Below the pieces are notes generated by a model, which saw only the letters and a list, made by a program, of their open reading frames with translations, ran no database searches and was not told the DNA's origin. Positions 1 to 47,821 of a stretch of 47,821 bases of DNA are shown in pieces. The stretch comes from a virus. Location: IMG/VR virus record IMGVR_UViG_3300037264_008253, positions 1 through 47,821 of that record. One strand, given 5' to 3'. Within the stretch, counting starts at the first letter, position 1. Every line of letters starts with the position of its first letter. Position numbers and translations under genes: made by a program.

Positions 1-1
1 G

Positions 2-124
2 CCCCTGACCTACATGACAGAGCAGCAAGCCGCGCGCGCGATGGTCAAGTTCTTCCTGAATAGCGGGATGAATCTAACAGCCCGCGTGGTCAAGATCGAC
101 GGCACCGGAAAGGTTACATCATGA
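2..124 (+). CDS. C-terminal end of an unknown protein (5' truncated)
   Basis: The frame starting at base 2 is open from the window edge to a TGA that overlaps the ATG of the next gene (ATGA), which is the typical arrangement of coupled phage genes. Forty residues are visible, including the stretches MTEQQAARAMVKFF and ARVVKIDGTGKV. This is too short to recognise a family. It shows that the plus-strand operon begins outside the window. Confidence 0.6.
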   Translation, partial: PLTYMTEQQAARAMVKFFLNSGMNLTARVVKIDGTGKVTS

Positions 125-705
125 GCAGGTACATCGACACGGCAGAACAGGCGGTCTTGATCCGCCAGGCTCTCAAGAAGAATTTTCCAGGGACCAAGTT
201 CTCGGTTCGCATCGACCGCTATTCGATGGGCTCGAGCGTGTATGTCAAGTGGACGGACGGCCCGACGTCAAAAAACGTCGACGCCGTGATCGGCGTCTAT
301 GACGGCAAACGGTTCGACGGGATGACCGACCTCTCGTATTCGGCCGAGCATTACCTCATGCCCGACGGCACCGCTCAGTTCCGGAGAACGTACGGCCATT
401 CGTTCCCCCAGGAAGACGGCCCGACTCCCCAGCCGGAAGGCTCGGAGATCGTCCATTTCTCGGGGTCGGTCTCGTCAAGCCGCACCCTCTCGCCAGAATT
501 CGAGGCTGACATCGTCCGCGAGATCGCCAAAGCCGCGATGAAAGACTGGCAGTCCCTTTACAGCAACGGCCACGTCAGCGGCACCATCCAAGTTCCGGTC
601 TTCGTTTCACGTGAGACCGGTGAGATCCTTCCGATCATGAATAGCGTGGAATACGTAACCAATCTCGTCTGGCAAGCAGCCTCCTATCGTTCAGGTGCAT
701 CATGA
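121..705 (+). CDS. LPD29-like domain protein
   Basis: This 194-residue protein begins with an ATG overlapping the upstream stop and preceded by a GGAAAGG ribosome site. Its first ~80 residues match the pattern I know for the large-polyvalent-protein-associated domain LPD29: an amphipathic helix (AVLIRQALKKNFPGTKFSVR), then SVYVKWTDGPT, then FDGMTDLSY and a short LMPDGT segment. The rest (about 95-194) is not recognised. LPD29 occurs in proteins of mobile elements that are often co-injected with DNA or act early in infection; its biochemical role is not established. It overlaps the next gene by 4 bp (ATGA), so the two are probably co-translated. Confidence 0.6.
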   Translation: MSRYIDTAEQAVLIRQALKKNFPGTKFSVRIDRYSMGSSVYVKWTDGPTSKNVDAVIGVYDGKRFDGMTDLSYSAEHYLMPDGTAQFRRTYGHSFPQEDGPTPQPEGSEIVHFSGSVSSSRTLSPEFEADIVREIAKAAMKDWQSLYSNGHVSGTIQVPVFVSRETGEILPIMNSVEYVTNLVWQAASYRSGAS

Positions 706-1301
706 CTCTCGTCGCCAGAGCTCTTGCCTACGCTGAAGAGATCCACCGCGGTCAGAAACGGACAGGGAAGGACGTGCCCTACATCATCCACCCCGTCCGG
801 GTGGCCGCTGAGATCTCAAGGGCAGGTGGAAGCGACGAGCAGGTCGCCGCTGGCCTGCTCCATGACGTCATTGAGGATCACCCCGAATTGACGAGCATCA
901 GTGATCTTGCAACACGTTTCGGAATCAATGTTGCAAGCATGGTGAATTCGATGACCACGAGAGGGAATGGCCCCTGGCGTGAATCGAAAGCGGCATTCAT
1001 CAACAACCTGGCGACAACAAGCAACCGAGTCGTCCTCGTCGCACTGGCCGACAAGCTCGACAACCTGACCGAGCTTCTTGCTGACCTGGGCAGGGACGGC
1101 GAGGTTGTGTGGACTCGGTTCAAGGGTGGCCGCGAGGGGCTCCTCTGGTACTACCAAAGACTGGACACGGCCTTCTTCTATCGGCGGGCCATGCTCAATC
1201 CTGGACTCTACGGCCGGTTTTCGGCGGCAGTCTCAATGCTCTTGAAAATGAGCAATGCCACCGAGACCGAGATGCAGGATGGAAGGTTCATCAGGGGGTG
1301 A
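702..1301 (+). CDS. HD-domain hydrolase, SpoT/Mesh1-like
   Basis: This 199-residue protein carries the metal-ligand pattern of (p)ppGpp hydrolases. His15 lies in AEEIHRGQKR, His30 in YIIHPVRVA, His54-Asp55 in LLHDVIEDH, and Asp117 in ALADKLDN. The spacing and surrounding residues (HP-x-R-V-A, HDVIED, LADKLDN) are those of the SpoT/RSH hydrolase domain and of small alarmone hydrolases, at about the size of a stand-alone enzyme. By family it would be a Mn-dependent hydrolase removing a 3'-linked pyrophosphate from an alarmone or from modified tRNA; the substrate here is inferred. The same phage encodes a RelA/SpoT-like domain at 35151-36020, so it may act as its antidote. Its 3' end overlaps the convergent methyltransferase gene by 11 bp. 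Confidence 0.8.
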   Translation: MTLVARALAYAEEIHRGQKRTGKDVPYIIHPVRVAAEISRAGGSDEQVAAGLLHDVIEDHPELTSISDLATRFGINVASMVNSMTTRGNGPWRESKAAFINNLATTSNRVVLVALADKLDNLTELLADLGRDGEVVWTRFKGGREGLLWYYQRLDTAFFYRRAMLNPGLYGRFSAAVSMLLKMSNATETEMQDGRFIRG

Positions 1302-1941
1302 CGGTCCGAAAGAGGATCAGGTTACCCCAGTGCCCGGAGCGCTCGAGCTCCGGGCGTTCCTTTGCCGCCCGCTGTACCCCGGGTCCGAAGTGCGGCCACC
1401 AATCGTCGAGCAGAATCCACGGAATAAAGCCGATCGCGAATGCGAGGTCATTGGCGACCTCTTCGTATTCGTGGCTCCCGTCGATGAAGATGAGGTCAGG
1501 TGCACCTGTCGTCTTGAAATGTTGGTCTGACAGTTCGTAGCTCGGGAAGTTCATGAACCGGAACCGCCCAGGGAACGAGCGCATCAGCATGTCAGCCGCG
1601 GTCAGTACCCGCGTGTCGTGCGAGATTTCACACGAGGCGAGGCTTGCCGTGGAGAGCGACAGGAAAAGACTCGCCGACGCTCCCGCTCCGAAGCCGATCT
1701 CAAGGATGGAGCATGGCTTCGTGATCTCGAGCACCTCCTCAATGATCCTGATCGAATGCGGGCCCAGGCCGTACATGATCTCGAGTGGCAATCCCTCGGT
1801 CATGTCCTTGAATCTGAGCACGTCTCCAGGGCGAACGCTTGCCTGGTAGGCTTCCCGCTCCTCCGCTGTGACATCATCGCGGTCATCGAAACGGCCTGTC
1901 CAGGAGGTCAACGCACTCTCCCCGGGTGATCGGCCACCCAT
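1291..1941 (-). CDS. Class I SAM-dependent methyltransferase (Methyltransf_24-like)
   Basis: This 216-residue protein has the SAM-binding glycine motif ILEIGFGAGAS (about 79-89) and the acidic FIDGSHEYE motif (about 152-160), followed by a WILLDDWWPH segment. This combination is typical of the Methyltransf_24 group found in glycan and capsule gene clusters. It is the last gene of the leftward block and overlaps the upstream glycosyltransferase by 34 bp. With its neighbours it probably modifies a glycan on the virion or host surface; the acceptor is unknown. The long overlap leaves the exact start uncertain. Confidence 0.7.
   Translation of the reverse strand: MGGRSPGESALTSWTGRFDDRDDVTAEEREAYQASVRPGDVLRFKDMTEGLPLEIMYGLGPHSIRIIEEVLEITKPCSILEIGFGAGASASLFLSLSTASLASCEISHDTRVLTAADMLMRSFPGRFRFMNFPSYELSDQHFKTTGAPDLIFIDGSHEYEEVANDLAFAIGFIPWILLDDWWPHFGPGVQRAAKERPELERSGHWGNLILFRTVTP
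1332..1355 (+). terminator. Candidate terminator hairpin after the plus-strand operon
   Basis: A perfect 9-bp stem (GCCCGGAGC with GCTCCGGGC) closes a 6-base loop about 30 bases past the stop of the HD gene. It is followed by GTTCCTTTG, a poor U tract. It lies inside the 3' end of the convergent minus-strand gene, so it could equally be coding sequence that happens to fold. Its position between convergent operons favours a terminator role. Confidence 0.35.
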
Positions 1942-2687
1942 GCCTTGGCAGGCGCCGGGTGATCAATCGGGATCTCGATCAGCTCTGAGTCGGGGATGAT
2001 CGCCTCGGGGACGAAGACCCCGCCCTGTTCCTTCATCGCCACCACCCGCTCGTCAGGTGTCGACCCCGGCCCATGGAACCAGGACTCCATCTCGATCACC
2101 TTGTCGATGAGTCCTCGGCGGAGGAAGCCGTAATGGAAGATCGTCACCCGGTCGACGAGGTCATACGTCGGCCCCCGGTAGTCGATCAGGCTCTCCCCGT
2201 CGCCGACCGCTGGGATGTTCTGATGACCGAGCCGTGTTGGCTCGTCCGAGCAGGGCTTGAGCTTGGAGTCCCCGCGAACACAGAGCCCGGGCTCGGCCCA
2301 GAGGTTGAGCCGGCGGACCTTGAAGCTCGACCGTCCCCAACCGTTCTCCCGGACAGCCTCGAGGACCGCAGGATAGCTCGATTCGTGGAGAACCTCATCG
2401 GCCTGGAGCATGAAATGCCAGTCGGTCTTGAGTGCCTCCCGGGCAGCGTTGGCAAGGAGCGCCAGGCGGACGTAGCCCGAAGCCACCTCCCAGGGTGAGT
2501 TCCAAAGGATGGTGACGTTCGACCACTTGGCAGCGGCCTTGCGGAGGATGGCCGCCGTCCCGTCGGTCGACTGGCAGTCCATCACCACGACCTCGTCACA
2601 GACTCCAACGAGGCTCTCAATTGCCGCCTCGAGGCAGTAGTCGAGCCTGACCGCATCCCGAACAAAGAGGGATCCCCCAAGCGTCAT
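1908..2687 (-). CDS. Family 2-type glycosyltransferase
   Basis: This 259-residue protein has a GT-A nucleotide-sugar fold signature: an N-terminal region leading to DEVVVMDCQSTDGT (about 31-44, the usual D-x-S-T-D-G-T pocket) and a DxD-like QADE motif near residue 96. The C-terminal half is consistent with acceptor-binding sequence. The ATG overlaps the stop of the upstream GT2-GT9 gene by 4 bp, indicating coupled expression. Family knowledge predicts transfer of a sugar from an NDP donor; donor and acceptor cannot be read from the sequence. Confidence 0.75.
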   Translation of the reverse strand: MTLGGSLFVRDAVRLDYCLEAAIESLVGVCDEVVVMDCQSTDGTAAILRKAAAKWSNVTILWNSPWEVASGYVRLALLANAAREALKTDWHFMLQADEVLHESSYPAVLEAVRENGWGRSSFKVRRLNLWAEPGLCVRGDSKLKPCSDEPTRLGHQNIPAVGDGESLIDYRGPTYDLVDRVTIFHYGFLRRGLIDKVIEMESWFHGPGSTPDERVVAMKEQGGVFVPEAIIPDSELIEIPIDHPAPAKAWVADHPGRVR

Positions 2688-4252
2688 CTCCCAATCCTTT
2701 CCCCGAGCGCCACGGCGGGCGCCAAGGCGTCAACGATCCACCTGGGGTCGATCCCCATACAGGCCAGGTCAAGCCGCCGGCACCCCATGAACCGGGTCGT
2801 CCCCGGCGGTTGCTGGTGGTGGCACCCCAGACAGTCGAGCCCCGGTCGCCTCACCGGGAAGAGAAGCTCCGGACGGCCCGAGACCACCTCCGAGCTCGTC
2901 GCCCCGAAGACGACAACCGATGGGGTGCCCATCGCCTCGGCGATGTGGAAGGGCCCAGAGTCCAAGCCCAGGAACACCCTGGAACGACGAAGGACCCCCG
3001 CCAGGACAACAATCGAGGTCTTCCCGACCAAGTCCCTGTCCGGCCCGAGACAGGCCCCTCCTAGCCCAACCTCGACGATCAGGTACCCCATCTGCCGGAG
3101 CCTCTCCACCGCCGGCTGGAAAGCCGCCGGATCGGTGTCCTTCCCCGCCCAGCCAGTCCGGGTGAGACAAACTGTCGCAATCGGCCGGCCATCGGCCATG
3201 AGTCGCTGGTCGACCACCCGTTCCACCTCGGGGCTCACGTGGATATCGGGGACAGGGATCGGGTCCTCAGGAGCGAAGACCGTTGCCTCAGCGAAGGAGC
3301 GCCAGTAGGGGCGGGCAAGGGTCCGCTCGTAGGCCAAGTCGAGATCCCAGGCGTAGGCCATGGTCCGGCTCTGCCGCTCGTAGTCCCGGGGATTCATGAC
3401 CTGTTCGACGTGGGGATTGCCCTCGAAAACCCCAGTCAGGATGGTCGAGAAGAAGATCCGCGACTGGGGCCAGAGGCCATGGAGGAGCCGAGGGAGGGCG
3501 CTTGCGATCACGACGTCACCCAGGGCTGCTGTCCGCCTGATCGCGATCGTGGGATCAAAGGCCCGCCGCCTCAAGTAGTCGTGCCACCGCCTCACAAACC
3601 GCGCCCGGGCAAGGCTCAAATGCACCCCCACGTTCACCCCCCCATGGGCCTCCTTGGCCTCCTCGTTGGGGTGCCAAATGGGGGCATCCACGGTCTCGAT
3701 CCTGAGCCCTCGAGCCCGAAGCCGGAGCGAGAAGTCCGAGTCGTCCCCGTAGGCGAAGGGGAAGTACCGGTCGCAGAGACCGATCTCGTTGGCGAACTCT
3801 GTCCTCACCATGAAGCAGGAGCCATCGATGTACTCGAGGTTCCCCCCTGGGGCCCCGATCCCATCGAGCTTGAGACTCTGGTGCTGCCCCGATCGGCCGA
3901 CCTGCATCACCTTCGGGTCACGGTCGAGGGGCGCCCTCAGTGTCTCGAGCCAGCCCCGGCCGACCCAGGCGTCGTTGTCGAGGGAGACGAAGTAGGGTGC
4001 CCGTGCTCGCTCACAGGCTTCCCGCTTCGGGCCCGACACCCCGCGGTTCTCCTGGTTGACCTTGATCAGGATCCGCCGGTCCTCAGCAAGCCGGTTCAGG
4101 AGCTCAAGGCTCCCGTCGGTCGAGCCGTTGTCAGTGACCAGGACTTCGATATTCTGAGGCGAGTGGGCGAGGACCGACTTGATGCACCTCTCCGTCATCC
4201 AGCGCCGGTTATGGCAGAGGATGGAAATTGAATAGAGAGGTGTTTCAGTCAA
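2684..4252 (-). CDS. Bifunctional glycosyltransferase: GT2 domain fused to GT9 (heptosyltransferase-like) domain
   Basis: I place the start at a TTG that overlaps the upstream TGA (TTGA) after AAGAAG; an ATG at 4285 is the alternative. The N-terminal half (about 1-225) is a GT2 enzyme with SISILCHN, VTDNGSTDGS, SLDNDAW and the later YGDDSDFSLRLR motif. From about 240 a second domain begins with AIRRTAALGDVVIASALPRL. This is the N-terminal signature of GT9 ADP-heptosyltransferases, and it ends with GLDSGPFHIAEAMGTPSVVVFG, the GT9 donor-site region. A cysteine cluster (CLGCHH and later Cys) follows. Two activities in one chain suggest consecutive sugar additions. GT2-GT9 fusions are unusual in phages. 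A second GT9-like gene lies at 28492-29772. Confidence 0.8.
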   Translation of the reverse strand: MTETPLYSISILCHNRRWMTERCIKSVLAHSPQNIEVLVTDNGSTDGSLELLNRLAEDRRILIKVNQENRGVSGPKREACERARAPYFVSLDNDAWVGRGWLETLRAPLDRDPKVMQVGRSGQHQSLKLDGIGAPGGNLEYIDGSCFMVRTEFANEIGLCDRYFPFAYGDDSDFSLRLRARGLRIETVDAPIWHPNEEAKEAHGGVNVGVHLSLARARFVRRWHDYLRRRAFDPTIAIRRTAALGDVVIASALPRLLHGLWPQSRIFFSTILTGVFEGNPHVEQVMNPRDYERQSRTMAYAWDLDLAYERTLARPYWRSFAEATVFAPEDPIPVPDIHVSPEVERVVDQRLMADGRPIATVCLTRTGWAGKDTDPAAFQPAVERLRQMGYLIVEVGLGGACLGPDRDLVGKTSIVVLAGVLRRSRVFLGLDSGPFHIAEAMGTPSVVVFGATSSEVVSGRPELLFPVRRPGLDCLGCHHQQPPGTTRFMGCRRLDLACMGIDPRWIVDALAPAVALGERIGR

Positions 4253-4821
4253 GCGATCTTCTTGAAAGCCATCGCCCCACCCCATTGATCAGCCGAGGTT
4301 CGAGCGATGAGTTCCCAGCGGCCCATCCTGGTTCCGATCTGGTCGAGAGCCGAGAGAACGGCGATGTGGAAGTCAGGAGTCTGTGGGCCGTGCCCCTGGT
4401 AGTCCCGGCCCTGGACCGCAGGATCGGTGTCATGGAAGACGACAACCCCGCCATCGACCACCTTCCGGCTGTAGTTGTCCCAATCGAGGATCACGTGGTT
4501 CTTGCAATGGCAGCCGTCGATGATGACGAGATGAAGCCCATGAGGCACGCTATCGCTCACCTCGGCCGAGTCACCGACGATGAGGTGTGCTCCGATGAAA
4601 GGAGCAGCCACCGGCATGTCGCGCCCGTTGTCGATACCCCAGTAGGAGAATGGCCGGGTTCCCATGTATGACGAGATCGACCGCGACGTCTCCCCACCTC
4701 GGACTCCGATCTCGAGGATGTTCACGTGCTGGAAGTCCGCTGAGAGCTGATCGAGGAGTCGAGCAATGAGGCCCGCATCCTCGACACTCATGAGCCCATA
4801 GTTCACAAGCGTCTGCGTCAT
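4249..4821 (-). CDS. Class I methyltransferase / CmcI-like protein
   Basis: This 190-residue protein has a Rossmann SAM-binding motif ILEIGVRGGETS (about 35-46), an acidic VIIDGCHCKNH motif (about 104-114) and a following VVFHDTDP strand. These features are shared by cephalosporin-hydroxylase-like (CmcI) and Methyltransf_24 proteins, which often modify sugars. The ATG lies about six bases after a GGAGGGTGAG ribosome site. The stop overlaps the TTG of the GT2-GT9 gene, so this is the first gene of the four-gene glycosylation cluster. The substrate is unknown. Confidence 0.65.
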   Translation of the reverse strand: MTQTLVNYGLMSVEDAGLIARLLDQLSADFQHVNILEIGVRGGETSRSISSYMGTRPFSYWGIDNGRDMPVAAPFIGAHLIVGDSAEVSDSVPHGLHLVIIDGCHCKNHVILDWDNYSRKVVDGGVVVFHDTDPAVQGRDYQGHGPQTPDFHIAVLSALDQIGTRMGRWELIARTSADQWGGAMAFKKIA

Positions 4822-4822
4822 C

Positions 4823-5065
4823 TCACCCTCCGTGTGTCCACCATGTCTGGTCGACCTCGGGCTCCCGCCGGCCGTTGGGATACATCAGGAAATCCGTCTT
4901 CATGATGTCTCGATTGCCTTGAGTCTTGCCTCCGCGGAACTGGACAAGGACCGGAGACTTTCCGCGTCCGGCTATCTTCCTAGCAAGAGTGAGCACCCGG
5001 TTGAAACACCCAAGTGGCTCCCACTCACCGGGGCGGATCTCGATAGCCCATGGACCTCCGGCCAT
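4823..5065 (-). CDS. Small hypothetical protein
   Basis: This protein of about 80 residues starts at an ATG that overlaps the upstream stop (TGATG), with GGAGG five bases before it. It is rich in Trp and Gly, contains FNRVLTLARKIAGRGKSPVL, and has no membrane segment. I do not recognise a family. It lies between the putative endolysin and the glycosylation cluster. Confidence 0.6.
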   Translation of the reverse strand: MAGGPWAIEIRPGEWEPLGCFNRVLTLARKIAGRGKSPVLVQFRGGKTQGNRDIMKTDFLMYPNGRREPEVDQTWWTHGG

Positions 5066-5544
5066 CACGTCCTCCGCACGGTCTCGTCTCCTGATCGCAC
5101 CTGCAAATGGACGTGTAACCCCGAGACGTCGTGCACCAAAGCGACCTGCTTCTCATCGGCCGCATGATACCGCCATGTTGCATTCACCCGTTCGGCAAAC
5201 GCCTCAAGGCGAAACCGTGGGATGAGCGGCCACTCACCATAGGCGAGCCCGAGACCGATTCCCCTGGACGCCGAACGGGCCGAGAAATCGATCCCACGGC
5301 AACCTGTGAGCGGGTTCCCGAACTGGCGGGTATCCTCATGGACCGAGAAGGCGGGAGCCGGTAACCCCGCTTCAGCGTAGATCCGAAGCGTTTGCTGCCG
5401 GCTCCGCCAGACCTCAGTGACGATGATGACAGGCTCCCCGGTCTCCTCCTGCCAGGGAAGAAACGACCACTCGACGATCGTCCAGAGCCGGGAATGCAAG
5501 ATCCCGGTCTCTGGAGCGTCGTAGACGTTCTTGAAAAGCAGCAT
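5065..5544 (-). CDS. Putative endolysin, M15/hedgehog-fold peptidase-like
   Basis: This 159-residue protein shows a plausible zinc-site pattern of D-Ala-D-Ala or L-Ala-D-Glu peptidases of the M15 (hedgehog) fold. SVHEDT would supply the first His, GIDFSAR the Asp, and LHVHLQV the HxH near the C terminus. Order and spacing fit the family, although the segment between His and Asp differs from the common S-x-H-x-x-G-x-A-x-D form. It lies immediately downstream of a small hydrophobic, holin-like gene, as expected for a lysis cassette. No signal peptide is visible, so export would depend on a holin. The function is inferred from motif and place. Confidence 0.5.
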   Translation of the reverse strand: MLLFKNVYDAPETGILHSRLWTIVEWSFLPWQEETGEPVIIVTEVWRSRQQTLRIYAEAGLPAPAFSVHEDTRQFGNPLTGCRGIDFSARSASRGIGLGLAYGEWPLIPRFRLEAFAERVNATWRYHAADEKQVALVHDVSGLHVHLQVRSGDETVRRT

Positions 5545-5551
5545 CGCCCCG

Positions 5552-5737
5552 CTACTTGTTCTTGACCGACTGACCGCTCGAGCCGATCGCCAGCCCGAGA
5601 CCGATCAGGAATGAGCCGACAATTTGCGTGATGCACTGCGCTTCTGGAGTTTCTCCACATGACATACCGACCAAGAAGCTCCCGACCGTTCCCAGGGCAC
5701 CGCGGATAATTGTCCGTAGGTTGAAAAAGCTACCCAT
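5552..5737 (-). CDS. Small membrane protein, holin-like
   Basis: A 61-residue product is obtained from the ATG at 5737, which has AAGGAG seven bases upstream; longer upstream starts would run back through the preceding gene in another frame. The sequence has two hydrophobic glycine-rich segments (IIRGALGTVGSFLVG and ITQIVGSFLIGLGLAIG) separated by a short Cys-containing loop, and a charged C-terminal tail. Size, topology and location just before the putative endolysin suggest a holin. Small hydrophobic proteins cannot be assigned on sequence alone. Confidence 0.5.
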   Translation of the reverse strand: MGSFFNLRTIIRGALGTVGSFLVGMSCGETPEAQCITQIVGSFLIGLGLAIGSSGQSVKNK

Positions 5738-6287
5738 CGTCATTCTCCTTTGTACCACCGAACCAGATACCGACCTTGCCCCCCGCCGAGAAGTCCCACG
5801 GGAAAATCTCACTGTTTGCCTCGGTGAAGATGTCCGGAACATGGACACCAAGATCGGCAAAGTAGCGTCCGAAGGCGAACTCGATCCCGCCCTCGGCACC
5901 CACAGAGAAACGATCGGGCTCGTTCGGGCGCGTCACCCGAAGGCCCGCGTAGGGATTACTCTCCAGTCCGAGGATCCCGTAATCCCTGGTGAACACTCCA
6001 AGCGACACCTCGAACGTTTGATCCCACGGATAGGGGTCGCCATCGGCCTCGAGACTATCTCCCGACGAACCACCCTCTCGCCAGAAGTCGAGGACACTGA
6101 ATCGGCCGTTGAGATAGACCTTGCCGCTTGTCACCTCACACCCGAAGGTGGCGTTGTTCGACCACCGCTCGCTTACGTTTTCAACGCCGAGGGCCCCGTA
6201 AGGATAGGTCTTAACATCCGCCATGACTGGCAGGGCGAGTGAGATCGAAAGAAGTGCGAGCACTGCCGCACCTGTGAGCATCTTCAT
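5730..6287 (-). CDS. Secreted beta-barrel-like (outer-membrane) protein
   Basis: The 185-residue product begins with a clear Sec signal peptide (MKMLTGAAVLALLSISLALP, cleavage near VMA-DV). I prefer the ATG at 6287, five bases after AGGAGG, over the GTG before it. The mature part has alternating aromatic/hydrophobic strands (VYLNGRFSVLDFW, FEVSLGVFTRDYG, PYAGLRVTR, VGAEGGIEFAFG, AGGKVGIWFGG) like a small outer-membrane barrel. An outer-membrane protein in a phage lysis/tail-end region could change the host surface or block superinfection; that role is inferred. Bases 6128-6158 within it form one arm of a 31-bp inverted repeat whose other arm is at 7328-7358. Confidence 0.6.
   Translation of the reverse strand: MKMLTGAAVLALLSISLALPVMADVKTYPYGALGVENVSERWSNNATFGCEVTSGKVYLNGRFSVLDFWREGGSSGDSLEADGDPYPWDQTFEVSLGVFTRDYGILGLESNPYAGLRVTRPNEPDRFSVGAEGGIEFAFGRYFADLGVHVPDIFTEANSEIFPWDFSAGGKVGIWFGGTKENDDG
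6128..6158 (+). repeat. 31-bp inverted repeat, arm A
   Basis: These bases (starting TTGTCACCTCACACCCGAA) match the reverse complement of 7328-7358 at 30 of 31 positions, with one A/G difference. This arm lies inside the secreted beta-barrel gene and encodes the peptide NNATFGCEVT on the minus strand. Confidence 0.85.
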
Positions 6288-6327
6288 CACATCCTCCTCT
6301 TCGTTGGTGCTTTCGCACCGCCATCAC

Positions 6328-7077
6328 CTACTGCTCCCAAAAGAGAGCATCGAACTCGATTACTCCTGAGATGCTATCCATGTTACCGAGGTAGAAATAC
6401 CGCCCCGGGTTCGGCGAGCCGGGCCTCAGGTTGAAGTAGTGCTCCTGGCCGTTGACGGTCGTCTTGAGCTGATCTCCAACACGCTCCCACTTCATCTCGA
6501 TCGTGGCCCAGCGGCCGAGCTCCAGGCCCGAGATATTCGCCCACCACACCTCCTCGAAGAGCACTCCATTGTCATAGTTATAGAGATGCGCCCGGATCTT
6601 TCCGCTCGATGGCCGATCAAGATCGATACGTGTGGCATCCTGGGCGGCATCCGGGCCGAGTCTCCCCACCGCTCGAGAGCTGATCCCCCCGAGATGTTTA
6701 CCACCGGCAAGATTGATCTGGCTCGAATGCGTGAGGAGAACTCGGAAGCGGACTCTTCCTTCGCCATCATCATCGGCGCCAAGGAAGCGCTCGCCCTGAG
6801 CGTTACTCCCCATCGCCCCATGCCCATCCCGGTCAGTGTAGTTACGATCGGAGTCAACGCACCATCCAGACCAGAAGCCAGAGGTCTCCCGGAATCCGTA
6901 ACAGGCGTCAGGTAGTGGCGGAGGAGGAGGTGGGGACGGGGGTTCACCTGCACATGCGGCCGCCGTCGAATCCACGCCACGCCGGTACGCTTGCAGCACA
7001 TCCTCCTGTGGACCTGCCGAAGCAAGGACAGCGATTGAGAGCAAGAGCCAGATTCCGAGATTCAGTCTCTTTGTCAT
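6328..7077 (-). CDS. Secreted concanavalin/laminin-G-like protein
   Basis: This 249-residue protein has an N-terminal signal peptide (LGIWLLLSIAVLASA) and then a proline-rich linker with a run of Pro after Cys42. From about residue 60 it has a beta-sandwich-like pattern with aromatic strands, including GRVRFRVLLTHSSQINLAGG, GRWATIEMKWERVGDQLKTTVNG and ending FDALFWEQ. This resembles jelly-roll lectin or polysaccharide-lyase folds that bind or cut glycans. No catalytic residues can be assigned. Together with the next secreted protein it forms a small exported pair inside the lysis region. Confidence 0.55.
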   Translation of the reverse strand: MTKRLNLGIWLLLSIAVLASAGPQEDVLQAYRRGVDSTAAACAGEPPSPPPPPPLPDACYGFRETSGFWSGWCVDSDRNYTDRDGHGAMGSNAQGERFLGADDDGEGRVRFRVLLTHSSQINLAGGKHLGGISSRAVGRLGPDAAQDATRIDLDRPSSGKIRAHLYNYDNGVLFEEVWWANISGLELGRWATIEMKWERVGDQLKTTVNGQEHYFNLRPGSPNPGRYFYLGNMDSISGVIEFDALFWEQ

Positions 7078-7084
7078 TGTTATT

Positions 7085-7315
7085 TCACCCCCCTCTTGTC
7101 CCTTCCAAACCCAACACCTTCTTCATGAGGATGAGATTCTCCTCGCGGAGAACTTCTACCTGTTCCTCGATCTCAGCTAATCGAACCTTACACTCGTCGC
7201 GCTCACGCCGAAGTTCCTGAAGATCCTCATGCTTGGCGTTCCTCGTATCCCGCTTGAGAGCGAGCACCAAGGCCACCAACGAGATCACAGTCGCTATCCA
7301 TTGCGGATCTGTCAT
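7085..7315 (-). CDS. Membrane-anchored coiled-coil protein (holin or spanin-like)
   Basis: The ATG at 7315 has GGAG about seven bases upstream. One N-terminal membrane helix (WIATVISLVALVLALKR) is followed by a charged heptad-rich coiled coil of about 50 residues (ELRRERDECKVRLAEIEEQ and onward). This single-helix plus coiled-coil plan is shared by XhlA-like holin partners and inner-membrane spanins. The location beside the endolysin and holin-like genes supports a lysis role, but the exact class is open. Confidence 0.5.
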   Translation of the reverse strand: MTDPQWIATVISLVALVLALKRDTRNAKHEDLQELRRERDECKVRLAEIEEQVEVLREENLILMKKVLGLEGTRGG

Positions 7316-7327
7316 CACCGGTCTCCA

Positions 7328-7358
7328 AACAACGCCACTTTCGGGTGTGAGGTGACAA
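7328..7358 (-). repeat. 31-bp inverted repeat, arm B
   Basis: This partner of the arm at 6128-6158 is in opposite orientation, 1.17 kb away. It fills almost the whole 45-bp gap between the coiled-coil membrane protein gene and the tail-tip gene at 7361-7903. The two arms bracket the start of the beta-barrel gene, the lectin-like gene and the coiled-coil gene. Confidence 0.85.
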
Positions 7359-7360
7359 AC

Positions 7361-7903
7361 TCAGAACCCTGGCCTCTCAAGAAACACCATCGCTCGGCAG
7401 ATGCCGCGTTCGGCAGATGCCCCACCAATCACCGTCTCGTCGATCTTCACGGCAACCCCCACCCAGGTTGCATTGGTTAGAGCGGCAAGATCAATCGTCG
7501 CCTCACGCCAGAGAACGCCACAGACCTGATCCCCCGTATTGTCAAGAGCAAGTGCCGTCCAATTGGCACCATTGTCGAGCGTGTACCTGAAGTCGAGCGT
7601 AATCCTCTCGGTATCCGATTCGTCATCGTCGGTTTCGAGATAGACACGCATCTGCGTCCAAACATGAAGCGCGGGGTTGTAGGGGTAGCGCGCGATGACG
7701 AAGACCGCAGGGAGAGTGATCTGTGCCCCGCCTTGGTGAAAGATCGCTTGGACAGCAATCTGGCCGATAAGCAAACGGTTCCGAACATTGTCGCGGCTCT
7801 GCTCCGTTTGAAGAAGATTCGCTGTTCGAAGCGTCTCGTGGTAAAGATGCCGTGCTGGCAACGCAATTGCTCCCAACCGCCTAGAAAGGCGGAAACTCCG
7901 CAT
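7361..7903 (-). CDS. Tail-tip/receptor-region protein, paralog 1
   Basis: This 180-residue protein is related to the two genes upstream of it. Shared features are a central strand pair of the form F/W-x-Y-T-L-D-D/N-G-x-x-W-T (here FRYTLDNGANWTAL) followed by a segment ending in ATWVGVAVKID. These look like repeated beta-sandwich tail-tip or decoration domains. The chosen ATG overlaps the upstream stop region by 23 bp, so a downstream TTG start is possible. No enzymatic motif is seen. Confidence 0.6.
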   Translation of the reverse strand: MRSFRLSRRLGAIALPARHLYHETLRTANLLQTEQSRDNVRNRLLIGQIAVQAIFHQGGAQITLPAVFVIARYPYNPALHVWTQMRVYLETDDDESDTERITLDFRYTLDNGANWTALALDNTGDQVCGVLWREATIDLAALTNATWVGVAVKIDETVIGGASAERGICRAMVFLERPGF

Positions 7904-8423
7904 GGTAGAGAATCATTGCCCCCCAGTAAAGGTGGACGTTCCCCGCTGTCCCGCCTGAATGATCCGCTCGGATTCTCGCTCCTATCCAGGTCGGAGAGGT
8001 GAGGGTCGAGATGTCGAGATCGACCTCTCCTGAGACCCCCGTGATCGCTGTCACGACCCCTGGGAAGGTCCAGACCGGCAAGGTGTTGGCCGATGAGACA
8101 ACCGGTGTCCACAAGACCCCGTCGTCGAGCGTGTACTCCCAGGTTGGTGTAATCGAAGACGCGCGGAAATGAGCCGCGATGAGCACCCGGTCATAGGGAA
8201 AGCGTGTGGGGTCGTATCGGAAACGCCCGATCAGGAGGTATTGGGGAGTCGTTTGATGGAACGATGGAGCACCCAAGGTTCCATCCTTGTCACCGATCAG
8301 CATCCCGCAGTTGTTCCCCATCATCCGGCCCATCCTGAGGTCCTGCCGGACAAGACGGTTCACCTTGGCCGAGAAGACGATCTCGCCCAGGTCCTCATCG
8401 AAAGTCACTGGGGTTTGAGCCAT
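7881..8423 (-). CDS. Tail-tip/receptor-region protein, paralog 2
   Basis: This 180-residue protein has the same plan as its neighbours, with WEYTLDDGVLWTPVV in the middle and LDISTLTSPTWIGARIRAD near the end. The N-terminal part (about 1-60) differs from the other copies. The tandem order of three related genes directly after the tail hub gene suggests distal tail proteins, possibly receptor-contacting. No known family is recognised. Confidence 0.65.
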   Translation of the reverse strand: MAQTPVTFDEDLGEIVFSAKVNRLVRQDLRMGRMMGNNCGMLIGDKDGTLGAPSFHQTTPQYLLIGRFRYDPTRFPYDRVLIAAHFRASSITPTWEYTLDDGVLWTPVVSSANTLPVWTFPGVVTAITGVSGEVDLDISTLTSPTWIGARIRADHSGGTAGNVHLYWGAMILYHAEFPPF

Positions 8424-8954
8424 TTAGACAAGCACCTGAAGGGTCGAGTTCTCGAGCCACGCCCCGGCCGTGAAGACTCGCACCCCGTTCGAGAAGTTCA
8501 CTGGATCAGCATTCACTGTGAGACGAACCGAGATCCAGTTATCGATGACATCCGAGATGTCGAGAGCGAAGAGGCCAGCCGTCCCACCGAACCAGGATGC
8601 AAGCCCGCCACCCAAGACAAAGACCACCCACCCCGCTCCACTCTTGTTGTACTCCCAAACATGAGTTCCCGAGGCTGCGTTCGTGATCTCCCCGAAAACG
8701 ACGAGCCGGTCGAGGTCGAGATTGGCGTTTCGGAAATACCGGCAGATGATGAGCTCGCGCGTGATGGGAGGTGTCACGATGTTGTCCGTCAAGTGACCGT
8801 ACTCAAAGCCCGAGATTCCCTGATGTCTCCCCACGTACCAGTCCTCAGTCGTGATCCGGTCCAAGCCTGCGACATCGGGGTCGAGGCTGTTGTCAGGAAG
8901 TCGGCCAGTAAGGATCGTCTCCTCGAACACTGCGACAGGGATCTCGGCTGCCAT
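8424..8954 (-). CDS. Tail-tip/receptor-region protein, paralog 3
   Basis: I start this 176-residue protein at the ATG of 8954, whose A is the last base of the hub gene's TAA (TAATG), implying translational coupling. It has the same architecture as the next two genes: HVWEYNKSGAGWVVFV in the centre and LFALDISDVIDNWISVRLTV near the end. It is the most divergent of the three copies and the one adjacent to the hub. Its function is inferred from position. Confidence 0.65.
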   Translation of the reverse strand: MAAEIPVAVFEETILTGRLPDNSLDPDVAGLDRITTEDWYVGRHQGISGFEYGHLTDNIVTPPITRELIICRYFRNANLDLDRLVVFGEITNAASGTHVWEYNKSGAGWVVFVLGGGLASWFGGTAGLFALDISDVIDNWISVRLTVNADPVNFSNGVRVFTAGAWLENSTLQVLV

Positions 8955-11900
8955 TAGAAATACACCCAGCAATCGTCGGCGAAGTGCTCGTCGACGTAGA
9001 AGCCGAACCCGCAAGCAGTCGGTGCCTGGACGAAGTTCTCGGTATTGATTGCATCGATCTCGACGAACGGCGCCCCTGGGGCAAATGTCTTTCGAAGCTC
9101 CACCGGCTCGACAAAGACCTCACGTATCGGAATGATCGATTGAAGGAAGAGAAGCTCGTCCATTGGGAGCTGCCACCGCTTGCCCTTGAGCAAGATCGTC
9201 ATGAGCTCGTTGGGCCTCGAGAACCGGTTGTAGAGTTGCTGAGCGATCTGCTCGACGACGGTATCCTGAACGGCCGTGAACCCACGAAGCTCGACCGTGG
9301 GGGCCGGGTAACGCACCTGGAATTCCTGGAGACTCGGGTTCTCGTCATCCCGCTTGGGCCATGAAAGCGTTTGGAGGAAGTTCTGAGTGTCGTCCCAATC
9401 GTAGTCAAACTTGAAGGTGAACTCGTTGTAGATCGGTGTCTCCTCTGTCTTGAGATCAATGAGATCGTCCCAGTGACAGAGAGCCTCAAGCGTCGAGCGG
9501 TCCATGAGCTCAGGGATGAAGTTGAAGATCGTAATCCGCCCATCGGGAAGTGGAAGCACTGTCGCCGAGATGTGCCTCGAGAGCTCGGCCAGCGTTTTGA
9601 GCACCGACTGCTCACTGTCCTGCACAAATTCCAATTGCTGATTGAGAGGGCTCGATCGAAGAGCCTCGAAAGCCTCGAGGTCGATCTCCTCGGGCGTGAG
9701 GCCCGCCCCTGAGTCTTGTTGTAGGAGGGCCAAAAGGATGTCGACGATCGTCTGGAAGCGGATCCCCCAGGGCGTCGAGATCGAGGTCGTACTCCCAGCT
9801 CCGAAGGTTCCTGTCCATCGAAAGGGCCGGACAGTGATCGATCCAGAATCCGAGATGAATTCGGCGCTTCTCGATCCTGCTCCGTCCTGCCCTGTAAGCG
9901 ATCCCTCACAGGTGAACTGGTTGTCGTTGAGGAAGGTGAAGGTCCACACCTCGATCCGGCATCCTGGATTTACAGTTAGCCCATTGATGTAGTTTCCCGA
10001 TCCCATCCCTGAGCCGAAGGTGTTGCCGTTCGTTGTCACCTGGCGGCCAGTCGTGTTCGCGAGGAGCGGCTTGTCGAGAAGCCGCTTGAAAAGGTTCCCC
10101 AACCTCCATGTCGTCTTCCCCACCTCGGCCGCGACCGTGAGAAGCTCGCCAACATAGACGTGCCCGATCACCCCAACCACATTGTCGATGACCCTGATTT
10201 CTACCCTGGCCTTGGTGTAGTTCGCGTTGGCAAGCACTGAGCCCGGGACTCGAGGGTCAAGAACCCCCTGGGGATCGTTCCAGACGAGATCGGTGTCCTC
10301 GGCCCGGTAGTCGCGGAGAAGGTAGTCCTTGGAGTCCCTGAGAGGCCGCATCTCCATGAGCTCGTCGGTCAGAACAATGGGGCCTCCCCGCTCACCGGCT
10401 GGGTCATAGGTGACCTCGAGGCAGTAGTCAGGAGGGCATGGACCAGGAATCAGGCGCCCGCCATCCTCATCGCCTGGGCCTGGAATGGGAAGACTCCCGC
10501 CGCCTCCACCACCCTGCACGGCCGGGATGTATCCCTGGATGGCACCGCGGTCGAGGATGCCCAGGCCGGGCGTTGAGTCGTCCGCCATGTGAACGTAGTC
10601 AACACTTCGAGGGCGCCAGTCGCCTTCAAGGACGATTGCCGCGGATGTGCCTTCGCCGCCGAGCCCCTGACCGGCCGTATGCTGCCAAGTGAACGGCGCG
10701 AATGGATCGGTGTAGTCGGGGCTCCCGACGTGCTCGGCGCCGCCATCGGTAACGGCACCATCCCTCGGCGTCGTGACGTCGGCATAGCCGTTGTGATGCG
10801 CCACGATACTTCCGTCCGGCGATCCCCCACTTGTATACCACCCGTATTCAGTCTCGTCTGGAACGCCACCGGCTGGACCAGTGACAATGCTGTTTTTGAT
10901 ATCGAAGGTGCCAAGCATCCCAACAGGATCAAGGATCGAGATGGCTGCGTCGTTAAATGACCCGCGGACAATGTCCAGAAAGGTGAAATGGTCGAAGTCG
11001 GCAACGTCAGTCGGCTGGAGATCGGTTCCCGTTCCGAAGTTTACGGCCGAAGAAATCTCCCCGAGAGGACTCACCAGTCCCTTGAGCACGTTGAACCGAC
11101 AGTGGATCTGCTTCACCCGGTTGATGAAACTGAGATAATAGTTGTGCTCCAGTGTTGCCGGCTCGCACCGACCATAACAGAAGAACATCTCGAATCGATC
11201 GGTCCCTGAACCGTTCAGGGTCACGCCTTGATTGTTCCCTGTAGGATCCTGGAAGTCGAACAGGCACTTGGCATATTGCTGCGAGTGGTCGTTGGTCGGC
11301 GAGAACCCGCCGATTGCCGATGCAGCGGAGCTTGAATCGGTCAGCTCGAAATCGAGAGAGCGGTAAACGATCCCTGTCGCCGTTTCCCGGAGAACGAAGA
11401 ATTGCGTGTTGGCGGTTTCACGCAATGCGGTTCGCGCACCATCCATCCCCTCAATGGTGAGATTCGGACTTCCGGCACTCCCCAGTCCGACCATCGAACC
11501 ATTCTCCGGATCGTAGGTCGGGAATGTGAAGGCACCTGAGAACTTGCCTGCATGGCCGATGAAATTCGAGTTGATCCCCGAAAGGTCGGTGTAGAGCGCA
11601 TCAGTGAGCTTGAGTTTGCCGCCCTTGTTAAGCCCCGCATTGTTGAGCCCATAGCGGATGCCAAGATCGGGACGGTCGACCGTCCCCATGCCTTCACCGG
11701 CAACACCACCGTTGAAGTCAAGGTCAACGTATATCGTATCGGCTCCGCCATCGAAAGAAATGAAATCGTTCCAGCGAATCGGTGATGCGGCACCACTGAT
11801 ACCAGCGGCCGTGTTGACGTTTGTGCAGATGCCGCAGGGCCCGGTTCCTACCAAGGCACCGGTGGTTACGGTGAAGTCGATAATGGGACCTTCATTGCCA

Positions 11901-12346
11901 ACAGGGTTGTCGTTGTAAGAATTGTTCAGGTAGACCTGAATTCTCTGCCCGATAAGCCGTACTCCAATTCGAAACCACGCGCTAGTCGGAACCGTGATTG
12001 AACCGGCCGAAGTTGCCATTACAGTGAACACACCAGCATTGCATCGAAATAGCCGATAAACGACGCTAGCCGTCGCCTGCATGAAATAGAAGTTACTCGT
12101 GTCGAGTACGCGGAATATCAAACCAACGTTGTTGGCGGCCGGAGTCTGCATCCAGCATTGAAAGAACTGATCCGATTGCGTCGTACCAATTAGCGTTGCC
12201 CCGTGAACCACGGGGGAACTGTCGATATTGGCAACTGAGCCGTCGGTTGAAAAATTACTAGCACCGAATGCCCCGCCACTCAGCTCGTTCCATCCAGCCC
12301 CCAGGGTTCCTTCAACCCGGTTGAAAGTATCGGAGCCGAGAATCAC
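8954..12346 (-). CDS. Tail hub/tip protein with N-terminal lectin-like and beta-helix domains
   Basis: This 1130-residue protein appears to have three parts. Residues 1-195 form a concanavalin/LamG-like sandwich (DTFNR, VGLIFRVLDTSNFYFM, WFRIGVRLIGQRIQVYLN). From about 200 to 608 there is a right-handed beta-helix-like region beginning DTIYVDLDFNGG, with many short turns (ANTQFFVLRE, YRSLDFEL, IKNSIVTG), as in pectate-lyase-type tailspikes. A Gly/Pro linker (612-640) joins it to about 490 residues resembling a phage tail hub/baseplate protein, with LVWNDPQG, KARVEIRVIDNVVG and TLLKGKRWQLPM-like strands. Its place after the distal tail gene agrees with a hub. A beta-helix placed N-terminal to the hub is unusual. 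Depolymerase activity is possible but unproven. Confidence 0.65.
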   Translation of the reverse strand: MILGSDTFNRVEGTLGAGWNELSGGAFGASNFSTDGSVANIDSSPVVHGATLIGTTQSDQFFQCWMQTPAANNVGLIFRVLDTSNFYFMQATASVVYRLFRCNAGVFTVMATSAGSITVPTSAWFRIGVRLIGQRIQVYLNNSYNDNPVGNEGPIIDFTVTTGALVGTGPCGICTNVNTAAGISGAASPIRWNDFISFDGGADTIYVDLDFNGGVAGEGMGTVDRPDLGIRYGLNNAGLNKGGKLKLTDALYTDLSGINSNFIGHAGKFSGAFTFPTYDPENGSMVGLGSAGSPNLTIEGMDGARTALRETANTQFFVLRETATGIVYRSLDFELTDSSSAASAIGGFSPTNDHSQQYAKCLFDFQDPTGNNQGVTLNGSGTDRFEMFFCYGRCEPATLEHNYYLSFINRVKQIHCRFNVLKGLVSPLGEISSAVNFGTGTDLQPTDVADFDHFTFLDIVRGSFNDAAISILDPVGMLGTFDIKNSIVTGPAGGVPDETEYGWYTSGGSPDGSIVAHHNGYADVTTPRDGAVTDGGAEHVGSPDYTDPFAPFTWQHTAGQGLGGEGTSAAIVLEGDWRPRSVDYVHMADDSTPGLGILDRGAIQGYIPAVQGGGGGGSLPIPGPGDEDGGRLIPGPCPPDYCLEVTYDPAGERGGPIVLTDELMEMRPLRDSKDYLLRDYRAEDTDLVWNDPQGVLDPRVPGSVLANANYTKARVEIRVIDNVVGVIGHVYVGELLTVAAEVGKTTWRLGNLFKRLLDKPLLANTTGRQVTTNGNTFGSGMGSGNYINGLTVNPGCRIEVWTFTFLNDNQFTCEGSLTGQDGAGSRSAEFISDSGSITVRPFRWTGTFGAGSTTSISTPWGIRFQTIVDILLALLQQDSGAGLTPEEIDLEAFEALRSSPLNQQLEFVQDSEQSVLKTLAELSRHISATVLPLPDGRITIFNFIPELMDRSTLEALCHWDDLIDLKTEETPIYNEFTFKFDYDWDDTQNFLQTLSWPKRDDENPSLQEFQVRYPAPTVELRGFTAVQDTVVEQIAQQLYNRFSRPNELMTILLKGKRWQLPMDELLFLQSIIPIREVFVEPVELRKTFAPGAPFVEIDAINTENFVQAPTACGFGFYVDEHFADDCWVYF

Positions 12347-12349
12347 GAG

Positions 12350-12904
12350 CTAGCTCCCACCGCCCGCACAGGTGAGATCCATGTATCCATAGGGGGAGGC
12401 AGGGAAATCGGCGTCGGGCAGGGAGACGAAGCGGAGCACGAATTCAGTGAAGGCATCCCGGCGAAACGGGAGCGACCACGGAAGCTCAATGAACGCCCGA
12501 CGCAACGTGATCACGAGCTCCGTGCAGTCACCACCGCATTCGCCGAGATCGTGAACGAATTCGACATGGTGAAGCGTCTCGTCCCGCACCGTCGTGTACG
12601 GGATCCGAAACCCTGACGCTGTCGGTGCCGACTGTTCCTTGAGAAGAAGCTCGAGATTCGAAAGTGTCACGTCGTCACAGGTCGCCTCGATGATCACCCG
12701 GCGCTGGAAGCCGATCTGTGCTTGCCCTCGATCACTCGCATCCTGGGAATGAGGAATGAAGCTCGCGATGTTCTCGCCCTCGCCAGCGGGATCCACAATG
12801 ACCACGTTCCCCACTGGATCCATGTCCACGAAAAGCACACCCGTCCCGAGGGCGAGCGCCGGGATACCTTCCGTGCAAAGCAATGGATCAAGGCTTACTG
12901 ACAT
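12350..12904 (-). CDS. Tail tube-like protein, second copy
   Basis: This 184-residue protein has the same length as the protein at 17241-17795 and starts with the same twelve residues (MSVSLDPLLCTE). Both contain alternating beta strands and end with a predicted acidic/aromatic segment, as expected of tube-forming or tube-capping proteins. The middle contains an acidic CDDVTLSNLELLL and Cys pairs (GECGGDC). It lies between the distal tail gene and the hub, so it may cap the tube or act as a baseplate ring rather than form the main tube. Confidence 0.6.
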   Translation of the reverse strand: MSVSLDPLLCTEGIPALALGTGVLFVDMDPVGNVVIVDPAGEGENIASFIPHSQDASDRGQAQIGFQRRVIIEATCDDVTLSNLELLLKEQSAPTASGFRIPYTTVRDETLHHVEFVHDLGECGGDCTELVITLRRAFIELPWSLPFRRDAFTEFVLRFVSLPDADFPASPYGYMDLTCAGGGS

Positions 12905-12913
12905 CGTATTTCC

Positions 12914-13345
12914 TCACGAGGGAACAAGACAGACTCCGGTGATGATCTCCTTCAGGACGATCGCCTGTTCCCAATTGGCTTCAATACGCCCGTGTGCGTG
13001 CTGCTCGAAGAACTCGTCCACGTTGGTCCAGAGGACCTCATACATCGTTGACTGATCGTGGAGCCAGTAAGGCCAGAATTGAAAAGGCTCGAGACCCGCG
13101 GTCTGCGATTGCACGTCTCGTAGCATGTCGAGCTTTTCTACCGTGTCCCGCCAGAACATGAGCATGGAGATCGTGAAGATAAAGCGACATTGCCCGACGT
13201 AGACGAGGGTGAGATTCCCCGACTGTGAGACCTGCTCCTCAATCCGCTGGAATGGATTCGCCCGCAGTCGCGTTTTCTCCTCGTCAGTGAAGAAAAGCTC
13301 ACCATCCGGGAGATCTGGATGGCGGAAGCGGATAACATCAGCCAT
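12914..13345 (-). CDS. Distal tail-like protein
   Basis: This 143-residue protein lies directly after the tape measure and zinc-ribbon genes, where siphoviruses encode the distal tail protein. It begins MADVIRFRHPDLPDGELFF and has a beta-rich first half (NLTLVYVGQCRFIFTISML) and a tryptophan-rich second half. The ATG overlaps the stop of the upstream gene (ATG/TGA within GATGGCTGATG). The assignment rests mostly on order. Confidence 0.45.
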   Translation of the reverse strand: MADVIRFRHPDLPDGELFFTDEEKTRLRANPFQRIEEQVSQSGNLTLVYVGQCRFIFTISMLMFWRDTVEKLDMLRDVQSQTAGLEPFQFWPYWLHDQSTMYEVLWTNVDEFFEQHAHGRIEANWEQAIVLKEIITGVCLVPS

Positions 13346-13547
13346 CGATCACTCCTGTACGAACCGATCCGACCCACCGATCGCGCTCAACCTCTCGGAT
13401 CACTCGCGTAACGACCGATCCGAATTGATCAGGCTTCGCTCGTTGGAGCTTGGAGAAATCCTTTCGCCTGGCCTTCTCGAGGCACTTCGCACACCGCGCC
13501 TTCTGTCGATCTTCCACAGGATGACCGCACTCACTGCAAGCGTTCAA
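13338..13547 (-). CDS. Small zinc-ribbon protein
   Basis: This 69-residue protein has two Cys pairs, CSECGH near the N terminus and CAKC 13 residues later, forming a probable zinc ribbon, followed by a basic helical tail. It is wedged between tape measure and distal tail genes with overlaps on both sides. Its role is unknown. It belongs to a set of six small zinc-ribbon genes in this window. Confidence 0.65.
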   Translation of the reverse strand: MNACSECGHPVEDRQKARCAKCLEKARRKDFSKLQRAKPDQFGSVVTRVIREVERDRWVGSVRTGVIDG

Positions 13548-16360
13548 AGCGACTCTCCCCCAAGCTCCCGTTGTCGGCGACGAAGCCGCTGCTCCTGCCC
13601 ACGCTCGAAGTATTCGACCCGGGCCAGAGGGCCCGCGTTGGTTACCCGGATCTCAGGCGTCACGATGACCTGCGTCGCCTGGGCCGTGGATCCTCCGGAG
13701 ATCCCGCTCAATCGCACAGCCTCGCCAGCCGACCGCGCCCCGCGGCTGAAGAGCATTCCGAACCGCCGCCCTTCCGATTGCGCGAAAGCATCACCACCGG
13801 GCTCATCGAATACGCGATGGACTCCGGCTCCGGCCATCACCGATCCCTGCCCAATTGCCCGGGCGAAGGTGTCAGCCCACGGCTCGTCGAATACCCTCCG
13901 CTTGCTACTCGGCAGTGTCCCCGGAGCCTCAAAGATCCGCCGACGCCTCGGTGCTGGTTCATTACCAGCCGACCGCCGTCCTGCACGGAGGATCGAAGCA
14001 TCGACACCGGGCTCGTCCGCTGTTCCACCACCACCAAGACCCTTGAGCAGATTACCCCTGAGGAGTTTCCCGAACCCACCGGCCCCGGCACCGAACCCGA
14101 AGATCGAAAGGATGGCCGAGAGGATGATCGCCTGGGCAATCGCCTTGGCGAGGCCAATCGCCAATGACTTGAAGAAGTCCTTGAAAGCGAGCTTTCCACC
14201 CTGTGCCGTGGCAACCAGGGCATCGGTGAAGTTCGTGGCGAGAGCTCCCAGGGCGTCCTCTGTGTTCTGGATCTCCTCCCGGAGCTCCTCGAAGCCCTCG
14301 AGCCTGGGGCCGACGAACTCCTCCTCCTCGCGCTCGATCCGCCGGGCCTCGAGGACTTCCGGCTCTGGTCGCGGCGGACCGACGAAGACATCGGGGCGGG
14401 TCTCGTCCACCCCGAGCCGGCGTGCCTCCCGCAACTCTGGCGAAATCTGCGGACCCGGCTGTTCAGCAATGAGCGCCCTGGCGGTTCGCTTGGCCGCGTC
14501 ATCGCCGGCATTCCCCAGCTTAATGAGACGGCTGAGAAGCTCATCGTATTGGGCGAGTGCCCTTGGGGTTCCGATCTCAAGAAGCTGCCGAGCAAGTCCC
14601 TCGGCCGCCTTTGAGCCACCCTCAAGCGCAGGCACTATTTTTTGGAGCTCGGTCGTGAGGAGTGGAACTTGCCCTGGGATCGCCGCCTTCAATTCCTCAA
14701 GGTGGCGAGTTGTGTTTGGAAGCTCAACCCCTAAGCTGCGCACCTGGCCGATAAGAGCCTCGAGCCCAGAACGCGCTGCCGATCCACCCAAAGCCGCGAT
14801 CCTCTCGCCTAGGGCGACGAAGTTCTTGCCGGCCTCCTCCGGCTCCTTCGAGAGCGACTCGAACACAGATTGGAACCGGCTCTGTAGATCCTCGACCTTG
14901 AGCTTGTTCCTAAGTCCCGCAAGCTCCTCCCCCAACCTCTGAACCTCGGCCTGTGACTTTCCGCTCGTCGTACCCAGAGCCGCGATTGCGGCATCAATGC
15001 GCTTCTCTGCATCGACAAGCGGGAGCCTCTCAAGCGCATCCGAGAGCCGATCGATTCCCTCGTCGGCATCATTTAGAGCGATCTCGTCAAGCCCAGCATC
15101 CAAGCCCTCAATCTTGTCGCTTGCGGTGACCGATGACTTGCCCATGTTGACGACAGCGTCATCAAGTACCCGAATCCGCTCTGAGGCTTTGCCGGCCGCC
15201 TCGTCGAGGTGCTTCCGGAGTGCATCGCCAGTGAGTGTCACCTTGTTGGTGACCTTGTCGAGACTCGCACCCTGTTCTTTGAGAACGTCGGCACTCACCT
15301 CGGAAGCATCGACAACACGCTGCAACGGGAGGAACACACGATCGATCGTCAAGGCGAAAAGATCGAACGCCGCCGAGGTACTCTTGAGAATCAGCGCCCC
15401 CTTGAGTAGCAACTCAAGCAAGGAATTGAATACCGGAAGTGTTTGCTCGGCGAGCTCCTGGCCGAGCCCTTTGTTGACCAACCGAAGGCGCAGAAGATTA
15501 TCGCGGTACCGATCGGATGCAACTGCGAACCCGGTACTGACCTCGCGCCCGAAGATCGCCAGCTCTTCGGTTAGCTTCCGCTGTTCCTCGGCGGCCAATC
15601 CAAGGAATGGAAGTGAGCGGCCGGCGGAGAAACCATAAACGAGCTGTGCTTTTCCAGCCCGTAACGCGGCATTCTCGACCTTCGAAAGCGAGTCCCCGAT
15701 CTCGCCCATCAACTGATTTAAGGGTTTGATCTTCCCTGATGTATCCCGGAAATCCACGCCGAGCTGCCTGAAGCGCGCAGCGGCACTCTCCGATCCGTTT
15801 GCCGCCTGAGCAAGAATCCTCGAGAGGAACCGAACCGACGACTGAACAGCGGGGAGCGAGGTTCCGGCTAACTCGGCCCCCACCGAAAGGCGAGAGAGCT
15901 GCTCAACCGATAGATCGGTGGTGTTCGAAAGCGTGAGAAGTTCGTCTCCAACCTTGGTCGTCTCGTCGATGAGCTTATTGAGCCCGAGGGCTGCGATGCC
16001 GGCAGCGGCACCGATGGCCGCAAGGAGCGGATTGAAACCCGCAATGAATCCCGAAGCGGAACGAACGACATCCCCAAGTGTGCGGTGTTCCTGGATGAAG
16101 GCGGCAAGATCCGTCCTGCCTCTCTGGGTTACGGTGTTGAACTTCTTGATCGCTTCTTCGGCCGTCCTGATGCCGGCAGCGGAACGCGAGGATGCGCTCC
16201 CGGCCGCTTTCGAGTGCTGCTCCGCGCGCGCCAAGGCTTCCGAATACGCTTTGGCTCTTCCCTCCGCTGAGGCAAGTGCTTTCGATGCCTCCTCGACTCC
16301 CTTGCGGAAGCCAGCAAACAGGGCATCGAGCTTGACAGCAATCGTGTTGACGATCGGCAT
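13544..16360 (-). CDS. Tail tape measure protein
   Basis: This 938-residue, helix-rich protein follows the tail chaperone genes. It is mostly coiled coil with Ala/Glu/Lys/Arg heptads, and has hydrophobic stretches typical of tape measures: FNPLLAAIGAAAGIAALGL (about 90-110) and LAIGLAKAIAQAIILSAILS (about 735-755). The length sets tail length; at roughly 0.15 nm per residue it predicts a tail of about 140 nm, consistent with a siphovirus. No lytic transglycosylase or peptidase motif was found in it. Confidence 0.9.
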   Translation of the reverse strand: MPIVNTIAVKLDALFAGFRKGVEEASKALASAEGRAKAYSEALARAEQHSKAAGSASSRSAAGIRTAEEAIKKFNTVTQRGRTDLAAFIQEHRTLGDVVRSASGFIAGFNPLLAAIGAAAGIAALGLNKLIDETTKVGDELLTLSNTTDLSVEQLSRLSVGAELAGTSLPAVQSSVRFLSRILAQAANGSESAAARFRQLGVDFRDTSGKIKPLNQLMGEIGDSLSKVENAALRAGKAQLVYGFSAGRSLPFLGLAAEEQRKLTEELAIFGREVSTGFAVASDRYRDNLLRLRLVNKGLGQELAEQTLPVFNSLLELLLKGALILKSTSAAFDLFALTIDRVFLPLQRVVDASEVSADVLKEQGASLDKVTNKVTLTGDALRKHLDEAAGKASERIRVLDDAVVNMGKSSVTASDKIEGLDAGLDEIALNDADEGIDRLSDALERLPLVDAEKRIDAAIAALGTTSGKSQAEVQRLGEELAGLRNKLKVEDLQSRFQSVFESLSKEPEEAGKNFVALGERIAALGGSAARSGLEALIGQVRSLGVELPNTTRHLEELKAAIPGQVPLLTTELQKIVPALEGGSKAAEGLARQLLEIGTPRALAQYDELLSRLIKLGNAGDDAAKRTARALIAEQPGPQISPELREARRLGVDETRPDVFVGPPRPEPEVLEARRIEREEEEFVGPRLEGFEELREEIQNTEDALGALATNFTDALVATAQGGKLAFKDFFKSLAIGLAKAIAQAIILSAILSIFGFGAGAGGFGKLLRGNLLKGLGGGGTADEPGVDASILRAGRRSAGNEPAPRRRRIFEAPGTLPSSKRRVFDEPWADTFARAIGQGSVMAGAGVHRVFDEPGGDAFAQSEGRRFGMLFSRGARSAGEAVRLSGISGGSTAQATQVIVTPEIRVTNAGPLARVEYFERGQEQRLRRRQRELGGESL

Positions 16361-16363
16361 CCC

Positions 16364-17202
16364 TTAGCCTTCCTTGCTTCCGTTCCTGCGAAGCCGCCCA
16401 TTGATCAAGTCATCCATCCGACGACGCGCCTCCTCACGCGCCCCCTTCCGCCTCTCCCACTCTTCCATCGTCACCTTCTCGCGCCTCATCCCACCGAATC
16501 CGCGCGCAATCTCGCCGAGTGTCACTCCACCCTTGCCCCCACCCATACCGCCACGAATCGCTCGCTCCTCTCGGTCGATCGCACCGGGAAGCCGCTTGGC
16601 CTCGTTCGACGACCTGGCGTAGGGGTTGTGCGCTGTCGACAGTGCCCGACGCCACTGCTCGAGCTCATGGAGCCTGCTTGCTTTCGAGAAGTATTCGATC
16701 TGGCTCCACGTCAGCTCGCGGACTTCCCCCCAACTGAAACCAGTTCGGAGGAGATCCGAGAAGGTTTCTGCTTGCGGGAGCCATTCGTCGCTTGGCCCTT
16801 GCCGGGAAAGGCCCGGGTGACCGACTCCCGGGCCGCCGTAAAAGTTCGAATCACCCCCTCGTGGACAGAGACGACGTGCGGAACGAGCTCGAGATACCCC
16901 GAGAGCGGGAGTGCCCCGAGCTCCTCGTTGGAGAGCCCTGTCGAGGCCGCGATGAAGTCCTCGAGGATCCCCACCCCGTCATCGACGAGGTCACCAGCCG
17001 ATGAGATCACGACCCCCATGATCGCTGTCGGGTCAGTCCAGTCGAGCTCCGGATGCTGGTCCCGAAGCATCACCCCGATCTTGATCATGTCCTTCATCTT
17101 CTGCCTGCTCAGGCGATACGGGATCTCACGACAGACGATATCCCGATCGCATCCCTTCACCCGAATAGGTTCGGGGTCGTTGTAAATGGGGTCGGTATGC
17201 AA
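16364..17202 (-). CDS. Tail assembly chaperone, long (G-T-like) product by -1 frameshift
   Basis: The -1 frame relative to the chaperone gene is open without a stop through the whole overlap, then over the 165 bases between 16711 and 16547, and on to a stop at 16364. No usable start codon lies in this frame before a late ATG at 16546. The extension reads GFSWGEVRELTWSQIEYFSK and onward, like the T domains of other phages. A run of six G on the mRNA (TT-GGG-GGG-AAG, bases 16731-16726) is the best slip site I can see. It is not a canonical X-XXY-YYZ heptamer in this register, so the site could lie slightly upstream. Family knowledge of lambda-type G/GT supports the model. Confidence 0.7.
16711..17202 (-). 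CDS. Tail assembly chaperone, short (G-like) product
   Basis: This 163-residue protein sits between tail tube and tape measure genes, the conserved place for tail assembly chaperones. It is helical, with IPYRLSRQKMKDMIKIGVML and a GILEDFIAASTGLSNEEL segment, and ends in a basic tail. A G-run (16726-16731) near its 3' end and an open -1 frame beyond it indicate a frameshifted longer form. By family it binds the tape measure during tail assembly and is absent from the virion. Confidence 0.75.
   Translation of the reverse strand: MHTDPIYNDPEPIRVKGCDRDIVCREIPYRLSRQKMKDMIKIGVMLRDQHPELDWTDPTAIMGVVISSAGDLVDDGVGILEDFIAASTGLSNEELGALPLSGYLELVPHVVSVHEGVIRTFTAARESVTRAFPGKGQATNGSRKQKPSRISSELVSVGGKSAS
16726..16731 (-). 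promoter_or_regulatory. Candidate slippery site for programmed frameshift
   Basis: Six consecutive G on the transcript within codons GTT GGG GGG AAG, 13 bases before the zero-frame TGA. Slipping back by one base joins the short chaperone to the downstream open frame. The first tRNA would mispair at one position (GGG to TGG), so efficiency may be low, as is usual for tail chaperones. Confidence 0.5.
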
Positions 17203-17240
17203 GGCTCTCCCCTTCTGCCGCTCAAGCGGCGGTTATGGTC

Positions 17241-17795
17241 TTAGCTCGTCGGGCAAGGCTCCGAGATCACGATCCAGCCGAAGGGCCGAGTCGGGTGATG
17301 GCTCGAGCAATCGAGCGCCCGAATGACTCCCGTGAAGGAAGCGAAGCCCTCGCGCGAGAAGCTCAACGTGAACTCACCGAGAACCGAGGCCCGCGGGATG
17401 AAGATCTCGAACGTCTTGTCCTCGCAGGGGAACTCGTGGAAAAGCCTCACCCCGTAGGTGATCGTGCACCGAGAACCCGTGAGCGGAACGAGACACCCTT
17501 CGGCCACCGTGACCGGGTCCTCGTTCAAGAAGAAGCCCAGGTTCCGAGCGGTGACTTCGTCGGCCGTGATGTTGATCGTGTAGTCCTTGCCGATGGCGAA
17601 GATGGCATCGAGGGAGTTCGTGGTTCCCTTGCGATGCTCGAGAACATTCGGGGTGAACGTGAAGTCCCCCGAGTCGATGTTGCCGAGTGAGAACTCGACA
17701 CCACCGGCGGGGGTTGCGAAGAGCTCGAACGACCCGATCGTATAGTTCGGGTTTGCTGTCTCCGTACAGAGAAGCGGATCCAGGCTGACACTCAT
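17241..17795 (-). CDS. Major tail tube protein
   Basis: This 184-residue protein lies directly upstream of the tail chaperones, where the tail tube gene is expected. It is beta-rich (FTFTPNVLEHRKGTTNSL, KDYTINITADEVTARNLGFFL, ASVLGEFTLSFSREGFASF), the pattern of Phage_tail_tube folds including a strand-rich C terminus. A strong purine-rich leader (GGAGGAGGTAGGGAGG) precedes the ATG, fitting a high-copy structural protein. Its first twelve residues are identical to those of the tube-like protein at 12350-12904. Confidence 0.7.
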   Translation of the reverse strand: MSVSLDPLLCTETANPNYTIGSFELFATPAGGVEFSLGNIDSGDFTFTPNVLEHRKGTTNSLDAIFAIGKDYTINITADEVTARNLGFFLNEDPVTVAEGCLVPLTGSRCTITYGVRLFHEFPCEDKTFEIFIPRASVLGEFTLSFSREGFASFTGVIRALDCSSHHPTRPFGWIVISEPCPTS

Positions 17796-17825
17796 CCTCC
17801 CTACCTCCTCCCATCCACTGGACGT

Positions 17826-18410
17826 TTAGACGACGACCGGCTCGTCACAACAAGCTGGCGCCGCCACCCGCGTTCCTCGACTGATCACAAGCCAGCGGAA
17901 GCGGGTGAGAATCCGCCAGGCCCGCAAACCTTCCTGAAAACCAATTGGTGACACATCGCTTTCCTGGTGCATGTCACCGATCAAGATGTCAGATGGACAA
18001 CCAAACCTCGAGGCAGAGCTCCTTTGCCCGAGGATCCTGATCACATGGTCGTAGATCTCGAACGCCCAGAGGTCCCCTCCGACCTCCTGGCCCTGCGAAA
18101 TGACACCCAGGGTATCGATCACCGTTGACCGCGTGAAGATACCGATCACGAAAGTCCATGATGCACGGTCCTGACCAAACCCGATCTGTGAGCGTGACCA
18201 CTTGCCCATCGTCACGACAGCCCGGCAGAAATCCGCAGGCCACGGCTGCTCTTCTCTCCTGATCATGGGGAGAGAATGGGTCTCGAAAGGTTGCCCGCAA
18301 GGCTTCCCGGTCCCGTGGACGATCGTATCGTCCTCGTCGAGATAGGGCGGCAGACAAGCATCATTAGCGAGGAGATCGTAGATGTGAGCTGCGAGCAGGC
18401 GCCCTGTCAT
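17826..18410 (-). CDS. Tail terminator-like protein
   Basis: This 194-residue protein occupies the slot between the gp10-like neck gene and the tail tube gene, usual for tail terminators or completion proteins. It starts MTGRLLAAHIYDLL, has a central beta region (WSRSQIGFGQDRASWTFVIG) and an acidic helix. The ATG overlaps the upstream stop by 4 bp. The assignment is by order and length; no diagnostic motif is seen. Confidence 0.5.
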   Translation of the reverse strand: MTGRLLAAHIYDLLANDACLPPYLDEDDTIVHGTGKPCGQPFETHSLPMIRREEQPWPADFCRAVVTMGKWSRSQIGFGQDRASWTFVIGIFTRSTVIDTLGVISQGQEVGGDLWAFEIYDHVIRILGQRSSASRFGCPSDILIGDMHQESDVSPIGFQEGLRAWRILTRFRWLVISRGTRVAAPACCDEPVVV

Positions 18411-18583
18411 GGCTTCTCCTCCTTCCCCACCCTGTCATCCCTTCGCCACATCTCGAGCTCGCCGTCAAAGCGGTACTGATACGGACCGATCCGGATTATG
18501 CCCTGTTCGTCCGGGTGAAGGTCAAGTGTCGACACCATCATGGGCGAGAGCTCGGCTGGAGCTTCTTTCTCAATCGCCATCAT
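18407..18583 (-). CDS. Small hypothetical protein
   Basis: Starting at the ATG of 18583, which overlaps the upstream TGA (ATGA), the product is about 58 residues. It contains MVSTLDLHPDEQGIIRIG followed by YQYRFDGELEMWRRD. Many phages have a small gene between neck and tail-terminator genes. The family is not recognised. Confidence 0.5.
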   Translation of the reverse strand: MMAIEKEAPAELSPMMVSTLDLHPDEQGIIRIGPYQYRFDGELEMWRRDDRVGKEEKP

Positions 18584-19002
18584 TGACCCCATCTCTCAAG
18601 TGCTGGGAGAAGTCCGTCCCGGGCAAGCAATGCCACAACTTGCGGGAACGCCTCCTCAGAAGCCGGGAAAAGATAACCACCATCAGGCAAAGCCTCGACG
18701 TTTGGCGCGTACTCGACGAAGGTCCCGACCTCGGCCGAGATCCGGTCACCACCTGGCCCCGACCTGGTGAGCTGGGTATTGATCGACCGGCGGAGGTTCC
18801 CCGTCTTGACATGACCCTTTTCCGTGATGATCTCCTTGGCCCGGGCTTGGACGAGAAGCCCGCCGCGGAAGAGGCTCCGCCCCACACTCGACTGGACGTC
18901 CAAAAGGAGCTGGGCGTTCTTCTTTCGAATGATGGCGAACTCCTGTGCGATCAGCCTCCCGAGATCGGCTGCCTTCCTTGCTGTGACCGTTCGCTTCGCC
19001 AT
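18580..19002 (-). CDS. HK97 gp10-like neck/head-tail joining protein
   Basis: This 140-residue protein has the signature of HK97 gp10/tail-completion proteins: a helical N-terminal half (DLGRLIAQEFAIIRKKNAQLL), then HVKTGNLRRSINTQL. The T-G-x-L-R-x-S-I motif is highly characteristic. FVEYAPNVEALPDGG and a helical end follow. It lies between the head-closure fusion gene and the tail terminator, the standard order. Confidence 0.75.
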   Translation of the reverse strand: MAKRTVTARKAADLGRLIAQEFAIIRKKNAQLLLDVQSSVGRSLFRGGLLVQARAKEIITEKGHVKTGNLRRSINTQLTRSGPGGDRISAEVGTFVEYAPNVEALPDGGYLFPASEEAFPQVVALLARDGLLPALERWGQ

Positions 19003-20363
19003 CAGTGCACTGCCTTGATCGCACCAGCGGCCACATAGGCCGCCTGGGCATCTGGGTCAGACGCCTCCGGACCCGTGAAGCTGATCCACCCTCCGGACTC
19101 GTCCCATGCGGCAAGCACGGTTGCAAGGCTCGGTTCGTCGGGGACAATGATCGAGAGGACATTCCTTGGATGCTCCCGCCAGCCCGCAATCGAGTTCTGA
19201 AGCCTTGGTGGCGCCTCGAGTCCATTCGCCGCCGAGTTCTCATAGAAGATGGGGCGGGGGACCTTTTGAGCCGGGGAGCCTACCATCCGATGCTCTCCGT
19301 TCTTGATTACCCACCGGTTCCCGCCGGCTGCCATCTGATCACAGAGCTCATAGAAGGCAAAGATCGACGCCTGCCAGAGAGGCCACTTCGAGGCCAGGAT
19401 CGACTCGTAGGTCGCACCTTCAGGACACGCAGGACAGGGAGAGCCGGAACCCGAAGGCGTGCAGAAGAAATACTCGGGAGTGCTATCAAGCCATGCCTGA
19501 TCGAGGAAGAGCCCCGACCTTGGTGCCAAGGAAAAGAGCTTGTTCGCAATCGTGAGCCGTGCCGCGGCATTGATCTTCGACCAATCGACGAGTCGCCGGA
19601 TCGTGCAATCCGGATAGTGTTTGAAAATCGCAGGGTCGCCCGATGGATTCTCGAGGCCAGCGCCCAGGCCGTCACGGATTTCATCACGCCAGAAGTCGAA
19701 CCATGGGTCACTGAAGGCGTCAGGCGGAAACTCCATGATGTTGACATAGAAGAAGTGGAGCTTGCCTGTATCGATGAGCGAGGATACGGTTTCCTGTTCC
19801 TGGTCCGAATGCCCGTAAACGAAACCGTCGTAGGAGCCATAGTCCACCGAGCCGAGGCGGATGTTCTCGAGGTCGCTGACCTCGAAATGACGGAGGATGA
19901 GATGGGTTTCGCTTCCACCACCAGCACCTCCCTCGCCTGTCGTTCCGCCCGTCATCTCAGCCGGAAGCGAGCCCTCGGCCATCAGCTCACAAGCGTCCTT
20001 CACGATTCGGAGCGTATAGGTCGAGACCAGGCCATAGCCCGAGAAGTCCTTCGGCCGGCGGACTCCGACGACGTCATAGACCTCGTTGTTCTCCTCGTCG
20101 ATGAAGCGGTCCATGAGATTGATCGACTTCCCGTTCACCGCTCGAGCCCCCACGGCAAGGTGGGTCGGGTTCTTTGCTGCTTCCCCGGGCTCGATCCTCT
20201 CCCGCTCGAGATGATGATCTGCCCAGATCCTTGTCCAATAGTTCTGGATCACCGTCGAGTACCGCTCCGACGCTCCACCCATCCCGTCAGACATGCGGAT
20301 CCGGCGGGCCACCCGGACCTTTTGGGTCATGAGAAGGGAACGAGGAGTGCGAGCTACACCCAT
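19002..20363 (-). CDS. Head-closure protein fused to a glycoside-hydrolase-like domain
   Basis: I start at the ATG of 20363 (TGATG with the upstream stop), giving 453 residues. Residues 1-125 look like an SPP1 gp16/HK97-type head closure or head-tail joining protein (RVARRIRMSDGMGGASERYS, DRFIDEENNEVYDVVGVRR, VSTYTLRIVKDA). A flexible Gly/Thr linker (about 130-152) follows. The remaining 300 residues are related to the protein at 39104-40042; shared blocks are LRHFEVSDLENI/LRHLEVEDLEVI, DGFVYGH/DVFVYGH, VDWSKI/IDWSKI, FLDQAWL/FIDQYWL and RNVLS. That domain has the appearance of a TIM-barrel glycoside hydrolase (GH114-like). Joining a neck protein to an enzyme-like domain would place about a dozen copies at the portal ring; this is inference. 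Confidence 0.65.
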   Translation of the reverse strand: MGVARTPRSLLMTQKVRVARRIRMSDGMGGASERYSTVIQNYWTRIWADHHLERERIEPGEAAKNPTHLAVGARAVNGKSINLMDRFIDEENNEVYDVVGVRRPKDFSGYGLVSTYTLRIVKDACELMAEGSLPAEMTGGTTGEGGAGGGSETHLILRHFEVSDLENIRLGSVDYGSYDGFVYGHSDQEQETVSSLIDTGKLHFFYVNIMEFPPDAFSDPWFDFWRDEIRDGLGAGLENPSGDPAIFKHYPDCTIRRLVDWSKINAAARLTIANKLFSLAPRSGLFLDQAWLDSTPEYFFCTPSGSGSPCPACPEGATYESILASKWPLWQASIFAFYELCDQMAAGGNRWVIKNGEHRMVGSPAQKVPRPIFYENSAANGLEAPPRLQNSIAGWREHPRNVLSIIVPDEPSLATVLAAWDESGGWISFTGPEASDPDAQAAYVAAGAIKAVH

Positions 20364-20680
20364 CAGATTTGCTTGCGCCCCAAAGGACACTGGCCGATTG
20401 GCTCGAGGTGCCGAGGACACATGGTCTCCTCGAGATTCGCCTCCCACCAACACCCGGGGTTGGGCACCGGCTTCCCCATGGCCTCTGCCGCCTCCTGGTC
20501 GACCGGCTCGTAAACCTCTCTGAATACGACGTCCTTGACCGGATAGAGTTCACCGCGTGTTCCGCGGACGATCCAGTCCCCGGGGCCCGCCTGCATGGGA
20601 CCCTCCCAGGTTTCAACGATCTCGGCCGCCGTCGCTCGCCTGAGAACCTCAATAACGACTGGCAGCTTGCGAAACTTCAT
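20363..20680 (-). CDS. PGDYG-like small protein
   Basis: From the ATG of 20680, overlapping the upstream stop, the product is 105 residues. It starts MKFRKLPVVIEVLR and contains a PGDWIVRGTRGELYPVKDVV block followed by FREVYEPV. This is the pattern of the small phage PGDYG-type domain (GDx-hydrophobic-x-x-G-E-x-Y-P). The end is Cys-containing (CPRHLEPIGQC), possibly a zinc site. The function of this domain is unknown. Confidence 0.6.
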   Translation of the reverse strand: MKFRKLPVVIEVLRRATAAEIVETWEGPMQAGPGDWIVRGTRGELYPVKDVVFREVYEPVDQEAAEAMGKPVPNPGCWWEANLEETMCPRHLEPIGQCPLGRKQI

Positions 20681-21711
20681 CACACCACTCCCACGACAAC
20701 CGGAGCACCCTTGTACCGAGTGAGGATGGAATCGACCTCGGCAAAGCCCGTCATCCCATCCTCGGCCACGTTGTTCCATATCTTCCGCATGGTGTAGGAA
20801 AGGTCGCCCTGGGTTGCCTCAGCCGAGAAGGGGTGCGTGTGGGCCCCACCCGGATCGTCGCAGCGGGCGGCGTGCTGAAGGAGAAGCCCGAGGGCGTGCT
20901 TGATCTCCTCGGGTGGCGTCTCGTAGCGGCCCCAGCGGGCCTCCACCTTGACGTTGGAGAGCCCCATCGGGAAGACCCCACAGCCGTTGCCGCTGAAATC
21001 GTCGGTGAACCAACGAGAACGGGAACCGCGGAATGGCAAGGGCACCACGTTCCCCATTCCGAGCATCGTCCTCGATGGCGTGATCCGAATCCCCGTGATA
21101 TCGATCACGTTCTCCTCGTTGTTGCACCCCAAGAAGATGAGCCCAAGGAGTTCGAGGATCGGCCTGCGGATCGTCAAGACAGGGCGCCCCATGCCCGAGA
21201 AGATCCTGGTCTCGGTAATCGGGAAGAAGTGCTGACCTGTGATCTTCCGGATAGTCTCCTGGGCCCTCGAGAGGATGGCAAGGATCTGATCGTCGTTGAG
21301 CCCAGAGCCCTCGGTCAAATAGTCGCGCGCCTCCTCGACCGAGAGATAGCTCGTCGAGGAACTGGGCGCGTGAACGAACTCGCTCGCTACCCCAATGTGG
21401 AAGATGTACTGAGTCGCAGGCGTCTGGCCGTCCACCGTGCCAGTCGTGAAGATTGTGTACGTCTCTTCGCTCGTGAAGCCGTTCGCGGTACTGAGAACGA
21501 TCGTCGCCGTATACCAGCCAGTCGTACCGACTGAGTCTCGAAGGGCAAACGTCCCAGTCATGACCGGCGTGTCGGGGTCCCCGGCCGCTACCGAGCCGCG
21601 GTAGATCCTGAACTCGGGCGGGGCAGCCGCATCGACTGCCGACCCTGTCGAGCCCTGAGCCACGAGCGGAATGATGAGTGTCTCACCGAGACGGTACTTG
21701 CCGAGGAACAT
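20680..21711 (-). CDS. Head-tail connector (gp6-like) with N-terminal beta domain
   Basis: This 343-residue protein has a C-terminal part with the gp6/HK97-type connector pattern: SVEEARDYL, then ILAILSRAQETIRKITGQHF, then VKVEARWG and a helical end. About 115 residues precede it with an Ig-like beta-strand pattern (ETLIIPLVAQGSTGSA, GWYTATIVLSTANG). Standard gp6 proteins are about 110-200 residues, so this one carries an extra N-terminal domain. Its location just before the head-closure gene agrees with an adaptor ring under the portal. Confidence 0.75.
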   Translation of the reverse strand: MFLGKYRLGETLIIPLVAQGSTGSAVDAAAPPEFRIYRGSVAAGDPDTPVMTGTFALRDSVGTTGWYTATIVLSTANGFTSEETYTIFTTGTVDGQTPATQYIFHIGVASEFVHAPSSSTSYLSVEEARDYLTEGSGLNDDQILAILSRAQETIRKITGQHFFPITETRIFSGMGRPVLTIRRPILELLGLIFLGCNNEENVIDITGIRITPSRTMLGMGNVVPLPFRGSRSRWFTDDFSGNGCGVFPMGLSNVKVEARWGRYETPPEEIKHALGLLLQHAARCDDPGGAHTHPFSAEATQGDLSYTMRKIWNNVAEDGMTGFAEVDSILTRYKGAPVVVGVV

Positions 21712-21714
21712 GGC

Positions 21715-21861
21715 CTAGCCTCCGCCTCCTAATGTTCGCGGGTTAAGACGGGCCGCTGCGACCTCCAGCGTTCGCGGATTGAGCTTAGGCTTGGTCGTTG
21801 GCGGTGGAGGTGCCGAGACCCAGCCCGAGAGAAGATGGGATTTGATTGGTGCGCCTGGCAT
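21715..21861 (-). CDS. Short Pro/Gly-rich 48-residue protein
   Basis: This small ORF was found in the gap between the connector gene and the repeat protein gene. Its ATG has a strong AGGAGG seven bases upstream. The product begins MPGAPIKSHLLSGWVS, then is proline-rich, and contains the hexamer LNPRTL twice, separated by nine residues. It ends in GGGG. A role cannot be named; a capsid/tail tether or peptide tag is possible. Confidence 0.55.
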   Translation of the reverse strand: MPGAPIKSHLLSGWVSAPPPPTTKPKLNPRTLEVAAARLNPRTLGGGG

Positions 21862-21870
21862 CGTTACCTC

Positions 21871-23112
21871 CTATCTCTGGAACGGAACCACCGAGCTGGC
21901 CCTTATCACATCCTTGGCTGATCCCGTGGGCGTGAAGAAAATCTTGAGCCCCAGATGCGCGCCACCCGTCATGGCGGCCGGTGTGTTGGCCGGCACGCAT
22001 TGCCAGTCGATCGTGTCCCCGGGGGTGATCGTGACGTCGGTACTAAAATTCGCCTTGCTCGCTGCCTCCGAGATGGTCACCGCAAGGGCGGTATCTGCAA
22101 GCTCTTTGCGAAGAGTGAATGTCCATGACTGGACCCCGGCGCCGTTGTCTGCCGGCGTACCGATTTGGACGTATATCGACTTGGCGGTTCCACCGGCAAG
22201 GATCATTCCCCGGATGTCTTCGAAGGCGGCCCACGTCCCCGCACCCCCACCCTGGAGCTGCTCCCATTCGGTCCCTGAGACAAGCGGCGGATTCGAGTTA
22301 CCAAACAAGATCATGCTCTCGCCGGCAGTCGTCGGAATACAAACGATCGACCAGGCAACCGGAGAAGCAGCGGGGACAAGTGTAACGGCCGATTGGAAGG
22401 AGAGCGTATCGGCAGCACCGAAGGCAAGTGTTGTCGTCGTGTCCTGCCCAGCCGTTGCCGTATCAGCAATCGTGACAGTGGGGGCACCAGCAGCCGAGCC
22501 ACCCAGCAACACGCTGAACGTGCGACTGGTCGCAGTCCCCGGGGCAGTCCCTAATCGGACATAGAGATCCCGCAGGGTGCCAGCAAGGGGTGCAATCTGC
22601 ATAACGTTGGACTGCGCGACGGCTTCCCATACGCCGATACCACCTTGAAGTCCCTGCCATTCCGTGGCCGTCGTTGATGCGTTCGTTGCCGTATGGCCGA
22701 ACATGACGAAGGTGTTGTTTGAGGTCTTGGCGAGAATGCCCCAATGCTGCTGCCCGCTAGCATCGGGAGTGCTCACAGGGGTATGTCGCATGGAGATCGT
22801 ATCTCCAGCGGCAAAGGTAACAGCCTGACCAGTGACACTTCCCGTATTCGCCGAGTCGCTGATGGTGACCACAAGAGCCGTAGCCGATCCGTTCTTCATC
22901 ACCGTAAAGACGAAGCTGTTCCCAGCACCGGGAGGGTCGAGTGTTTCGACATACATCTCGGTCAGCGTCATTGCCCCGGCGACCGGGCAATCACGATCGG
23001 TCTCCGTTGCACTCCACGTCGAAGGAAAAGACGCGCATATGAAATTGAAATTGTCGACCGAGTTACTCGGTGTCGAGTTGTCCGAGCCACTGATGAGGAA
23101 ATTCATTGCCAT
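21871..23112 (-). CDS. Virion protein with three tandem beta domains
   Basis: I start at the ATG of 23112, sharing a base with the TAA of the upstream gene (TAATG). The 413 residues fall into three repeats of about 130 residues. Each runs through LTEMYVETLDPPGAGNSFVFTV-like, VTISDSANTG-like and FAAGDTISMR-like strands, with an ATEWQGLQGG/GTEWEQLQGG block at repeat ends. Each is a likely beta sandwich. The gene follows the repeat-fibre genes, and the product is probably a decoration or fibre component. Confidence 0.6.
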   Translation of the reverse strand: MAMNFLISGSDNSTPSNSVDNFNFICASFPSTWSATETDRDCPVAGAMTLTEMYVETLDPPGAGNSFVFTVMKNGSATALVVTISDSANTGSVTGQAVTFAAGDTISMRHTPVSTPDASGQQHWGILAKTSNNTFVMFGHTATNASTTATEWQGLQGGIGVWEAVAQSNVMQIAPLAGTLRDLYVRLGTAPGTATSRTFSVLLGGSAAGAPTVTIADTATAGQDTTTTLAFGAADTLSFQSAVTLVPAASPVAWSIVCIPTTAGESMILFGNSNPPLVSGTEWEQLQGGGAGTWAAFEDIRGMILAGGTAKSIYVQIGTPADNGAGVQSWTFTLRKELADTALAVTISEAASKANFSTDVTITPGDTIDWQCVPANTPAAMTGGAHLGLKIFFTPTGSAKDVIRASSVVPFQR

Positions 23113-26100
23113 TAAGGCGTCTCGTCGATCAAGTAGTAGGAGAAGATGACGTGGATATTCCCAGCGGTCGCCGCCGAGCACGTAAACCGAGGCTCCTCGC
23201 CAGCCGCACCCACGGCTATGATTCCAGCCCCCGTGCCACACATAACCCCGGAACCAGGGGCAAGGCCCGGATGACTGCCGATCATCCCGCTCACACCGCT
23301 TGCGGAAGCCGTAGGGACGCTCGCGGTTCCGAATCCTGCCCGGACGGGGACGGCGGCCGCGGTCGTTGCCGCATCGTTCAACGCCTCGAACCGCGTGACA
23401 TAGATACGCTCATCGGCTGCCACTGCCGCCGCTGCCAGGTTGACATCGGTCTGGGCACTTGCGCCGAAGTCGTATTCGCGCGTGATAAGATTCGGATGCC
23501 CGGCGATGACGTATGGGATCCCGTGCTGGTTGGCAATGAACCGCGTGCGGTCGGCTGCGGCAACCGACGTTGGGGTAGCCGATCCGCTGACCGCCACCCC
23601 TCCGACCTTGACTACCTCGCCGGCATCGACGGCGTCATGGTCACGATTGCCAACCAGACGGACATTCCCCTCGGTGTCGGTGGCAATCGGAATATAGTCT
23701 CCGTCGGCGGCACGAGCGACATTCGCCTCGTTGGATACGGCAAGCGCCATGACGCCGGTATCCCCATGGACGTGCCCTGCATCCTCGGCTTTCCCCAAGT
23801 GATTCGATGAGGTTCCTGGAACAATCGACGCGAGAACCGAACCGACGTCCACTGTCCCCGAAACCGTGACGTCGTTGTTGTTCCCCAAGTCGACGACCAG
23901 CCCAACAGTTGAGTTGCCTGGGGCGCGATCCCAGTTTGTCCCGTCCCAAATTAGGAGGTTGGCCCCGACACGCGAGGTCGTTGGGTTCGGATCGTTGTCA
24001 GCAAGCGCCGAGGCTGCGGGGAGTTCTGTGTCAACGGTGACAGTGCCGCTGATCGACACCGTTCCAGTGACCGTGACGTCATTGTTGGCGCCGAGATTGA
24101 CGAGCTGCCCATCCGCAGAGTTCCCAGGAGCGCGGTCCCAAGTTGCCCCATCCCAAATGAGCAAGTTGGCGCCGACCCTCGAGGTGGTCGGGTTAGCGTC
24201 GTTGTCCGCGAGTGCCGCAGCGGCGGGGAGTTCAGTATCGACGGTCACTGTCCCCGTAATCGTGACATCATTGTTGGCACCAAGATCAACGAGCAATCCA
24301 TTGGCCGAGGTCCCCGGAGCCCGGTCCCACGTCGAGCCGTCCCAAACGAGCAGGTTGGCCCCAATACGGGAAGTTGTCGGGTTGGCATCGTTATCGGCTA
24401 AGGCTGTCGCTGCGGGTAGCTCCGTATCGACCGTTACGGTCCCGCTTATGGATACCGTTCCGGTCACAGTGACGTCGTTGTTTGCGCCGAGATTGACCAG
24501 TTGACCGTCGGCCGTATTCCCTGGGGCGCGATCCCAGTTGGCCCCGTCCCAGATGAGAAGATTCGCTCCAACCCGTGACGTCGTAGGGTTGGGATCGTTA
24601 TCCGCAAGGGCCACTGCGGCCGGCAGCTCCGTATCCACAGTCACGGTACCCGTCACCGTCACATCGTTGTTTGCTCCCAAGTTGACAAGGAGACCGTCAG
24701 CCGATGTGCCAGGAGCTCTATCCCACGTTGCTCCATCCCAAATCAAAAGATTGGCACCAATACGAGATGTCGTTGGATTCGCATCATTGTCGGCAAGAGC
24801 CGACGCACTGGGGAGCTCGGTATCTACCGTGACGGTTCCGGTGATTGAGACCGTCCCGGTTACGGTGACGTCGTTGTTGGCACCGAGATTGACAAGAAGC
24901 CCATCGGCTGAGGTTCCAGGAGCCCTGTCCCAAGTAGCCCCATCCCAGATGAGAAGGTTGGCTCCCACCCTTGAGGTTGTGGGGTTGGCATCATTGTCGG
25001 CGAGGGCACTTGCGGCCGGCAATTCGGTGTCAGCGGTGATCGTTCCGCTGATCGGAATGGTCCCGGCGATCCTGACGGCCGATGCTCCCGCCGACGCCTC
25101 TATCCGCGCATTCGACGTTCCCGACGTGAAGGCTGATACCCGTAGACGAACCTGGGAATAGCCAGTCGAAGTGAAGACCCCGCGATCGGCAAAGGTCACC
25201 GTTGAGGAGATGACAGTGCCGTTGATCCGCATGGCCTCGATGGCGAACCAGTTCGTGTCGTCGAGGGTGGCCTCGAAAACGACCGTACCGACAAGGGTGC
25301 CGGTATCAATCTCCCAGTTAAGGGTGCCCGTCCCCTCGGCCCGAATTGAGACGGCGGCATTGAGAGCCCCAAGGGCACCCGATGCAACGACGTTGGCCGG
25401 CGGGCGCGTGATATCGACGTCGAGCCCTTGAGCTGAATCGCCCGGGGCCCGATCCCATGTCGCCCCGTCCCAAATGAGGAGATTCGCTCCAATCCTAGAG
25501 GTCGTCGGATTCGGGTCATTGTCGGCGAGAGCCGAGGCCGAAGGAAGCTCGGTGTCCACCGTGACCGTCCCGCTGATCGAAACGGTACCCGTTACCGTGA
25601 CGTCATTGTTGGTGCCAAGATTAACGAGCAATCCATTAGCCGAAGTTCCAGGAGCACGGTCCCAAGTTGCCCCATCCCAAATGAGCAAGTTGGCCCCGAT
25701 GCGAGAAGTAGTTGGATTAGCGTCGTCGTCCGCAAGGGCAGACGCCGTTGGGAGTTCAGTGTCCACGGTAACGGTCCCAGAAATTGAAACCGTGCCCGTT
25801 ACGGTGACGTCGTTGTTTGCTCCAAGGTCAACAAGCAATCCGTTGGCGGTGTTTCCTGGAGCACGATCCCAGTTGGCGCCGTCCCAGATGAGAAGATTCG
25901 CACCGATTCTAGGAGTGGTCGGATTGGGATCGTTATCCGCCAAAGCGGAAGCACTGGGAAGTTCCGTATCCGCGGTGACTGTGCCCGTCACGGTAACGTC
26001 ATTGTTGGCACCCAAGTCAACAAGGAGACCGTTTGCCGCATTCCCAGGAGCCCTATCCCAGGTGGCACCATCCCAGATGAGAAGGTTGGCACCGATACGA

Positions 26101-26399
26101 GACGTTGTTGGATTGGCATCATTGTCAGCAAGAGCGGATGCCGATGGAAGCTCCGTATCCACGGTAACGGTGCCGGTGATGGTGACATCGTTGTTAGCAC
26201 CTAAATTAACAAGAAGACCGTCAGCAATCGAACCTTGGGCTGGGCGCAGAGTATTGCCAGCATCCTCCATCATCATCGCTGTGCCGGTGATCGTGGCATC
26301 GACGTCGCCTTCGGTGTATTGGACACCTCCGCCGAATGAGGTGATGACCGGCAGCATCGACGATTGCGACGTTAAGAGAATCGTTCGTTCCTGTATCAC
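23112..26399 (-). CDS. Repeat-rich virion/fibre protein, downstream part
   Basis: The frame encodes ten copies of a ~60-residue unit built around NPTTSR(I/V)GANLLIWDG, WDRAPG and LGANNDVTVTG, plus a central unique beta domain (PPANVVASGALGALNAAVSI onward) and a C-terminal domain of about 250 residues ending YYLIDETP. The first ~20 residues are out of frame with homologous repeats, because a net 5-base loss separates this ORF from the upstream one at 26221-28473. The apparent start (GTG at 26399) has no ribosome site. So this is either the second half of a broken gene or depends on re-initiation or recoding. Synonymous codons differ between copies. Confidence 0.7.
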   Translation of the reverse strand: MIQERTILLTSQSSMLPVITSFGGGVQYTEGDVDATITGTAMMMEDAGNTLRPAQGSIADGLLVNLGANNDVTITGTVTVDTELPSASALADNDANPTTSRIGANLLIWDGATWDRAPGNAANGLLVDLGANNDVTVTGTVTADTELPSASALADNDPNPTTPRIGANLLIWDGANWDRAPGNTANGLLVDLGANNDVTVTGTVSISGTVTVDTELPTASALADDDANPTTSRIGANLLIWDGATWDRAPGTSANGLLVNLGTNNDVTVTGTVSISGTVTVDTELPSASALADNDPNPTTSRIGANLLIWDGATWDRAPGDSAQGLDVDITRPPANVVASGALGALNAAVSIRAEGTGTLNWEIDTGTLVGTVVFEATLDDTNWFAIEAMRINGTVISSTVTFADRGVFTSTGYSQVRLRVSAFTSGTSNARIEASAGASAVRIAGTIPISGTITADTELPAASALADNDANPTTSRVGANLLIWDGATWDRAPGTSADGLLVNLGANNDVTVTGTVSITGTVTVDTELPSASALADNDANPTTSRIGANLLIWDGATWDRAPGTSADGLLVNLGANNDVTVTGTVTVDTELPAAVALADNDPNPTTSRVGANLLIWDGANWDRAPGNTADGQLVNLGANNDVTVTGTVSISGTVTVDTELPAATALADNDANPTTSRIGANLLVWDGSTWDRAPGTSANGLLVDLGANNDVTITGTVTVDTELPAAAALADNDANPTTSRVGANLLIWDGATWDRAPGNSADGQLVNLGANNDVTVTGTVSISGTVTVDTELPAASALADNDPNPTTSRVGANLLIWDGTNWDRAPGNSTVGLVVDLGNNNDVTVSGTVDVGSVLASIVPGTSSNHLGKAEDAGHVHGDTGVMALAVSNEANVARAADGDYIPIATDTEGNVRLVGNRDHDAVDAGEVVKVGGVAVSGSATPTSVAAADRTRFIANQHGIPYVIAGHPNLITREYDFGASAQTDVNLAAAAVAADERIYVTRFEALNDAATTAAAVPVRAGFGTASVPTASASGVSGMIGSHPGLAPGSGVMCGTGAGIIAVGAAGEEPRFTCSAATAGNIHVIFSYYLIDETP

Positions 26400-28473
26400 G
26401 AACGGTCGCAGTTAGAGTACCATCGCCGATCTTCACCGAATCGGATACGTGGGTAAGGTCTCGGATATCGAGGTCGGTCGCTGCCACAGTGACGGTTCCG
26501 GTGATCGTCACATCATTGTTGGCACCGAGATTTACGAGCAGGCCATCCGCTGACGTTCCCGGCGCCCTGTCCCAGGTGGCTCCATCCCAAATCAAAAGGT
26601 TGGCACCGATGCGGGACGTTGTCGGATTCGGATCGTTGTCGGCGAGGGCCGTTGCCGAAGGGAGCTCCGTGTCTACGGTAACGGTGCCGGTCACCGTCAC
26701 ATCGTTATTGGCACCGAGGTCGACGAGTAGTCCGTTCGCCGATGTTCCCGGCGCTCTGTCCCAGTTGGCCCCATCCCAGATAAGAAGGTTCGCCCCAATG
26801 CGTGACGTTGTGGGGTTGGGATCATTGTCTGCCAGCACCGTTGCCGCCGAGAGTTCCGTATCAACGGTGACAGTTCCAGTGATCGTCACATCATTGTTGG
26901 CTCCGAGATTGACAAGGAGACCGTCAGCAATCGATCCCTGCAACGGGCGGAGAGTGTTCCCGGCATCCTCCATCATCGCAGCCGTGCCGGTGATGGAAAG
27001 ATCAACATCGCCTTCGGTGTACTGAACCCCACCGCCAAAGGATGTGATATGCGCCCCTGCCGCATCAACGATTGCGACATTGAGAGAGTCGCTTGTGCCC
27101 GTATCGCGGACTGTCGCCGTCAGGGTGCCGTCACCAATCTTCACCGAGTCGGAGACATGGGTCAGGTCTCGGATATCGAGATCTGTAGCCACGACGGTGA
27201 CGCTACCGGTCACAGTCACATCGTTGTTTGCACCAAGATCAACCAGTAGCCCGTTGGCAGAACTCCCTGGTGCCCGGTCCCAGGTAGCCCCGTCCCAGAT
27301 GAGAAGGTTCGCCCCAATGCGTGAGGTGGTCGGATTCGGGTCGTTGTCAGCAAGAGCCGCAGCACTGGGGAGTTCGGTGTCAACCGTCACGGTACCGGTG
27401 ATGGTGACGTCGTTGTTGGCGCCCAGGTTGACAAGCAAGCCGTCGGCGATCGAGCCCTGAAGAGGACGAAGGGTATTGCCCGCGTCCTCCATCATCCCCG
27501 CCGTGCCAGTGATTGAAGCGTCTACGTCGCCCTCGGTGTACTCGGTACCGGCGCTCGAGCCCGAGATGATCGTCACCGGGAACGGGGTCGCCGCCGATGC
27601 CGGCCGGAGGGTGTTGCCAGCATCCTCCCACATGGCCGCGGTTCCAGTAATCGAGGCATCGACGTCCCCCTCGGTATACTGGACACCTCCACCAAAGGAC
27701 GTGATCTGTGCCCCAGCAGCGTCGACGATTGCCACGTTGAGCGAATCGCTGGCACCGGTGTTCCTGACCGTTGCCGTGAGCGTCCCGTCACCGATCTGTA
27801 CCGAGTCGGAAACGTGGGTGAGATCTCGGATGTCCAGGTTCGTCGCCGTGACCGTGACAGTCCCGGTGATGGTGACATCGTTGTTGGCCCCGAGGTTGAC
27901 AAGGAGACCGTCCGTGGAATTCCCGGGCGCGCGATCCCACGTCGCCCCGTCCCAAATCAGAAGGTTGGCTCCTACCCTTGAGGTCGTGGGATTTGGATCG
28001 TTGTCGGCAAGGGCGGAAGCGGCAGGAAGTTCCGTGTCTACCGCCACGGTCCCTGTCACCGTGACGTCGTTGTTAGCTCCCAGATTGACAAGCTGGCCAT
28101 CGACGGAATTCCCCGGGGCCCGGTCCCATGTCGCACCGTCCCAGATGAGAAGGTTCGCTCCGACTCTCGAGGTGGTCGGGTTCGGATCGTTGTCAGCAAG
28201 GACAGCCGCAGCTGGGAGTTCGGTATCAACCGTGACTGTGCCGAGGATGGAGACTGACCCATCGATCGTGATACTGCCGCCGTTGTCATCGATCGAAAGC
28301 GGCTCTTGAACGAGTACGTGGAGCCTGCCACCGGTGACATCGACCAGGTCCCCGAGTGCATTGGCGAGGACCATGACTTCCATGTGAACGGTGTCGGGAC
28401 CGATAAGAACGGTCTCGCTGCGTAACTTCTTGCCTGCGCCATCCAAAGGCAGAGCGATAAACGATTCGGCCAC
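26221..28473 (-). CDS. Repeat-rich virion/fibre protein, upstream part
   Basis: The protein begins MAESFIALPLDGAGKKL, then has a beta region (MEVMVLANALGDLV), and then five copies of the LLIWDG unit. These are interspersed with three copies of a second cassette (LDIRDLTHVSDSV, SLNVAIVDAAG, ITSFGGGVQYTEGDVD, EDAGNTLRP). In the last cassette the frame shifts right after NVAIVDAAG, and the remaining ~45 residues are Arg/His-rich nonsense ending at 26221. The homologous sequence continues in the ORF starting at 26399. The combined intact product would be about 1800 residues, plausible for a long beta-repeat fibre or decoration protein. Confidence 0.7.
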   Translation of the reverse strand: MAESFIALPLDGAGKKLRSETVLIGPDTVHMEVMVLANALGDLVDVTGGRLHVLVQEPLSIDDNGGSITIDGSVSILGTVTVDTELPAAAVLADNDPNPTTSRVGANLLIWDGATWDRAPGNSVDGQLVNLGANNDVTVTGTVAVDTELPAASALADNDPNPTTSRVGANLLIWDGATWDRAPGNSTDGLLVNLGANNDVTITGTVTVTATNLDIRDLTHVSDSVQIGDGTLTATVRNTGASDSLNVAIVDAAGAQITSFGGGVQYTEGDVDASITGTAAMWEDAGNTLRPASAATPFPVTIISGSSAGTEYTEGDVDASITGTAGMMEDAGNTLRPLQGSIADGLLVNLGANNDVTITGTVTVDTELPSAAALADNDPNPTTSRIGANLLIWDGATWDRAPGSSANGLLVDLGANNDVTVTGSVTVVATDLDIRDLTHVSDSVKIGDGTLTATVRDTGTSDSLNVAIVDAAGAHITSFGGGVQYTEGDVDLSITGTAAMMEDAGNTLRPLQGSIADGLLVNLGANNDVTITGTVTVDTELSAATVLADNDPNPTTSRIGANLLIWDGANWDRAPGTSANGLLVDLGANNDVTVTGTVTVDTELPSATALADNDPNPTTSRIGANLLIWDGATWDRAPGTSADGLLVNLGANNDVTITGTVTVAATDLDIRDLTHVSDSVKIGDGTLTATVRDTGTNDSLNVAIVDAAGHHLIRRRCPIHRRRRRCHDHRHSDDDGGCWQYSAPSPRFDC

Positions 28474-28491
28474 TTAATCTCTCTCCATGAA

Positions 28492-29772
28492 TCAGGCCAT
28501 CGCCACTTGAGCGAGATCAACTCGCTGGCGCAGCCGAACATCCTTGAGAGGAGCTCGGCGTGGAAAGTCGACTGGGATGGGCGTGAACTCAGCATCCAAT
28601 GGCCAGGGCGGATTCCGCTCCGCCATGAAGAGCACCTCACGCCAAACAGCCTCGACTGAGATCGCCCGGGTACAGGGCTTGGGGTCCGGCAGATTGCAGG
28701 CCGAGTGGTAACAAGGTGAGCAAGGAAGGCTTGCCCAAAGAGAGCGTGTCCAGCGGTAGTGCCGAAGCCTCGCATCAGGATCGACCGTCGACATTATCGC
28801 CACCGTCCGAGTGGAAAGAGCCTCGGCCAGGTGGAGCACCCCGGTATCCGGGGACACGACGACGTCGCATCCCTGGACAAGAGCCATGAGGGCGTGCATG
28901 TCGAGCTTGCCGGTCAGGTTGACACCACCGGAGGCGAGGAAGTTGCCGTCGGGCTCGAGCCGGGCGACGTCGATCAGGACAGGCTTCCAGCCCTCACGCG
29001 AAGCCTTGAGTGCCAGCTCTCCCTGACTTCGGAATGGCCATGAGCGGTTCCCCTGGGACGCTCGAGCAACGATCCCCAGAACCGGCCGGCCGCCAACCTC
29101 GGGCTCTTCGGCAAGTGCCCGCCCGCGGGCCCGCTCCTCGTCGCGCCGCTTGAGGGGGTAGCTGTAGTCGAGAGGCTTCCTGCCGAGAAGGTGCTCGGCG
29201 TAGCAGTCGATCCGGAACTTACGCTCGTTCCCGTTCCGCTCGGAGAAGCCCCGCATCTCGATCCCGTAAGGGTAGTGACCGAGGAGGCTCTCCACTGGGA
29301 CCACCGCATCAAGAAAGTCGAGGTCCCGGAGGGCCGCCAAATAGGGCTGGCCTGTCGCATAGATGAAGCGGAGGCGGGGGTAGACCTGGGCAAGCTCACG
29401 GAGGGCAATCGTGAGCATGAGAACATCCCCCAAGCCCATCGTCCGAACGATGGGGACGACCGTCCCCGGGGGTGCCGCTCTGAGTGCCCGGGGAGTCGTC
29501 CAGTCGATCTCCCGATCGGGGTCGACGAATCCACCCTTGGTCGAGAGGAACTCGTAGTCCTGGGGGCTCAGGTTTCCAACGGCGATCCCGCGGCGGAAGT
29601 GGATCACCTTCGAGGGGTCGGCGACCGAGCGGTGAACGTAGGAGAGCGCCCGTGCGAGAACGAGTCTCACCACCTCACCACCCTTTCCCGGGCCCGTTAG
29701 GACTGGGGATCCCCAGAGGTCCTTAAAAGAACCCCCAGCCCCAAGGGCCATCAAACCGTAGGCCAGCGCCAT
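28492..29772 (-). CDS. GT9 (heptosyltransferase-like) glycosyltransferase
   Basis: The 426-residue ORF has an active-site N-terminal motif VPIVRTMGLGDVLMLTIALR (G-x-G-D-x-L) and a C-terminal donor site CDVVVSPDTGVLHLAEALST, both GT9 hallmarks. A cysteine motif (CSPCYHSACN) and a CTRAISVEAVW end follow, as in heptosyltransferases. Initiation could also be at a GTG near 29670 after AAGGGTGGTGAG; the first 33 residues look atypical. It sits between major capsid and fibre genes, far from the other glycosyltransferases. A role in sugar-modifying virion proteins is possible. Confidence 0.75.
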   Translation of the reverse strand: MALAYGLMALGAGGSFKDLWGSPVLTGPGKGGEVVRLVLARALSYVHRSVADPSKVIHFRRGIAVGNLSPQDYEFLSTKGGFVDPDREIDWTTPRALRAAPPGTVVPIVRTMGLGDVLMLTIALRELAQVYPRLRFIYATGQPYLAALRDLDFLDAVVPVESLLGHYPYGIEMRGFSERNGNERKFRIDCYAEHLLGRKPLDYSYPLKRRDEERARGRALAEEPEVGGRPVLGIVARASQGNRSWPFRSQGELALKASREGWKPVLIDVARLEPDGNFLASGGVNLTGKLDMHALMALVQGCDVVVSPDTGVLHLAEALSTRTVAIMSTVDPDARLRHYRWTRSLWASLPCSPCYHSACNLPDPKPCTRAISVEAVWREVLFMAERNPPWPLDAEFTPIPVDFPRRAPLKDVRLRQRVDLAQVAMA

Positions 29773-29834
29773 ATAGGCAGGTTCCCCCGGAGTATCCGGG
29801 CCCGCCAGGCGGGAAGGTAACGATCAGGACCATA

Positions 29835-29876
29835 AGGGGAAGCGAGATCCTGTGCCCCAGGAGGTCCGCTTCCCCT
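29835..29876 (-). terminator. Hairpin after the major capsid gene
   Basis: A perfect 10-bp stem (AGGGGAAGCG with CGCTTCCCCT) encloses 22 bases and begins 16 bases past the capsid stop. Only a weak T tract follows on the minus strand (CTTATGG), so it may be a partial terminator or a 3' stabiliser that sets the capsid mRNA apart. Bases 29773-29834 hold two more small GC-rich hairpins and no gene. Confidence 0.5.
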
Positions 29877-29891
29877 CGGTCCACAGTCAGG

Positions 29892-31022
29892 TTACGGAGT
29901 CGGCTCGCCTCCCGAACCGAGATCGATGCACTCGTTGCACCGATTCGCGAGGGCCGCCGGGCTACAGCTACCCGGTCCGCAGTTGATGAGCGTCATGCAG
30001 TCCATGAGTGAGGTCGCTTCCTCGTTCAGGACCAAGAAGTCCATCCGGAGCGAGTAGATGAACCAAGTCCGGTGCTCCCGAGCGACCCGCTCACGCTCGA
30101 ACTGGATCTCCCGCTGGATACCCCAGATCAAGTTGGCCGGGTTGGTCAAGAACATGAACGTCCCGAGGGGGCCACCCACCGACCCGCATCCGCAGTTCTG
30201 GATATCGGTCGGGAGGAGCCGGAGCGTCCGGATCGGGGTCGTGAGGTGTCGCGACTCGAGGGGCCCGAGATGAGCGGAATCCCCGAGAGCCGTCTCCCGG
30301 CCCTGGTGCCTTTCGGCGTAGTCGAACCACATCTTCCGCGGCATGTAGATCCGCATCGCCTCGGGCTGATCGGCGAATTCATCTGGGATCGCCCGCTCGA
30401 GACAGTTGAGCTTATGGAAGCTGAGGGTCCGATCCGCGGGGTCGACCGCATTCGCGTCCAAGATGTTGCCGAACTGGAGCTGGCGGTAGTACCCGTCACG
30501 GAGGGAGATGACCGAGTTGGCGATCGTCGACGGCTTGGTATAGGAGCCGTTGGTGTTCCCCATGAGAGCGAAGAACTCGATCTCGTTCGAGAGCCGGTCG
30601 GCCGCCATCCGGAGAACCTTCCGCTCGAGCTCGGCGCCAATCAGGTTGTCCTCGATGTCGGTGTCGCAGAGGTAGAACTTGGCGTCGAGCGACACCGTCC
30701 GAAGACACTTGTTCGTGTTCGAGATGTCGACTGACTCGGTGGCGGCTGCGCCGCACACGATCTGCCGGAGTATCCCGCCGTCCATGTCGAGGAAGCGGAT
30801 CTCCTGCTCGTTCGTGTCCATCCTCCAGACGGTGACGTCTTGGAGTAGGTCCGAAATGTCGATCACGTAGTCAATGAGCTCATCGGCCTCTTCCGGCTGA
30901 ATGATCGCCGGGGCCGATGCTGTGAGGAGGAACTTGCGTGCCTCCTCCTTGGTGAGCCTCCGGGCCCCACTGGCCGCTGAACGGCCGAGGGAGAGAAGAC
31001 TCAATGCCCGCTGGCTTGGCAT
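29892..31022 (-). CDS. Major capsid protein (HK97 fold)
   Basis: The protein has about 376 residues starting at the ATG of 31022, with a GGAAAGGGGGG leader. It follows the protease and scaffold-like genes. An N-terminal helix region (LTKEEARKFLLTASAPAII) is followed by E-loop-like beta sequence, a long helix with IEFFALMGNTNG, and P-domain-like segments (MRIYMPRKMWFDYAERHQ). The C-terminal region has FIYSLRMDFLVLNEEA. Length and place fit an HK97-fold capsid protein. The C terminus carries several Cys (GPGSCSPAALANRCNECIDL), unusual and possibly metal-binding or disulfide-linked. Confidence 0.8.
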   Translation of the reverse strand: MPSQRALSLLSLGRSAASGARRLTKEEARKFLLTASAPAIIQPEEADELIDYVIDISDLLQDVTVWRMDTNEQEIRFLDMDGGILRQIVCGAAATESVDISNTNKCLRTVSLDAKFYLCDTDIEDNLIGAELERKVLRMAADRLSNEIEFFALMGNTNGSYTKPSTIANSVISLRDGYYRQLQFGNILDANAVDPADRTLSFHKLNCLERAIPDEFADQPEAMRIYMPRKMWFDYAERHQGRETALGDSAHLGPLESRHLTTPIRTLRLLPTDIQNCGCGSVGGPLGTFMFLTNPANLIWGIQREIQFERERVAREHRTWFIYSLRMDFLVLNEEATSLMDCMTLINCGPGSCSPAALANRCNECIDLGSGGEPTP

Positions 31023-31059
31023 ACCCACACCCCCCTTTCCTCACACACCCCGCCTGCCT

Positions 31060-31080
31060 CGCCGGCCACCCTGGCCGGCG
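31060..31080 (-). promoter_or_regulatory. Perfect hairpin in the capsid gene leader
   Basis: A 9-bp perfect stem (CGCCGGCCA with TGGCCGGCG) closes a 3-base loop, just before the purine-rich ribosome site of the capsid gene and right after the preceding stop. Without a T tract it is more likely an mRNA 5'-end stabiliser or processing site than a terminator. Confidence 0.5.
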
Positions 31081-31084
31081 TGCC

Positions 31085-31477
31085 TTAGCCGCGGGCCGCC
31101 GCTTGGTAGCGCTGCCTGAGATTCATGGCCGCCCGCTCAGGGGAGACCACGACGAACTTGAGCCCCCGGAGGATCGGGATCGAACTCTCCGGATCCCGAA
31201 GCTCCCGAGGCAACGAGGTCAAAGCATCCTCGTGGAGCTCTTCGGCCTTCGCGAGATCGATCCCCAAGACCTTGAGGAAGCGACCGAGGCCACGGTCTGA
31301 GAACTCGGCCCAGGGCCTCGAGCCCTTGGCCTTCTCCACCCACACCTTAGTGAACCAGGACACGAGCTCAGGTCGGCGAGCAAGCCTTGCCTCACCACCC
31401 GAGAGCATCGCATCGGGCTCGTAGTAGACGGCCGGAGCGCGCTTCTCCGGCGTCATGAGCGTATGCGGCATCTTCAT
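31085..31477 (-). CDS. Hypothetical head-region protein
   Basis: Starting at the ATG of 31477 (GGGAGGTG upstream) the product is 130 residues. It contains EARLARRPELVSWFTKVWVEKAK and DLAKAEELHEDALTSLPREL helices and ends in a basic helix ERAAMNLRQRY. It resembles small capsid-accessory proteins located between scaffold and capsid genes, but I do not recognise a family. Confidence 0.6.
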   Translation of the reverse strand: MKMPHTLMTPEKRAPAVYYEPDAMLSGGEARLARRPELVSWFTKVWVEKAKGSRPWAEFSDRGLGRFLKVLGIDLAKAEELHEDALTSLPRELRDPESSIPILRGLKFVVVSPERAAMNLRQRYQAAARG

Positions 31478-31515
31478 CCCCACACCTCCCATTCCATGCG
31501 GACGGTGCCGCGTCT

Positions 31516-32760
31516 TTAGTCGATCCCTCGAGACCAGCCGGCCGCCTTGCGATCGGCGCTTGAAACGTATGCCCCGAGAAGCGTTGACTTCATCCGCTTG
31601 GGAGCGCCACCGGTAGCCGCCGGGGTCTCCTGTGGCATCAGGACCTTGGCCGACGCCGGGAGGATCCGCTTGGCGGGAGCCGTCGCGGGCTCGGGCGGCA
31701 GGCCGCTCAGGTCGGGTGTCGCGCCATCCCAGTTGGGGATCATCACCCCAGGAGGAACGGTCTCAGCCGGGGCCAAGGGATCGGGCTCCATGGGGTCCCC
31801 GATTGGAGCCGGGGCCACAGGTTCGACGTTCGCGGGCTCCCCTGACTCAGCCCCTTCCTCCTCGGCCAGAAGCTCCTTCAAGAGCTTCAGACGCTCGGCA
31901 CGGGTACGCTTGGCCGGCGGGTCTCCGGCCGGAGCCGCCGCGGTCGGCGTGCCCCCCGCTGCCTCGACTGCCGCCATGGCCGCGGCCGCGGGTGTCGCCG
32001 GGGGCGAGTCGGCGGGAGCCACGGGGAGCTTCACCCCAATGGCCGCGGCCAAAAGCTGGTTCGTCTGACGGCCCTGCTCCGCCATGAGCGCGAGCGCGTC
32101 CTTGAGATCTTGCCTGTTCTTCGATTGGTCGGTCATGAGCTCCCTCACCTCCCTGCGGAGAAGTTCCTCACCCCCTGGCTTCCGGTCGAGTCTGAGGATC
32201 GCTCGGAAGATCTTCCGCCAGTGGACCCCATGGGGCCCCTCTTTGGCCTCATCGGCCTTGCCAGTAAACTTGACACCCTCGGCCTTCCCGGCCAACCCCT
32301 GGGGGACCGCAATCCCGCCGAAGATCGCCGCATCGGCAACGATCCCCTCGATCGTCGAACCCTCGGGCACGAGAATGACCTCGGGGTCGTCCGGATTCCC
32401 GTACTCCTTCCGGATGATCTGACCCACGGCAATCGAGTCGTCCTCCGAAAGCCCGCGCTCCATCGCCACCGCGATGATGTCCGAGAAGCCGATCGTTTCA
32501 GGTGAGGCCGGGATCTCGACGGTCTCGACCATGAGGTCCTCTTCCTCCGGAACCGGCGGAGGGACCTCCTCCATACCGGCCGGTGGGGCCGACAATTCAT
32601 CCTGCTTCCTCATCCCATCCACCCCCTTGCCGGCCCCATCGGCACGCTTGAAGAACCGGAACCGTCGATCGGTGGCCGGATGATCGACCGCTGAAACCTC
32701 GGCGATATCGGCCTCGAGGATCTCCTCGATGAGCCGCTCAACCTCAAGTCCCGTGCTCAT
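31516..32760 (-). CDS. Putative scaffolding protein
   Basis: The ATG at 32760 overlaps the stop of an 18-codon ORF. The 414 residues are strongly acidic and low-complexity in part. There is an N-terminal helical stretch (GLEVERLIEEILEADIAEV), a middle coiled-coil-like helix (RREVRELMTDQSKNRQDL) and a long Ala/Pro/Glu-rich C-terminal half. Such a protein between prohead protease and major capsid genes is usually a scaffold. The basic C terminus (KAAGWSRGID) may bind capsid protein. Confidence 0.6.
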   Translation of the reverse strand: MSTGLEVERLIEEILEADIAEVSAVDHPATDRRFRFFKRADGAGKGVDGMRKQDELSAPPAGMEEVPPPVPEEEDLMVETVEIPASPETIGFSDIIAVAMERGLSEDDSIAVGQIIRKEYGNPDDPEVILVPEGSTIEGIVADAAIFGGIAVPQGLAGKAEGVKFTGKADEAKEGPHGVHWRKIFRAILRLDRKPGGEELLRREVRELMTDQSKNRQDLKDALALMAEQGRQTNQLLAAAIGVKLPVAPADSPPATPAAAAMAAVEAAGGTPTAAAPAGDPPAKRTRAERLKLLKELLAEEEGAESGEPANVEPVAPAPIGDPMEPDPLAPAETVPPGVMIPNWDGATPDLSGLPPEPATAPAKRILPASAKVLMPQETPAATGGAPKRMKSTLLGAYVSSADRKAAGWSRGID

Positions 32761-32813
32761 CTCTGCCTCCCCAGCCACCTCGGGATTTCGTCGAACGTGA
32801 GCGGGATGCTCAT
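32757..32813 (-). CDS. 18-residue coupling micro-ORF
   Basis: An ATG overlaps the stop of the protease gene (ATGA). The 18-codon ORF, encoding MSIPLTFDEIPRWLGRQR, then ends in a TGA that overlaps the scaffold ATG (ATGA). The double overlap suggests a translational coupling device, though a real tiny protein is possible. Confidence 0.4.
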   Translation of the reverse strand: MSIPLTFDEIPRWLGRQR

Positions 32814-34057
32814 GCCGCCTCTTCCATGACTGCCGCAAGACTCACGCGCTCGACTGGCTTCACCGCCCAATCGCCACCGATTGAGTAGCCAGTGTACTCG
32901 CCATGCTCGATTCGCTTCCACACCTCGGGGTGATACTGGGTGCCCATCACCCAAGCCCCCTGCTCGAAGTCGGGATCACCGGGGCGGGCGATGAAGCTCT
33001 GAACCGGTAGGCCCGCCTCGGCTCCGTCGGGCATTACCCAACGGCCGTGCATCTCACCCGCGCGCCCGCGCTTGGAAAGCCAGTTGTGGGCCATCCGCTC
33101 AACCTGTTCGGCGGTTGCGAACTGGCCCTGGAGGTCAACCTCCCACGGCACATACACCTCGCCGAAAGCGATCCGCTCCTTCGCCCGCTCGGGCCGGATG
33201 AAGAGCTTCGAGCGACGGAGCCAATGCAGGCGGGAGGTCGGCGTGGCCCAATCCCCCTGAGTGGTTCGCTTTTCTCCCGCCCGCAACTCGTCCTTCGCGG
33301 TATACCAGATGTTCCTCCAGAACTTCTGGACCCATCGAATGGCGTCAATCGAGGCCGTTTCACCGGTGCCCACAAGACGCCCGGGAACGGTGATGTCGAT
33401 GATGTTCCTATGCTTGTGGCCGATCCCGACACGGACCGAGGCTCCGGGATGACCATGGATTGGAAGCGACAAGACTCGCGCGTATTTGGCGAGAACGTCG
33501 GGACGGGAGGAACTGTGGCGGACGATGAAGAAGCTCCCCTGTGAGGTCGCCCCTTGCGCTAGGACGTGCTTCTGTAGCGCGGCCGGGGCTTGGGGCGCTT
33601 GGGGCGGGGCTTCTTTCCGGCCGGCTTGGGCCGCTTTCGCGAACTCCCCGATCTCGAAGTATTGGCGGATCGCTCGCCAAGCCAGTTCCTCGGCATAGTC
33701 CTCGGCTCCCTTCCCCTGACCGGCGAAGCGTAAGGCGGAGCTCTGCATCCGGTTCCAGATCACCTGTCCCGCTTCGGGGAGAAGCTCTGCTTTCCGGCTC
33801 TCACAGGCGAAGCTCGAGCGGGCGCGGTCGCGAGTCCACTCCTGCTCGGGATCACGGGTCGGGATCGAGACGATCCCCTTTCGCTGGGGGTCAAGCCTGA
33901 GCGACTGAATAGGAGGGCCGCCGCCGATCCCACCTCCGGGCGGAGAGGTCTCGGGTTCGCCGCCAGCGGCCTCAATCGGCGGGCCGGTCCGAACGGTCTC
34001 GCCGCCGATCGTGACCTCGTGGACGTGTCCCTCGTCCTGCTTGAGCCTATTCACCAT
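32810..34057 (-). CDS. Prohead protease, XkdF/S78-like
   Basis: From the ATG of 34057 (GGAGGTGTGGGGG upstream) the protein has 415 residues. The C-terminal ~120 residues read GEVYVPWEVDLQGQFATAEQ, then AHNWLSKRGRAGEMHGRW, VQSFIARPGDPDFEQGAWVM and YTGYSIGG. This is the XkdF-like (Peptidase S78-related) prohead protease pattern, including the His-containing HGRW and Ser-containing YSIGG blocks. The N-terminal ~280 residues hold a Gly/Pro-rich region and helices of unknown purpose. It would process the scaffold and perhaps other head proteins, including MuF cargo (inference). Confidence 0.75.
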   Translation of the reverse strand: MVNRLKQDEGHVHEVTIGGETVRTGPPIEAAGGEPETSPPGGGIGGGPPIQSLRLDPQRKGIVSIPTRDPEQEWTRDRARSSFACESRKAELLPEAGQVIWNRMQSSALRFAGQGKGAEDYAEELAWRAIRQYFEIGEFAKAAQAGRKEAPPQAPQAPAALQKHVLAQGATSQGSFFIVRHSSSRPDVLAKYARVLSLPIHGHPGASVRVGIGHKHRNIIDITVPGRLVGTGETASIDAIRWVQKFWRNIWYTAKDELRAGEKRTTQGDWATPTSRLHWLRRSKLFIRPERAKERIAFGEVYVPWEVDLQGQFATAEQVERMAHNWLSKRGRAGEMHGRWVMPDGAEAGLPVQSFIARPGDPDFEQGAWVMGTQYHPEVWKRIEHGEYTGYSIGGDWAVKPVERVSLAAVMEEAA

Positions 34058-34086
34058 CCCCCACACCTCCACACCCACCTGCCCAA

Positions 34087-34138
34087 AAGCCCCGAGCCGT
34101 CTACCTGGCGTAGCGTCCCAGGAACGACTGCGGGGCTT
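34087..34138 (-). terminator. Hairpin upstream of the protease gene
   Basis: An 8-bp perfect stem (AAGCCCCG with CGGGGCTT), with an inner CCTGG/CCAGG pairing, is followed on the minus strand by TTTT. It lies in the 169-base gap (34058-34226) between a zinc-ribbon gene and the protease gene. It resembles a weak terminator or attenuator dividing upstream accessory genes from head assembly genes. Confidence 0.45.
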
Positions 34139-34179
34139 CAAGAGCCTCATCCGCCTGAGGAGGAGTCGAAATCGCGCGG

Positions 34180-34208
34180 AGATTCGATCAGACAGACATC
34201 GTTGTCAA
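34180..34208 (-). promoter_or_regulatory. Weak candidate promoter before head assembly genes
   Basis: The minus strand has a perfect TTGACA (34208-34203), then 17 bases, then GAATCT at the -10 place. Only the -35 is good, so this is tentative. It lies in the same gap as the hairpin at 34087-34138, but the hairpin would be downstream of it. Confidence 0.2.
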
Positions 34209-34226
34209 CAAGAGATTTTGACGGGG

Positions 34227-34466
34227 TCAGCGGCGGGAGTCGAAAAGACCCGGGAGCTTCGTCACAGGCTTCTTCCCGCCCAGGTTCTCAGCTCCACATC
34301 GGCACTTGATGCCGGCCTCCTTGGCCGACTTTGCGGTCAGGAACCGACCAAGTAGCCTGCCACAGCGAAAGCAGGTGAGCTCGACGAAGCGGCCGAGATC
34401 GGGCTCGGGGCGAGGATTGGCCTTCTTTTCCTTCCTCCTTGCCCGCTCCCGCTCGAACTGCCCCAC
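34227..34466 (-). CDS. Small zinc-ribbon protein (Com-like)
   Basis: This 79-residue protein has a basic N-terminal helix (ERERARRKEKKANPR), then LTCFRCGRLLGRF and IKCRCGAENL, giving a C-x-x-C and C-x-C zinc knuckle like the Com-type proteins of Mu-like phages. It starts with a GTG after GAGGG. Com regulates translation of a modification gene in Mu; here the function is unknown. Confidence 0.6.
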   Translation of the reverse strand: MGQFERERARRKEKKANPRPEPDLGRFVELTCFRCGRLLGRFLTAKSAKEAGIKCRCGAENLGGKKPVTKLPGLFDSRR

Positions 34467-34485
34467 CCCTCACCCGCACCCCCTC

Positions 34486-34671
34486 TCACTGGCACGTGAA
34501 GATCTGGACGCAATTGCCGCTGATCGAGGCGACCTTCCAAGAAAGACTTGGATCGCTCTCCGAGAACTCACGGCTCACATAGGCATAATATTCGGAGACA
34601 GGCACTCCTTCGCTTGCACATCCGAGGCCGAAATTCTCGAGCTCGGCAGTGCATTTCAGAGTCGCCCCCAA
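34486..34671 (-). pseudogene. Downstream part of a split secreted protein
   Basis: This frame encodes a Cys-containing segment (LGATLKCTAELENFGLGCAS and onward, ending NCVQIFTCQ). It is open for more than 40 further codons upstream, through an in-frame IADDEAPFCGGIAASC stretch, to a stop near 34787. It has only a TTG at 34671 as a possible start, with no ribosome site. The signal-peptide ORF at 34656-34829 is in the other frame, so a one-base shift near a GGGG run would join them into a ~110-residue secreted Cys-rich protein. Confidence 0.45.
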
Positions 34672-34829
34672 GCAACTCGCGGCGATTCCTCCACAGAATG
34701 GGGCTTCGTCATCGGCAATGGAGAGCCGATCCCCAAGATGGCGAGAGAGATCTCGGGAACGTAGAGATATTCGGGATCACCCGTTGCGGCTCCAGAGGCA
34801 ATGAGTCCGGCCAAGAGAATTCCGATCAT
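34656..34829 (-). CDS. Signal-peptide ORF, upstream part of a split secreted protein
   Basis: The ATG overlaps the stop of the preceding gene (ATGA) and follows AAAGGAAAG. The product has 57 residues and begins with a signal peptide or membrane helix (MIGILLAGLIASGAATG), then EYLYVPEISLAILGIG. It ends in a different frame from the Cys-rich sequence that follows. A frameshift, real or caused by sequencing, is the simplest explanation. Confidence 0.5.
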   Translation of the reverse strand: MIGILLAGLIASGAATGDPEYLYVPEISLAILGIGSPLPMTKPHSVEESPRVAWGRL

Positions 34830-35089
34830 GTCTTTCCTTTCAGGCGGGCCACCACCACTCGCGCCTCGTCCGCGCTGACGAGCTCGGCATCTTGCTCCCC
34901 GATGAGATACTTGAACAACGCGGGGTCATTCACCCACACCCTAGAATCAGGATCAAAACGTTCCACGTGGAACGCGGTCTCGTTCTCCCGGGTTCGGAAA
35001 AGACCAGTCGGCTCGGCGGCAAGCCCCGGCTTGAGCCCGTAATACTTGACTGTTTCAGGCATTCGCGTTGGCACTCCTTCCACCTTCAT
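34826..35089 (-). CDS. Small hypothetical protein
   Basis: This 87-residue protein has AAGGAAG upstream of its ATG. It contains AEPTGLFRTRENETAFHVER and ends in VSADEARVVVARLKGKT. There is no signal or membrane segment. It is the first gene after the effector locus. The family is unknown, and an immunity role for the preceding RelA/SpoT-like gene can only be guessed from position. Confidence 0.5.
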   Translation of the reverse strand: MKVEGVPTRMPETVKYYGLKPGLAAEPTGLFRTRENETAFHVERFDPDSRVWVNDPALFKYLIGEQDAELVSADEARVVVARLKGKT

Positions 35090-35150
35090 TTATGTCACTT
35101 CCTTTGCCATTTACGCAAGCCCAAACAACGGTTTCCCTGGTTTTCAAGTC

Positions 35151-36020
35151 TCATGGTGAGACAACATTTCCGAGGCCGAGGGCACCGGCAGGTATCACGA
35201 CACTCGACCAGAAGCCCCGCATCTCCTCGGCCAATTGCTTCCGCCTCTCGGCTGAGGTCCCATCCGCCCGGAATTCCTCATAGATCCGGTGCTGGCCTTC
35301 CTTCGCCCTGTAGGAATCCGGAGTGTGCATCTGAACCTCGAAGGTGAAGCCCGAGCGGTGCTCGAACACGTAGTTGTCACCTCGATAGAACTCCCCGTTC
35401 CAATAGTTTTTGTCCTTGTGATCGTAGATCTCGAAGCCCTTGGCCTTCATCTCCGCGATAAACCGATCGCGTCCTTCGACATAGCGGTCAGATGTCCATG
35501 TCGCCGTGTAACGGAGCATGTCGTGGAGATGCTGCTCAGGGTTTTCGGCACCGGTCCCCGACTCGGCCGCCTTCTCACGGAGTTTCTGCTCTGCCCGGTC
35601 GAGGCTCGCCTTGATCCTAAAGTCGAGGCCGACGGTCTGACCACCCGAGCCTTCGACGGCGTTGGTGAAAGCTGGCGTGATCTCCTTGTCGAGAACCTTC
35701 GCGCGTTCGTGGAGTGAATTGACCTGCCCTCGGTAATCACTCGATCGGCCGGCACCACCCGCGCCACCCTCTCGCCCACCACCCTCTTCTGAGCCCTCAC
35801 CGCGTCGGCCGTGAGACTCCTGGTCGTGCTGTCCGGGGAGATGTTTCGCCGACTCAGTACCTTGGATCAATCCGATCGCCAGCTCCATAGCCGCTTCGTC
35901 ACCTTGATCCATGAGACGCGCGAACTCACCGGCAAGCCGACGGTTGCCATTCGCGACGGCACGATAATAGGCTTCCGTCACAAGGAACCAGCGGTCATCG
36001 AGATTTTGGATCGTACTCAT
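35151..36020 (-). CDS. RelA/SpoT-like pyrophosphokinase domain protein with MuF-type adaptor
   Basis: The 289 residues comprise an N-terminal helical ~58-residue segment, the adaptor KHLPGQHDQESHGRRGEG (59-76), a Gly-rich linker and a RelA/SpoT (RelSpo) domain at about 130-272. Diagnostic pieces are DFRIKASLDRAEQKLREKA (R-x-K-x-S-x-x-x-K), HDMLRYTATW (D-x-L-R-Y-T), YVEGRDRFIAEMKAKGFEI, KNYWNG, YRGDNYVFE and FTFEVQMHTPDSYRAK-EGQHRIYEEFR. Asp167 and Glu228 would be the metal ligands, so the catalytic signature is intact. Related domains act as alarmone synthetases or as toxins that pyrophosphorylate nucleotides or tRNA CCA ends (toxSAS). It overlaps the MuF gene by 26 bp and shares its adaptor, which argues for packaging with the head. 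The target is inferred. Confidence 0.75.
   Translation of the reverse strand: MSTIQNLDDRWFLVTEAYYRAVANGNRRLAGEFARLMDQGDEAAMELAIGLIQGTESAKHLPGQHDQESHGRRGEGSEEGGGREGGAGGAGRSSDYRGQVNSLHERAKVLDKEITPAFTNAVEGSGGQTVGLDFRIKASLDRAEQKLREKAAESGTGAENPEQHLHDMLRYTATWTSDRYVEGRDRFIAEMKAKGFEIYDHKDKNYWNGEFYRGDNYVFEHRSGFTFEVQMHTPDSYRAKEGQHRIYEEFRADGTSAERRKQLAEEMRGFWSSVVIPAGALGLGNVVSP
35793..35846 (-). repeat. Adaptor motif copy 3 (RelA/SpoT-like gene)
   Basis: Encodes KHLPGQHDQESHGRRGEG. It differs from the two MuF copies by a few residues and many synonymous bases, so it is an old module, not a recent duplication. Confidence 0.85.
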
Positions 36021-38694
36021 ATCGTATGTGACCGTCTTTCGCGACGCGAACCCAAACCTCGTGCCAATGCCTTGCCCCCGCTTGATCTCTATCCAACTGG
36101 CCGTTTTCTATCGCCGAGGAGAACTCACTTCTCACAGAACCTTCATGTAAATGTGCCGAATTGATCACGTCATTCCAGTCACGGGTTGGGCTCATCCTGA
36201 ACAGCCCACCGTCAAATCCAACAGCTCTGATTTCGCGAAAGTTGTTCGTCCTTGCCACTGTCACATCTGCAAACGACAGCGTATTCGAATTTGGATGGTT
36301 GTGCGTGAGAACAGCCCCCAGACCATAATCCCTTTGGGGTGCCGGAGCCGAATGATAGCTGCCAGTTTCCCGTGAATCGAAAACCAATTCGCCGTTCTCC
36401 GCAATGATGAATACACGCTCCCTCGCACGATCGCTCAATTCCCCTGCTTCTCTTTCGCGAGCCGTGTCTAGTGCCGCTTTGCCTGTTTTGAACTTTCCAC
36501 CATAAGAAACCTTCTCTCTTGGTAGCATTTCGGCCACCTGCGCCGCCCGGTACTCCATACCGACCCTTGCCACTTGATCAAGTTCACCCCTAACCTTCTC
36601 ATATATTTCCGGGCTTGTACCACTGTATGACTTGTCAACCGTCTCTAGCCAGTATTCCACCTCATGGACGTCACCACTAGCCAAAGCCGTTAGAAATTGA
36701 TCCCCGACTGGAGTTCCCTTGAATAGGCTTTGCTCTTTGTCGACCAGCCCACGCAAAGTTTCCGCTGCTTGGAGATTTGCAGCCACTCTGTCTCTGGTCG
36801 CCGAGACCCGCGCGATCTCTGATCTCGATTCGCCTTCCTGGCTTGCGCCTTCGCCTCGTCGCCCATGAGTAGATTGGTCGTGCTGTTCCGGAAGGTGCTT
36901 GGCTAGAGGTTCCCCAGCTCCCGCGCCTGGTCGAGGATCAAATTGACGTGGGAGTCCGCCCACTCCCGACCCTCGTTCTTTGCCACGAGATCGACGAGTT
37001 GCTGTTCCTCTGGCGTCAGCTTTGGCCTGATCGAAATCTTCGTAGTACCGCGTCGCTCGCTCGTGCGACGACCATTGTTCCCGGTCGAGTACCCGCTCTC
37101 TAAGCTGCTCATCGCTTTCACCTGTGTCCGTTAGTGCCATGAAGACGACGTCCGGATCGTCATGCTTCCCGTAATCCCAATTGGACGGAGCGAAGTCCCG
37201 GTTGAAACGCATCCGCCCCGTTTCGCGAAAGCCGAATTGTGCGTAGTAGCCCGGAAGATGGCCGGCGAAGGCATCAAGTGTCCGCCCACCTCGGTTCATC
37301 GCCTCGAGAACAGCCTCGGTTGCGGCCCCCTTCGGCCCACCGTTGTTGAAAAGGTTCTGGATGTCTCCCTCAGGTGATACTCCAACACCTACTTTGCCGT
37401 CCTCTGATAATAGCATGTCGTGCTGTGCTATGTCGCTCGGCTCAAGAGGAGAAAGGAACCCCGGCCGGGTACTCCGATTACGCTCTGTAATGAATCGAGA
37501 CGCATCGGGCTTTTCCGACCATCCCGGCTTCCATCCGCCATAGCGGCTCGAGGTACCTCCCTCACTCGCACCCTCGCCACCTCCACGCCCATGAGTCGAC
37601 TGGTCATGACCACCTGGGAGATGCTTGGCCCAAGGCAGCATCTTCCCCCCTGCGACAGCAACCTGCTCTTCGTCCTCGTCGAGCATCGCCAGGCGCTCCT
37701 TCGAGAACTCATCAGGGTCATTGTCGCCGTCCCACACGTGAGCGTCCGAGATGAGCTGATCTTCGGTGACAATTGGGATGTCATCACACCGACATCGAGC
37801 CGTCTGCTCGAGCGAGGCCGATGAGTCCCCCGGGTGCTGAAGCTCCTCGCCGCCCACGATGAAGGGATCCTCGACGGCAACGATCTGCCCATGAGCTTCG
37901 AAGTGGTCTGGCCTCTCCCGGCCGTCGAGGGTCGTGAGCCACCGCTTAAAGGGGACACCACTTGCCTCATAGACCGCTTGTTGCGCCTCTTCCGTAATCG
38001 CCAGCGTTTCCTGATGCGCGATGAGTTCCGCTCGTTCACGGGAGAGATAGCTAAACTCCTGCTCGAGGAGCTTCGCCACCTCAAGCGGCCCCTTGCCGTT
38101 GAGATAGAACTCTTCAGCAATGACCGTCCGGAGACGGTCGTAGACCGAGTCCGAGATTCCAGAGATCAGATTCGCCCGCTCCTCGAGGGCCTCGAGGATG
38201 AATGGACTGTGAAGCTCGAACGATCCCGAGACCCGAAGTTTGAGCCGGGCCCCGCGGCCGCCTGCGTTGTAGAGCTTGACGTAATCCTTGAGGAGGGTCG
38301 CCTCGAGCTCGATCCGCCAGTCATCGGCCTCAGTACCGAAGAGCCTCCCGATCGCTCGGACCTCATCTGTCTCGAAAAGCGGCTCGATGAGGCGAGCTCG
38401 TTCCCGGCCGAGCTCTCGCCCCGAACGTCCGCGGGCCGCCTTCTTGCCGATTCTCTCGCGCCACTTCTGGGCATCCCGGGCAAGGTCAGAAAGAAGTCCC
38501 GAGCCCTCTAGCTTTCCCATGGTGCGGGCTGAGAAGACCTTGACGGTAGCCGCGATCTTCTTCCGCAAGTCCTGGGTGAGTGGATCAAGCGGAATGGGCC
38601 GGCGGATGAGGGCACGGAGACCGCGTGGTCGGGCAAGGCGGGGAATGGCACCTGACCGGCGCGGACGAGGGACGCGGACAAGAACGAGGCTCAC
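35995..38694 (-). CDS. MuF minor head protein carrying GNAT-like and JAB-like cargo domains
   Basis: I start at a GTG that overlaps the upstream TGA (GTGA) with AGGAG before it. An ATG at 38721 would add nine residues; the residue numbers here count from that ATG. Residues ~50-315 form a MuF/SPP1 gp7 head-morphogenesis region, ending in the usual cysteine motif ARCRCDDIPI. After an acidic linker, a first adaptor KHLPGGHDQSTHGR (366-379) leads to a GNAT-like domain (440-530: GVGVSPEGDIQNLFNNGG, LDAFAGHLPGYYAQFGFRE, APSNWDYG, DPDVVFMAL). A second adaptor KHLPEQHDQSTHGRRGEG (608-625) leads to helices and a JAB/RadC-like domain (735-840) with GAVLTHNHPNSNTLSFADV (H-x-H-P ... S-x-x-D). MuF proteins with extra toxin-like domains are known from polymorphic toxin studies. 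Two stacked cargo domains separated by repeats of the adaptor are unusual. Confidence 0.8.
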   Translation of the reverse strand: MSLVLVRVPRPRRSGAIPRLARPRGLRALIRRPIPLDPLTQDLRKKIAATVKVFSARTMGKLEGSGLLSDLARDAQKWRERIGKKAARGRSGRELGRERARLIEPLFETDEVRAIGRLFGTEADDWRIELEATLLKDYVKLYNAGGRGARLKLRVSGSFELHSPFILEALEERANLISGISDSVYDRLRTVIAEEFYLNGKGPLEVAKLLEQEFSYLSRERAELIAHQETLAITEEAQQAVYEASGVPFKRWLTTLDGRERPDHFEAHGQIVAVEDPFIVGGEELQHPGDSSASLEQTARCRCDDIPIVTEDQLISDAHVWDGDNDPDEFSKERLAMLDEDEEQVAVAGGKMLPWAKHLPGGHDQSTHGRGGGEGASEGGTSSRYGGWKPGWSEKPDASRFITERNRSTRPGFLSPLEPSDIAQHDMLLSEDGKVGVGVSPEGDIQNLFNNGGPKGAATEAVLEAMNRGGRTLDAFAGHLPGYYAQFGFRETGRMRFNRDFAPSNWDYGKHDDPDVVFMALTDTGESDEQLRERVLDREQWSSHERATRYYEDFDQAKADARGTATRRSRGKERGSGVGGLPRQFDPRPGAGAGEPLAKHLPEQHDQSTHGRRGEGASQEGESRSEIARVSATRDRVAANLQAAETLRGLVDKEQSLFKGTPVGDQFLTALASGDVHEVEYWLETVDKSYSGTSPEIYEKVRGELDQVARVGMEYRAAQVAEMLPREKVSYGGKFKTGKAALDTAREREAGELSDRARERVFIIAENGELVFDSRETGSYHSAPAPQRDYGLGAVLTHNHPNSNTLSFADVTVARTNNFREIRAVGFDGGLFRMSPTRDWNDVINSAHLHEGSVRSEFSSAIENGQLDRDQAGARHWHEVWVRVAKDGHIRYEYDPKSR
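36850..36903 (-). repeat. Adaptor motif copy 2 (before the JAB-like domain)
   Basis: Encodes KHLPEQHDQSTHGRRGEG, joining the GNAT-like and JAB-like domains of the MuF protein. A long Arg/Gly-rich stretch precedes it. Confidence 0.85.
37585..37629 (-). repeat. Adaptor motif copy 1 (before the GNAT-like domain)
   Basis: Encodes KHLPGGHDQSTHGR, after MLPWA and before a Gly-rich linker. It marks the junction between the MuF domain with its acidic extension and the first cargo domain. Confidence 0.85.
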
Positions 38695-38888
38695 CTGGTT
38701 GGATCTCCTGAGCGCCACCATGCAGCTCGAAGAGCCTCCGCAAGCACGATCTCAGTCTCGATCCATGTCCTCATCATGCCCTGCTTGGGAACAGCGTCGG
38801 CAAGACACTCCGGGCAGACGACGTGCCCGAAGAGCTTGCCGACCTGTGAAGGCTTGAGCTTTTCCCCGCACCGTTCGCAACGGATCAT
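38691..38888 (-). CDS. Small zinc-ribbon protein
   Basis: This 65-residue protein begins MIRCERCGEKL and has VVCPECLAD 20 residues later (two C-x-x-C), a likely zinc ribbon. A helical acidic/aromatic tail follows (IETEIVLAEALRAAWW). Its stop overlaps the MuF GTG, so translation of the two is coupled. The function is unknown. Confidence 0.65.
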   Translation of the reverse strand: MIRCERCGEKLKPSQVGKLFGHVVCPECLADAVPKQGMMRTWIETEIVLAEALRAAWWRSGDPTR

Positions 38889-38893
38889 GGCCC

Positions 38894-39097
38894 CTATTGC
38901 TCAACGATGACCGTTGTTCCGGGCTCAGGCATCTCCGCCGAGTCCGCAATTAGCCTTGCGTGATCTTGGCACAGATACTTGATCCGGCGCACATTCGGAG
39001 CGCTGAACCGATCAACAACTACAAGCCCACCGAGAGATTCGCACCCCTCAATCGAGCATCTCCCCGCGGAATCGACGATCGTTTCGTATGTCATCAC
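38894..39097 (-). CDS. Small Cys/His protein
   Basis: This 67-residue protein contains CSIEGCESLGG and YLCQDHARL, a C-x4-C ... C-x2-H arrangement that could bind zinc. The N terminus is MTYETIVDSAG. Its neighbours are the glycoside-hydrolase-like gene and the zinc-ribbon gene before MuF. No family is recognised. Confidence 0.55.
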   Translation of the reverse strand: MMTYETIVDSAGRCSIEGCESLGGLVVVDRFSAPNVRRIKYLCQDHARLIADSAEMPEPGTTVIVEQ

Positions 39098-39103
39098 GCT
39101 GGT

Positions 39104-40042
39104 TTATTTCGCCAGGGTTGACCGGGGCACCACCTTACCCGCCTTGCGGCACCGCACCGCCCGCTCGTAGAAGGGCTGTACCTGCTCGAACGAGTCCTGG
39201 GTCAGGGAAATCATCCCACCATAATCGATCCATGCTTTGAGTAGCACCGTCTCGAAGTTCCCGGGGTCGACGCTCAGGACGTTCCGCCGGTGACCACGCC
39301 ACAGCTCGACCGACTGCTCCCAGGGCCATATATGAACCCAGTGCGAGTTTTCCAGAAACACCGGCATCGTCGATTGACGCTCCCCGTTGACCAGGACGAT
39401 TCCCCCAGCGCGGTCGTTCACCCCTTCGCGAACCAGGGTCAGGTAGTTGCTGATGTTCAGCTTCCACGCCTCGGCCGTACCTGGCGCCAGATGTTCGATC
39501 GATCCGCCGTCGGGCGCATCCATCCAGTCCGCCGGGGCGAGCCAGTATTGGTCGATGAACATATGGGTGCACGCGCGGGACAGTCTGACCTGCGTATCGG
39601 CGATCTCTTGCTGGTGCCCGGCGTCGATCTTCGACCAATCGATCAGGGACGGATTCCCCAAGGCGGAGAAGAGAACCTTGCGCCCCAGCGTATCGACAAG
39701 TACGGCGTTCCATTCGGTGCGTACCTTGGCATCGATCCAATTGAGCCACGTATCGTCGCCGCCGACCCATTCCGGCCGTGGCAGGGTGAGAACGTTGTAA
39801 TAGCGGAAGCCGGGATTGCCGGCCTGGACCAGACCCGAGACCGCATCTTCGTAGGTCCCCGTATGACCGTAGACGAACACGTCGAGCGGCTCGAGTTCGG
39901 CGGGTGAACCACCATCGGCAATTACTTCGAGGTCCTCAACTTCCAGGTGGCGCATGAGGAGCCGATCGGGAGGGCGGGTGTACCACCAACCGCCACCGGC
40001 AAGTACGAGTGCCATTCCGATTGCAAGAAAAGTCCGCTTCAC
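39104..40042 (-). CDS. Signal-anchored glycoside-hydrolase-like protein
   Basis: The 312 residues start with a signal peptide or anchor (MKRTFLAIGMALVLAGGGWW). The remainder matches the C-terminal domain of the head-closure fusion at 19002-20363 over its full length, including MRHLEVEDLEVI, LDVFVYGHTG, SLIDWSKIDAG, TSHMFIDQYWL-like and RRNVLSVDPGNFET blocks. The FIDQYWL block resembles an acidic active-site strand of TIM-barrel glycoside hydrolases, but the nucleophile cannot be assigned. Its secreted form could act on the host envelope or on glycans during adsorption or release (inference). It lies between the zinc-ribbon genes and the MuF locus. Confidence 0.6.
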   Translation of the reverse strand: MKRTFLAIGMALVLAGGGWWYTRPPDRLLMRHLEVEDLEVIADGGSPAELEPLDVFVYGHTGTYEDAVSGLVQAGNPGFRYYNVLTLPRPEWVGGDDTWLNWIDAKVRTEWNAVLVDTLGRKVLFSALGNPSLIDWSKIDAGHQQEIADTQVRLSRACTHMFIDQYWLAPADWMDAPDGGSIEHLAPGTAEAWKLNISNYLTLVREGVNDRAGGIVLVNGERQSTMPVFLENSHWVHIWPWEQSVELWRGHRRNVLSVDPGNFETVLLKAWIDYGGMISLTQDSFEQVQPFYERAVRCRKAGKVVPRSTLAK

Positions 40043-40536
40043 GGCACGCCTCCAATCATGGCCTTGCGAGCTTGCTCCTTCGCCTCGTCATAGACCCGCA
40101 AGGGGCCGTCCTTCATCTGGATCCCGAACTTGCCGCGTTCCTTGTCGACGACAATCCGGCAGATGATCCCCCGCTGCTTCCAGTTCTCGACGATCTTCCC
40201 CAAGCCATCAAGCATGAGGCCGGTCGTTCGCTCGACGTACTTCTCCCGGGTCTCGTCCCCGCGTCGTGGCGGCTTGACGAGCATGACGTCGTCCACCGAC
40301 CACCCGGCCTGCGGGCCCGAGAAGACAGGCTCGAGCTTGAGAAGGTATCCACAGCCGCGACCCCGGCTATCCTCGCAGACGGCATAGCGGAAACCGATGG
40401 GAGCGGCCGCCCCACGCCCGCACTTGGGGCAGTGGTAGACGGACATCTTCGGCTTCGCCGCTTCGCGAACCGCTCGAGCGTCCCGCTCTTGCGGTGTGAG
40501 TGGACGGCCCGAGTAGCCGCCGAGTGGGTTAGACAC
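40039..40536 (-). CDS. Zinc-ribbon-containing hypothetical protein
   Basis: I start at GTG 40536, which overlaps the upstream stop by eight bases; the product has about 165 residues. It holds VYHCPKCGRG and CEDSRGRGCGYLL (zinc site), then a helical C-terminal half (VERTTGLMLDGLGKIVENWK). The family is not recognised. It precedes the signal-anchored glycoside-hydrolase-like gene with a 4-bp overlap. Confidence 0.55.
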   Translation of the reverse strand: MSNPLGGYSGRPLTPQERDARAVREAAKPKMSVYHCPKCGRGAAAPIGFRYAVCEDSRGRGCGYLLKLEPVFSGPQAGWSVDDVMLVKPPRRGDETREKYVERTTGLMLDGLGKIVENWKQRGIICRIVVDKERGKFGIQMKDGPLRVYDEAKEQARKAMIGGVP

Positions 40537-40831
40537 CTGCGAGCACCATCTCGGTTTCGAAGAACCGCTCCCGGGTATAGACATCAAGCTCACCTGTTTC
40601 CATGAGCCTGACTTCCTCGTCGACCTCGAGCTCCTGCCAGCGCTTCCATACTTGCTTTTCGACCATGTCTTGCATCACCTGAACCTCAGGCATTGCCCAG
40701 TGATGGTTGGGAAGCTCGTACCCTGGGGCGCAGTTGTAGCAGCGCCAATGCACGCGCCCCTTGCTAGTACGCATCGATGGATGGGCGATTCCATGACAGG
40801 TCGCACACCAAGCAATCGGCATGAGACTCAT
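40529..40831 (-). CDS. Small zinc-ribbon protein
   Basis: From the ATG of 40831 (ATGA with the upstream stop) the product has 100 residues. It begins MSLMPIAWCATCHGIAH, has HWRCYNCAPG, and ends in an acidic helical tail with EVQVMQDMVEKQVWKRW. This could be a single zinc site with two Cys pairs. The function is unknown. Confidence 0.6.
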   Translation of the reverse strand: MSLMPIAWCATCHGIAHPSMRTSKGRVHWRCYNCAPGYELPNHHWAMPEVQVMQDMVEKQVWKRWQELEVDEEVRLMETGELDVYTRERFFETEMVLAGV

Positions 40832-40995
40832 GCCGATTCGTCCTTCACATGCGTCAGCTCGCAATACACAATCACAACCGCAAACCCAACGCACAGAATA
40901 GGCCCGCCAACGCACCAGCCGAAAGCGATCAGTGCTACGGCCAGCGGTAACTTGAAAGCCAGGGGGCGCATGAAACGATGGTTCACACTGCTCAT
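40828..40995 (-). CDS. Small double-helix membrane protein
   Basis: The 55 residues begin MSSVNHRFMRPLAFKLPLAV and contain two adjacent hydrophobic helices (PLAVALIAFGWCVGGPI and LCVGFAVVIVYCEL) with a short polar tail. The ATG overlaps the methyltransferase stop, and its own stop overlaps the next gene. It could be a holin-like or superinfection-exclusion protein; both are guesses. Confidence 0.5.
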   Translation of the reverse strand: MSSVNHRFMRPLAFKLPLAVALIAFGWCVGGPILCVGFAVVIVYCELTHVKDESA

Positions 40996-41834
40996 GCGGT
41001 TGCTTCCTCCCTCGGGAGCCAGCAATGCGCCACATGCCGCGCCAGCTCGAAGGGGATCTTCGCGATCATGGCCGAGGCGGCCTTGCGCTTGGGCGACTTA
41101 GACCAATACGACCGAAGCTCTCCGGGTGCCGTCTCATTGAACCAGTCCCCGCCTTGCTTCACCCCATGATGCTCGGCCGGATTCGTCATGTGCGGTGTAT
41201 GCAGCGGCCGCCCGTCGGGGTTCTGTCCCTTGCCGCTCGTTGTGTTGTGCGCGACTCGGAACCAGGAACCGCCTTCGTTCTTGATCGCGGAATCGGTGAA
41301 GCATCTGCCTGGCCCATCAGCGTAGCCCGGCTCGCCGTGCTTGCTCCAATCAAGTCCGCCGACCTTCACGCCTCTGCGCCTTGTAACAATCGGCATGAGC
41401 GCGGGCACGTCGCCCCAGAGGTAGTAGCTCCCATAATGCCAACGCGCGCGCCCCACCCACTTCTGAGCGCCGCGAACGTTCTCGACCACCATCGGAACGT
41501 GTCGGCCGGCGGCCGCGCTCGCCTCACGCTGTATGCGGAAGCAGGCATCGAAGAGCGAATTGTCGGGTGGCGGCAATGCCTTCGCCCTCTTCCAAGGCAT
41601 GGCTCGGTAGCTGTACGCCTGGCAGGGCGGGCTCGCGACGATGAGGGTTGCGTCCTTGAACTGCGAACCATGGAGCGTGAGAACATCTTGGAGAACGAGC
41701 TGCGCTGGGTAGCGGTGGTCGCCGTAGACATGCTGCTCAATGTCGAAGCCAATCACGTCGTAATCCTCGGCGAGCAGGCCATCGGTCCAACCACCCAGGC
41801 CGCAATAGAGGTCGACCGCCAGCGGTCCGCTCAC
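40992..41834 (-). CDS. C5 cytosine DNA methyltransferase
   Basis: The 280-residue protein has motif I (AVDLYCGLGGWTDGLL), the catalytic PCQ loop (VASPPCQAYSYRAMPW) and the VVENVRG motif VI, in the right order and spacing. A shortened C-terminal part follows without a recognisable full target-recognition domain. Compared with standard Dcm-type enzymes it is short, as is common in phages. It probably protects or marks phage DNA against host restriction. It overlaps the portal gene by 4 bp, so it is expressed late with structural genes, which is unusual for a protective methylase. Confidence 0.85.
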   Translation of the reverse strand: MSGPLAVDLYCGLGGWTDGLLAEDYDVIGFDIEQHVYGDHRYPAQLVLQDVLTLHGSQFKDATLIVASPPCQAYSYRAMPWKRAKALPPPDNSLFDACFRIQREASAAAGRHVPMVVENVRGAQKWVGRARWHYGSYYLWGDVPALMPIVTRRRGVKVGGLDWSKHGEPGYADGPGRCFTDSAIKNEGGSWFRVAHNTTSGKGQNPDGRPLHTPHMTNPAEHHGVKQGGDWFNETAPGELRSYWSKSPKRKAASAMIAKIPFELARHVAHCWLPREEATA

Positions 41835-43756
41835 ACCTTACCCTTGAGTACAGTCTCCGGATGCTTGCCGGCATTCGCTCCGACTGTCGAAAGCCGGCCC
41901 GCGGTCTCAAGGAGTACCTGACGCCGCGCCGCCATCCGGTCCCTGAAACGGCGGGTCAACTCGCGCCTGATCGAGGCGTATCGGGGATCAACGGCAAGCT
42001 GCATCGATGGGGGAAGCCGAGGCACCCGGGTCTGCCCTTCGTTGGGGACGCCTGTTCTCGTGCCGTTCCCTTGTGTGAGAGCCACACCATCTTGGGCCCC
42101 AGCCTCCTCCATCACGACCGTCTCTTCGGACTCCTCTTCGCCCTGGCCTAGTGTTCCACCCAGAACACCTGCAATCTGCATCTCGACCTCCCACTTGGGA
42201 ATGTCGGCCAAATCCGTTTCCCTCTCGGGGAAGTCCTGATCCTTCCGGATCGTCGAGAGCCACGCCCGCTCCTCGTTCTCACTCAGTGAGCCCGAGGCCG
42301 ACGCTGCGGCAAAGAGCGACATCTCCCGTTGCTCATCCATGACGTCGATCTCGCGGAACTTGTGCCGGACAAGGGTCATCTGCCAACGGTCGAGGATGGC
42401 GTTATAGAAGGCTTCGACAAGCTCCTGCCGAGGATCGATCTGGGCTCGCTTGTAGGTCTCCTCCTCGCTCTCGCCTGAGCCCCCACCCAGGTTCGCTGTC
42501 TCGACGATCCCGAGACGGCGGGGAAGAACGCGATACACTCCGACCACAATGTCACGGTTGGAAGTCCGGAACCCCAAGAGGAAGTCCTTGTCCTCGATAC
42601 CCGTGTCGAGCTTCTCCCACTTGGTCTCGATCTCACCGGTGGGGAGCCGGAGAATCAGGGTTCGGTGATCGTCCCCCTGGATGATGTAGTGCATGTGCTC
42701 AACAATTGCCTGCTCGTATTCGTCGATGATGGTGTTCGAGCCGTCCTCATCGAATGTCGAACGATCCGCTCGGATCTCGACCAACCAGTCAGGCATCCCG
42801 CGGTTGAAGAAGTAGCGAACGTTTCGCGTATCCGAGAAGATGTTACCCAAGACCGATGCCAAGGCCGCAATGATGGGAGGGACCCCATACCAAAGCTCGG
42901 CTGTGTGGTAGTGGCGGAATTCGTAGAGCTCGTGCTTCACTGAGCCTGGCTCAACACCCGCGACACGTGCCTCTCCACCGGAATAGACAGAGGTCTGGTC
43001 CTGAGAGTTCGAGCCGAAGCGGCGAAAGAAAGCCACCTCCCGCCCGATCTCATCGATCTGGACGAAGGTCCCATCCCAGCGCTTCCGCACGAGCCGGCTC
43101 GGGATGTGGAAGCCCGCAACCGGCGCCCCAGTTTGCGCGTCGGGAACGATCTCGATCCAGCCCTCGCCTGTTGATTCCCGGTCCATCATGACGACCTTGC
43201 AGAAAGACGCCAATGGCATCGGGGTTCCCTGGAAGTCCCGGCCGAATCCCTCGAGGCGCTTCTTCGCTTCCGTCCGCTGCCGGATCGACTCCGCATCCCC
43301 GCTCGCCGTCCGCTCGACGTCCCCATATTCAGGGACGAGAGCCATCTCCCTCTCGGGATTCTCAGCATCGATGAGATCCCAGCCCATGCCGGCAACGTCA
43401 GTCGCGAGCTGATCGACGGTGCGATAGAAGTCGGGCGAGTCGTAGAGGAGGTTACCCAGGTACTCGAGGTCGTAGGGGGGCTCAATGATCCCCTTGGCGT
43501 CGCGACGGAAGTCCTCCTCTGGAAGCCGCGAAGCGCGGTCTTGCTTGGTCTGAAGGTCAGAGGATTGGAGGCTTCGCCGGAATTGGTACTGAATGGCGGA
43601 GCCGTGGCGCGCCTGCATGGGCCCCTCGCGACGGATGGCTATCGAGCGGGCCCACTTCCTCTCGCCGCTCTTACCACCACCGCGACCTGGCTCCGGATGT
43701 CCCAGCGGAACAATATCCGACACTTCCACCCACTCCCTTCCCTTCAACCCTTCCAC
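41831..43756 (-). CDS. Portal protein
   Basis: This 641-residue protein lies downstream of the terminase. It contains typical portal blocks, including PPYDLEYLGNLLYDSPDFYR, GTPMPLASFCKVVMMDRESTGEG, HIPSRLVRKRWDG, GVPPIIAALASVLGNIFSDT (the conserved stem/wing region) and FRTSNRDIVVGVYRVLPRRLG. This is the PBSX/HK97-type family. A GTG start at 43756 with GGAGAG upstream is the better choice; an ATG at 43618 is an alternative. The portal forms a dodecameric DNA entry pore. Confidence 0.85.
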   Translation of the reverse strand: MEGLKGREWVEVSDIVPLGHPEPGRGGGKSGERKWARSIAIRREGPMQARHGSAIQYQFRRSLQSSDLQTKQDRASRLPEEDFRRDAKGIIEPPYDLEYLGNLLYDSPDFYRTVDQLATDVAGMGWDLIDAENPEREMALVPEYGDVERTASGDAESIRQRTEAKKRLEGFGRDFQGTPMPLASFCKVVMMDRESTGEGWIEIVPDAQTGAPVAGFHIPSRLVRKRWDGTFVQIDEIGREVAFFRRFGSNSQDQTSVYSGGEARVAGVEPGSVKHELYEFRHYHTAELWYGVPPIIAALASVLGNIFSDTRNVRYFFNRGMPDWLVEIRADRSTFDEDGSNTIIDEYEQAIVEHMHYIIQGDDHRTLILRLPTGEIETKWEKLDTGIEDKDFLLGFRTSNRDIVVGVYRVLPRRLGIVETANLGGGSGESEEETYKRAQIDPRQELVEAFYNAILDRWQMTLVRHKFREIDVMDEQREMSLFAAASASGSLSENEERAWLSTIRKDQDFPERETDLADIPKWEVEMQIAGVLGGTLGQGEEESEETVVMEEAGAQDGVALTQGNGTRTGVPNEGQTRVPRLPPSMQLAVDPRYASIRRELTRRFRDRMAARRQVLLETAGRLSTVGANAGKHPETVLKGKV

Positions 43757-43759
43757 CGA

Positions 43760-44071
43760 TCACTCTCCCGAGTCTTCGCCCTCGAGATCCTTCACCCGGT
43801 TGACAGGCCCACCCTTTGACTGAGGCTCAGGCCCATTCTGCTTCGCTGGATTGACCGCCTTGATTGTCGGCTGCGGCACGACCCTAGGCTGCAACGTGCC
43901 AACGATCTCGGGCCGGATTCCCTCGGTGAGGACCTTCTTCGTAAGGGTCACCTTGCAATCGAAACCGAGGGCTGCCATCGACATCGTGAAATTCTTGCAA
44001 TAGTTATCGATCGTTCGGGCGAGATCGCTGACGGGGATCTTCTGCCCCTGGTCGGTCTGTAGGAGATTCAC
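43760..44071 (-). CDS. Small hypothetical head-region protein
   Basis: This 103-residue protein starts MNLLQTDQGQKIPVSDLAR. It has KKVLTEGIRPEIVGTLQPRV and a basic/acidic disordered tail (KGGPVNRVKDLEGEDSGE). It lies directly upstream of the portal gene. No family is recognised. Confidence 0.55.
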   Translation of the reverse strand: MNLLQTDQGQKIPVSDLARTIDNYCKNFTMSMAALGFDCKVTLTKKVLTEGIRPEIVGTLQPRVVPQPTIKAVNPAKQNGPEPQSKGGPVNRVKDLEGEDSGE

Positions 44072-44541
44072 GCGAAATCCTCCATTGCAGGACGTGTATT
44101 ACGCGGTAGACGCGGGGCACCCAGGTTCGCAGGATCAAGCGGCTCGACCACACGGTCCGAGAATCGGGGCTCGCCCTCGGGAGCGGGCTTGCCGTCGTTC
44201 CGCTCAAGACGCCGGCGCCTCTGTGAAGGGGGTATCACGGGAACAGCTCCCGCGGGAACCGGGGCGGGCTCGGCCTCCTCGTGCAAGAACGCTCGAGTTT
44301 CACGTACCCGCGCCATCTCAGCCTCGATACCACCGACCTCCTGGTAGAGGTTCTTGGAATACTCGAGGAGCTTGGTCCCGAGCCGGTACATGGTGTCGGC
44401 GAGATCCCTACTGTCGCCCGTGTCCTGAGCGAGGACGATGACGTAGGGGTTACGGACGAAGATTGGGCGGAGACCTAGACCATTGAAGGTCTCCCTCCAC
44501 CGACCGAACTGCTCCTCAGGGGTGAGAGGCTGGATCGCCAA
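44068..44541 (-). CDS. Hypothetical protein with coiled coil
   Basis: The protein has 157 residues and starts at a TTG with AAGGAGG six bases upstream, a start decided by that strong ribosome site. It contains EEQFGRWRETFNGLG, LADTMYRLGTKLLEYSKNLYQ-type helix, and a Pro/Arg-rich C-terminal tail ending PAMEDFA. Its function is unknown. It is the first gene after the structured RNA/terminator. Confidence 0.55.
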   Translation of the reverse strand: MAIQPLTPEEQFGRWRETFNGLGLRPIFVRNPYVIVLAQDTGDSRDLADTMYRLGTKLLEYSKNLYQEVGGIEAEMARVRETRAFLHEEAEPAPVPAGAVPVIPPSQRRRRLERNDGKPAPEGEPRFSDRVVEPLDPANLGAPRLPRNTRPAMEDFA

Positions 44542-44610
44542 TCGGCACCTCCTTGTTGGGATGGACGAGGAAAGCGGGGAGGTTACGCCCCGGCTTCCCC
44601 TGGGGCAAGT

Positions 44611-44743
44611 AAAGAAAACAGGGCCAACCCCGAGCCCGGATCACCGCACCCCATCGACGGTGGGCTTGCTGAAGGCCCGAAGCACTCCCCGGGCTTGCGC
44701 TCGGCCGGCCTCTCCCGACCGACCTTTCAAAGGGTTGGCCCTG
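44611..44743 (-). ncRNA. Structured RNA with terminator, between terminase and portal genes
   Basis: A 12-bp perfect inverted repeat (GGGTTGGCCCTG paired with CAGGGCCAACCC, arms 44732-44743 and 44619-44630) encloses about 100 bases with further GC-rich hairpins (AGCCCGG/CCGGGCT-type pairings). On the minus strand the second arm is directly followed by TTTTCTTT (44618-44611), a good rho-independent tail. It lies within the 244-base gap between the terminase stop and the next gene, which has no other coding potential that I can see. It may be a terminator with a long folded insert, or a small RNA. A packaging-RNA role near the terminase is only a speculation. Confidence 0.5.
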
Positions 44744-44785
44744 AAACCTATTCGGCTCCGGCCTCAGGCTCACTCGCCCCTCCTC

Positions 44786-46375
44786 TCATTCAAGGTCCCT
44801 CACTGAAAGCGATTTGGCAGCCCCACGCACTGGCTTCCCCTTGCCGAGCATCTTGGCATTGGCGAGATAGACCGATACCAGCCGATCCCCCGGATGCCCC
44901 TGCGGATCGTAACGGCGCATGTCGGCAAAGAGCTCGGCAATCTCGGGCTGCCCCTTGGGAAAGCGCCACTTCATAGCCTCGATCTCTGGGCCCATGCCAC
45001 GGATCCCCCACTTGACGTCCTCTCGGTGGACCTGCTTGGTCGTATAGAGCCCATGGGTCGAGACCGCGATCTTCGTTGCGAGCCGTCTTGCCCGCTCGGC
45101 CTCAAGCCCCAGCGATTGCGCCACAGCAAGAACAATGGCCTCGTTCGAAAGGAGCGAGACGAGGTGTATTTGCTGAGCATTCGATTCGACCACGAGCTCC
45201 CTGAGGATGTGCTCGAACATCGCCCAAACTTGGACGACGTTCTCGAAAAGGAGGTTCCCGACCCAGAGTCCCGAGCGGATGTGGAGCGGGCGTTTGAAGC
45301 CGTCGACACCATAGCCGAGAACCGTGAGTGCCGCTCTCGAGGAGCCCGGCTGGAGTGAGCCGCCAATGTCGAGCCCACCGGTGACCCAGCGCATGGCCTC
45401 GTTGGGCACACCTCCATCCCACCAACCGATAGGGTCATCGCAAAGCTCCTGCGAGCGGAGGGCATTGGCGAGTGGCAAGTATCCTGTCGCCTCGCCGAAG
45501 GCGATGTTGAGGAACTGGCGCGCGAACTCAAGCTCGCCGAGCTCCTTTCGCCTCTGTGCAAGTCGAGCGTCGGACCAGCGGCTCGGCCAGCGGCAAATCC
45601 CTTCATTCGCTCGATAGGTGATCTTGACGTAGCCCGGGAGCCTTGCCGCTTCGTGCCGGTAATCGTCCTCGTACCAAGCGGTGCCGATATCCCAGATCGA
45701 CCCGCCCTCAACGATTCGCGAGAGAGGACCCGAGGGCGAGCGATACCATTCCCATGTCCTCTCCCGCGATGCTTGGGTGTGCGTGTTCTCGAAGTCGAGG
45801 ACGTCATCAAGAATGATGATGTCGAAACGGGCACCGCCAAGTGGACCATGAACACCGAAGGCTTGGACCGATGGTTCCTTGTGAGTGAAGGCAGCACTGT
45901 CCGAACGCTGAACGATGAACTTCTCGTCTGACCAGGCTTGTGTATACCCGGGTCGAGTCTCGGGAACGAGACTCGGGAAGACCTCGCGGACCTTGGGGTT
46001 GACTTCGATGTTGGTTCGAATCTGGGAGACCCACTTCTTCGCCTTGGTCTCAGTGTCCGAGATGATGGCGATACGAAGGTCGGGGTTCTCGCCGAGATTC
46101 CATAGCGGTCGGCAAACAGTAAATTGAGAGCTCTTGCCAAATTCGATCGGGGCTTCGACAACGAGCCGATCGTGGGCTTTACAGGCATCCTGCCACTCCA
46201 CATGGAAGGGCTGGGTCTCGAAGCCGAGCGCGTATTCACCGAGCCAGCACGGATGCTTCTTCGATAGCTCCACCATCAGGAGCCGCTTGAGAATTTTCGC
46301 TTGGGCTTCTGTTAGTGAAGAGAGATTCGAGAGCTCGCAAAGCGGCGACGAGCTCAAGCTGAATGGCACTGTCAT
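44786..46375 (-). CDS. Terminase large subunit
   Basis: The 529-residue protein has an N-terminal ATPase with a deviant Walker A (VVEAPIEFGKSSQF), Walker B (FDIIILDDVLDF) and a C-terminal nuclease with the first catalytic Asp in VTGGLDIGGSLQPG. The ATG at 46375 has GAAGGTG five bases upstream and overlaps the small terminase gene by 140 bp in another frame. The motor pumps DNA into the head and cuts at the end of packaging. Its C-terminal nuclease looks complete. Confidence 0.85.
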   Translation of the reverse strand: MTVPFSLSSSPLCELSNLSSLTEAQAKILKRLLMVELSKKHPCWLGEYALGFETQPFHVEWQDACKAHDRLVVEAPIEFGKSSQFTVCRPLWNLGENPDLRIAIISDTETKAKKWVSQIRTNIEVNPKVREVFPSLVPETRPGYTQAWSDEKFIVQRSDSAAFTHKEPSVQAFGVHGPLGGARFDIIILDDVLDFENTHTQASRERTWEWYRSPSGPLSRIVEGGSIWDIGTAWYEDDYRHEAARLPGYVKITYRANEGICRWPSRWSDARLAQRRKELGELEFARQFLNIAFGEATGYLPLANALRSQELCDDPIGWWDGGVPNEAMRWVTGGLDIGGSLQPGSSRAALTVLGYGVDGFKRPLHIRSGLWVGNLLFENVVQVWAMFEHILRELVVESNAQQIHLVSLLSNEAIVLAVAQSLGLEAERARRLATKIAVSTHGLYTTKQVHREDVKWGIRGMGPEIEAMKWRFPKGQPEIAELFADMRRYDPQGHPGDRLVSVYLANAKMLGKGKPVRGAAKSLSVRDLE

Positions 46376-46802
46376 TCGGCACCTTCGCGAGAATCAGGTT
46401 CACCCCCTGGAACGTGGGACCAGGGGGTGAGGGTGGCGGGACGAATGGCCCCTCTTCGAGATCCCCCCTCAGGCGTCCGATGAACTCGTCGTGCCGGCGT
46501 ACTTCCCGAATGGCGCCGATGGCGGTGGCGAGCTTGCGGGATTTCTCCGCCTTCCGTCCGATCCGCTCGAGGTCGAGCGTGCGGTCACGGGCTGAGGCGA
46601 TGAGGTCAGCGGAGCGCAGGTTCTCCTCCCGCTTCATCGCCTCCGCTAGGCGTGGAATGAGATGGCCGTCCCTGTGTCGCATGACGGAAGGATCGGAAAG
46701 ATGAAAACGCCTCGCTATATTACGAATCGGCACCAGTGCCACGATCTGGCGATCGATCTCCTTCATCCGCGGGTGACGGCATGTCTTGCAGGTCATGCTC
46801 AT
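46236..46802 (-). CDS. Terminase small subunit-like DNA-binding protein
   Basis: Starting from ATG 46802 (or 46796) the product has about 188 residues. It opens with CKTCRHPRMKEIDRQIVA, then PIRNIARRFHLSDPSVMRHR, a helix-turn-helix typical of small terminases that bind the packaging site. This is followed by helices (ARDRTLDLERIGRKAEKSR) and a Pro-rich linker (PPPSPPGP). Its C-terminal ~45 codons overlap the large terminase gene. An annotation as a general HTH/zinc protein is possible. Confidence 0.6.
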   Translation of the reverse strand: MSMTCKTCRHPRMKEIDRQIVALVPIRNIARRFHLSDPSVMRHRDGHLIPRLAEAMKREENLRSADLIASARDRTLDLERIGRKAEKSRKLATAIGAIREVRRHDEFIGRLRGDLEEGPFVPPPSPPGPTFQGVNLILAKVPNDSAIQLELVAALRALESLFTNRSPSENSQAAPDGGAIEEASVLAR

Positions 46803-46889
46803 CAGAACACGCAGCGGACGACTACGCCGATTGCCGCACAACGCTTGGCAGCGATACGGTGAAAGCGATCTCGCTTGGATTCCTTCATG

Positions 46890-47216
46890 TCAGTTCGTCA
46901 TCGGGTTCTTGGTGGCCTTCGACTGGATGGCGGCTTCCATCGCGCGCTGCGCGGTCTTCTCAGCGGCGAACAGCTTATTGAGCTCGAGAAGAGCTTTGTC
47001 GCGCCGCCGCTGGCGAAGCATGACGTCCAGGTTTTTGAGAAAGAGGGCCATGATGAGGACCGTCGCGGCTTTCACCATGAGAGGGAGCCCCTTGGCAAAC
47101 TCGTCCCGCATGATGAAGTAGGCACCGATGAGGTAGAAGCTGACAGTTGCCCCGAAACACATGGCCTTGAGAACACCCGGGATGGCAACCAGGAATCGGC
47201 TGGGGTTGATCTTCAT
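46890..47216 (-). CDS. Membrane protein with coiled coil
   Basis: From ATG 47216 (ATGA with the upstream stop) the protein has 108 residues. Two hydrophobic helices (PGVLKAMCFGATVSFYLIGA and LPLMVKAATVLIMALFL) are followed by a charged helix (LRQRRRDKALLELNKLFAAE). Topology suggests a small inner-membrane protein; phage holin and superinfection-exclusion proteins can look like this. The function is not known. Confidence 0.5.
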   Translation of the reverse strand: MKINPSRFLVAIPGVLKAMCFGATVSFYLIGAYFIMRDEFAKGLPLMVKAATVLIMALFLKNLDVMLRQRRRDKALLELNKLFAAEKTAQRAMEAAIQSKATKNPMTN

Positions 47217-47464
47217 GCGGACTCGGCACCTATCGGCTTCTCGGCCTCGGCTGGGAGTTCGTCTTCCTTCCAGAGATAGGCGCCGACCCAATCGGCGAGG
47301 GTGCAGAGATCACGACGAGCGATGAAGAGACCGACGCCTGAACCTCCACGGTAATGCCAGAGTGTCATCATGTCGTCGCCCACGTCCTTGACCTCGAGCC
47401 ACTCCTCAAGTCCTTCCTTGGACTCAGGATTGATCTGGATCTTGGGCTCGTCGGGCTTGGTCAT
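47213..47464 (-). CDS. Small hypothetical protein
   Basis: This 83-residue acidic protein contains EEWLEVKDVGDDMMTLWHYR and LFIARRDLCTLADWVGAYL. Its ATG overlaps the upstream TGA (TGATG). No family is recognised. Confidence 0.55.
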   Translation of the reverse strand: MTKPDEPKIQINPESKEGLEEWLEVKDVGDDMMTLWHYRGGSGVGLFIARRDLCTLADWVGAYLWKEDELPAEAEKPIGAESA

Positions 47465-47622
47465 CAGCCTACGTCCAAGCAGGACGGCCCGCGCCGACTT
47501 CCCGCTTTTTTGGCTTCCACAGCACTCATGTCATTCATTCCCAATGACTTAATGGCCCGCGCCATTTTCGCCGGTAGAGGCTCGCCAAAGCCGGAGCGGA
47601 CCTCGTAGGGACCTCCCAACAA
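47464..47622 (-). CDS. Small unrecognised ORF
   Basis: An open frame ends in a TGA that overlaps the ATG of the next gene. It could start at TTG 47622 (GGAAGG upstream) or ATG 47565. It encodes LLGGPYEVRSGFGEPLPAK and MARAIKSLGMNDMSAVEAKK. The tidy stop/start overlap supports translation, but no family is visible, and the HNH-like ORF overlaps it in another frame. Confidence 0.35.
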   Translation of the reverse strand: MLGGPYEVRSGFGEPLPAKMARAIKSLGMNDMSAVEAKKAGSRRGPSCLDVG

Positions 47623-47732
47623 AAGGATACCTTCCAGTCAAAGGCAAGCCGGCCGGGCAAGTTTTGGCCCGGACCGATAGTTGACGGACCACTCTTGTCA
47701 ACCTTACTCCAGAACCGCTCCGCGATAGTCAT
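47535..47732 (-). pseudogene. Truncated HNH-endonuclease-like ORF
   Basis: The first 14-15 residues (MTIAERFWSKVDKSG) match the N terminus of phage HNH homing-type endonucleases, and the ATG overlaps the upstream stop (ATGA). The remaining 50 residues lack the expected C-W-x-W, H-R-x-A-x and H-x-N/H-C positions, so the nuclease core is missing or out of frame. It is probably a remnant of an HNH gene, a type common next to terminase genes. Confidence 0.4.
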
Positions 47733-47821
47733 TCCTGGAGCCCTTTCGCAATTCGGAGGAGGGTGGCGTCGGCCATCTCTATCAGCGGGGAAGCAACTTT
47801 GAGCCAGCCGGTACGAGCCTG
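47729..47821 (-). CDS. C-terminal end of an unknown protein (truncated at the window edge)
   Basis: The frame entering the window on the minus strand is open to a TGA that overlaps the next ATG. Its last 30 residues include WLKVASPLIEMADATLLR. Too little is visible to name a family. Confidence 0.5.
   Translation of the reverse strand, partial: QARTGWLKVASPLIEMADATLLRIAKGLQE

Follow-up and report, generated by a model that had tools for sequence, protein, structure and literature searches.

Does a phage carry a glycoside hydrolase-like enzyme on the neck of its virion? One gene of an uncultured phage contig raises this question (the contig is called the window here, meaning the whole stretch of 47,821 nucleotides that was analyzed). 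A sequence-only reading had described this gene as a head-closure protein joined by a Gly/Thr linker to an enzyme-like domain. The open reading frame at 19002-20363 is real; its strand had been left unstated, and we place it on the minus strand, running 20363..19002 with a translation of 453 aa. The plus-strand reading of the same interval was rejected as lying on the wrong strand. The gene begins with an ATG at 20363, which overlaps the upstream gene's stop codon in the sequence TGATG, and stops at 19002 in a second TGATG overlap with the start of the downstream gene. Thus, it appears to be embedded in a single transcription unit. An alternative ATG start is found at 20330. The two halves of the gene resemble each other, and the neighboring genes, in GC content by codon position. 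The gene is organized as follows:

19002..20363, minus strand: fusion gene, 453 aa, with a probable head-closure (stopper) N-terminus, a linker and a glycoside hydrolase-like (β/α)8 barrel (from translation, junctions and homology)
19992..20363, minus strand: N-terminal part, residues ~1-124 (~125 residues), probable head-closure/stopper domain (from gene order)
19908..19991, minus strand: linker, residues ~125-152 (~28 residues), the ACELMAEGSLPAEMTGGTTGEGGAGGGSET region with Gly/Thr at its end (from translation)
19002..19907, minus strand: glycoside hydrolase-like barrel domain, residues ~153-453 (~300 residues; from an AlphaFold2 model, Foldseek and invariant residues)

The linker is read through without a stop and contains two internal ATG codons, neither with a strong ribosome-binding site.

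The barrel domain is encoded twice in the window

The C-terminal domain of the fusion protein (residues ~153-453) has a homolog elsewhere in the window:

39104..40042, minus strand: second copy, stand-alone, 312 aa (from translation and alignment to the C-terminal domain of the fusion protein)

A two-sequence comparison aligns them over 286 columns with 30% identity (E = 1e-24), which bears out the earlier statement that their relation is certain. A contig-wide search detects the domain in exactly these two places, with a cross match of E = 2e-21. The blocks quoted in favor of the relation were right in substance, being similar and not in all cases identical by letter (fusion/second copy: DGFVYGH/DVFVYGH, VDWSKI/IDWSKI, FLDQAWL/FIDQYWL and RNVLS/RNVLS). 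D164 and E231 of the second copy are the equivalents of D288 and E375 of the fusion protein. At its N-terminus, the second copy has a hydrophobic segment, VKRTFLAIGMALVLAGGGWWY, following KR; this predicted membrane anchor or signal sequence would anchor or export the protein.

The C-terminal domain resembles glycoside hydrolases in predicted fold

AlphaFold2 predicted a barrel of alternating strands and helices (pTM 0.77) for L006, a homolog encoded on phage contig G004. In the model of the full fusion protein (pTM 0.57), the C-terminal part is likewise a barrel, with most blocks at a pLDDT of at least 70. Foldseek searches against the PDB with both models returned glycoside hydrolases as the closest folds. 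For L006, the top of the list comprised GH168 endo-fucanases (GH168 9nhf, 4e-6), Endo H, GH166 PelA (5tsy, 3e-4), GH31 and Ega3 (GH114; 6oj1, 3e-3). For the fusion protein, it comprised a Planctomycetota structure (9f9v, 2e-7) and GH31/GH36. The TIM-barrel, glycoside hydrolase-like character proposed for this domain was therefore recovered. As the TM-scores are modest (0.4-0.58) and the rmsd is high, the models support the fold class, a glycoside hydrolase-type barrel, and no family assignment follows. Profile searches with the barrel domain of either copy gave no family match in Pfam, PHROGs or NCBIfam and no relevant PDB sequence match, and no sequence similarity to GH114, GH166, GH168 or any CAZy family was detected. 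A tblastn search of 50,697 phage records revealed no relatives of either copy. Two scans of genome contigs, employing different patterns that were all short and degenerate, revealed no cellular relatives.

Among nine distinct homologs, 21 positions are invariant. In fusion numbering, they include Arg158-His159, Asp288 at the end of strand 4, Asn355-Gly356, and Glu375 at strand 6. Judging from the secondary structure of L006, the corresponding residues lie around the mouth of the barrel (R6-H7 at the end of strand 1, D126 after strand 4, N184-G185 at the end of strand 5 and E196 at strand 6). The two acidic residues are spaced by 67-103 residues among the homologs, and the loop around the candidate catalytic Glu is modeled at low confidence. 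Because these positions are invariant in nine distinct homologs, the barrel has plausibly kept an active site, in which D288 and E375 would be the catalytic residues. The retaining α-glycosidases of clan GH-D (GH27/31/36) likewise have an Asp at strand 4 and an acidic residue at strand 6. From sequence and model, we infer a retaining α-glycosidase-type enzyme as the candidate activity. Parallels to the putative catalytic pair are Asp156/Glu225 of TmGH191, Asp157/Glu225 of FsGH114 and Asp160/Glu223 of PelA (PMC12054363), as well as D206/E264 of the GH168 enzyme FunA (PMC11943901). GH114 Ega3, GH166 PelA, GH191, GH135 and the GH168 endo-fucanases share with our domain the (β/α)8 barrel and an Asp followed by a Glu at strand C-terminal ends with similar spacing. 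They differ from it in that sequence similarity is not detected and TM-scores are low, and in that the barrel described here is phage-encoded within a neck cluster.

Alternatively, the barrel might only bind glycans or reinforce the joint, without catalysis, like the lactococcal neck passage structures or the neck decoration of phage 812. The accessory domains reported on necks to date are binding or structural, and the neck copies of contigs G003 and G004 (see below) have lost several residues of the DGFVYGH block as well as the DW aspartate. However, the copies are only ~30% identical and yet invariant in the Asp/Glu pair and in further residues at strand C-terminal ends, which would be unusual for a mere scaffold. 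We thus consider a purely binding or structural barrel rather unlikely.

Barrel genes recur in the neck clusters of other phages

Relatives were obtained by scanning viral contigs, where patterns from the C-terminal half brought in a second type of copy. Stand-alone barrel copies were found in G001/G002, G003/G005 and G004. In six other uncultured phage contigs with four distinct sequences (G003 and G005, which are identical; G004; G006/G008; G007), the barrel is a separate gene of the neck cluster that directly follows the gp10/Neck1 gene, stop and start abutting. The order in G004 is portal/MuF, protease, capsid protein (phrog_10), adaptor (phrog_442), Neck1/gp10 (phrog_26), barrel, a 282-aa protein, a probable tail protein and the tape measure. 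The neck-cluster copies are under purifying selection (dN/dS of 0.06-0.20 between them). A second barrel copy lies elsewhere in G003, G004 and G005, so that these contigs, like the window phage, encode the barrel once in the neck cluster and once outside it; the short contigs G006-G008 have one copy each. In a tree of the domain, the window copies group neither with each other nor with the neck or lysis copies at trustworthy support, and no close relatives of the window phage were found by terminase.

G001 (L039 5152-8170, L003 3746-5532), a distant contig that harbors its stand-alone barrel copy near TerL, also has genes for NeuB, a CTP-transferase and a Polysacc_synt_2 dehydratase as well as an aminotransferase-like gene. 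Together they may make up a phage-borne pathway for a nonulosonic (sialic-acid-like) sugar.

The neck location thus recurs; the fusion was seen in the window phage only. The best evidence for a product that belongs to the neck is this position of the barrel, joined to a neck-cluster protein in one phage and next to one in others; it suggests, and does not prove, the presence of an enzyme at the neck of these virions. A different role would be that of a late intracellular enzyme that acts on host glycans at lysis, perhaps also made on its own by translation from an internal start codon, which would not be part of the virion and would lie in the neck cluster incidentally. In line with such a role, the other, stand-alone copy of G004 is followed by an Amidase_3 (N-acetylmuramoyl-L-alanine amidase) gene, the stand-alone copy of the window has its predicted membrane anchor or signal sequence, and the linker offers two internal ATG codons. 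Against it, the neck-cluster copies are without an obvious signal sequence; all four distinct sequences keep the gene at one position, alongside another copy wherever the contig is long enough; and in the window, the barrel is read in frame with a neck-cluster protein. A role confined to lysis therefore appears improbable to us.

The fusion was observed in a single metagenomic contig, and in the relatives the barrel gene abuts its neighbor stop-to-start, so that one lost stop could fuse the two. An error of sequencing or assembly that links two neighboring genes would produce the same picture. However, the upstream neighbor is not the same, being gp10-like in the relatives and a different protein in the window. 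Moreover, the join is a Gly/Thr-rich linker and the TGATG overlaps with the neighboring genes are kept at both ends of the gene. We therefore hold an artefact to be very improbable and regard the fusion as genuine.

The N-terminal part occupies the slot of a head-closure protein

The neck-cluster genes around the fusion gene were assigned as follows:

29892..31028, minus strand: major capsid protein, XkdG type (phrog_1623, 1.5e-38; phage major capsid matches)
20680..21711, minus strand: head-tail adaptor, gp6-like (phrog_442, 2.8e-18)
20363..20779, minus strand: small gene between adaptor and fusion gene (phrog_419, 8e-15, a family of unknown function)
18580..19002, minus strand: HK97 gp10-like/Neck1, tail completion (phrog_5, 4e-5; PF04883, 0.0055)
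17826..18410, minus strand: probable tail terminator, from its position between the gp10-like gene and the major tail protein; no family match
17241..17795, minus strand: major tail protein (phrog_807, E = 4e-4)

Compared with annotated adaptors, the window adaptor is similar to that of Circinus (z = 7.2) and that of TunaTartare (z = 6.4). The fusion gene lies between the adaptor and gp10/Neck1 genes, i.e., in the slot of HK97 gp7, and the order of capsid, adaptor, small gene, fusion, gp10/Neck1, probable terminator, major tail protein and tape measure parallels HK97 gp5-gp6-gp7-gp10-gp11-gp12-gp16. In TunaTartare, the gene following the adaptor, in the same slot, is annotated as head-to-tail stopper.

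Sequence comparisons of the N-terminal part gave no match to the PF05521 (Phage_HCP), TIGR01563 and PF12206/DUF3599 profiles, no significant match in Pfam, NCBIfam, PHROG or PDB sequence searches or to SPP1 gp16-like proteins, and no likeness to the TunaTartare stopper or its Circinus counterpart. An HMM built from 13 gp7-like proteins scores it at 3.6 bits, above 99.4% of shuffled sequences (6 of 1000 scored higher), and in this weak alignment the N-terminal hairpins are in register. Using hhalign, the probability of a match to head closure was 0.8%, beaten by 1 of 60 shuffles. The AlphaFold2 model of this part stays below a pLDDT of 50 for lack of homologs. As Ares1, Drs3 and G004 have a gp10-like gene directly after the adaptor or after a gene in the adaptor's place, a stopper gene at this slot is not universal.

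In several phages with XkdG- or phrog_10-type capsids (L028 6373-7634, L050 5742-6841 and L051 5125-5996), the adaptor or its stand-in is followed by gp10/Neck1 with no visible stopper gene.

The N-terminal part could also be another module of the neck cluster, for example a decoration domain associated with the adaptor or gp10, in which case the barrel would still be a neck accessory. The lack of a significant match to the gp7-like, SPP1 gp16-like or DUF3599 families and the related clusters without any gene at this slot speak for such a module. However, the order of adaptor, fusion, gp10, terminator, Ig-type tail protein and tape measure matches HK97 and TunaTartare, in which this slot belongs to gp7 or the stopper, and the weak gp7-like alignment is in register at the hairpin. 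Another module is thus a possible, though less favored, identity, and from gene order we consider the N-terminal part to be probably a head-closure (stopper) protein. The earlier assignment to head closure accordingly stands as far as gene order goes and is not matched by significant sequence similarity or a confident model. With head-closure proteins (HK97 gp7, lambda gpFII, SPP1 gp16, phage 812 gp97), the N-terminal part shares the slot between adaptor and gp10-like/terminator genes and a size of ~125 aa; the differences are the missing significant sequence match and the 300-residue C-terminal barrel that the fusion adds. About 12 copies had been proposed at the head-tail joint. The stopper rings of lambda (gpFII; PMC10721106) and phage 812 (gp97; PMC12886913) consist of six subunits, so the fusion protein, if it is a stopper, would be present in about six copies.

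Further genes of the window were recorded in and around the structural module. Three large ORFs of 456, 1095 and 750 aa lie between the capsid protein and the adaptor (21871-28473, minus strand); two of them consist mostly of ~60-residue repeats (TVTVDTELPAASALADNDANPTTSRIGANLLIWDGATWDRAPG...LGANNDVTVTGT), and the repeat ORFs possibly encode virion decoration or fibre proteins. A 908-aa MuF-like head morphogenesis protein (PF04233; 35995-38721, minus strand) has extra C-terminal regions, namely a phrog_2563 match and a part of unknown type, and contains the motif AKHLPxxHDQSTHGR twice. A GT9 (heptosyltransferase-like) gene directly follows the capsid gene on the minus strand. The window also encodes a methyltransferase and two proteins of GT2 type, one of which has a C-terminus like GT9:

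28492-29772, 1908-4285 and 4249-4821, minus strand: glycan-modifying genes (GT9, two GT2-type, methyltransferase), inside and near the structural module

A proposed model for an enzyme ring at the phage neck

Accessory domains on neck proteins have been documented. Lactococcal phages bear neck passage structures with exchangeable C-terminal domains, some of them carbohydrate-binding (PMC10684548). In R4C, an accessory Ig-like domain is fused to the adaptor, a neck ring protein, and displayed at the periphery (PMC10276861). The phage 812 stopper has an extra external β-sandwich, and this phage also possesses neck decoration proteins (PMC12886913). The earlier remark that neck fusions of this type are not known was hence too broad and applies to the enzyme-like barrel only: titles and abstracts of the literature, covered in part, yielded no neck or head-closure protein to which a glycoside hydrolase is attached. 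Like our fusion protein, the lactococcal structures are neck proteins with a C-terminal accessory domain; their anchor protein differs, and their domain binds carbohydrate, with no glycoside hydrolase-type barrel found for it. R4C presents an Ig fold on an adaptor of 12 copies, whereas the fusion would present a TIM barrel on what is probably a stopper of six copies, and the extra domain of the phage 812 stopper is a β-sandwich as opposed to an enzyme-like barrel. Judging from sequence and models, the fusion is best described as a neck protein with an accessory carbohydrate-active-type domain that has an enzyme-like fold and comes from an unnamed family.

In our best explanation, six copies of the N-terminal part would build the head-closure (stopper) ring that separates adaptor and tail, and six barrels would hang outside this ring on flexible linkers. 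The substrate of each barrel would be an α-linked polysaccharide close to the host surface, be it capsule, biofilm matrix or a secondary wall polymer, and cleavage would use Asp288 as the nucleophile and Glu375 as the acid/base. The virion would thereby keep trimming sugar at the head-tail joint while diffusing through, or sitting on, the host coat. The separate copy at 39104-40042, membrane-anchored or exported, would attack glycans of the same type from the side of the infected cell, e.g. at release. We give this reading of the gene as a neck protein carrying a glycoside hydrolase-like barrel an even chance. More tentatively, a phage-specific glycoside hydrolase family might have become a permanent neck component in the virions of some uncultured phages, forming an enzyme ring at the joint that is fused to the stopper in one lineage, with a second, exported or lysis-associated copy acting on the same glycan from within the cell.

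Phages are known to bear polysaccharide-degrading enzymes on their tail spikes, fibres and tail tips. The barrel, which separate lineages keep at one neck position and which is joined in a single case to a probable stopper, defines an unnamed protein family. Its nine distinct sequences share a plausible active site and lack a Pfam, PHROGs or NCBIfam entry. If our explanation is true, the neck would be a further site at which virions carry enzymes, and a neck enzyme could explain how the head side of the particle is released from sugars of the host or the matrix.

Follow-up and report, generated by a model that had tools for sequence, protein, structure and literature searches.

Known Effector Fusions of Phage Head Proteins

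MuF and portal effectors with several domains, fusions of RelA/SpoT to MuF, and phage polyvalent proteins with GNAT and RadC-JAB domains have been described (PMC5512222, PMC5576092, PMC12226406). Because such polyvalent proteins and MuF toxins are known, the domain array of the locus analyzed here, which lies in a viral DNA stretch of 47,821 nucleotides (the window), is a variant. Like the MuF polymorphic toxins (Jamet et al. 2017, PMC5576092), the window encodes a MuF head protein that continues into putative effector domains toward its C-terminus, and its predicted cargo resembles that of MuF toxins and Apk2 (PMC5576092, PMC12226406) in including a RelA/SpoT-type synthetase, with a hydrolase as possible protection. 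It differs from these systems in that two domains are stacked on one chain, a third is encoded by a gene of its own, and a repeated tag stands before each domain. In Apk2, MuF and an adenosine 3'-pyrophosphokinase, which produces (p)ppApp from ATP, share one chain, whereas the synthetase of the window is a separate gene; in the relative L003 it is fused.

Polyvalent proteins (Iyer et al. 2017, PMC5512222) are phage proteins, predicted to be packaged, in which effector domains such as GNAT, RadC-JAB, RelA/SpoT, and ART occur together. In the window, a GNAT-like and a JAB domain likewise share one MuF chain within the head gene cluster. The passages of that study considered here describe no common short tag, whereas in the present phages the domains occur also as separate tagged genes. 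Short peptides common to head proteins are known from the T4 capsid targeting sequence and from the propeptides of SPN3US, where, as gp245 illustrates, the portal, the protease, and internal head proteins have a single short motif in common (PMC10052503). These peptides are read by the phage's own assembly machinery or protease, and by analogy the same may hold for the tag. Its sequence, however, is unrelated, longer, and His-rich, and it is internal, repeated, and located at domain borders, with many lineage-specific classes.

Domain Organization of the Locus

The features of the locus are compiled in Table 1. ORF analysis placed the start of gene 1 at the ATG listed there or, alternatively, at a GTG at position 38694, which is consistent with where the protein of L003, the nearest relative, begins. 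The original prediction had assigned two different enzyme-like domains to an extension of the MuF protein and a third to the next gene, and matches to MuF, GNAT-like, and synthetase domains, together with the JAB metal-site residues, bore this out. The chain indeed continues for about 590 residues past the MuF end ARCRCDDIPI (near residue 316). Its predicted GNAT-like part matched phrog_2563 at residues 432-531 (E = 4e-14) and was modeled by AF2 with a pLDDT of 94.7. Foldseek searches with this model returned GNATs as top matches with probabilities up to 0.99, but the best E value was weak (0.004), with TM values of ~0.3-0.5. The canonical (Q/R)xxGx(G/A) CoA loop was absent from the domain, where the loop reads NNGGPKG.

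The expected JAB/RadC metal site was found with its Glu, HxHP, Ser, and Asp residues all in place. The JAMM residues E768, H807-N-H809-P, S816, and D819 (E147, H186, H188, P189, S195, and D198 in the numbering of the JAB part) were invariant in 43 relatives. The helical subdomain and JAB part were modeled with a pLDDT of 84.6, and Foldseek matched the JAB model to PfJAMM1 and AF2198 at weak E values of 0.6-1.6. A Pfam profile search yielded no match to the JAB part of the window; the relative L022 passed the Pfam RadC cut-off (1.6e-5). Searches of PDB sequences with the JAB and GNAT profiles gave matches at chance level only. A case has been made that JABs of the RadC type and of toxins are nucleases (PMC3482391), which casts doubt on peptide or isopeptide cleavage, the role originally suggested for the JAB domain.

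Table 1. Positions of the features discussed, in window coordinates
Feature	Position	Strand	Length or evidence
Gene 1, MuF-tag-GNAT-tag-JAB	35995..38721	-	908 aa
MuF domain core, aa 208-312	37786..38100	-	PF04233 1.8e-11; phrog_2468 2.4e-29
Tag copy 1, KHLPGGHDQSTHG, aa 366-378, Gly-rich stretch after	37588..37626	-	
GNAT-like domain, aa 403-574	37000..37515	-	phrog_2563; AF2; Foldseek
Tag copy 2, KHLPEQHDQSTHG, aa 608-620	36862..36900	-	
Helical subdomain and RadC-type JAB domain, aa 622-908	35998..36858	-	Invariant columns; AF2; relative L022
Gene 2, leader, tag copy 3, and alarmone-synthetase (Apk/SAS-like) domain	35151..36020	-	8vx3; phrog_7625
Tag copy 3, KHLPGQHDQESHG, aa 59-71 of gene 2	35808..35846	-	
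Prohead protease, XkdF type (Peptidase_S78_2), candidate tag processor	32810..34150	-	PF14550 4.4e-18
Portal protein	41831..43756	-	phrog_12 6.6e-19
Terminase large subunit	44786..46375	-	phrog_38 8.1e-48
Small alarmone hydrolase (HD_4)	702..1301	+	PF13328 1.2e-18; PDB 7qoe 1.1e-32

Gene 2 overlaps gene 1 by 26 nt. Its domain matched RelA/SpoT-type alarmone synthetases (SaSAS, PDB 8vx3, 4e-18; phrog_7625, 1.9e-20) and retains the E-x-Q and H-x-x-Y-E stretches; its putative product is ppApp or ppGpp. Sequence similarity across the domain (1.6e-17) links it to the SaEAS/SaSAS and toxSAS synthetases (PMC12691689; PDB 8vx3). Unlike these, the gene 2 product is predicted to be head-associated and has a tagged leader in place of a Sec signal.

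The head/packaging module runs from terminase through portal, MuF, and protease to capsid-type genes, and the effector genes sit between portal and prohead protease, in keeping with the proposed link to head packaging. Searches for a capsid family (PF25209) and for a terminase family added little.

Conservation and Placement of the Tag

A 13-residue peptide, KHLPGxHDQxxHG (looser form KHLPxxHDQxxHG), precedes all three domains. When viral contigs were scanned for the pattern, 58 of them contained this HDQ tag, in up to seven copies per contig, at positions separating head proteins from effector domains of various kinds; the reversed-pattern control gave 0 matches in 30 contigs. Among 74 distinct instances, His was present at +11 in 73 and Gly or Ala at +12 in 69, although neither position was part of the search pattern, and the flanks showed almost no conservation. 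Segments upstream of the tags matched MuF, portal, S78 protease, and ART, and those downstream matched ART, DRAT, zeta toxin, GNAT, ParB-like, kinase, and M90 peptidase domains. The nearest tag was within 4 kb of MuF in 18 of 22 contigs (random mean 4.1, maximum 12), and both were on the same strand in all 22. Many MuF-JAB fusions had no recognized tag. The original prediction did not mention the repeated tag, yet it is the most unusual feature of the locus.

Codon identity between tags was.505 compared with.453 expected; the peptide is kept and the codons are not, and selection on the tag acts at the peptide level. Because the codons diverge between copies, the tags are not recent duplicates, and an explanation as DNA repeats or recombination sites is disfavored. 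The JAB domain was considered as a universal tag processor and rejected, since only 5 of the 58 loci in the scan have a detectable JAB domain.

Domain Swapping and Tag Classes among Related Phages

The original prediction had called for variants of the locus with swapped domains, and relatives indeed swap, split, and reorder them. MuF, JAB, ART, and synthetase follow each other on a single chain in L003, the order is GNAT-MuF-JAB in L114, and in L113 a cargo-free MuF precedes GNAT, JAB, and synthetase as three separately tagged genes in the order of the window. Separately encoded single-domain cargoes (L113, L136) carry the tag near the N-terminus, after a short leader. Of the modular array originally envisaged, the stacking and swapping are real, whereas its novelty is not supported, multi-domain MuF and portal effectors having been described before (PMC5512222, PMC5576092, PMC12226406).

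The same cargoes carry different tags in other phages, including NPYHxxxGRF, HPRDExGRF, and GSGNFGHAGRPG. GNAT alone is preceded by HDQ in the window, HPRDEHGRF in L092, DEDGRW in L160, RDENGQW in L161, FCPTGEGGGIDNSCS in L158, and EGPQGGTYY in L167. A Cys-rich class occurs in cyanophage CL131, a phage with 23 listed virion proteins (PMC6293099), where gp044 (JAB), gp045, gp047, and gp048 bear six tags of this type, and the portal of Xanthomonas phage PhiXhv-5 carries WEENKHPRADNGQF. Within contigs, 41 of 45 tag pairs were of the same class (mean 8 and maximum 19 in 5000 shuffles), with classes set by our own patterns after viewing the data and some looser-pattern matches due to chance. The phage's own class was also found on the protease itself in L004, L005, L113, and ctUhy936. 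Of 26 tagged records, 18 had an S78_2, S78, or DUF2213 protease; searches for these three families found nothing in the other 8, one of which (Pro-Nvie1) is annotated with a protease/capsid fusion. In short-tag tblastn searches of isolate phages, the HDQ and GSGNFGHAGRPG tags had no match and two other tags had mostly weak ones. A literature search for HDQ-type, RDE-type, and other tag strings found no paper.

Proposed Role of the Tag

We propose that the locus encodes three effector modules, each built as tag, Gly-rich linker, and domain (GNAT-like, RadC-type JAB, alarmone synthetase), which would enter the virion head with MuF and be ejected with the DNA into the next host. The tag would be recognized in trans by the phage's own head-assembly machinery, most likely as the place where the prohead protease docks, cuts, or does both. 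Fused modules would be packaged as a polyprotein and then cut apart, and separately encoded modules would lose their leader. Each phage lineage would have its own tag class, common to effectors, portal, MuF, and protease. We give this reading roughly even credence. A point against it is that fusion to MuF or portal should by itself make a packaging tag unnecessary. To our knowledge, no prohead protease site is as long and His-rich as the tag.

The tag could instead be a packaging (capsid-targeting) signal alone that stays uncut, as in T4. This would suit the single-domain cargoes without MuF fusion that bear it near the N-terminus (L113, L136, and gene 2 of the window), but tags also lie within chains of which MuF or portal is itself a part, several per chain (four in one chain of L022, seven in the locus of L044), and we regard the explanation as unlikely. 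Slightly less probable still is that the tag acts as a hinge, flexible or metal-binding, with whose help stiff cargo domains could unfold and traverse the portal, and that it recurs because of physical need and the common ancestry of shuffled cassettes. The His- or Cys-rich tags, such as the Cys-rich class of CL131, and the Gly-rich linkers that often follow would fit such a hinge; it would, however, need neither residues that hardly vary and keep a constant spacing nor a single tag class in each phage, and the differing codons argue against recent copies. Finally, ordinary polyvalent or MuF toxin proteins with linkers similar by chance would require no special tag. Proteins with several domains of this kind have been well documented (PMC5512222, PMC5576092), and yet the occurrence in 58 contigs, the conserved positions outside the pattern, the nearness to MuF, and the class coherence render this very improbable.

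In many uncultured phages, such tags recur ahead of head cargoes that are unrelated to one another, which points to a mechanism, so far undescribed, by which injected proteins are loaded or trimmed. More tentatively, and with somewhat less than even confidence, tailed viruses of bacteria and archaea may flag any protein module as head cargo, for loading or release, by a peptide "address" that is specific to the lineage (HDQ, NPYH-GRF, PRDE-GRF, GSGNFGHAGRPG, and others), effector domains being traded between phages by adopting the recipient's tag. If tags mark head cargo, the injected effectors of uncultured phages could be listed from sequence alone, the head entry of proteins beyond the T4-type internal proteins would be explained, and a defined peptide would be at hand that could be tested for loading or releasing proteins in phage particles. 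The long-open question of what determines the set of phage proteins that is ejected, and of the identity of these proteins, would be directly testable in a few cultured phages.

Alarmone Hydrolase

MuF polymorphic toxins are found in temperate phages and are accompanied by a cognate immunity gene. Unlike in MuF toxins and Apk2, the hydrolase gene of the window is not adjacent to the synthetase gene but 34 kb away. An 87-aa gene of the window (34826-35089) did not align with the small gene that follows the synthetase gene of L113, and homology between the two was rejected. By similarity, the HD_4 hydrolase is a candidate for protection against the synthetase cargo and may shield the producing cell. 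In L113, an HD_4 alarmone hydrolase gene follows the synthetase gene.

Head genes and cargo domains of the window

The window is a virus record of 47,821 bases, and its minus-strand cluster has the usual head gene order: terminase, portal, MuF gene, second gene, XkdF-type prohead protease, scaffold-like gene and capsid-like virion protein. In a profile search, the 908-aa MuF gene product matched Phage_Mu_F at residues 208-312 (1.8e-11), and about 590 residues follow ARCRCDDIPI, in agreement with the original prediction. The two enzyme-like domains predicted on this extension and the third on the next gene were recovered: residues 432-531 matched phrog_2563 (4e-14), the last part bears THNHPNSNTLSFADV with a full JAMM site, and the second gene matched the alarmone synthetase SaSAS (8vx3; 4e-18). 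In three related loci (L012, L013 and L014) the MuF gene is interrupted by intein-like insertions at a conserved Cys motif (CNC|FPG...SNCRC).

The GNAT-like part has 17 relatives from viral contigs; relatives carry an acetyltransferase annotation in many Streptomyces phages. The AF2 model had a pLDDT of 94.7. Its leading Foldseek matches were nearly all GNATs (NatB, IAA acetyltransferase and RimI-type), but their E-values were weak (best, 0.004), and the sequence NNGGPKG stands in place of the usual CoA loop. The domain is taken to be a divergent GNAT-like domain with putative catalysis.

The JAB comparison covered 59 loci. In the 43 sequences aligned, nothing was invariant except E, HNHP, S, D and one R, a set that contains every residue of the JAMM site. 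Foldseek matches of the JAB model were weak (PfJAMM1, E 0.59; AF2198, E 1.6), but the relative in locus L022 exceeded the Pfam RadC cut-off. It has been argued that JABs of polymorphic toxins and of the RadC type act as nucleases and not as deubiquitinases (PMC3482391), so the isopeptide cleavage originally proposed is one option among others.

Further features of the window and of other loci are listed in the table. The glycosyltransferases possibly act on the virion or host surface.

Coordinates of features in the window and in other viral loci
Locus	Positions	Strand	Feature	Match or detail
Window	121-705	+	LPD29 polyvalent-protein-associated domain gene	adjoins hydrolase gene
Window	702-1301	+	small alarmone hydrolase	HD_4 1.2e-18; 7qoe 1e-32
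Window	2684-4285 and 28492-29772	-	glycosyltransferase genes (GT2/GT9 type)	amid structural genes
Window	39104-40042 and 19002-20453	-	common protein domain	YGHTGTYEDAVSGL / YGHSDQEQETVSSL; no Pfam family found
Window	23112-28473	-	two long genes	many copies of repeat like TVDTELPxAxALADNDPNPTTSRIGANLLIWDGATWDRAPG
Window	35151-36020	-	gene 2	tag and alarmone synthetase
Window	35995-38721	-	gene 1	MuF-tag-GNAT-tag-JAB
Window	40992-41834	-	C5 cytosine methylase-like gene	between portal and MuF
L022 (viral contig)	2235-5915	-	array of JAB-like domains	single 2064-aa frame, four HDQ tags
L185 (cyanophage CL131)	5893-12549		Cys-rich element CKxGxxCGxxCIPKxxxC	six copies over gp044 (JAB), gp045, gp047, gp048
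L193 (provirus Pro-Nvie1)	1798-3814		tagged portal and RelA/SpoT-like gene	29-nt overlap

Exchange of domains among related loci

Variants with swapped domains, as anticipated, were found in related phages and differ in content, order and fusion. In L003 (63% identical), a single 1122-aa chain runs from MuF through an HDQ tag and JAB to a tag of another kind, a domain read by eye as ART-like and the synthetase. L004 has MuF-tag-JAB and no GNAT, in L005-L008 a YVRDDLGRF tag stands between MuF and JAB, and L114/L160 has tag-GNAT-MuF-tag-JAB. The most telling case is L113, where terminase, portal and a MuF without cargo (PF04233, 2.5e-14) come first, and each of the three cargoes then has a tagged gene to itself: GNAT (phrog_2563, 4.7e-10; hhalign, 99%), JAB and the synthetase (3e-14 and 29% identity against window gene 2). 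Their order matches that of the window. Among all loci collected, only these two combine the three cargoes.

Short tags at module borders

Each of the three window modules opens with KHLPxxHDQxxHG (HDQ tag) and a Gly-rich stretch, and codons differ among the three copies. Scanning for KHLPGxHDQ yielded 58 viral contigs, of which several hold 2-7 copies; in ~85,000 prokaryote genomes the pattern occurred in 11 contigs. In 74 distinct instances, two positions outside the search pattern were conserved (H at +11 in 73, G or A at +12 in 69), with almost no conservation past about -3 and +18. The reversed pattern gave 0 matches versus 51 for the true pattern in 30 contigs, which were preselected for a match, so only extra copies count. 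Upstream segments matched MuF, portal, S78 protease and ART; downstream segments matched ART families, DRAT, GNAT, zeta toxin, M90 peptidase, ParB-like, kinase and others. In 22 long contigs with detectable MuF, the nearest tag was always on the MuF strand and in 18 lay within 4 kb of MuF (random anchors: mean 4.1, maximum 12).

Other tags precede the same GNAT, namely WTAEKHPRDEHGRF (L092), HPKGVPVGGKW (L015), ERDEDGRW (L160), QPRDENGQW (L161), FCPTGEGGGIDNSCS (L158), HEGPQGGTYY (L167) and others, and the same JAB (NPYHxxxGRF, HPRDERGRW, GSGNFGHAGRPG and others). Tag class is nearly constant within one contig: among contigs found through protein homology alone, window included, 41 of 45 tag pairs were of the same class, whereas 5000 shufflings gave a mean of 8.0 and at most 19. 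These classes were hand-drawn after the data were seen, and the looser patterns include some chance matches (e.g. L012 minus strand, L175). At identical tag residues, 50.5% of the codons agreed; codon use in those genes would predict 45.3%.

Tags are also clearly readable at portal C-termini of named phages and proviruses, reached through search matches that were weak save for Pro-Nvie1 (4e-4): ctUhy936 (YNPYHGEDGRF; its protease bears two NPNH forms), the thaumarchaeal provirus Pro-Nvie1 (EFNPYHDERGRF; a RelA/SpoT-like gene adjoins), a Helicobacter pametensis prophage (WDESKHPRAENGQF) and Xanthomonas phage PhiXhv-5 (WEENKHPRADNGQF). The Cys-rich element of CL131, a cultured phage with a measured virion proteome, is apparently a further class of tag.

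Tags lie where a head protein (MuF, portal, protease) meets a cargo, where one cargo meets the next, and where a leader precedes a lone cargo. A protease of the S78, S78_2 or DUF2213 family was detectable in 18 of 26 tagged records, and the protease often bears the tag class of its phage. Because of these positions and this shared class, the tags are probably best accounted for as a common recognition element for the head machinery of the phage itself. It could serve as a docking element for packaging or, alternatively, as a processing site for the prohead protease. Separately encoded cargoes fit a putative role in packaging alone, and internal copies fit one in cleavage. A precedent for a recognition element of this kind is SPN3US, in which a single motif is common to portal, protease and internal head proteins (PMC10052503). 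Phage effectors with several domains are already known, as are MuF toxins, MuF-RelA fusions and effectors of the JAB and GNAT kinds; a tag-string search of the open-access literature found no description of the tags.

Alarmone synthetase and hydrolase

Besides the window, with its hydrolase gene at 702-1301, 11 records bearing a synthetase were compared; HD_4 was present in 3 of them, two of which belong to the same lineage, versus 1 of 30 tagged records selected as having no detected synthetase. In L113, an HD_4 small alarmone hydrolase gene directly follows the synthetase gene, a placement like that in apk2-iapK-aph1 (PMC12226406), and a protease bearing a tag and another JAB follows as well. 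These small numbers and the adjacent hydrolase support the view that the synthetase is a toxin which the producing cell must survive. The overlap of portal and RelA/SpoT-like gene in Pro-Nvie1 resembles that of window genes 1 and 2.
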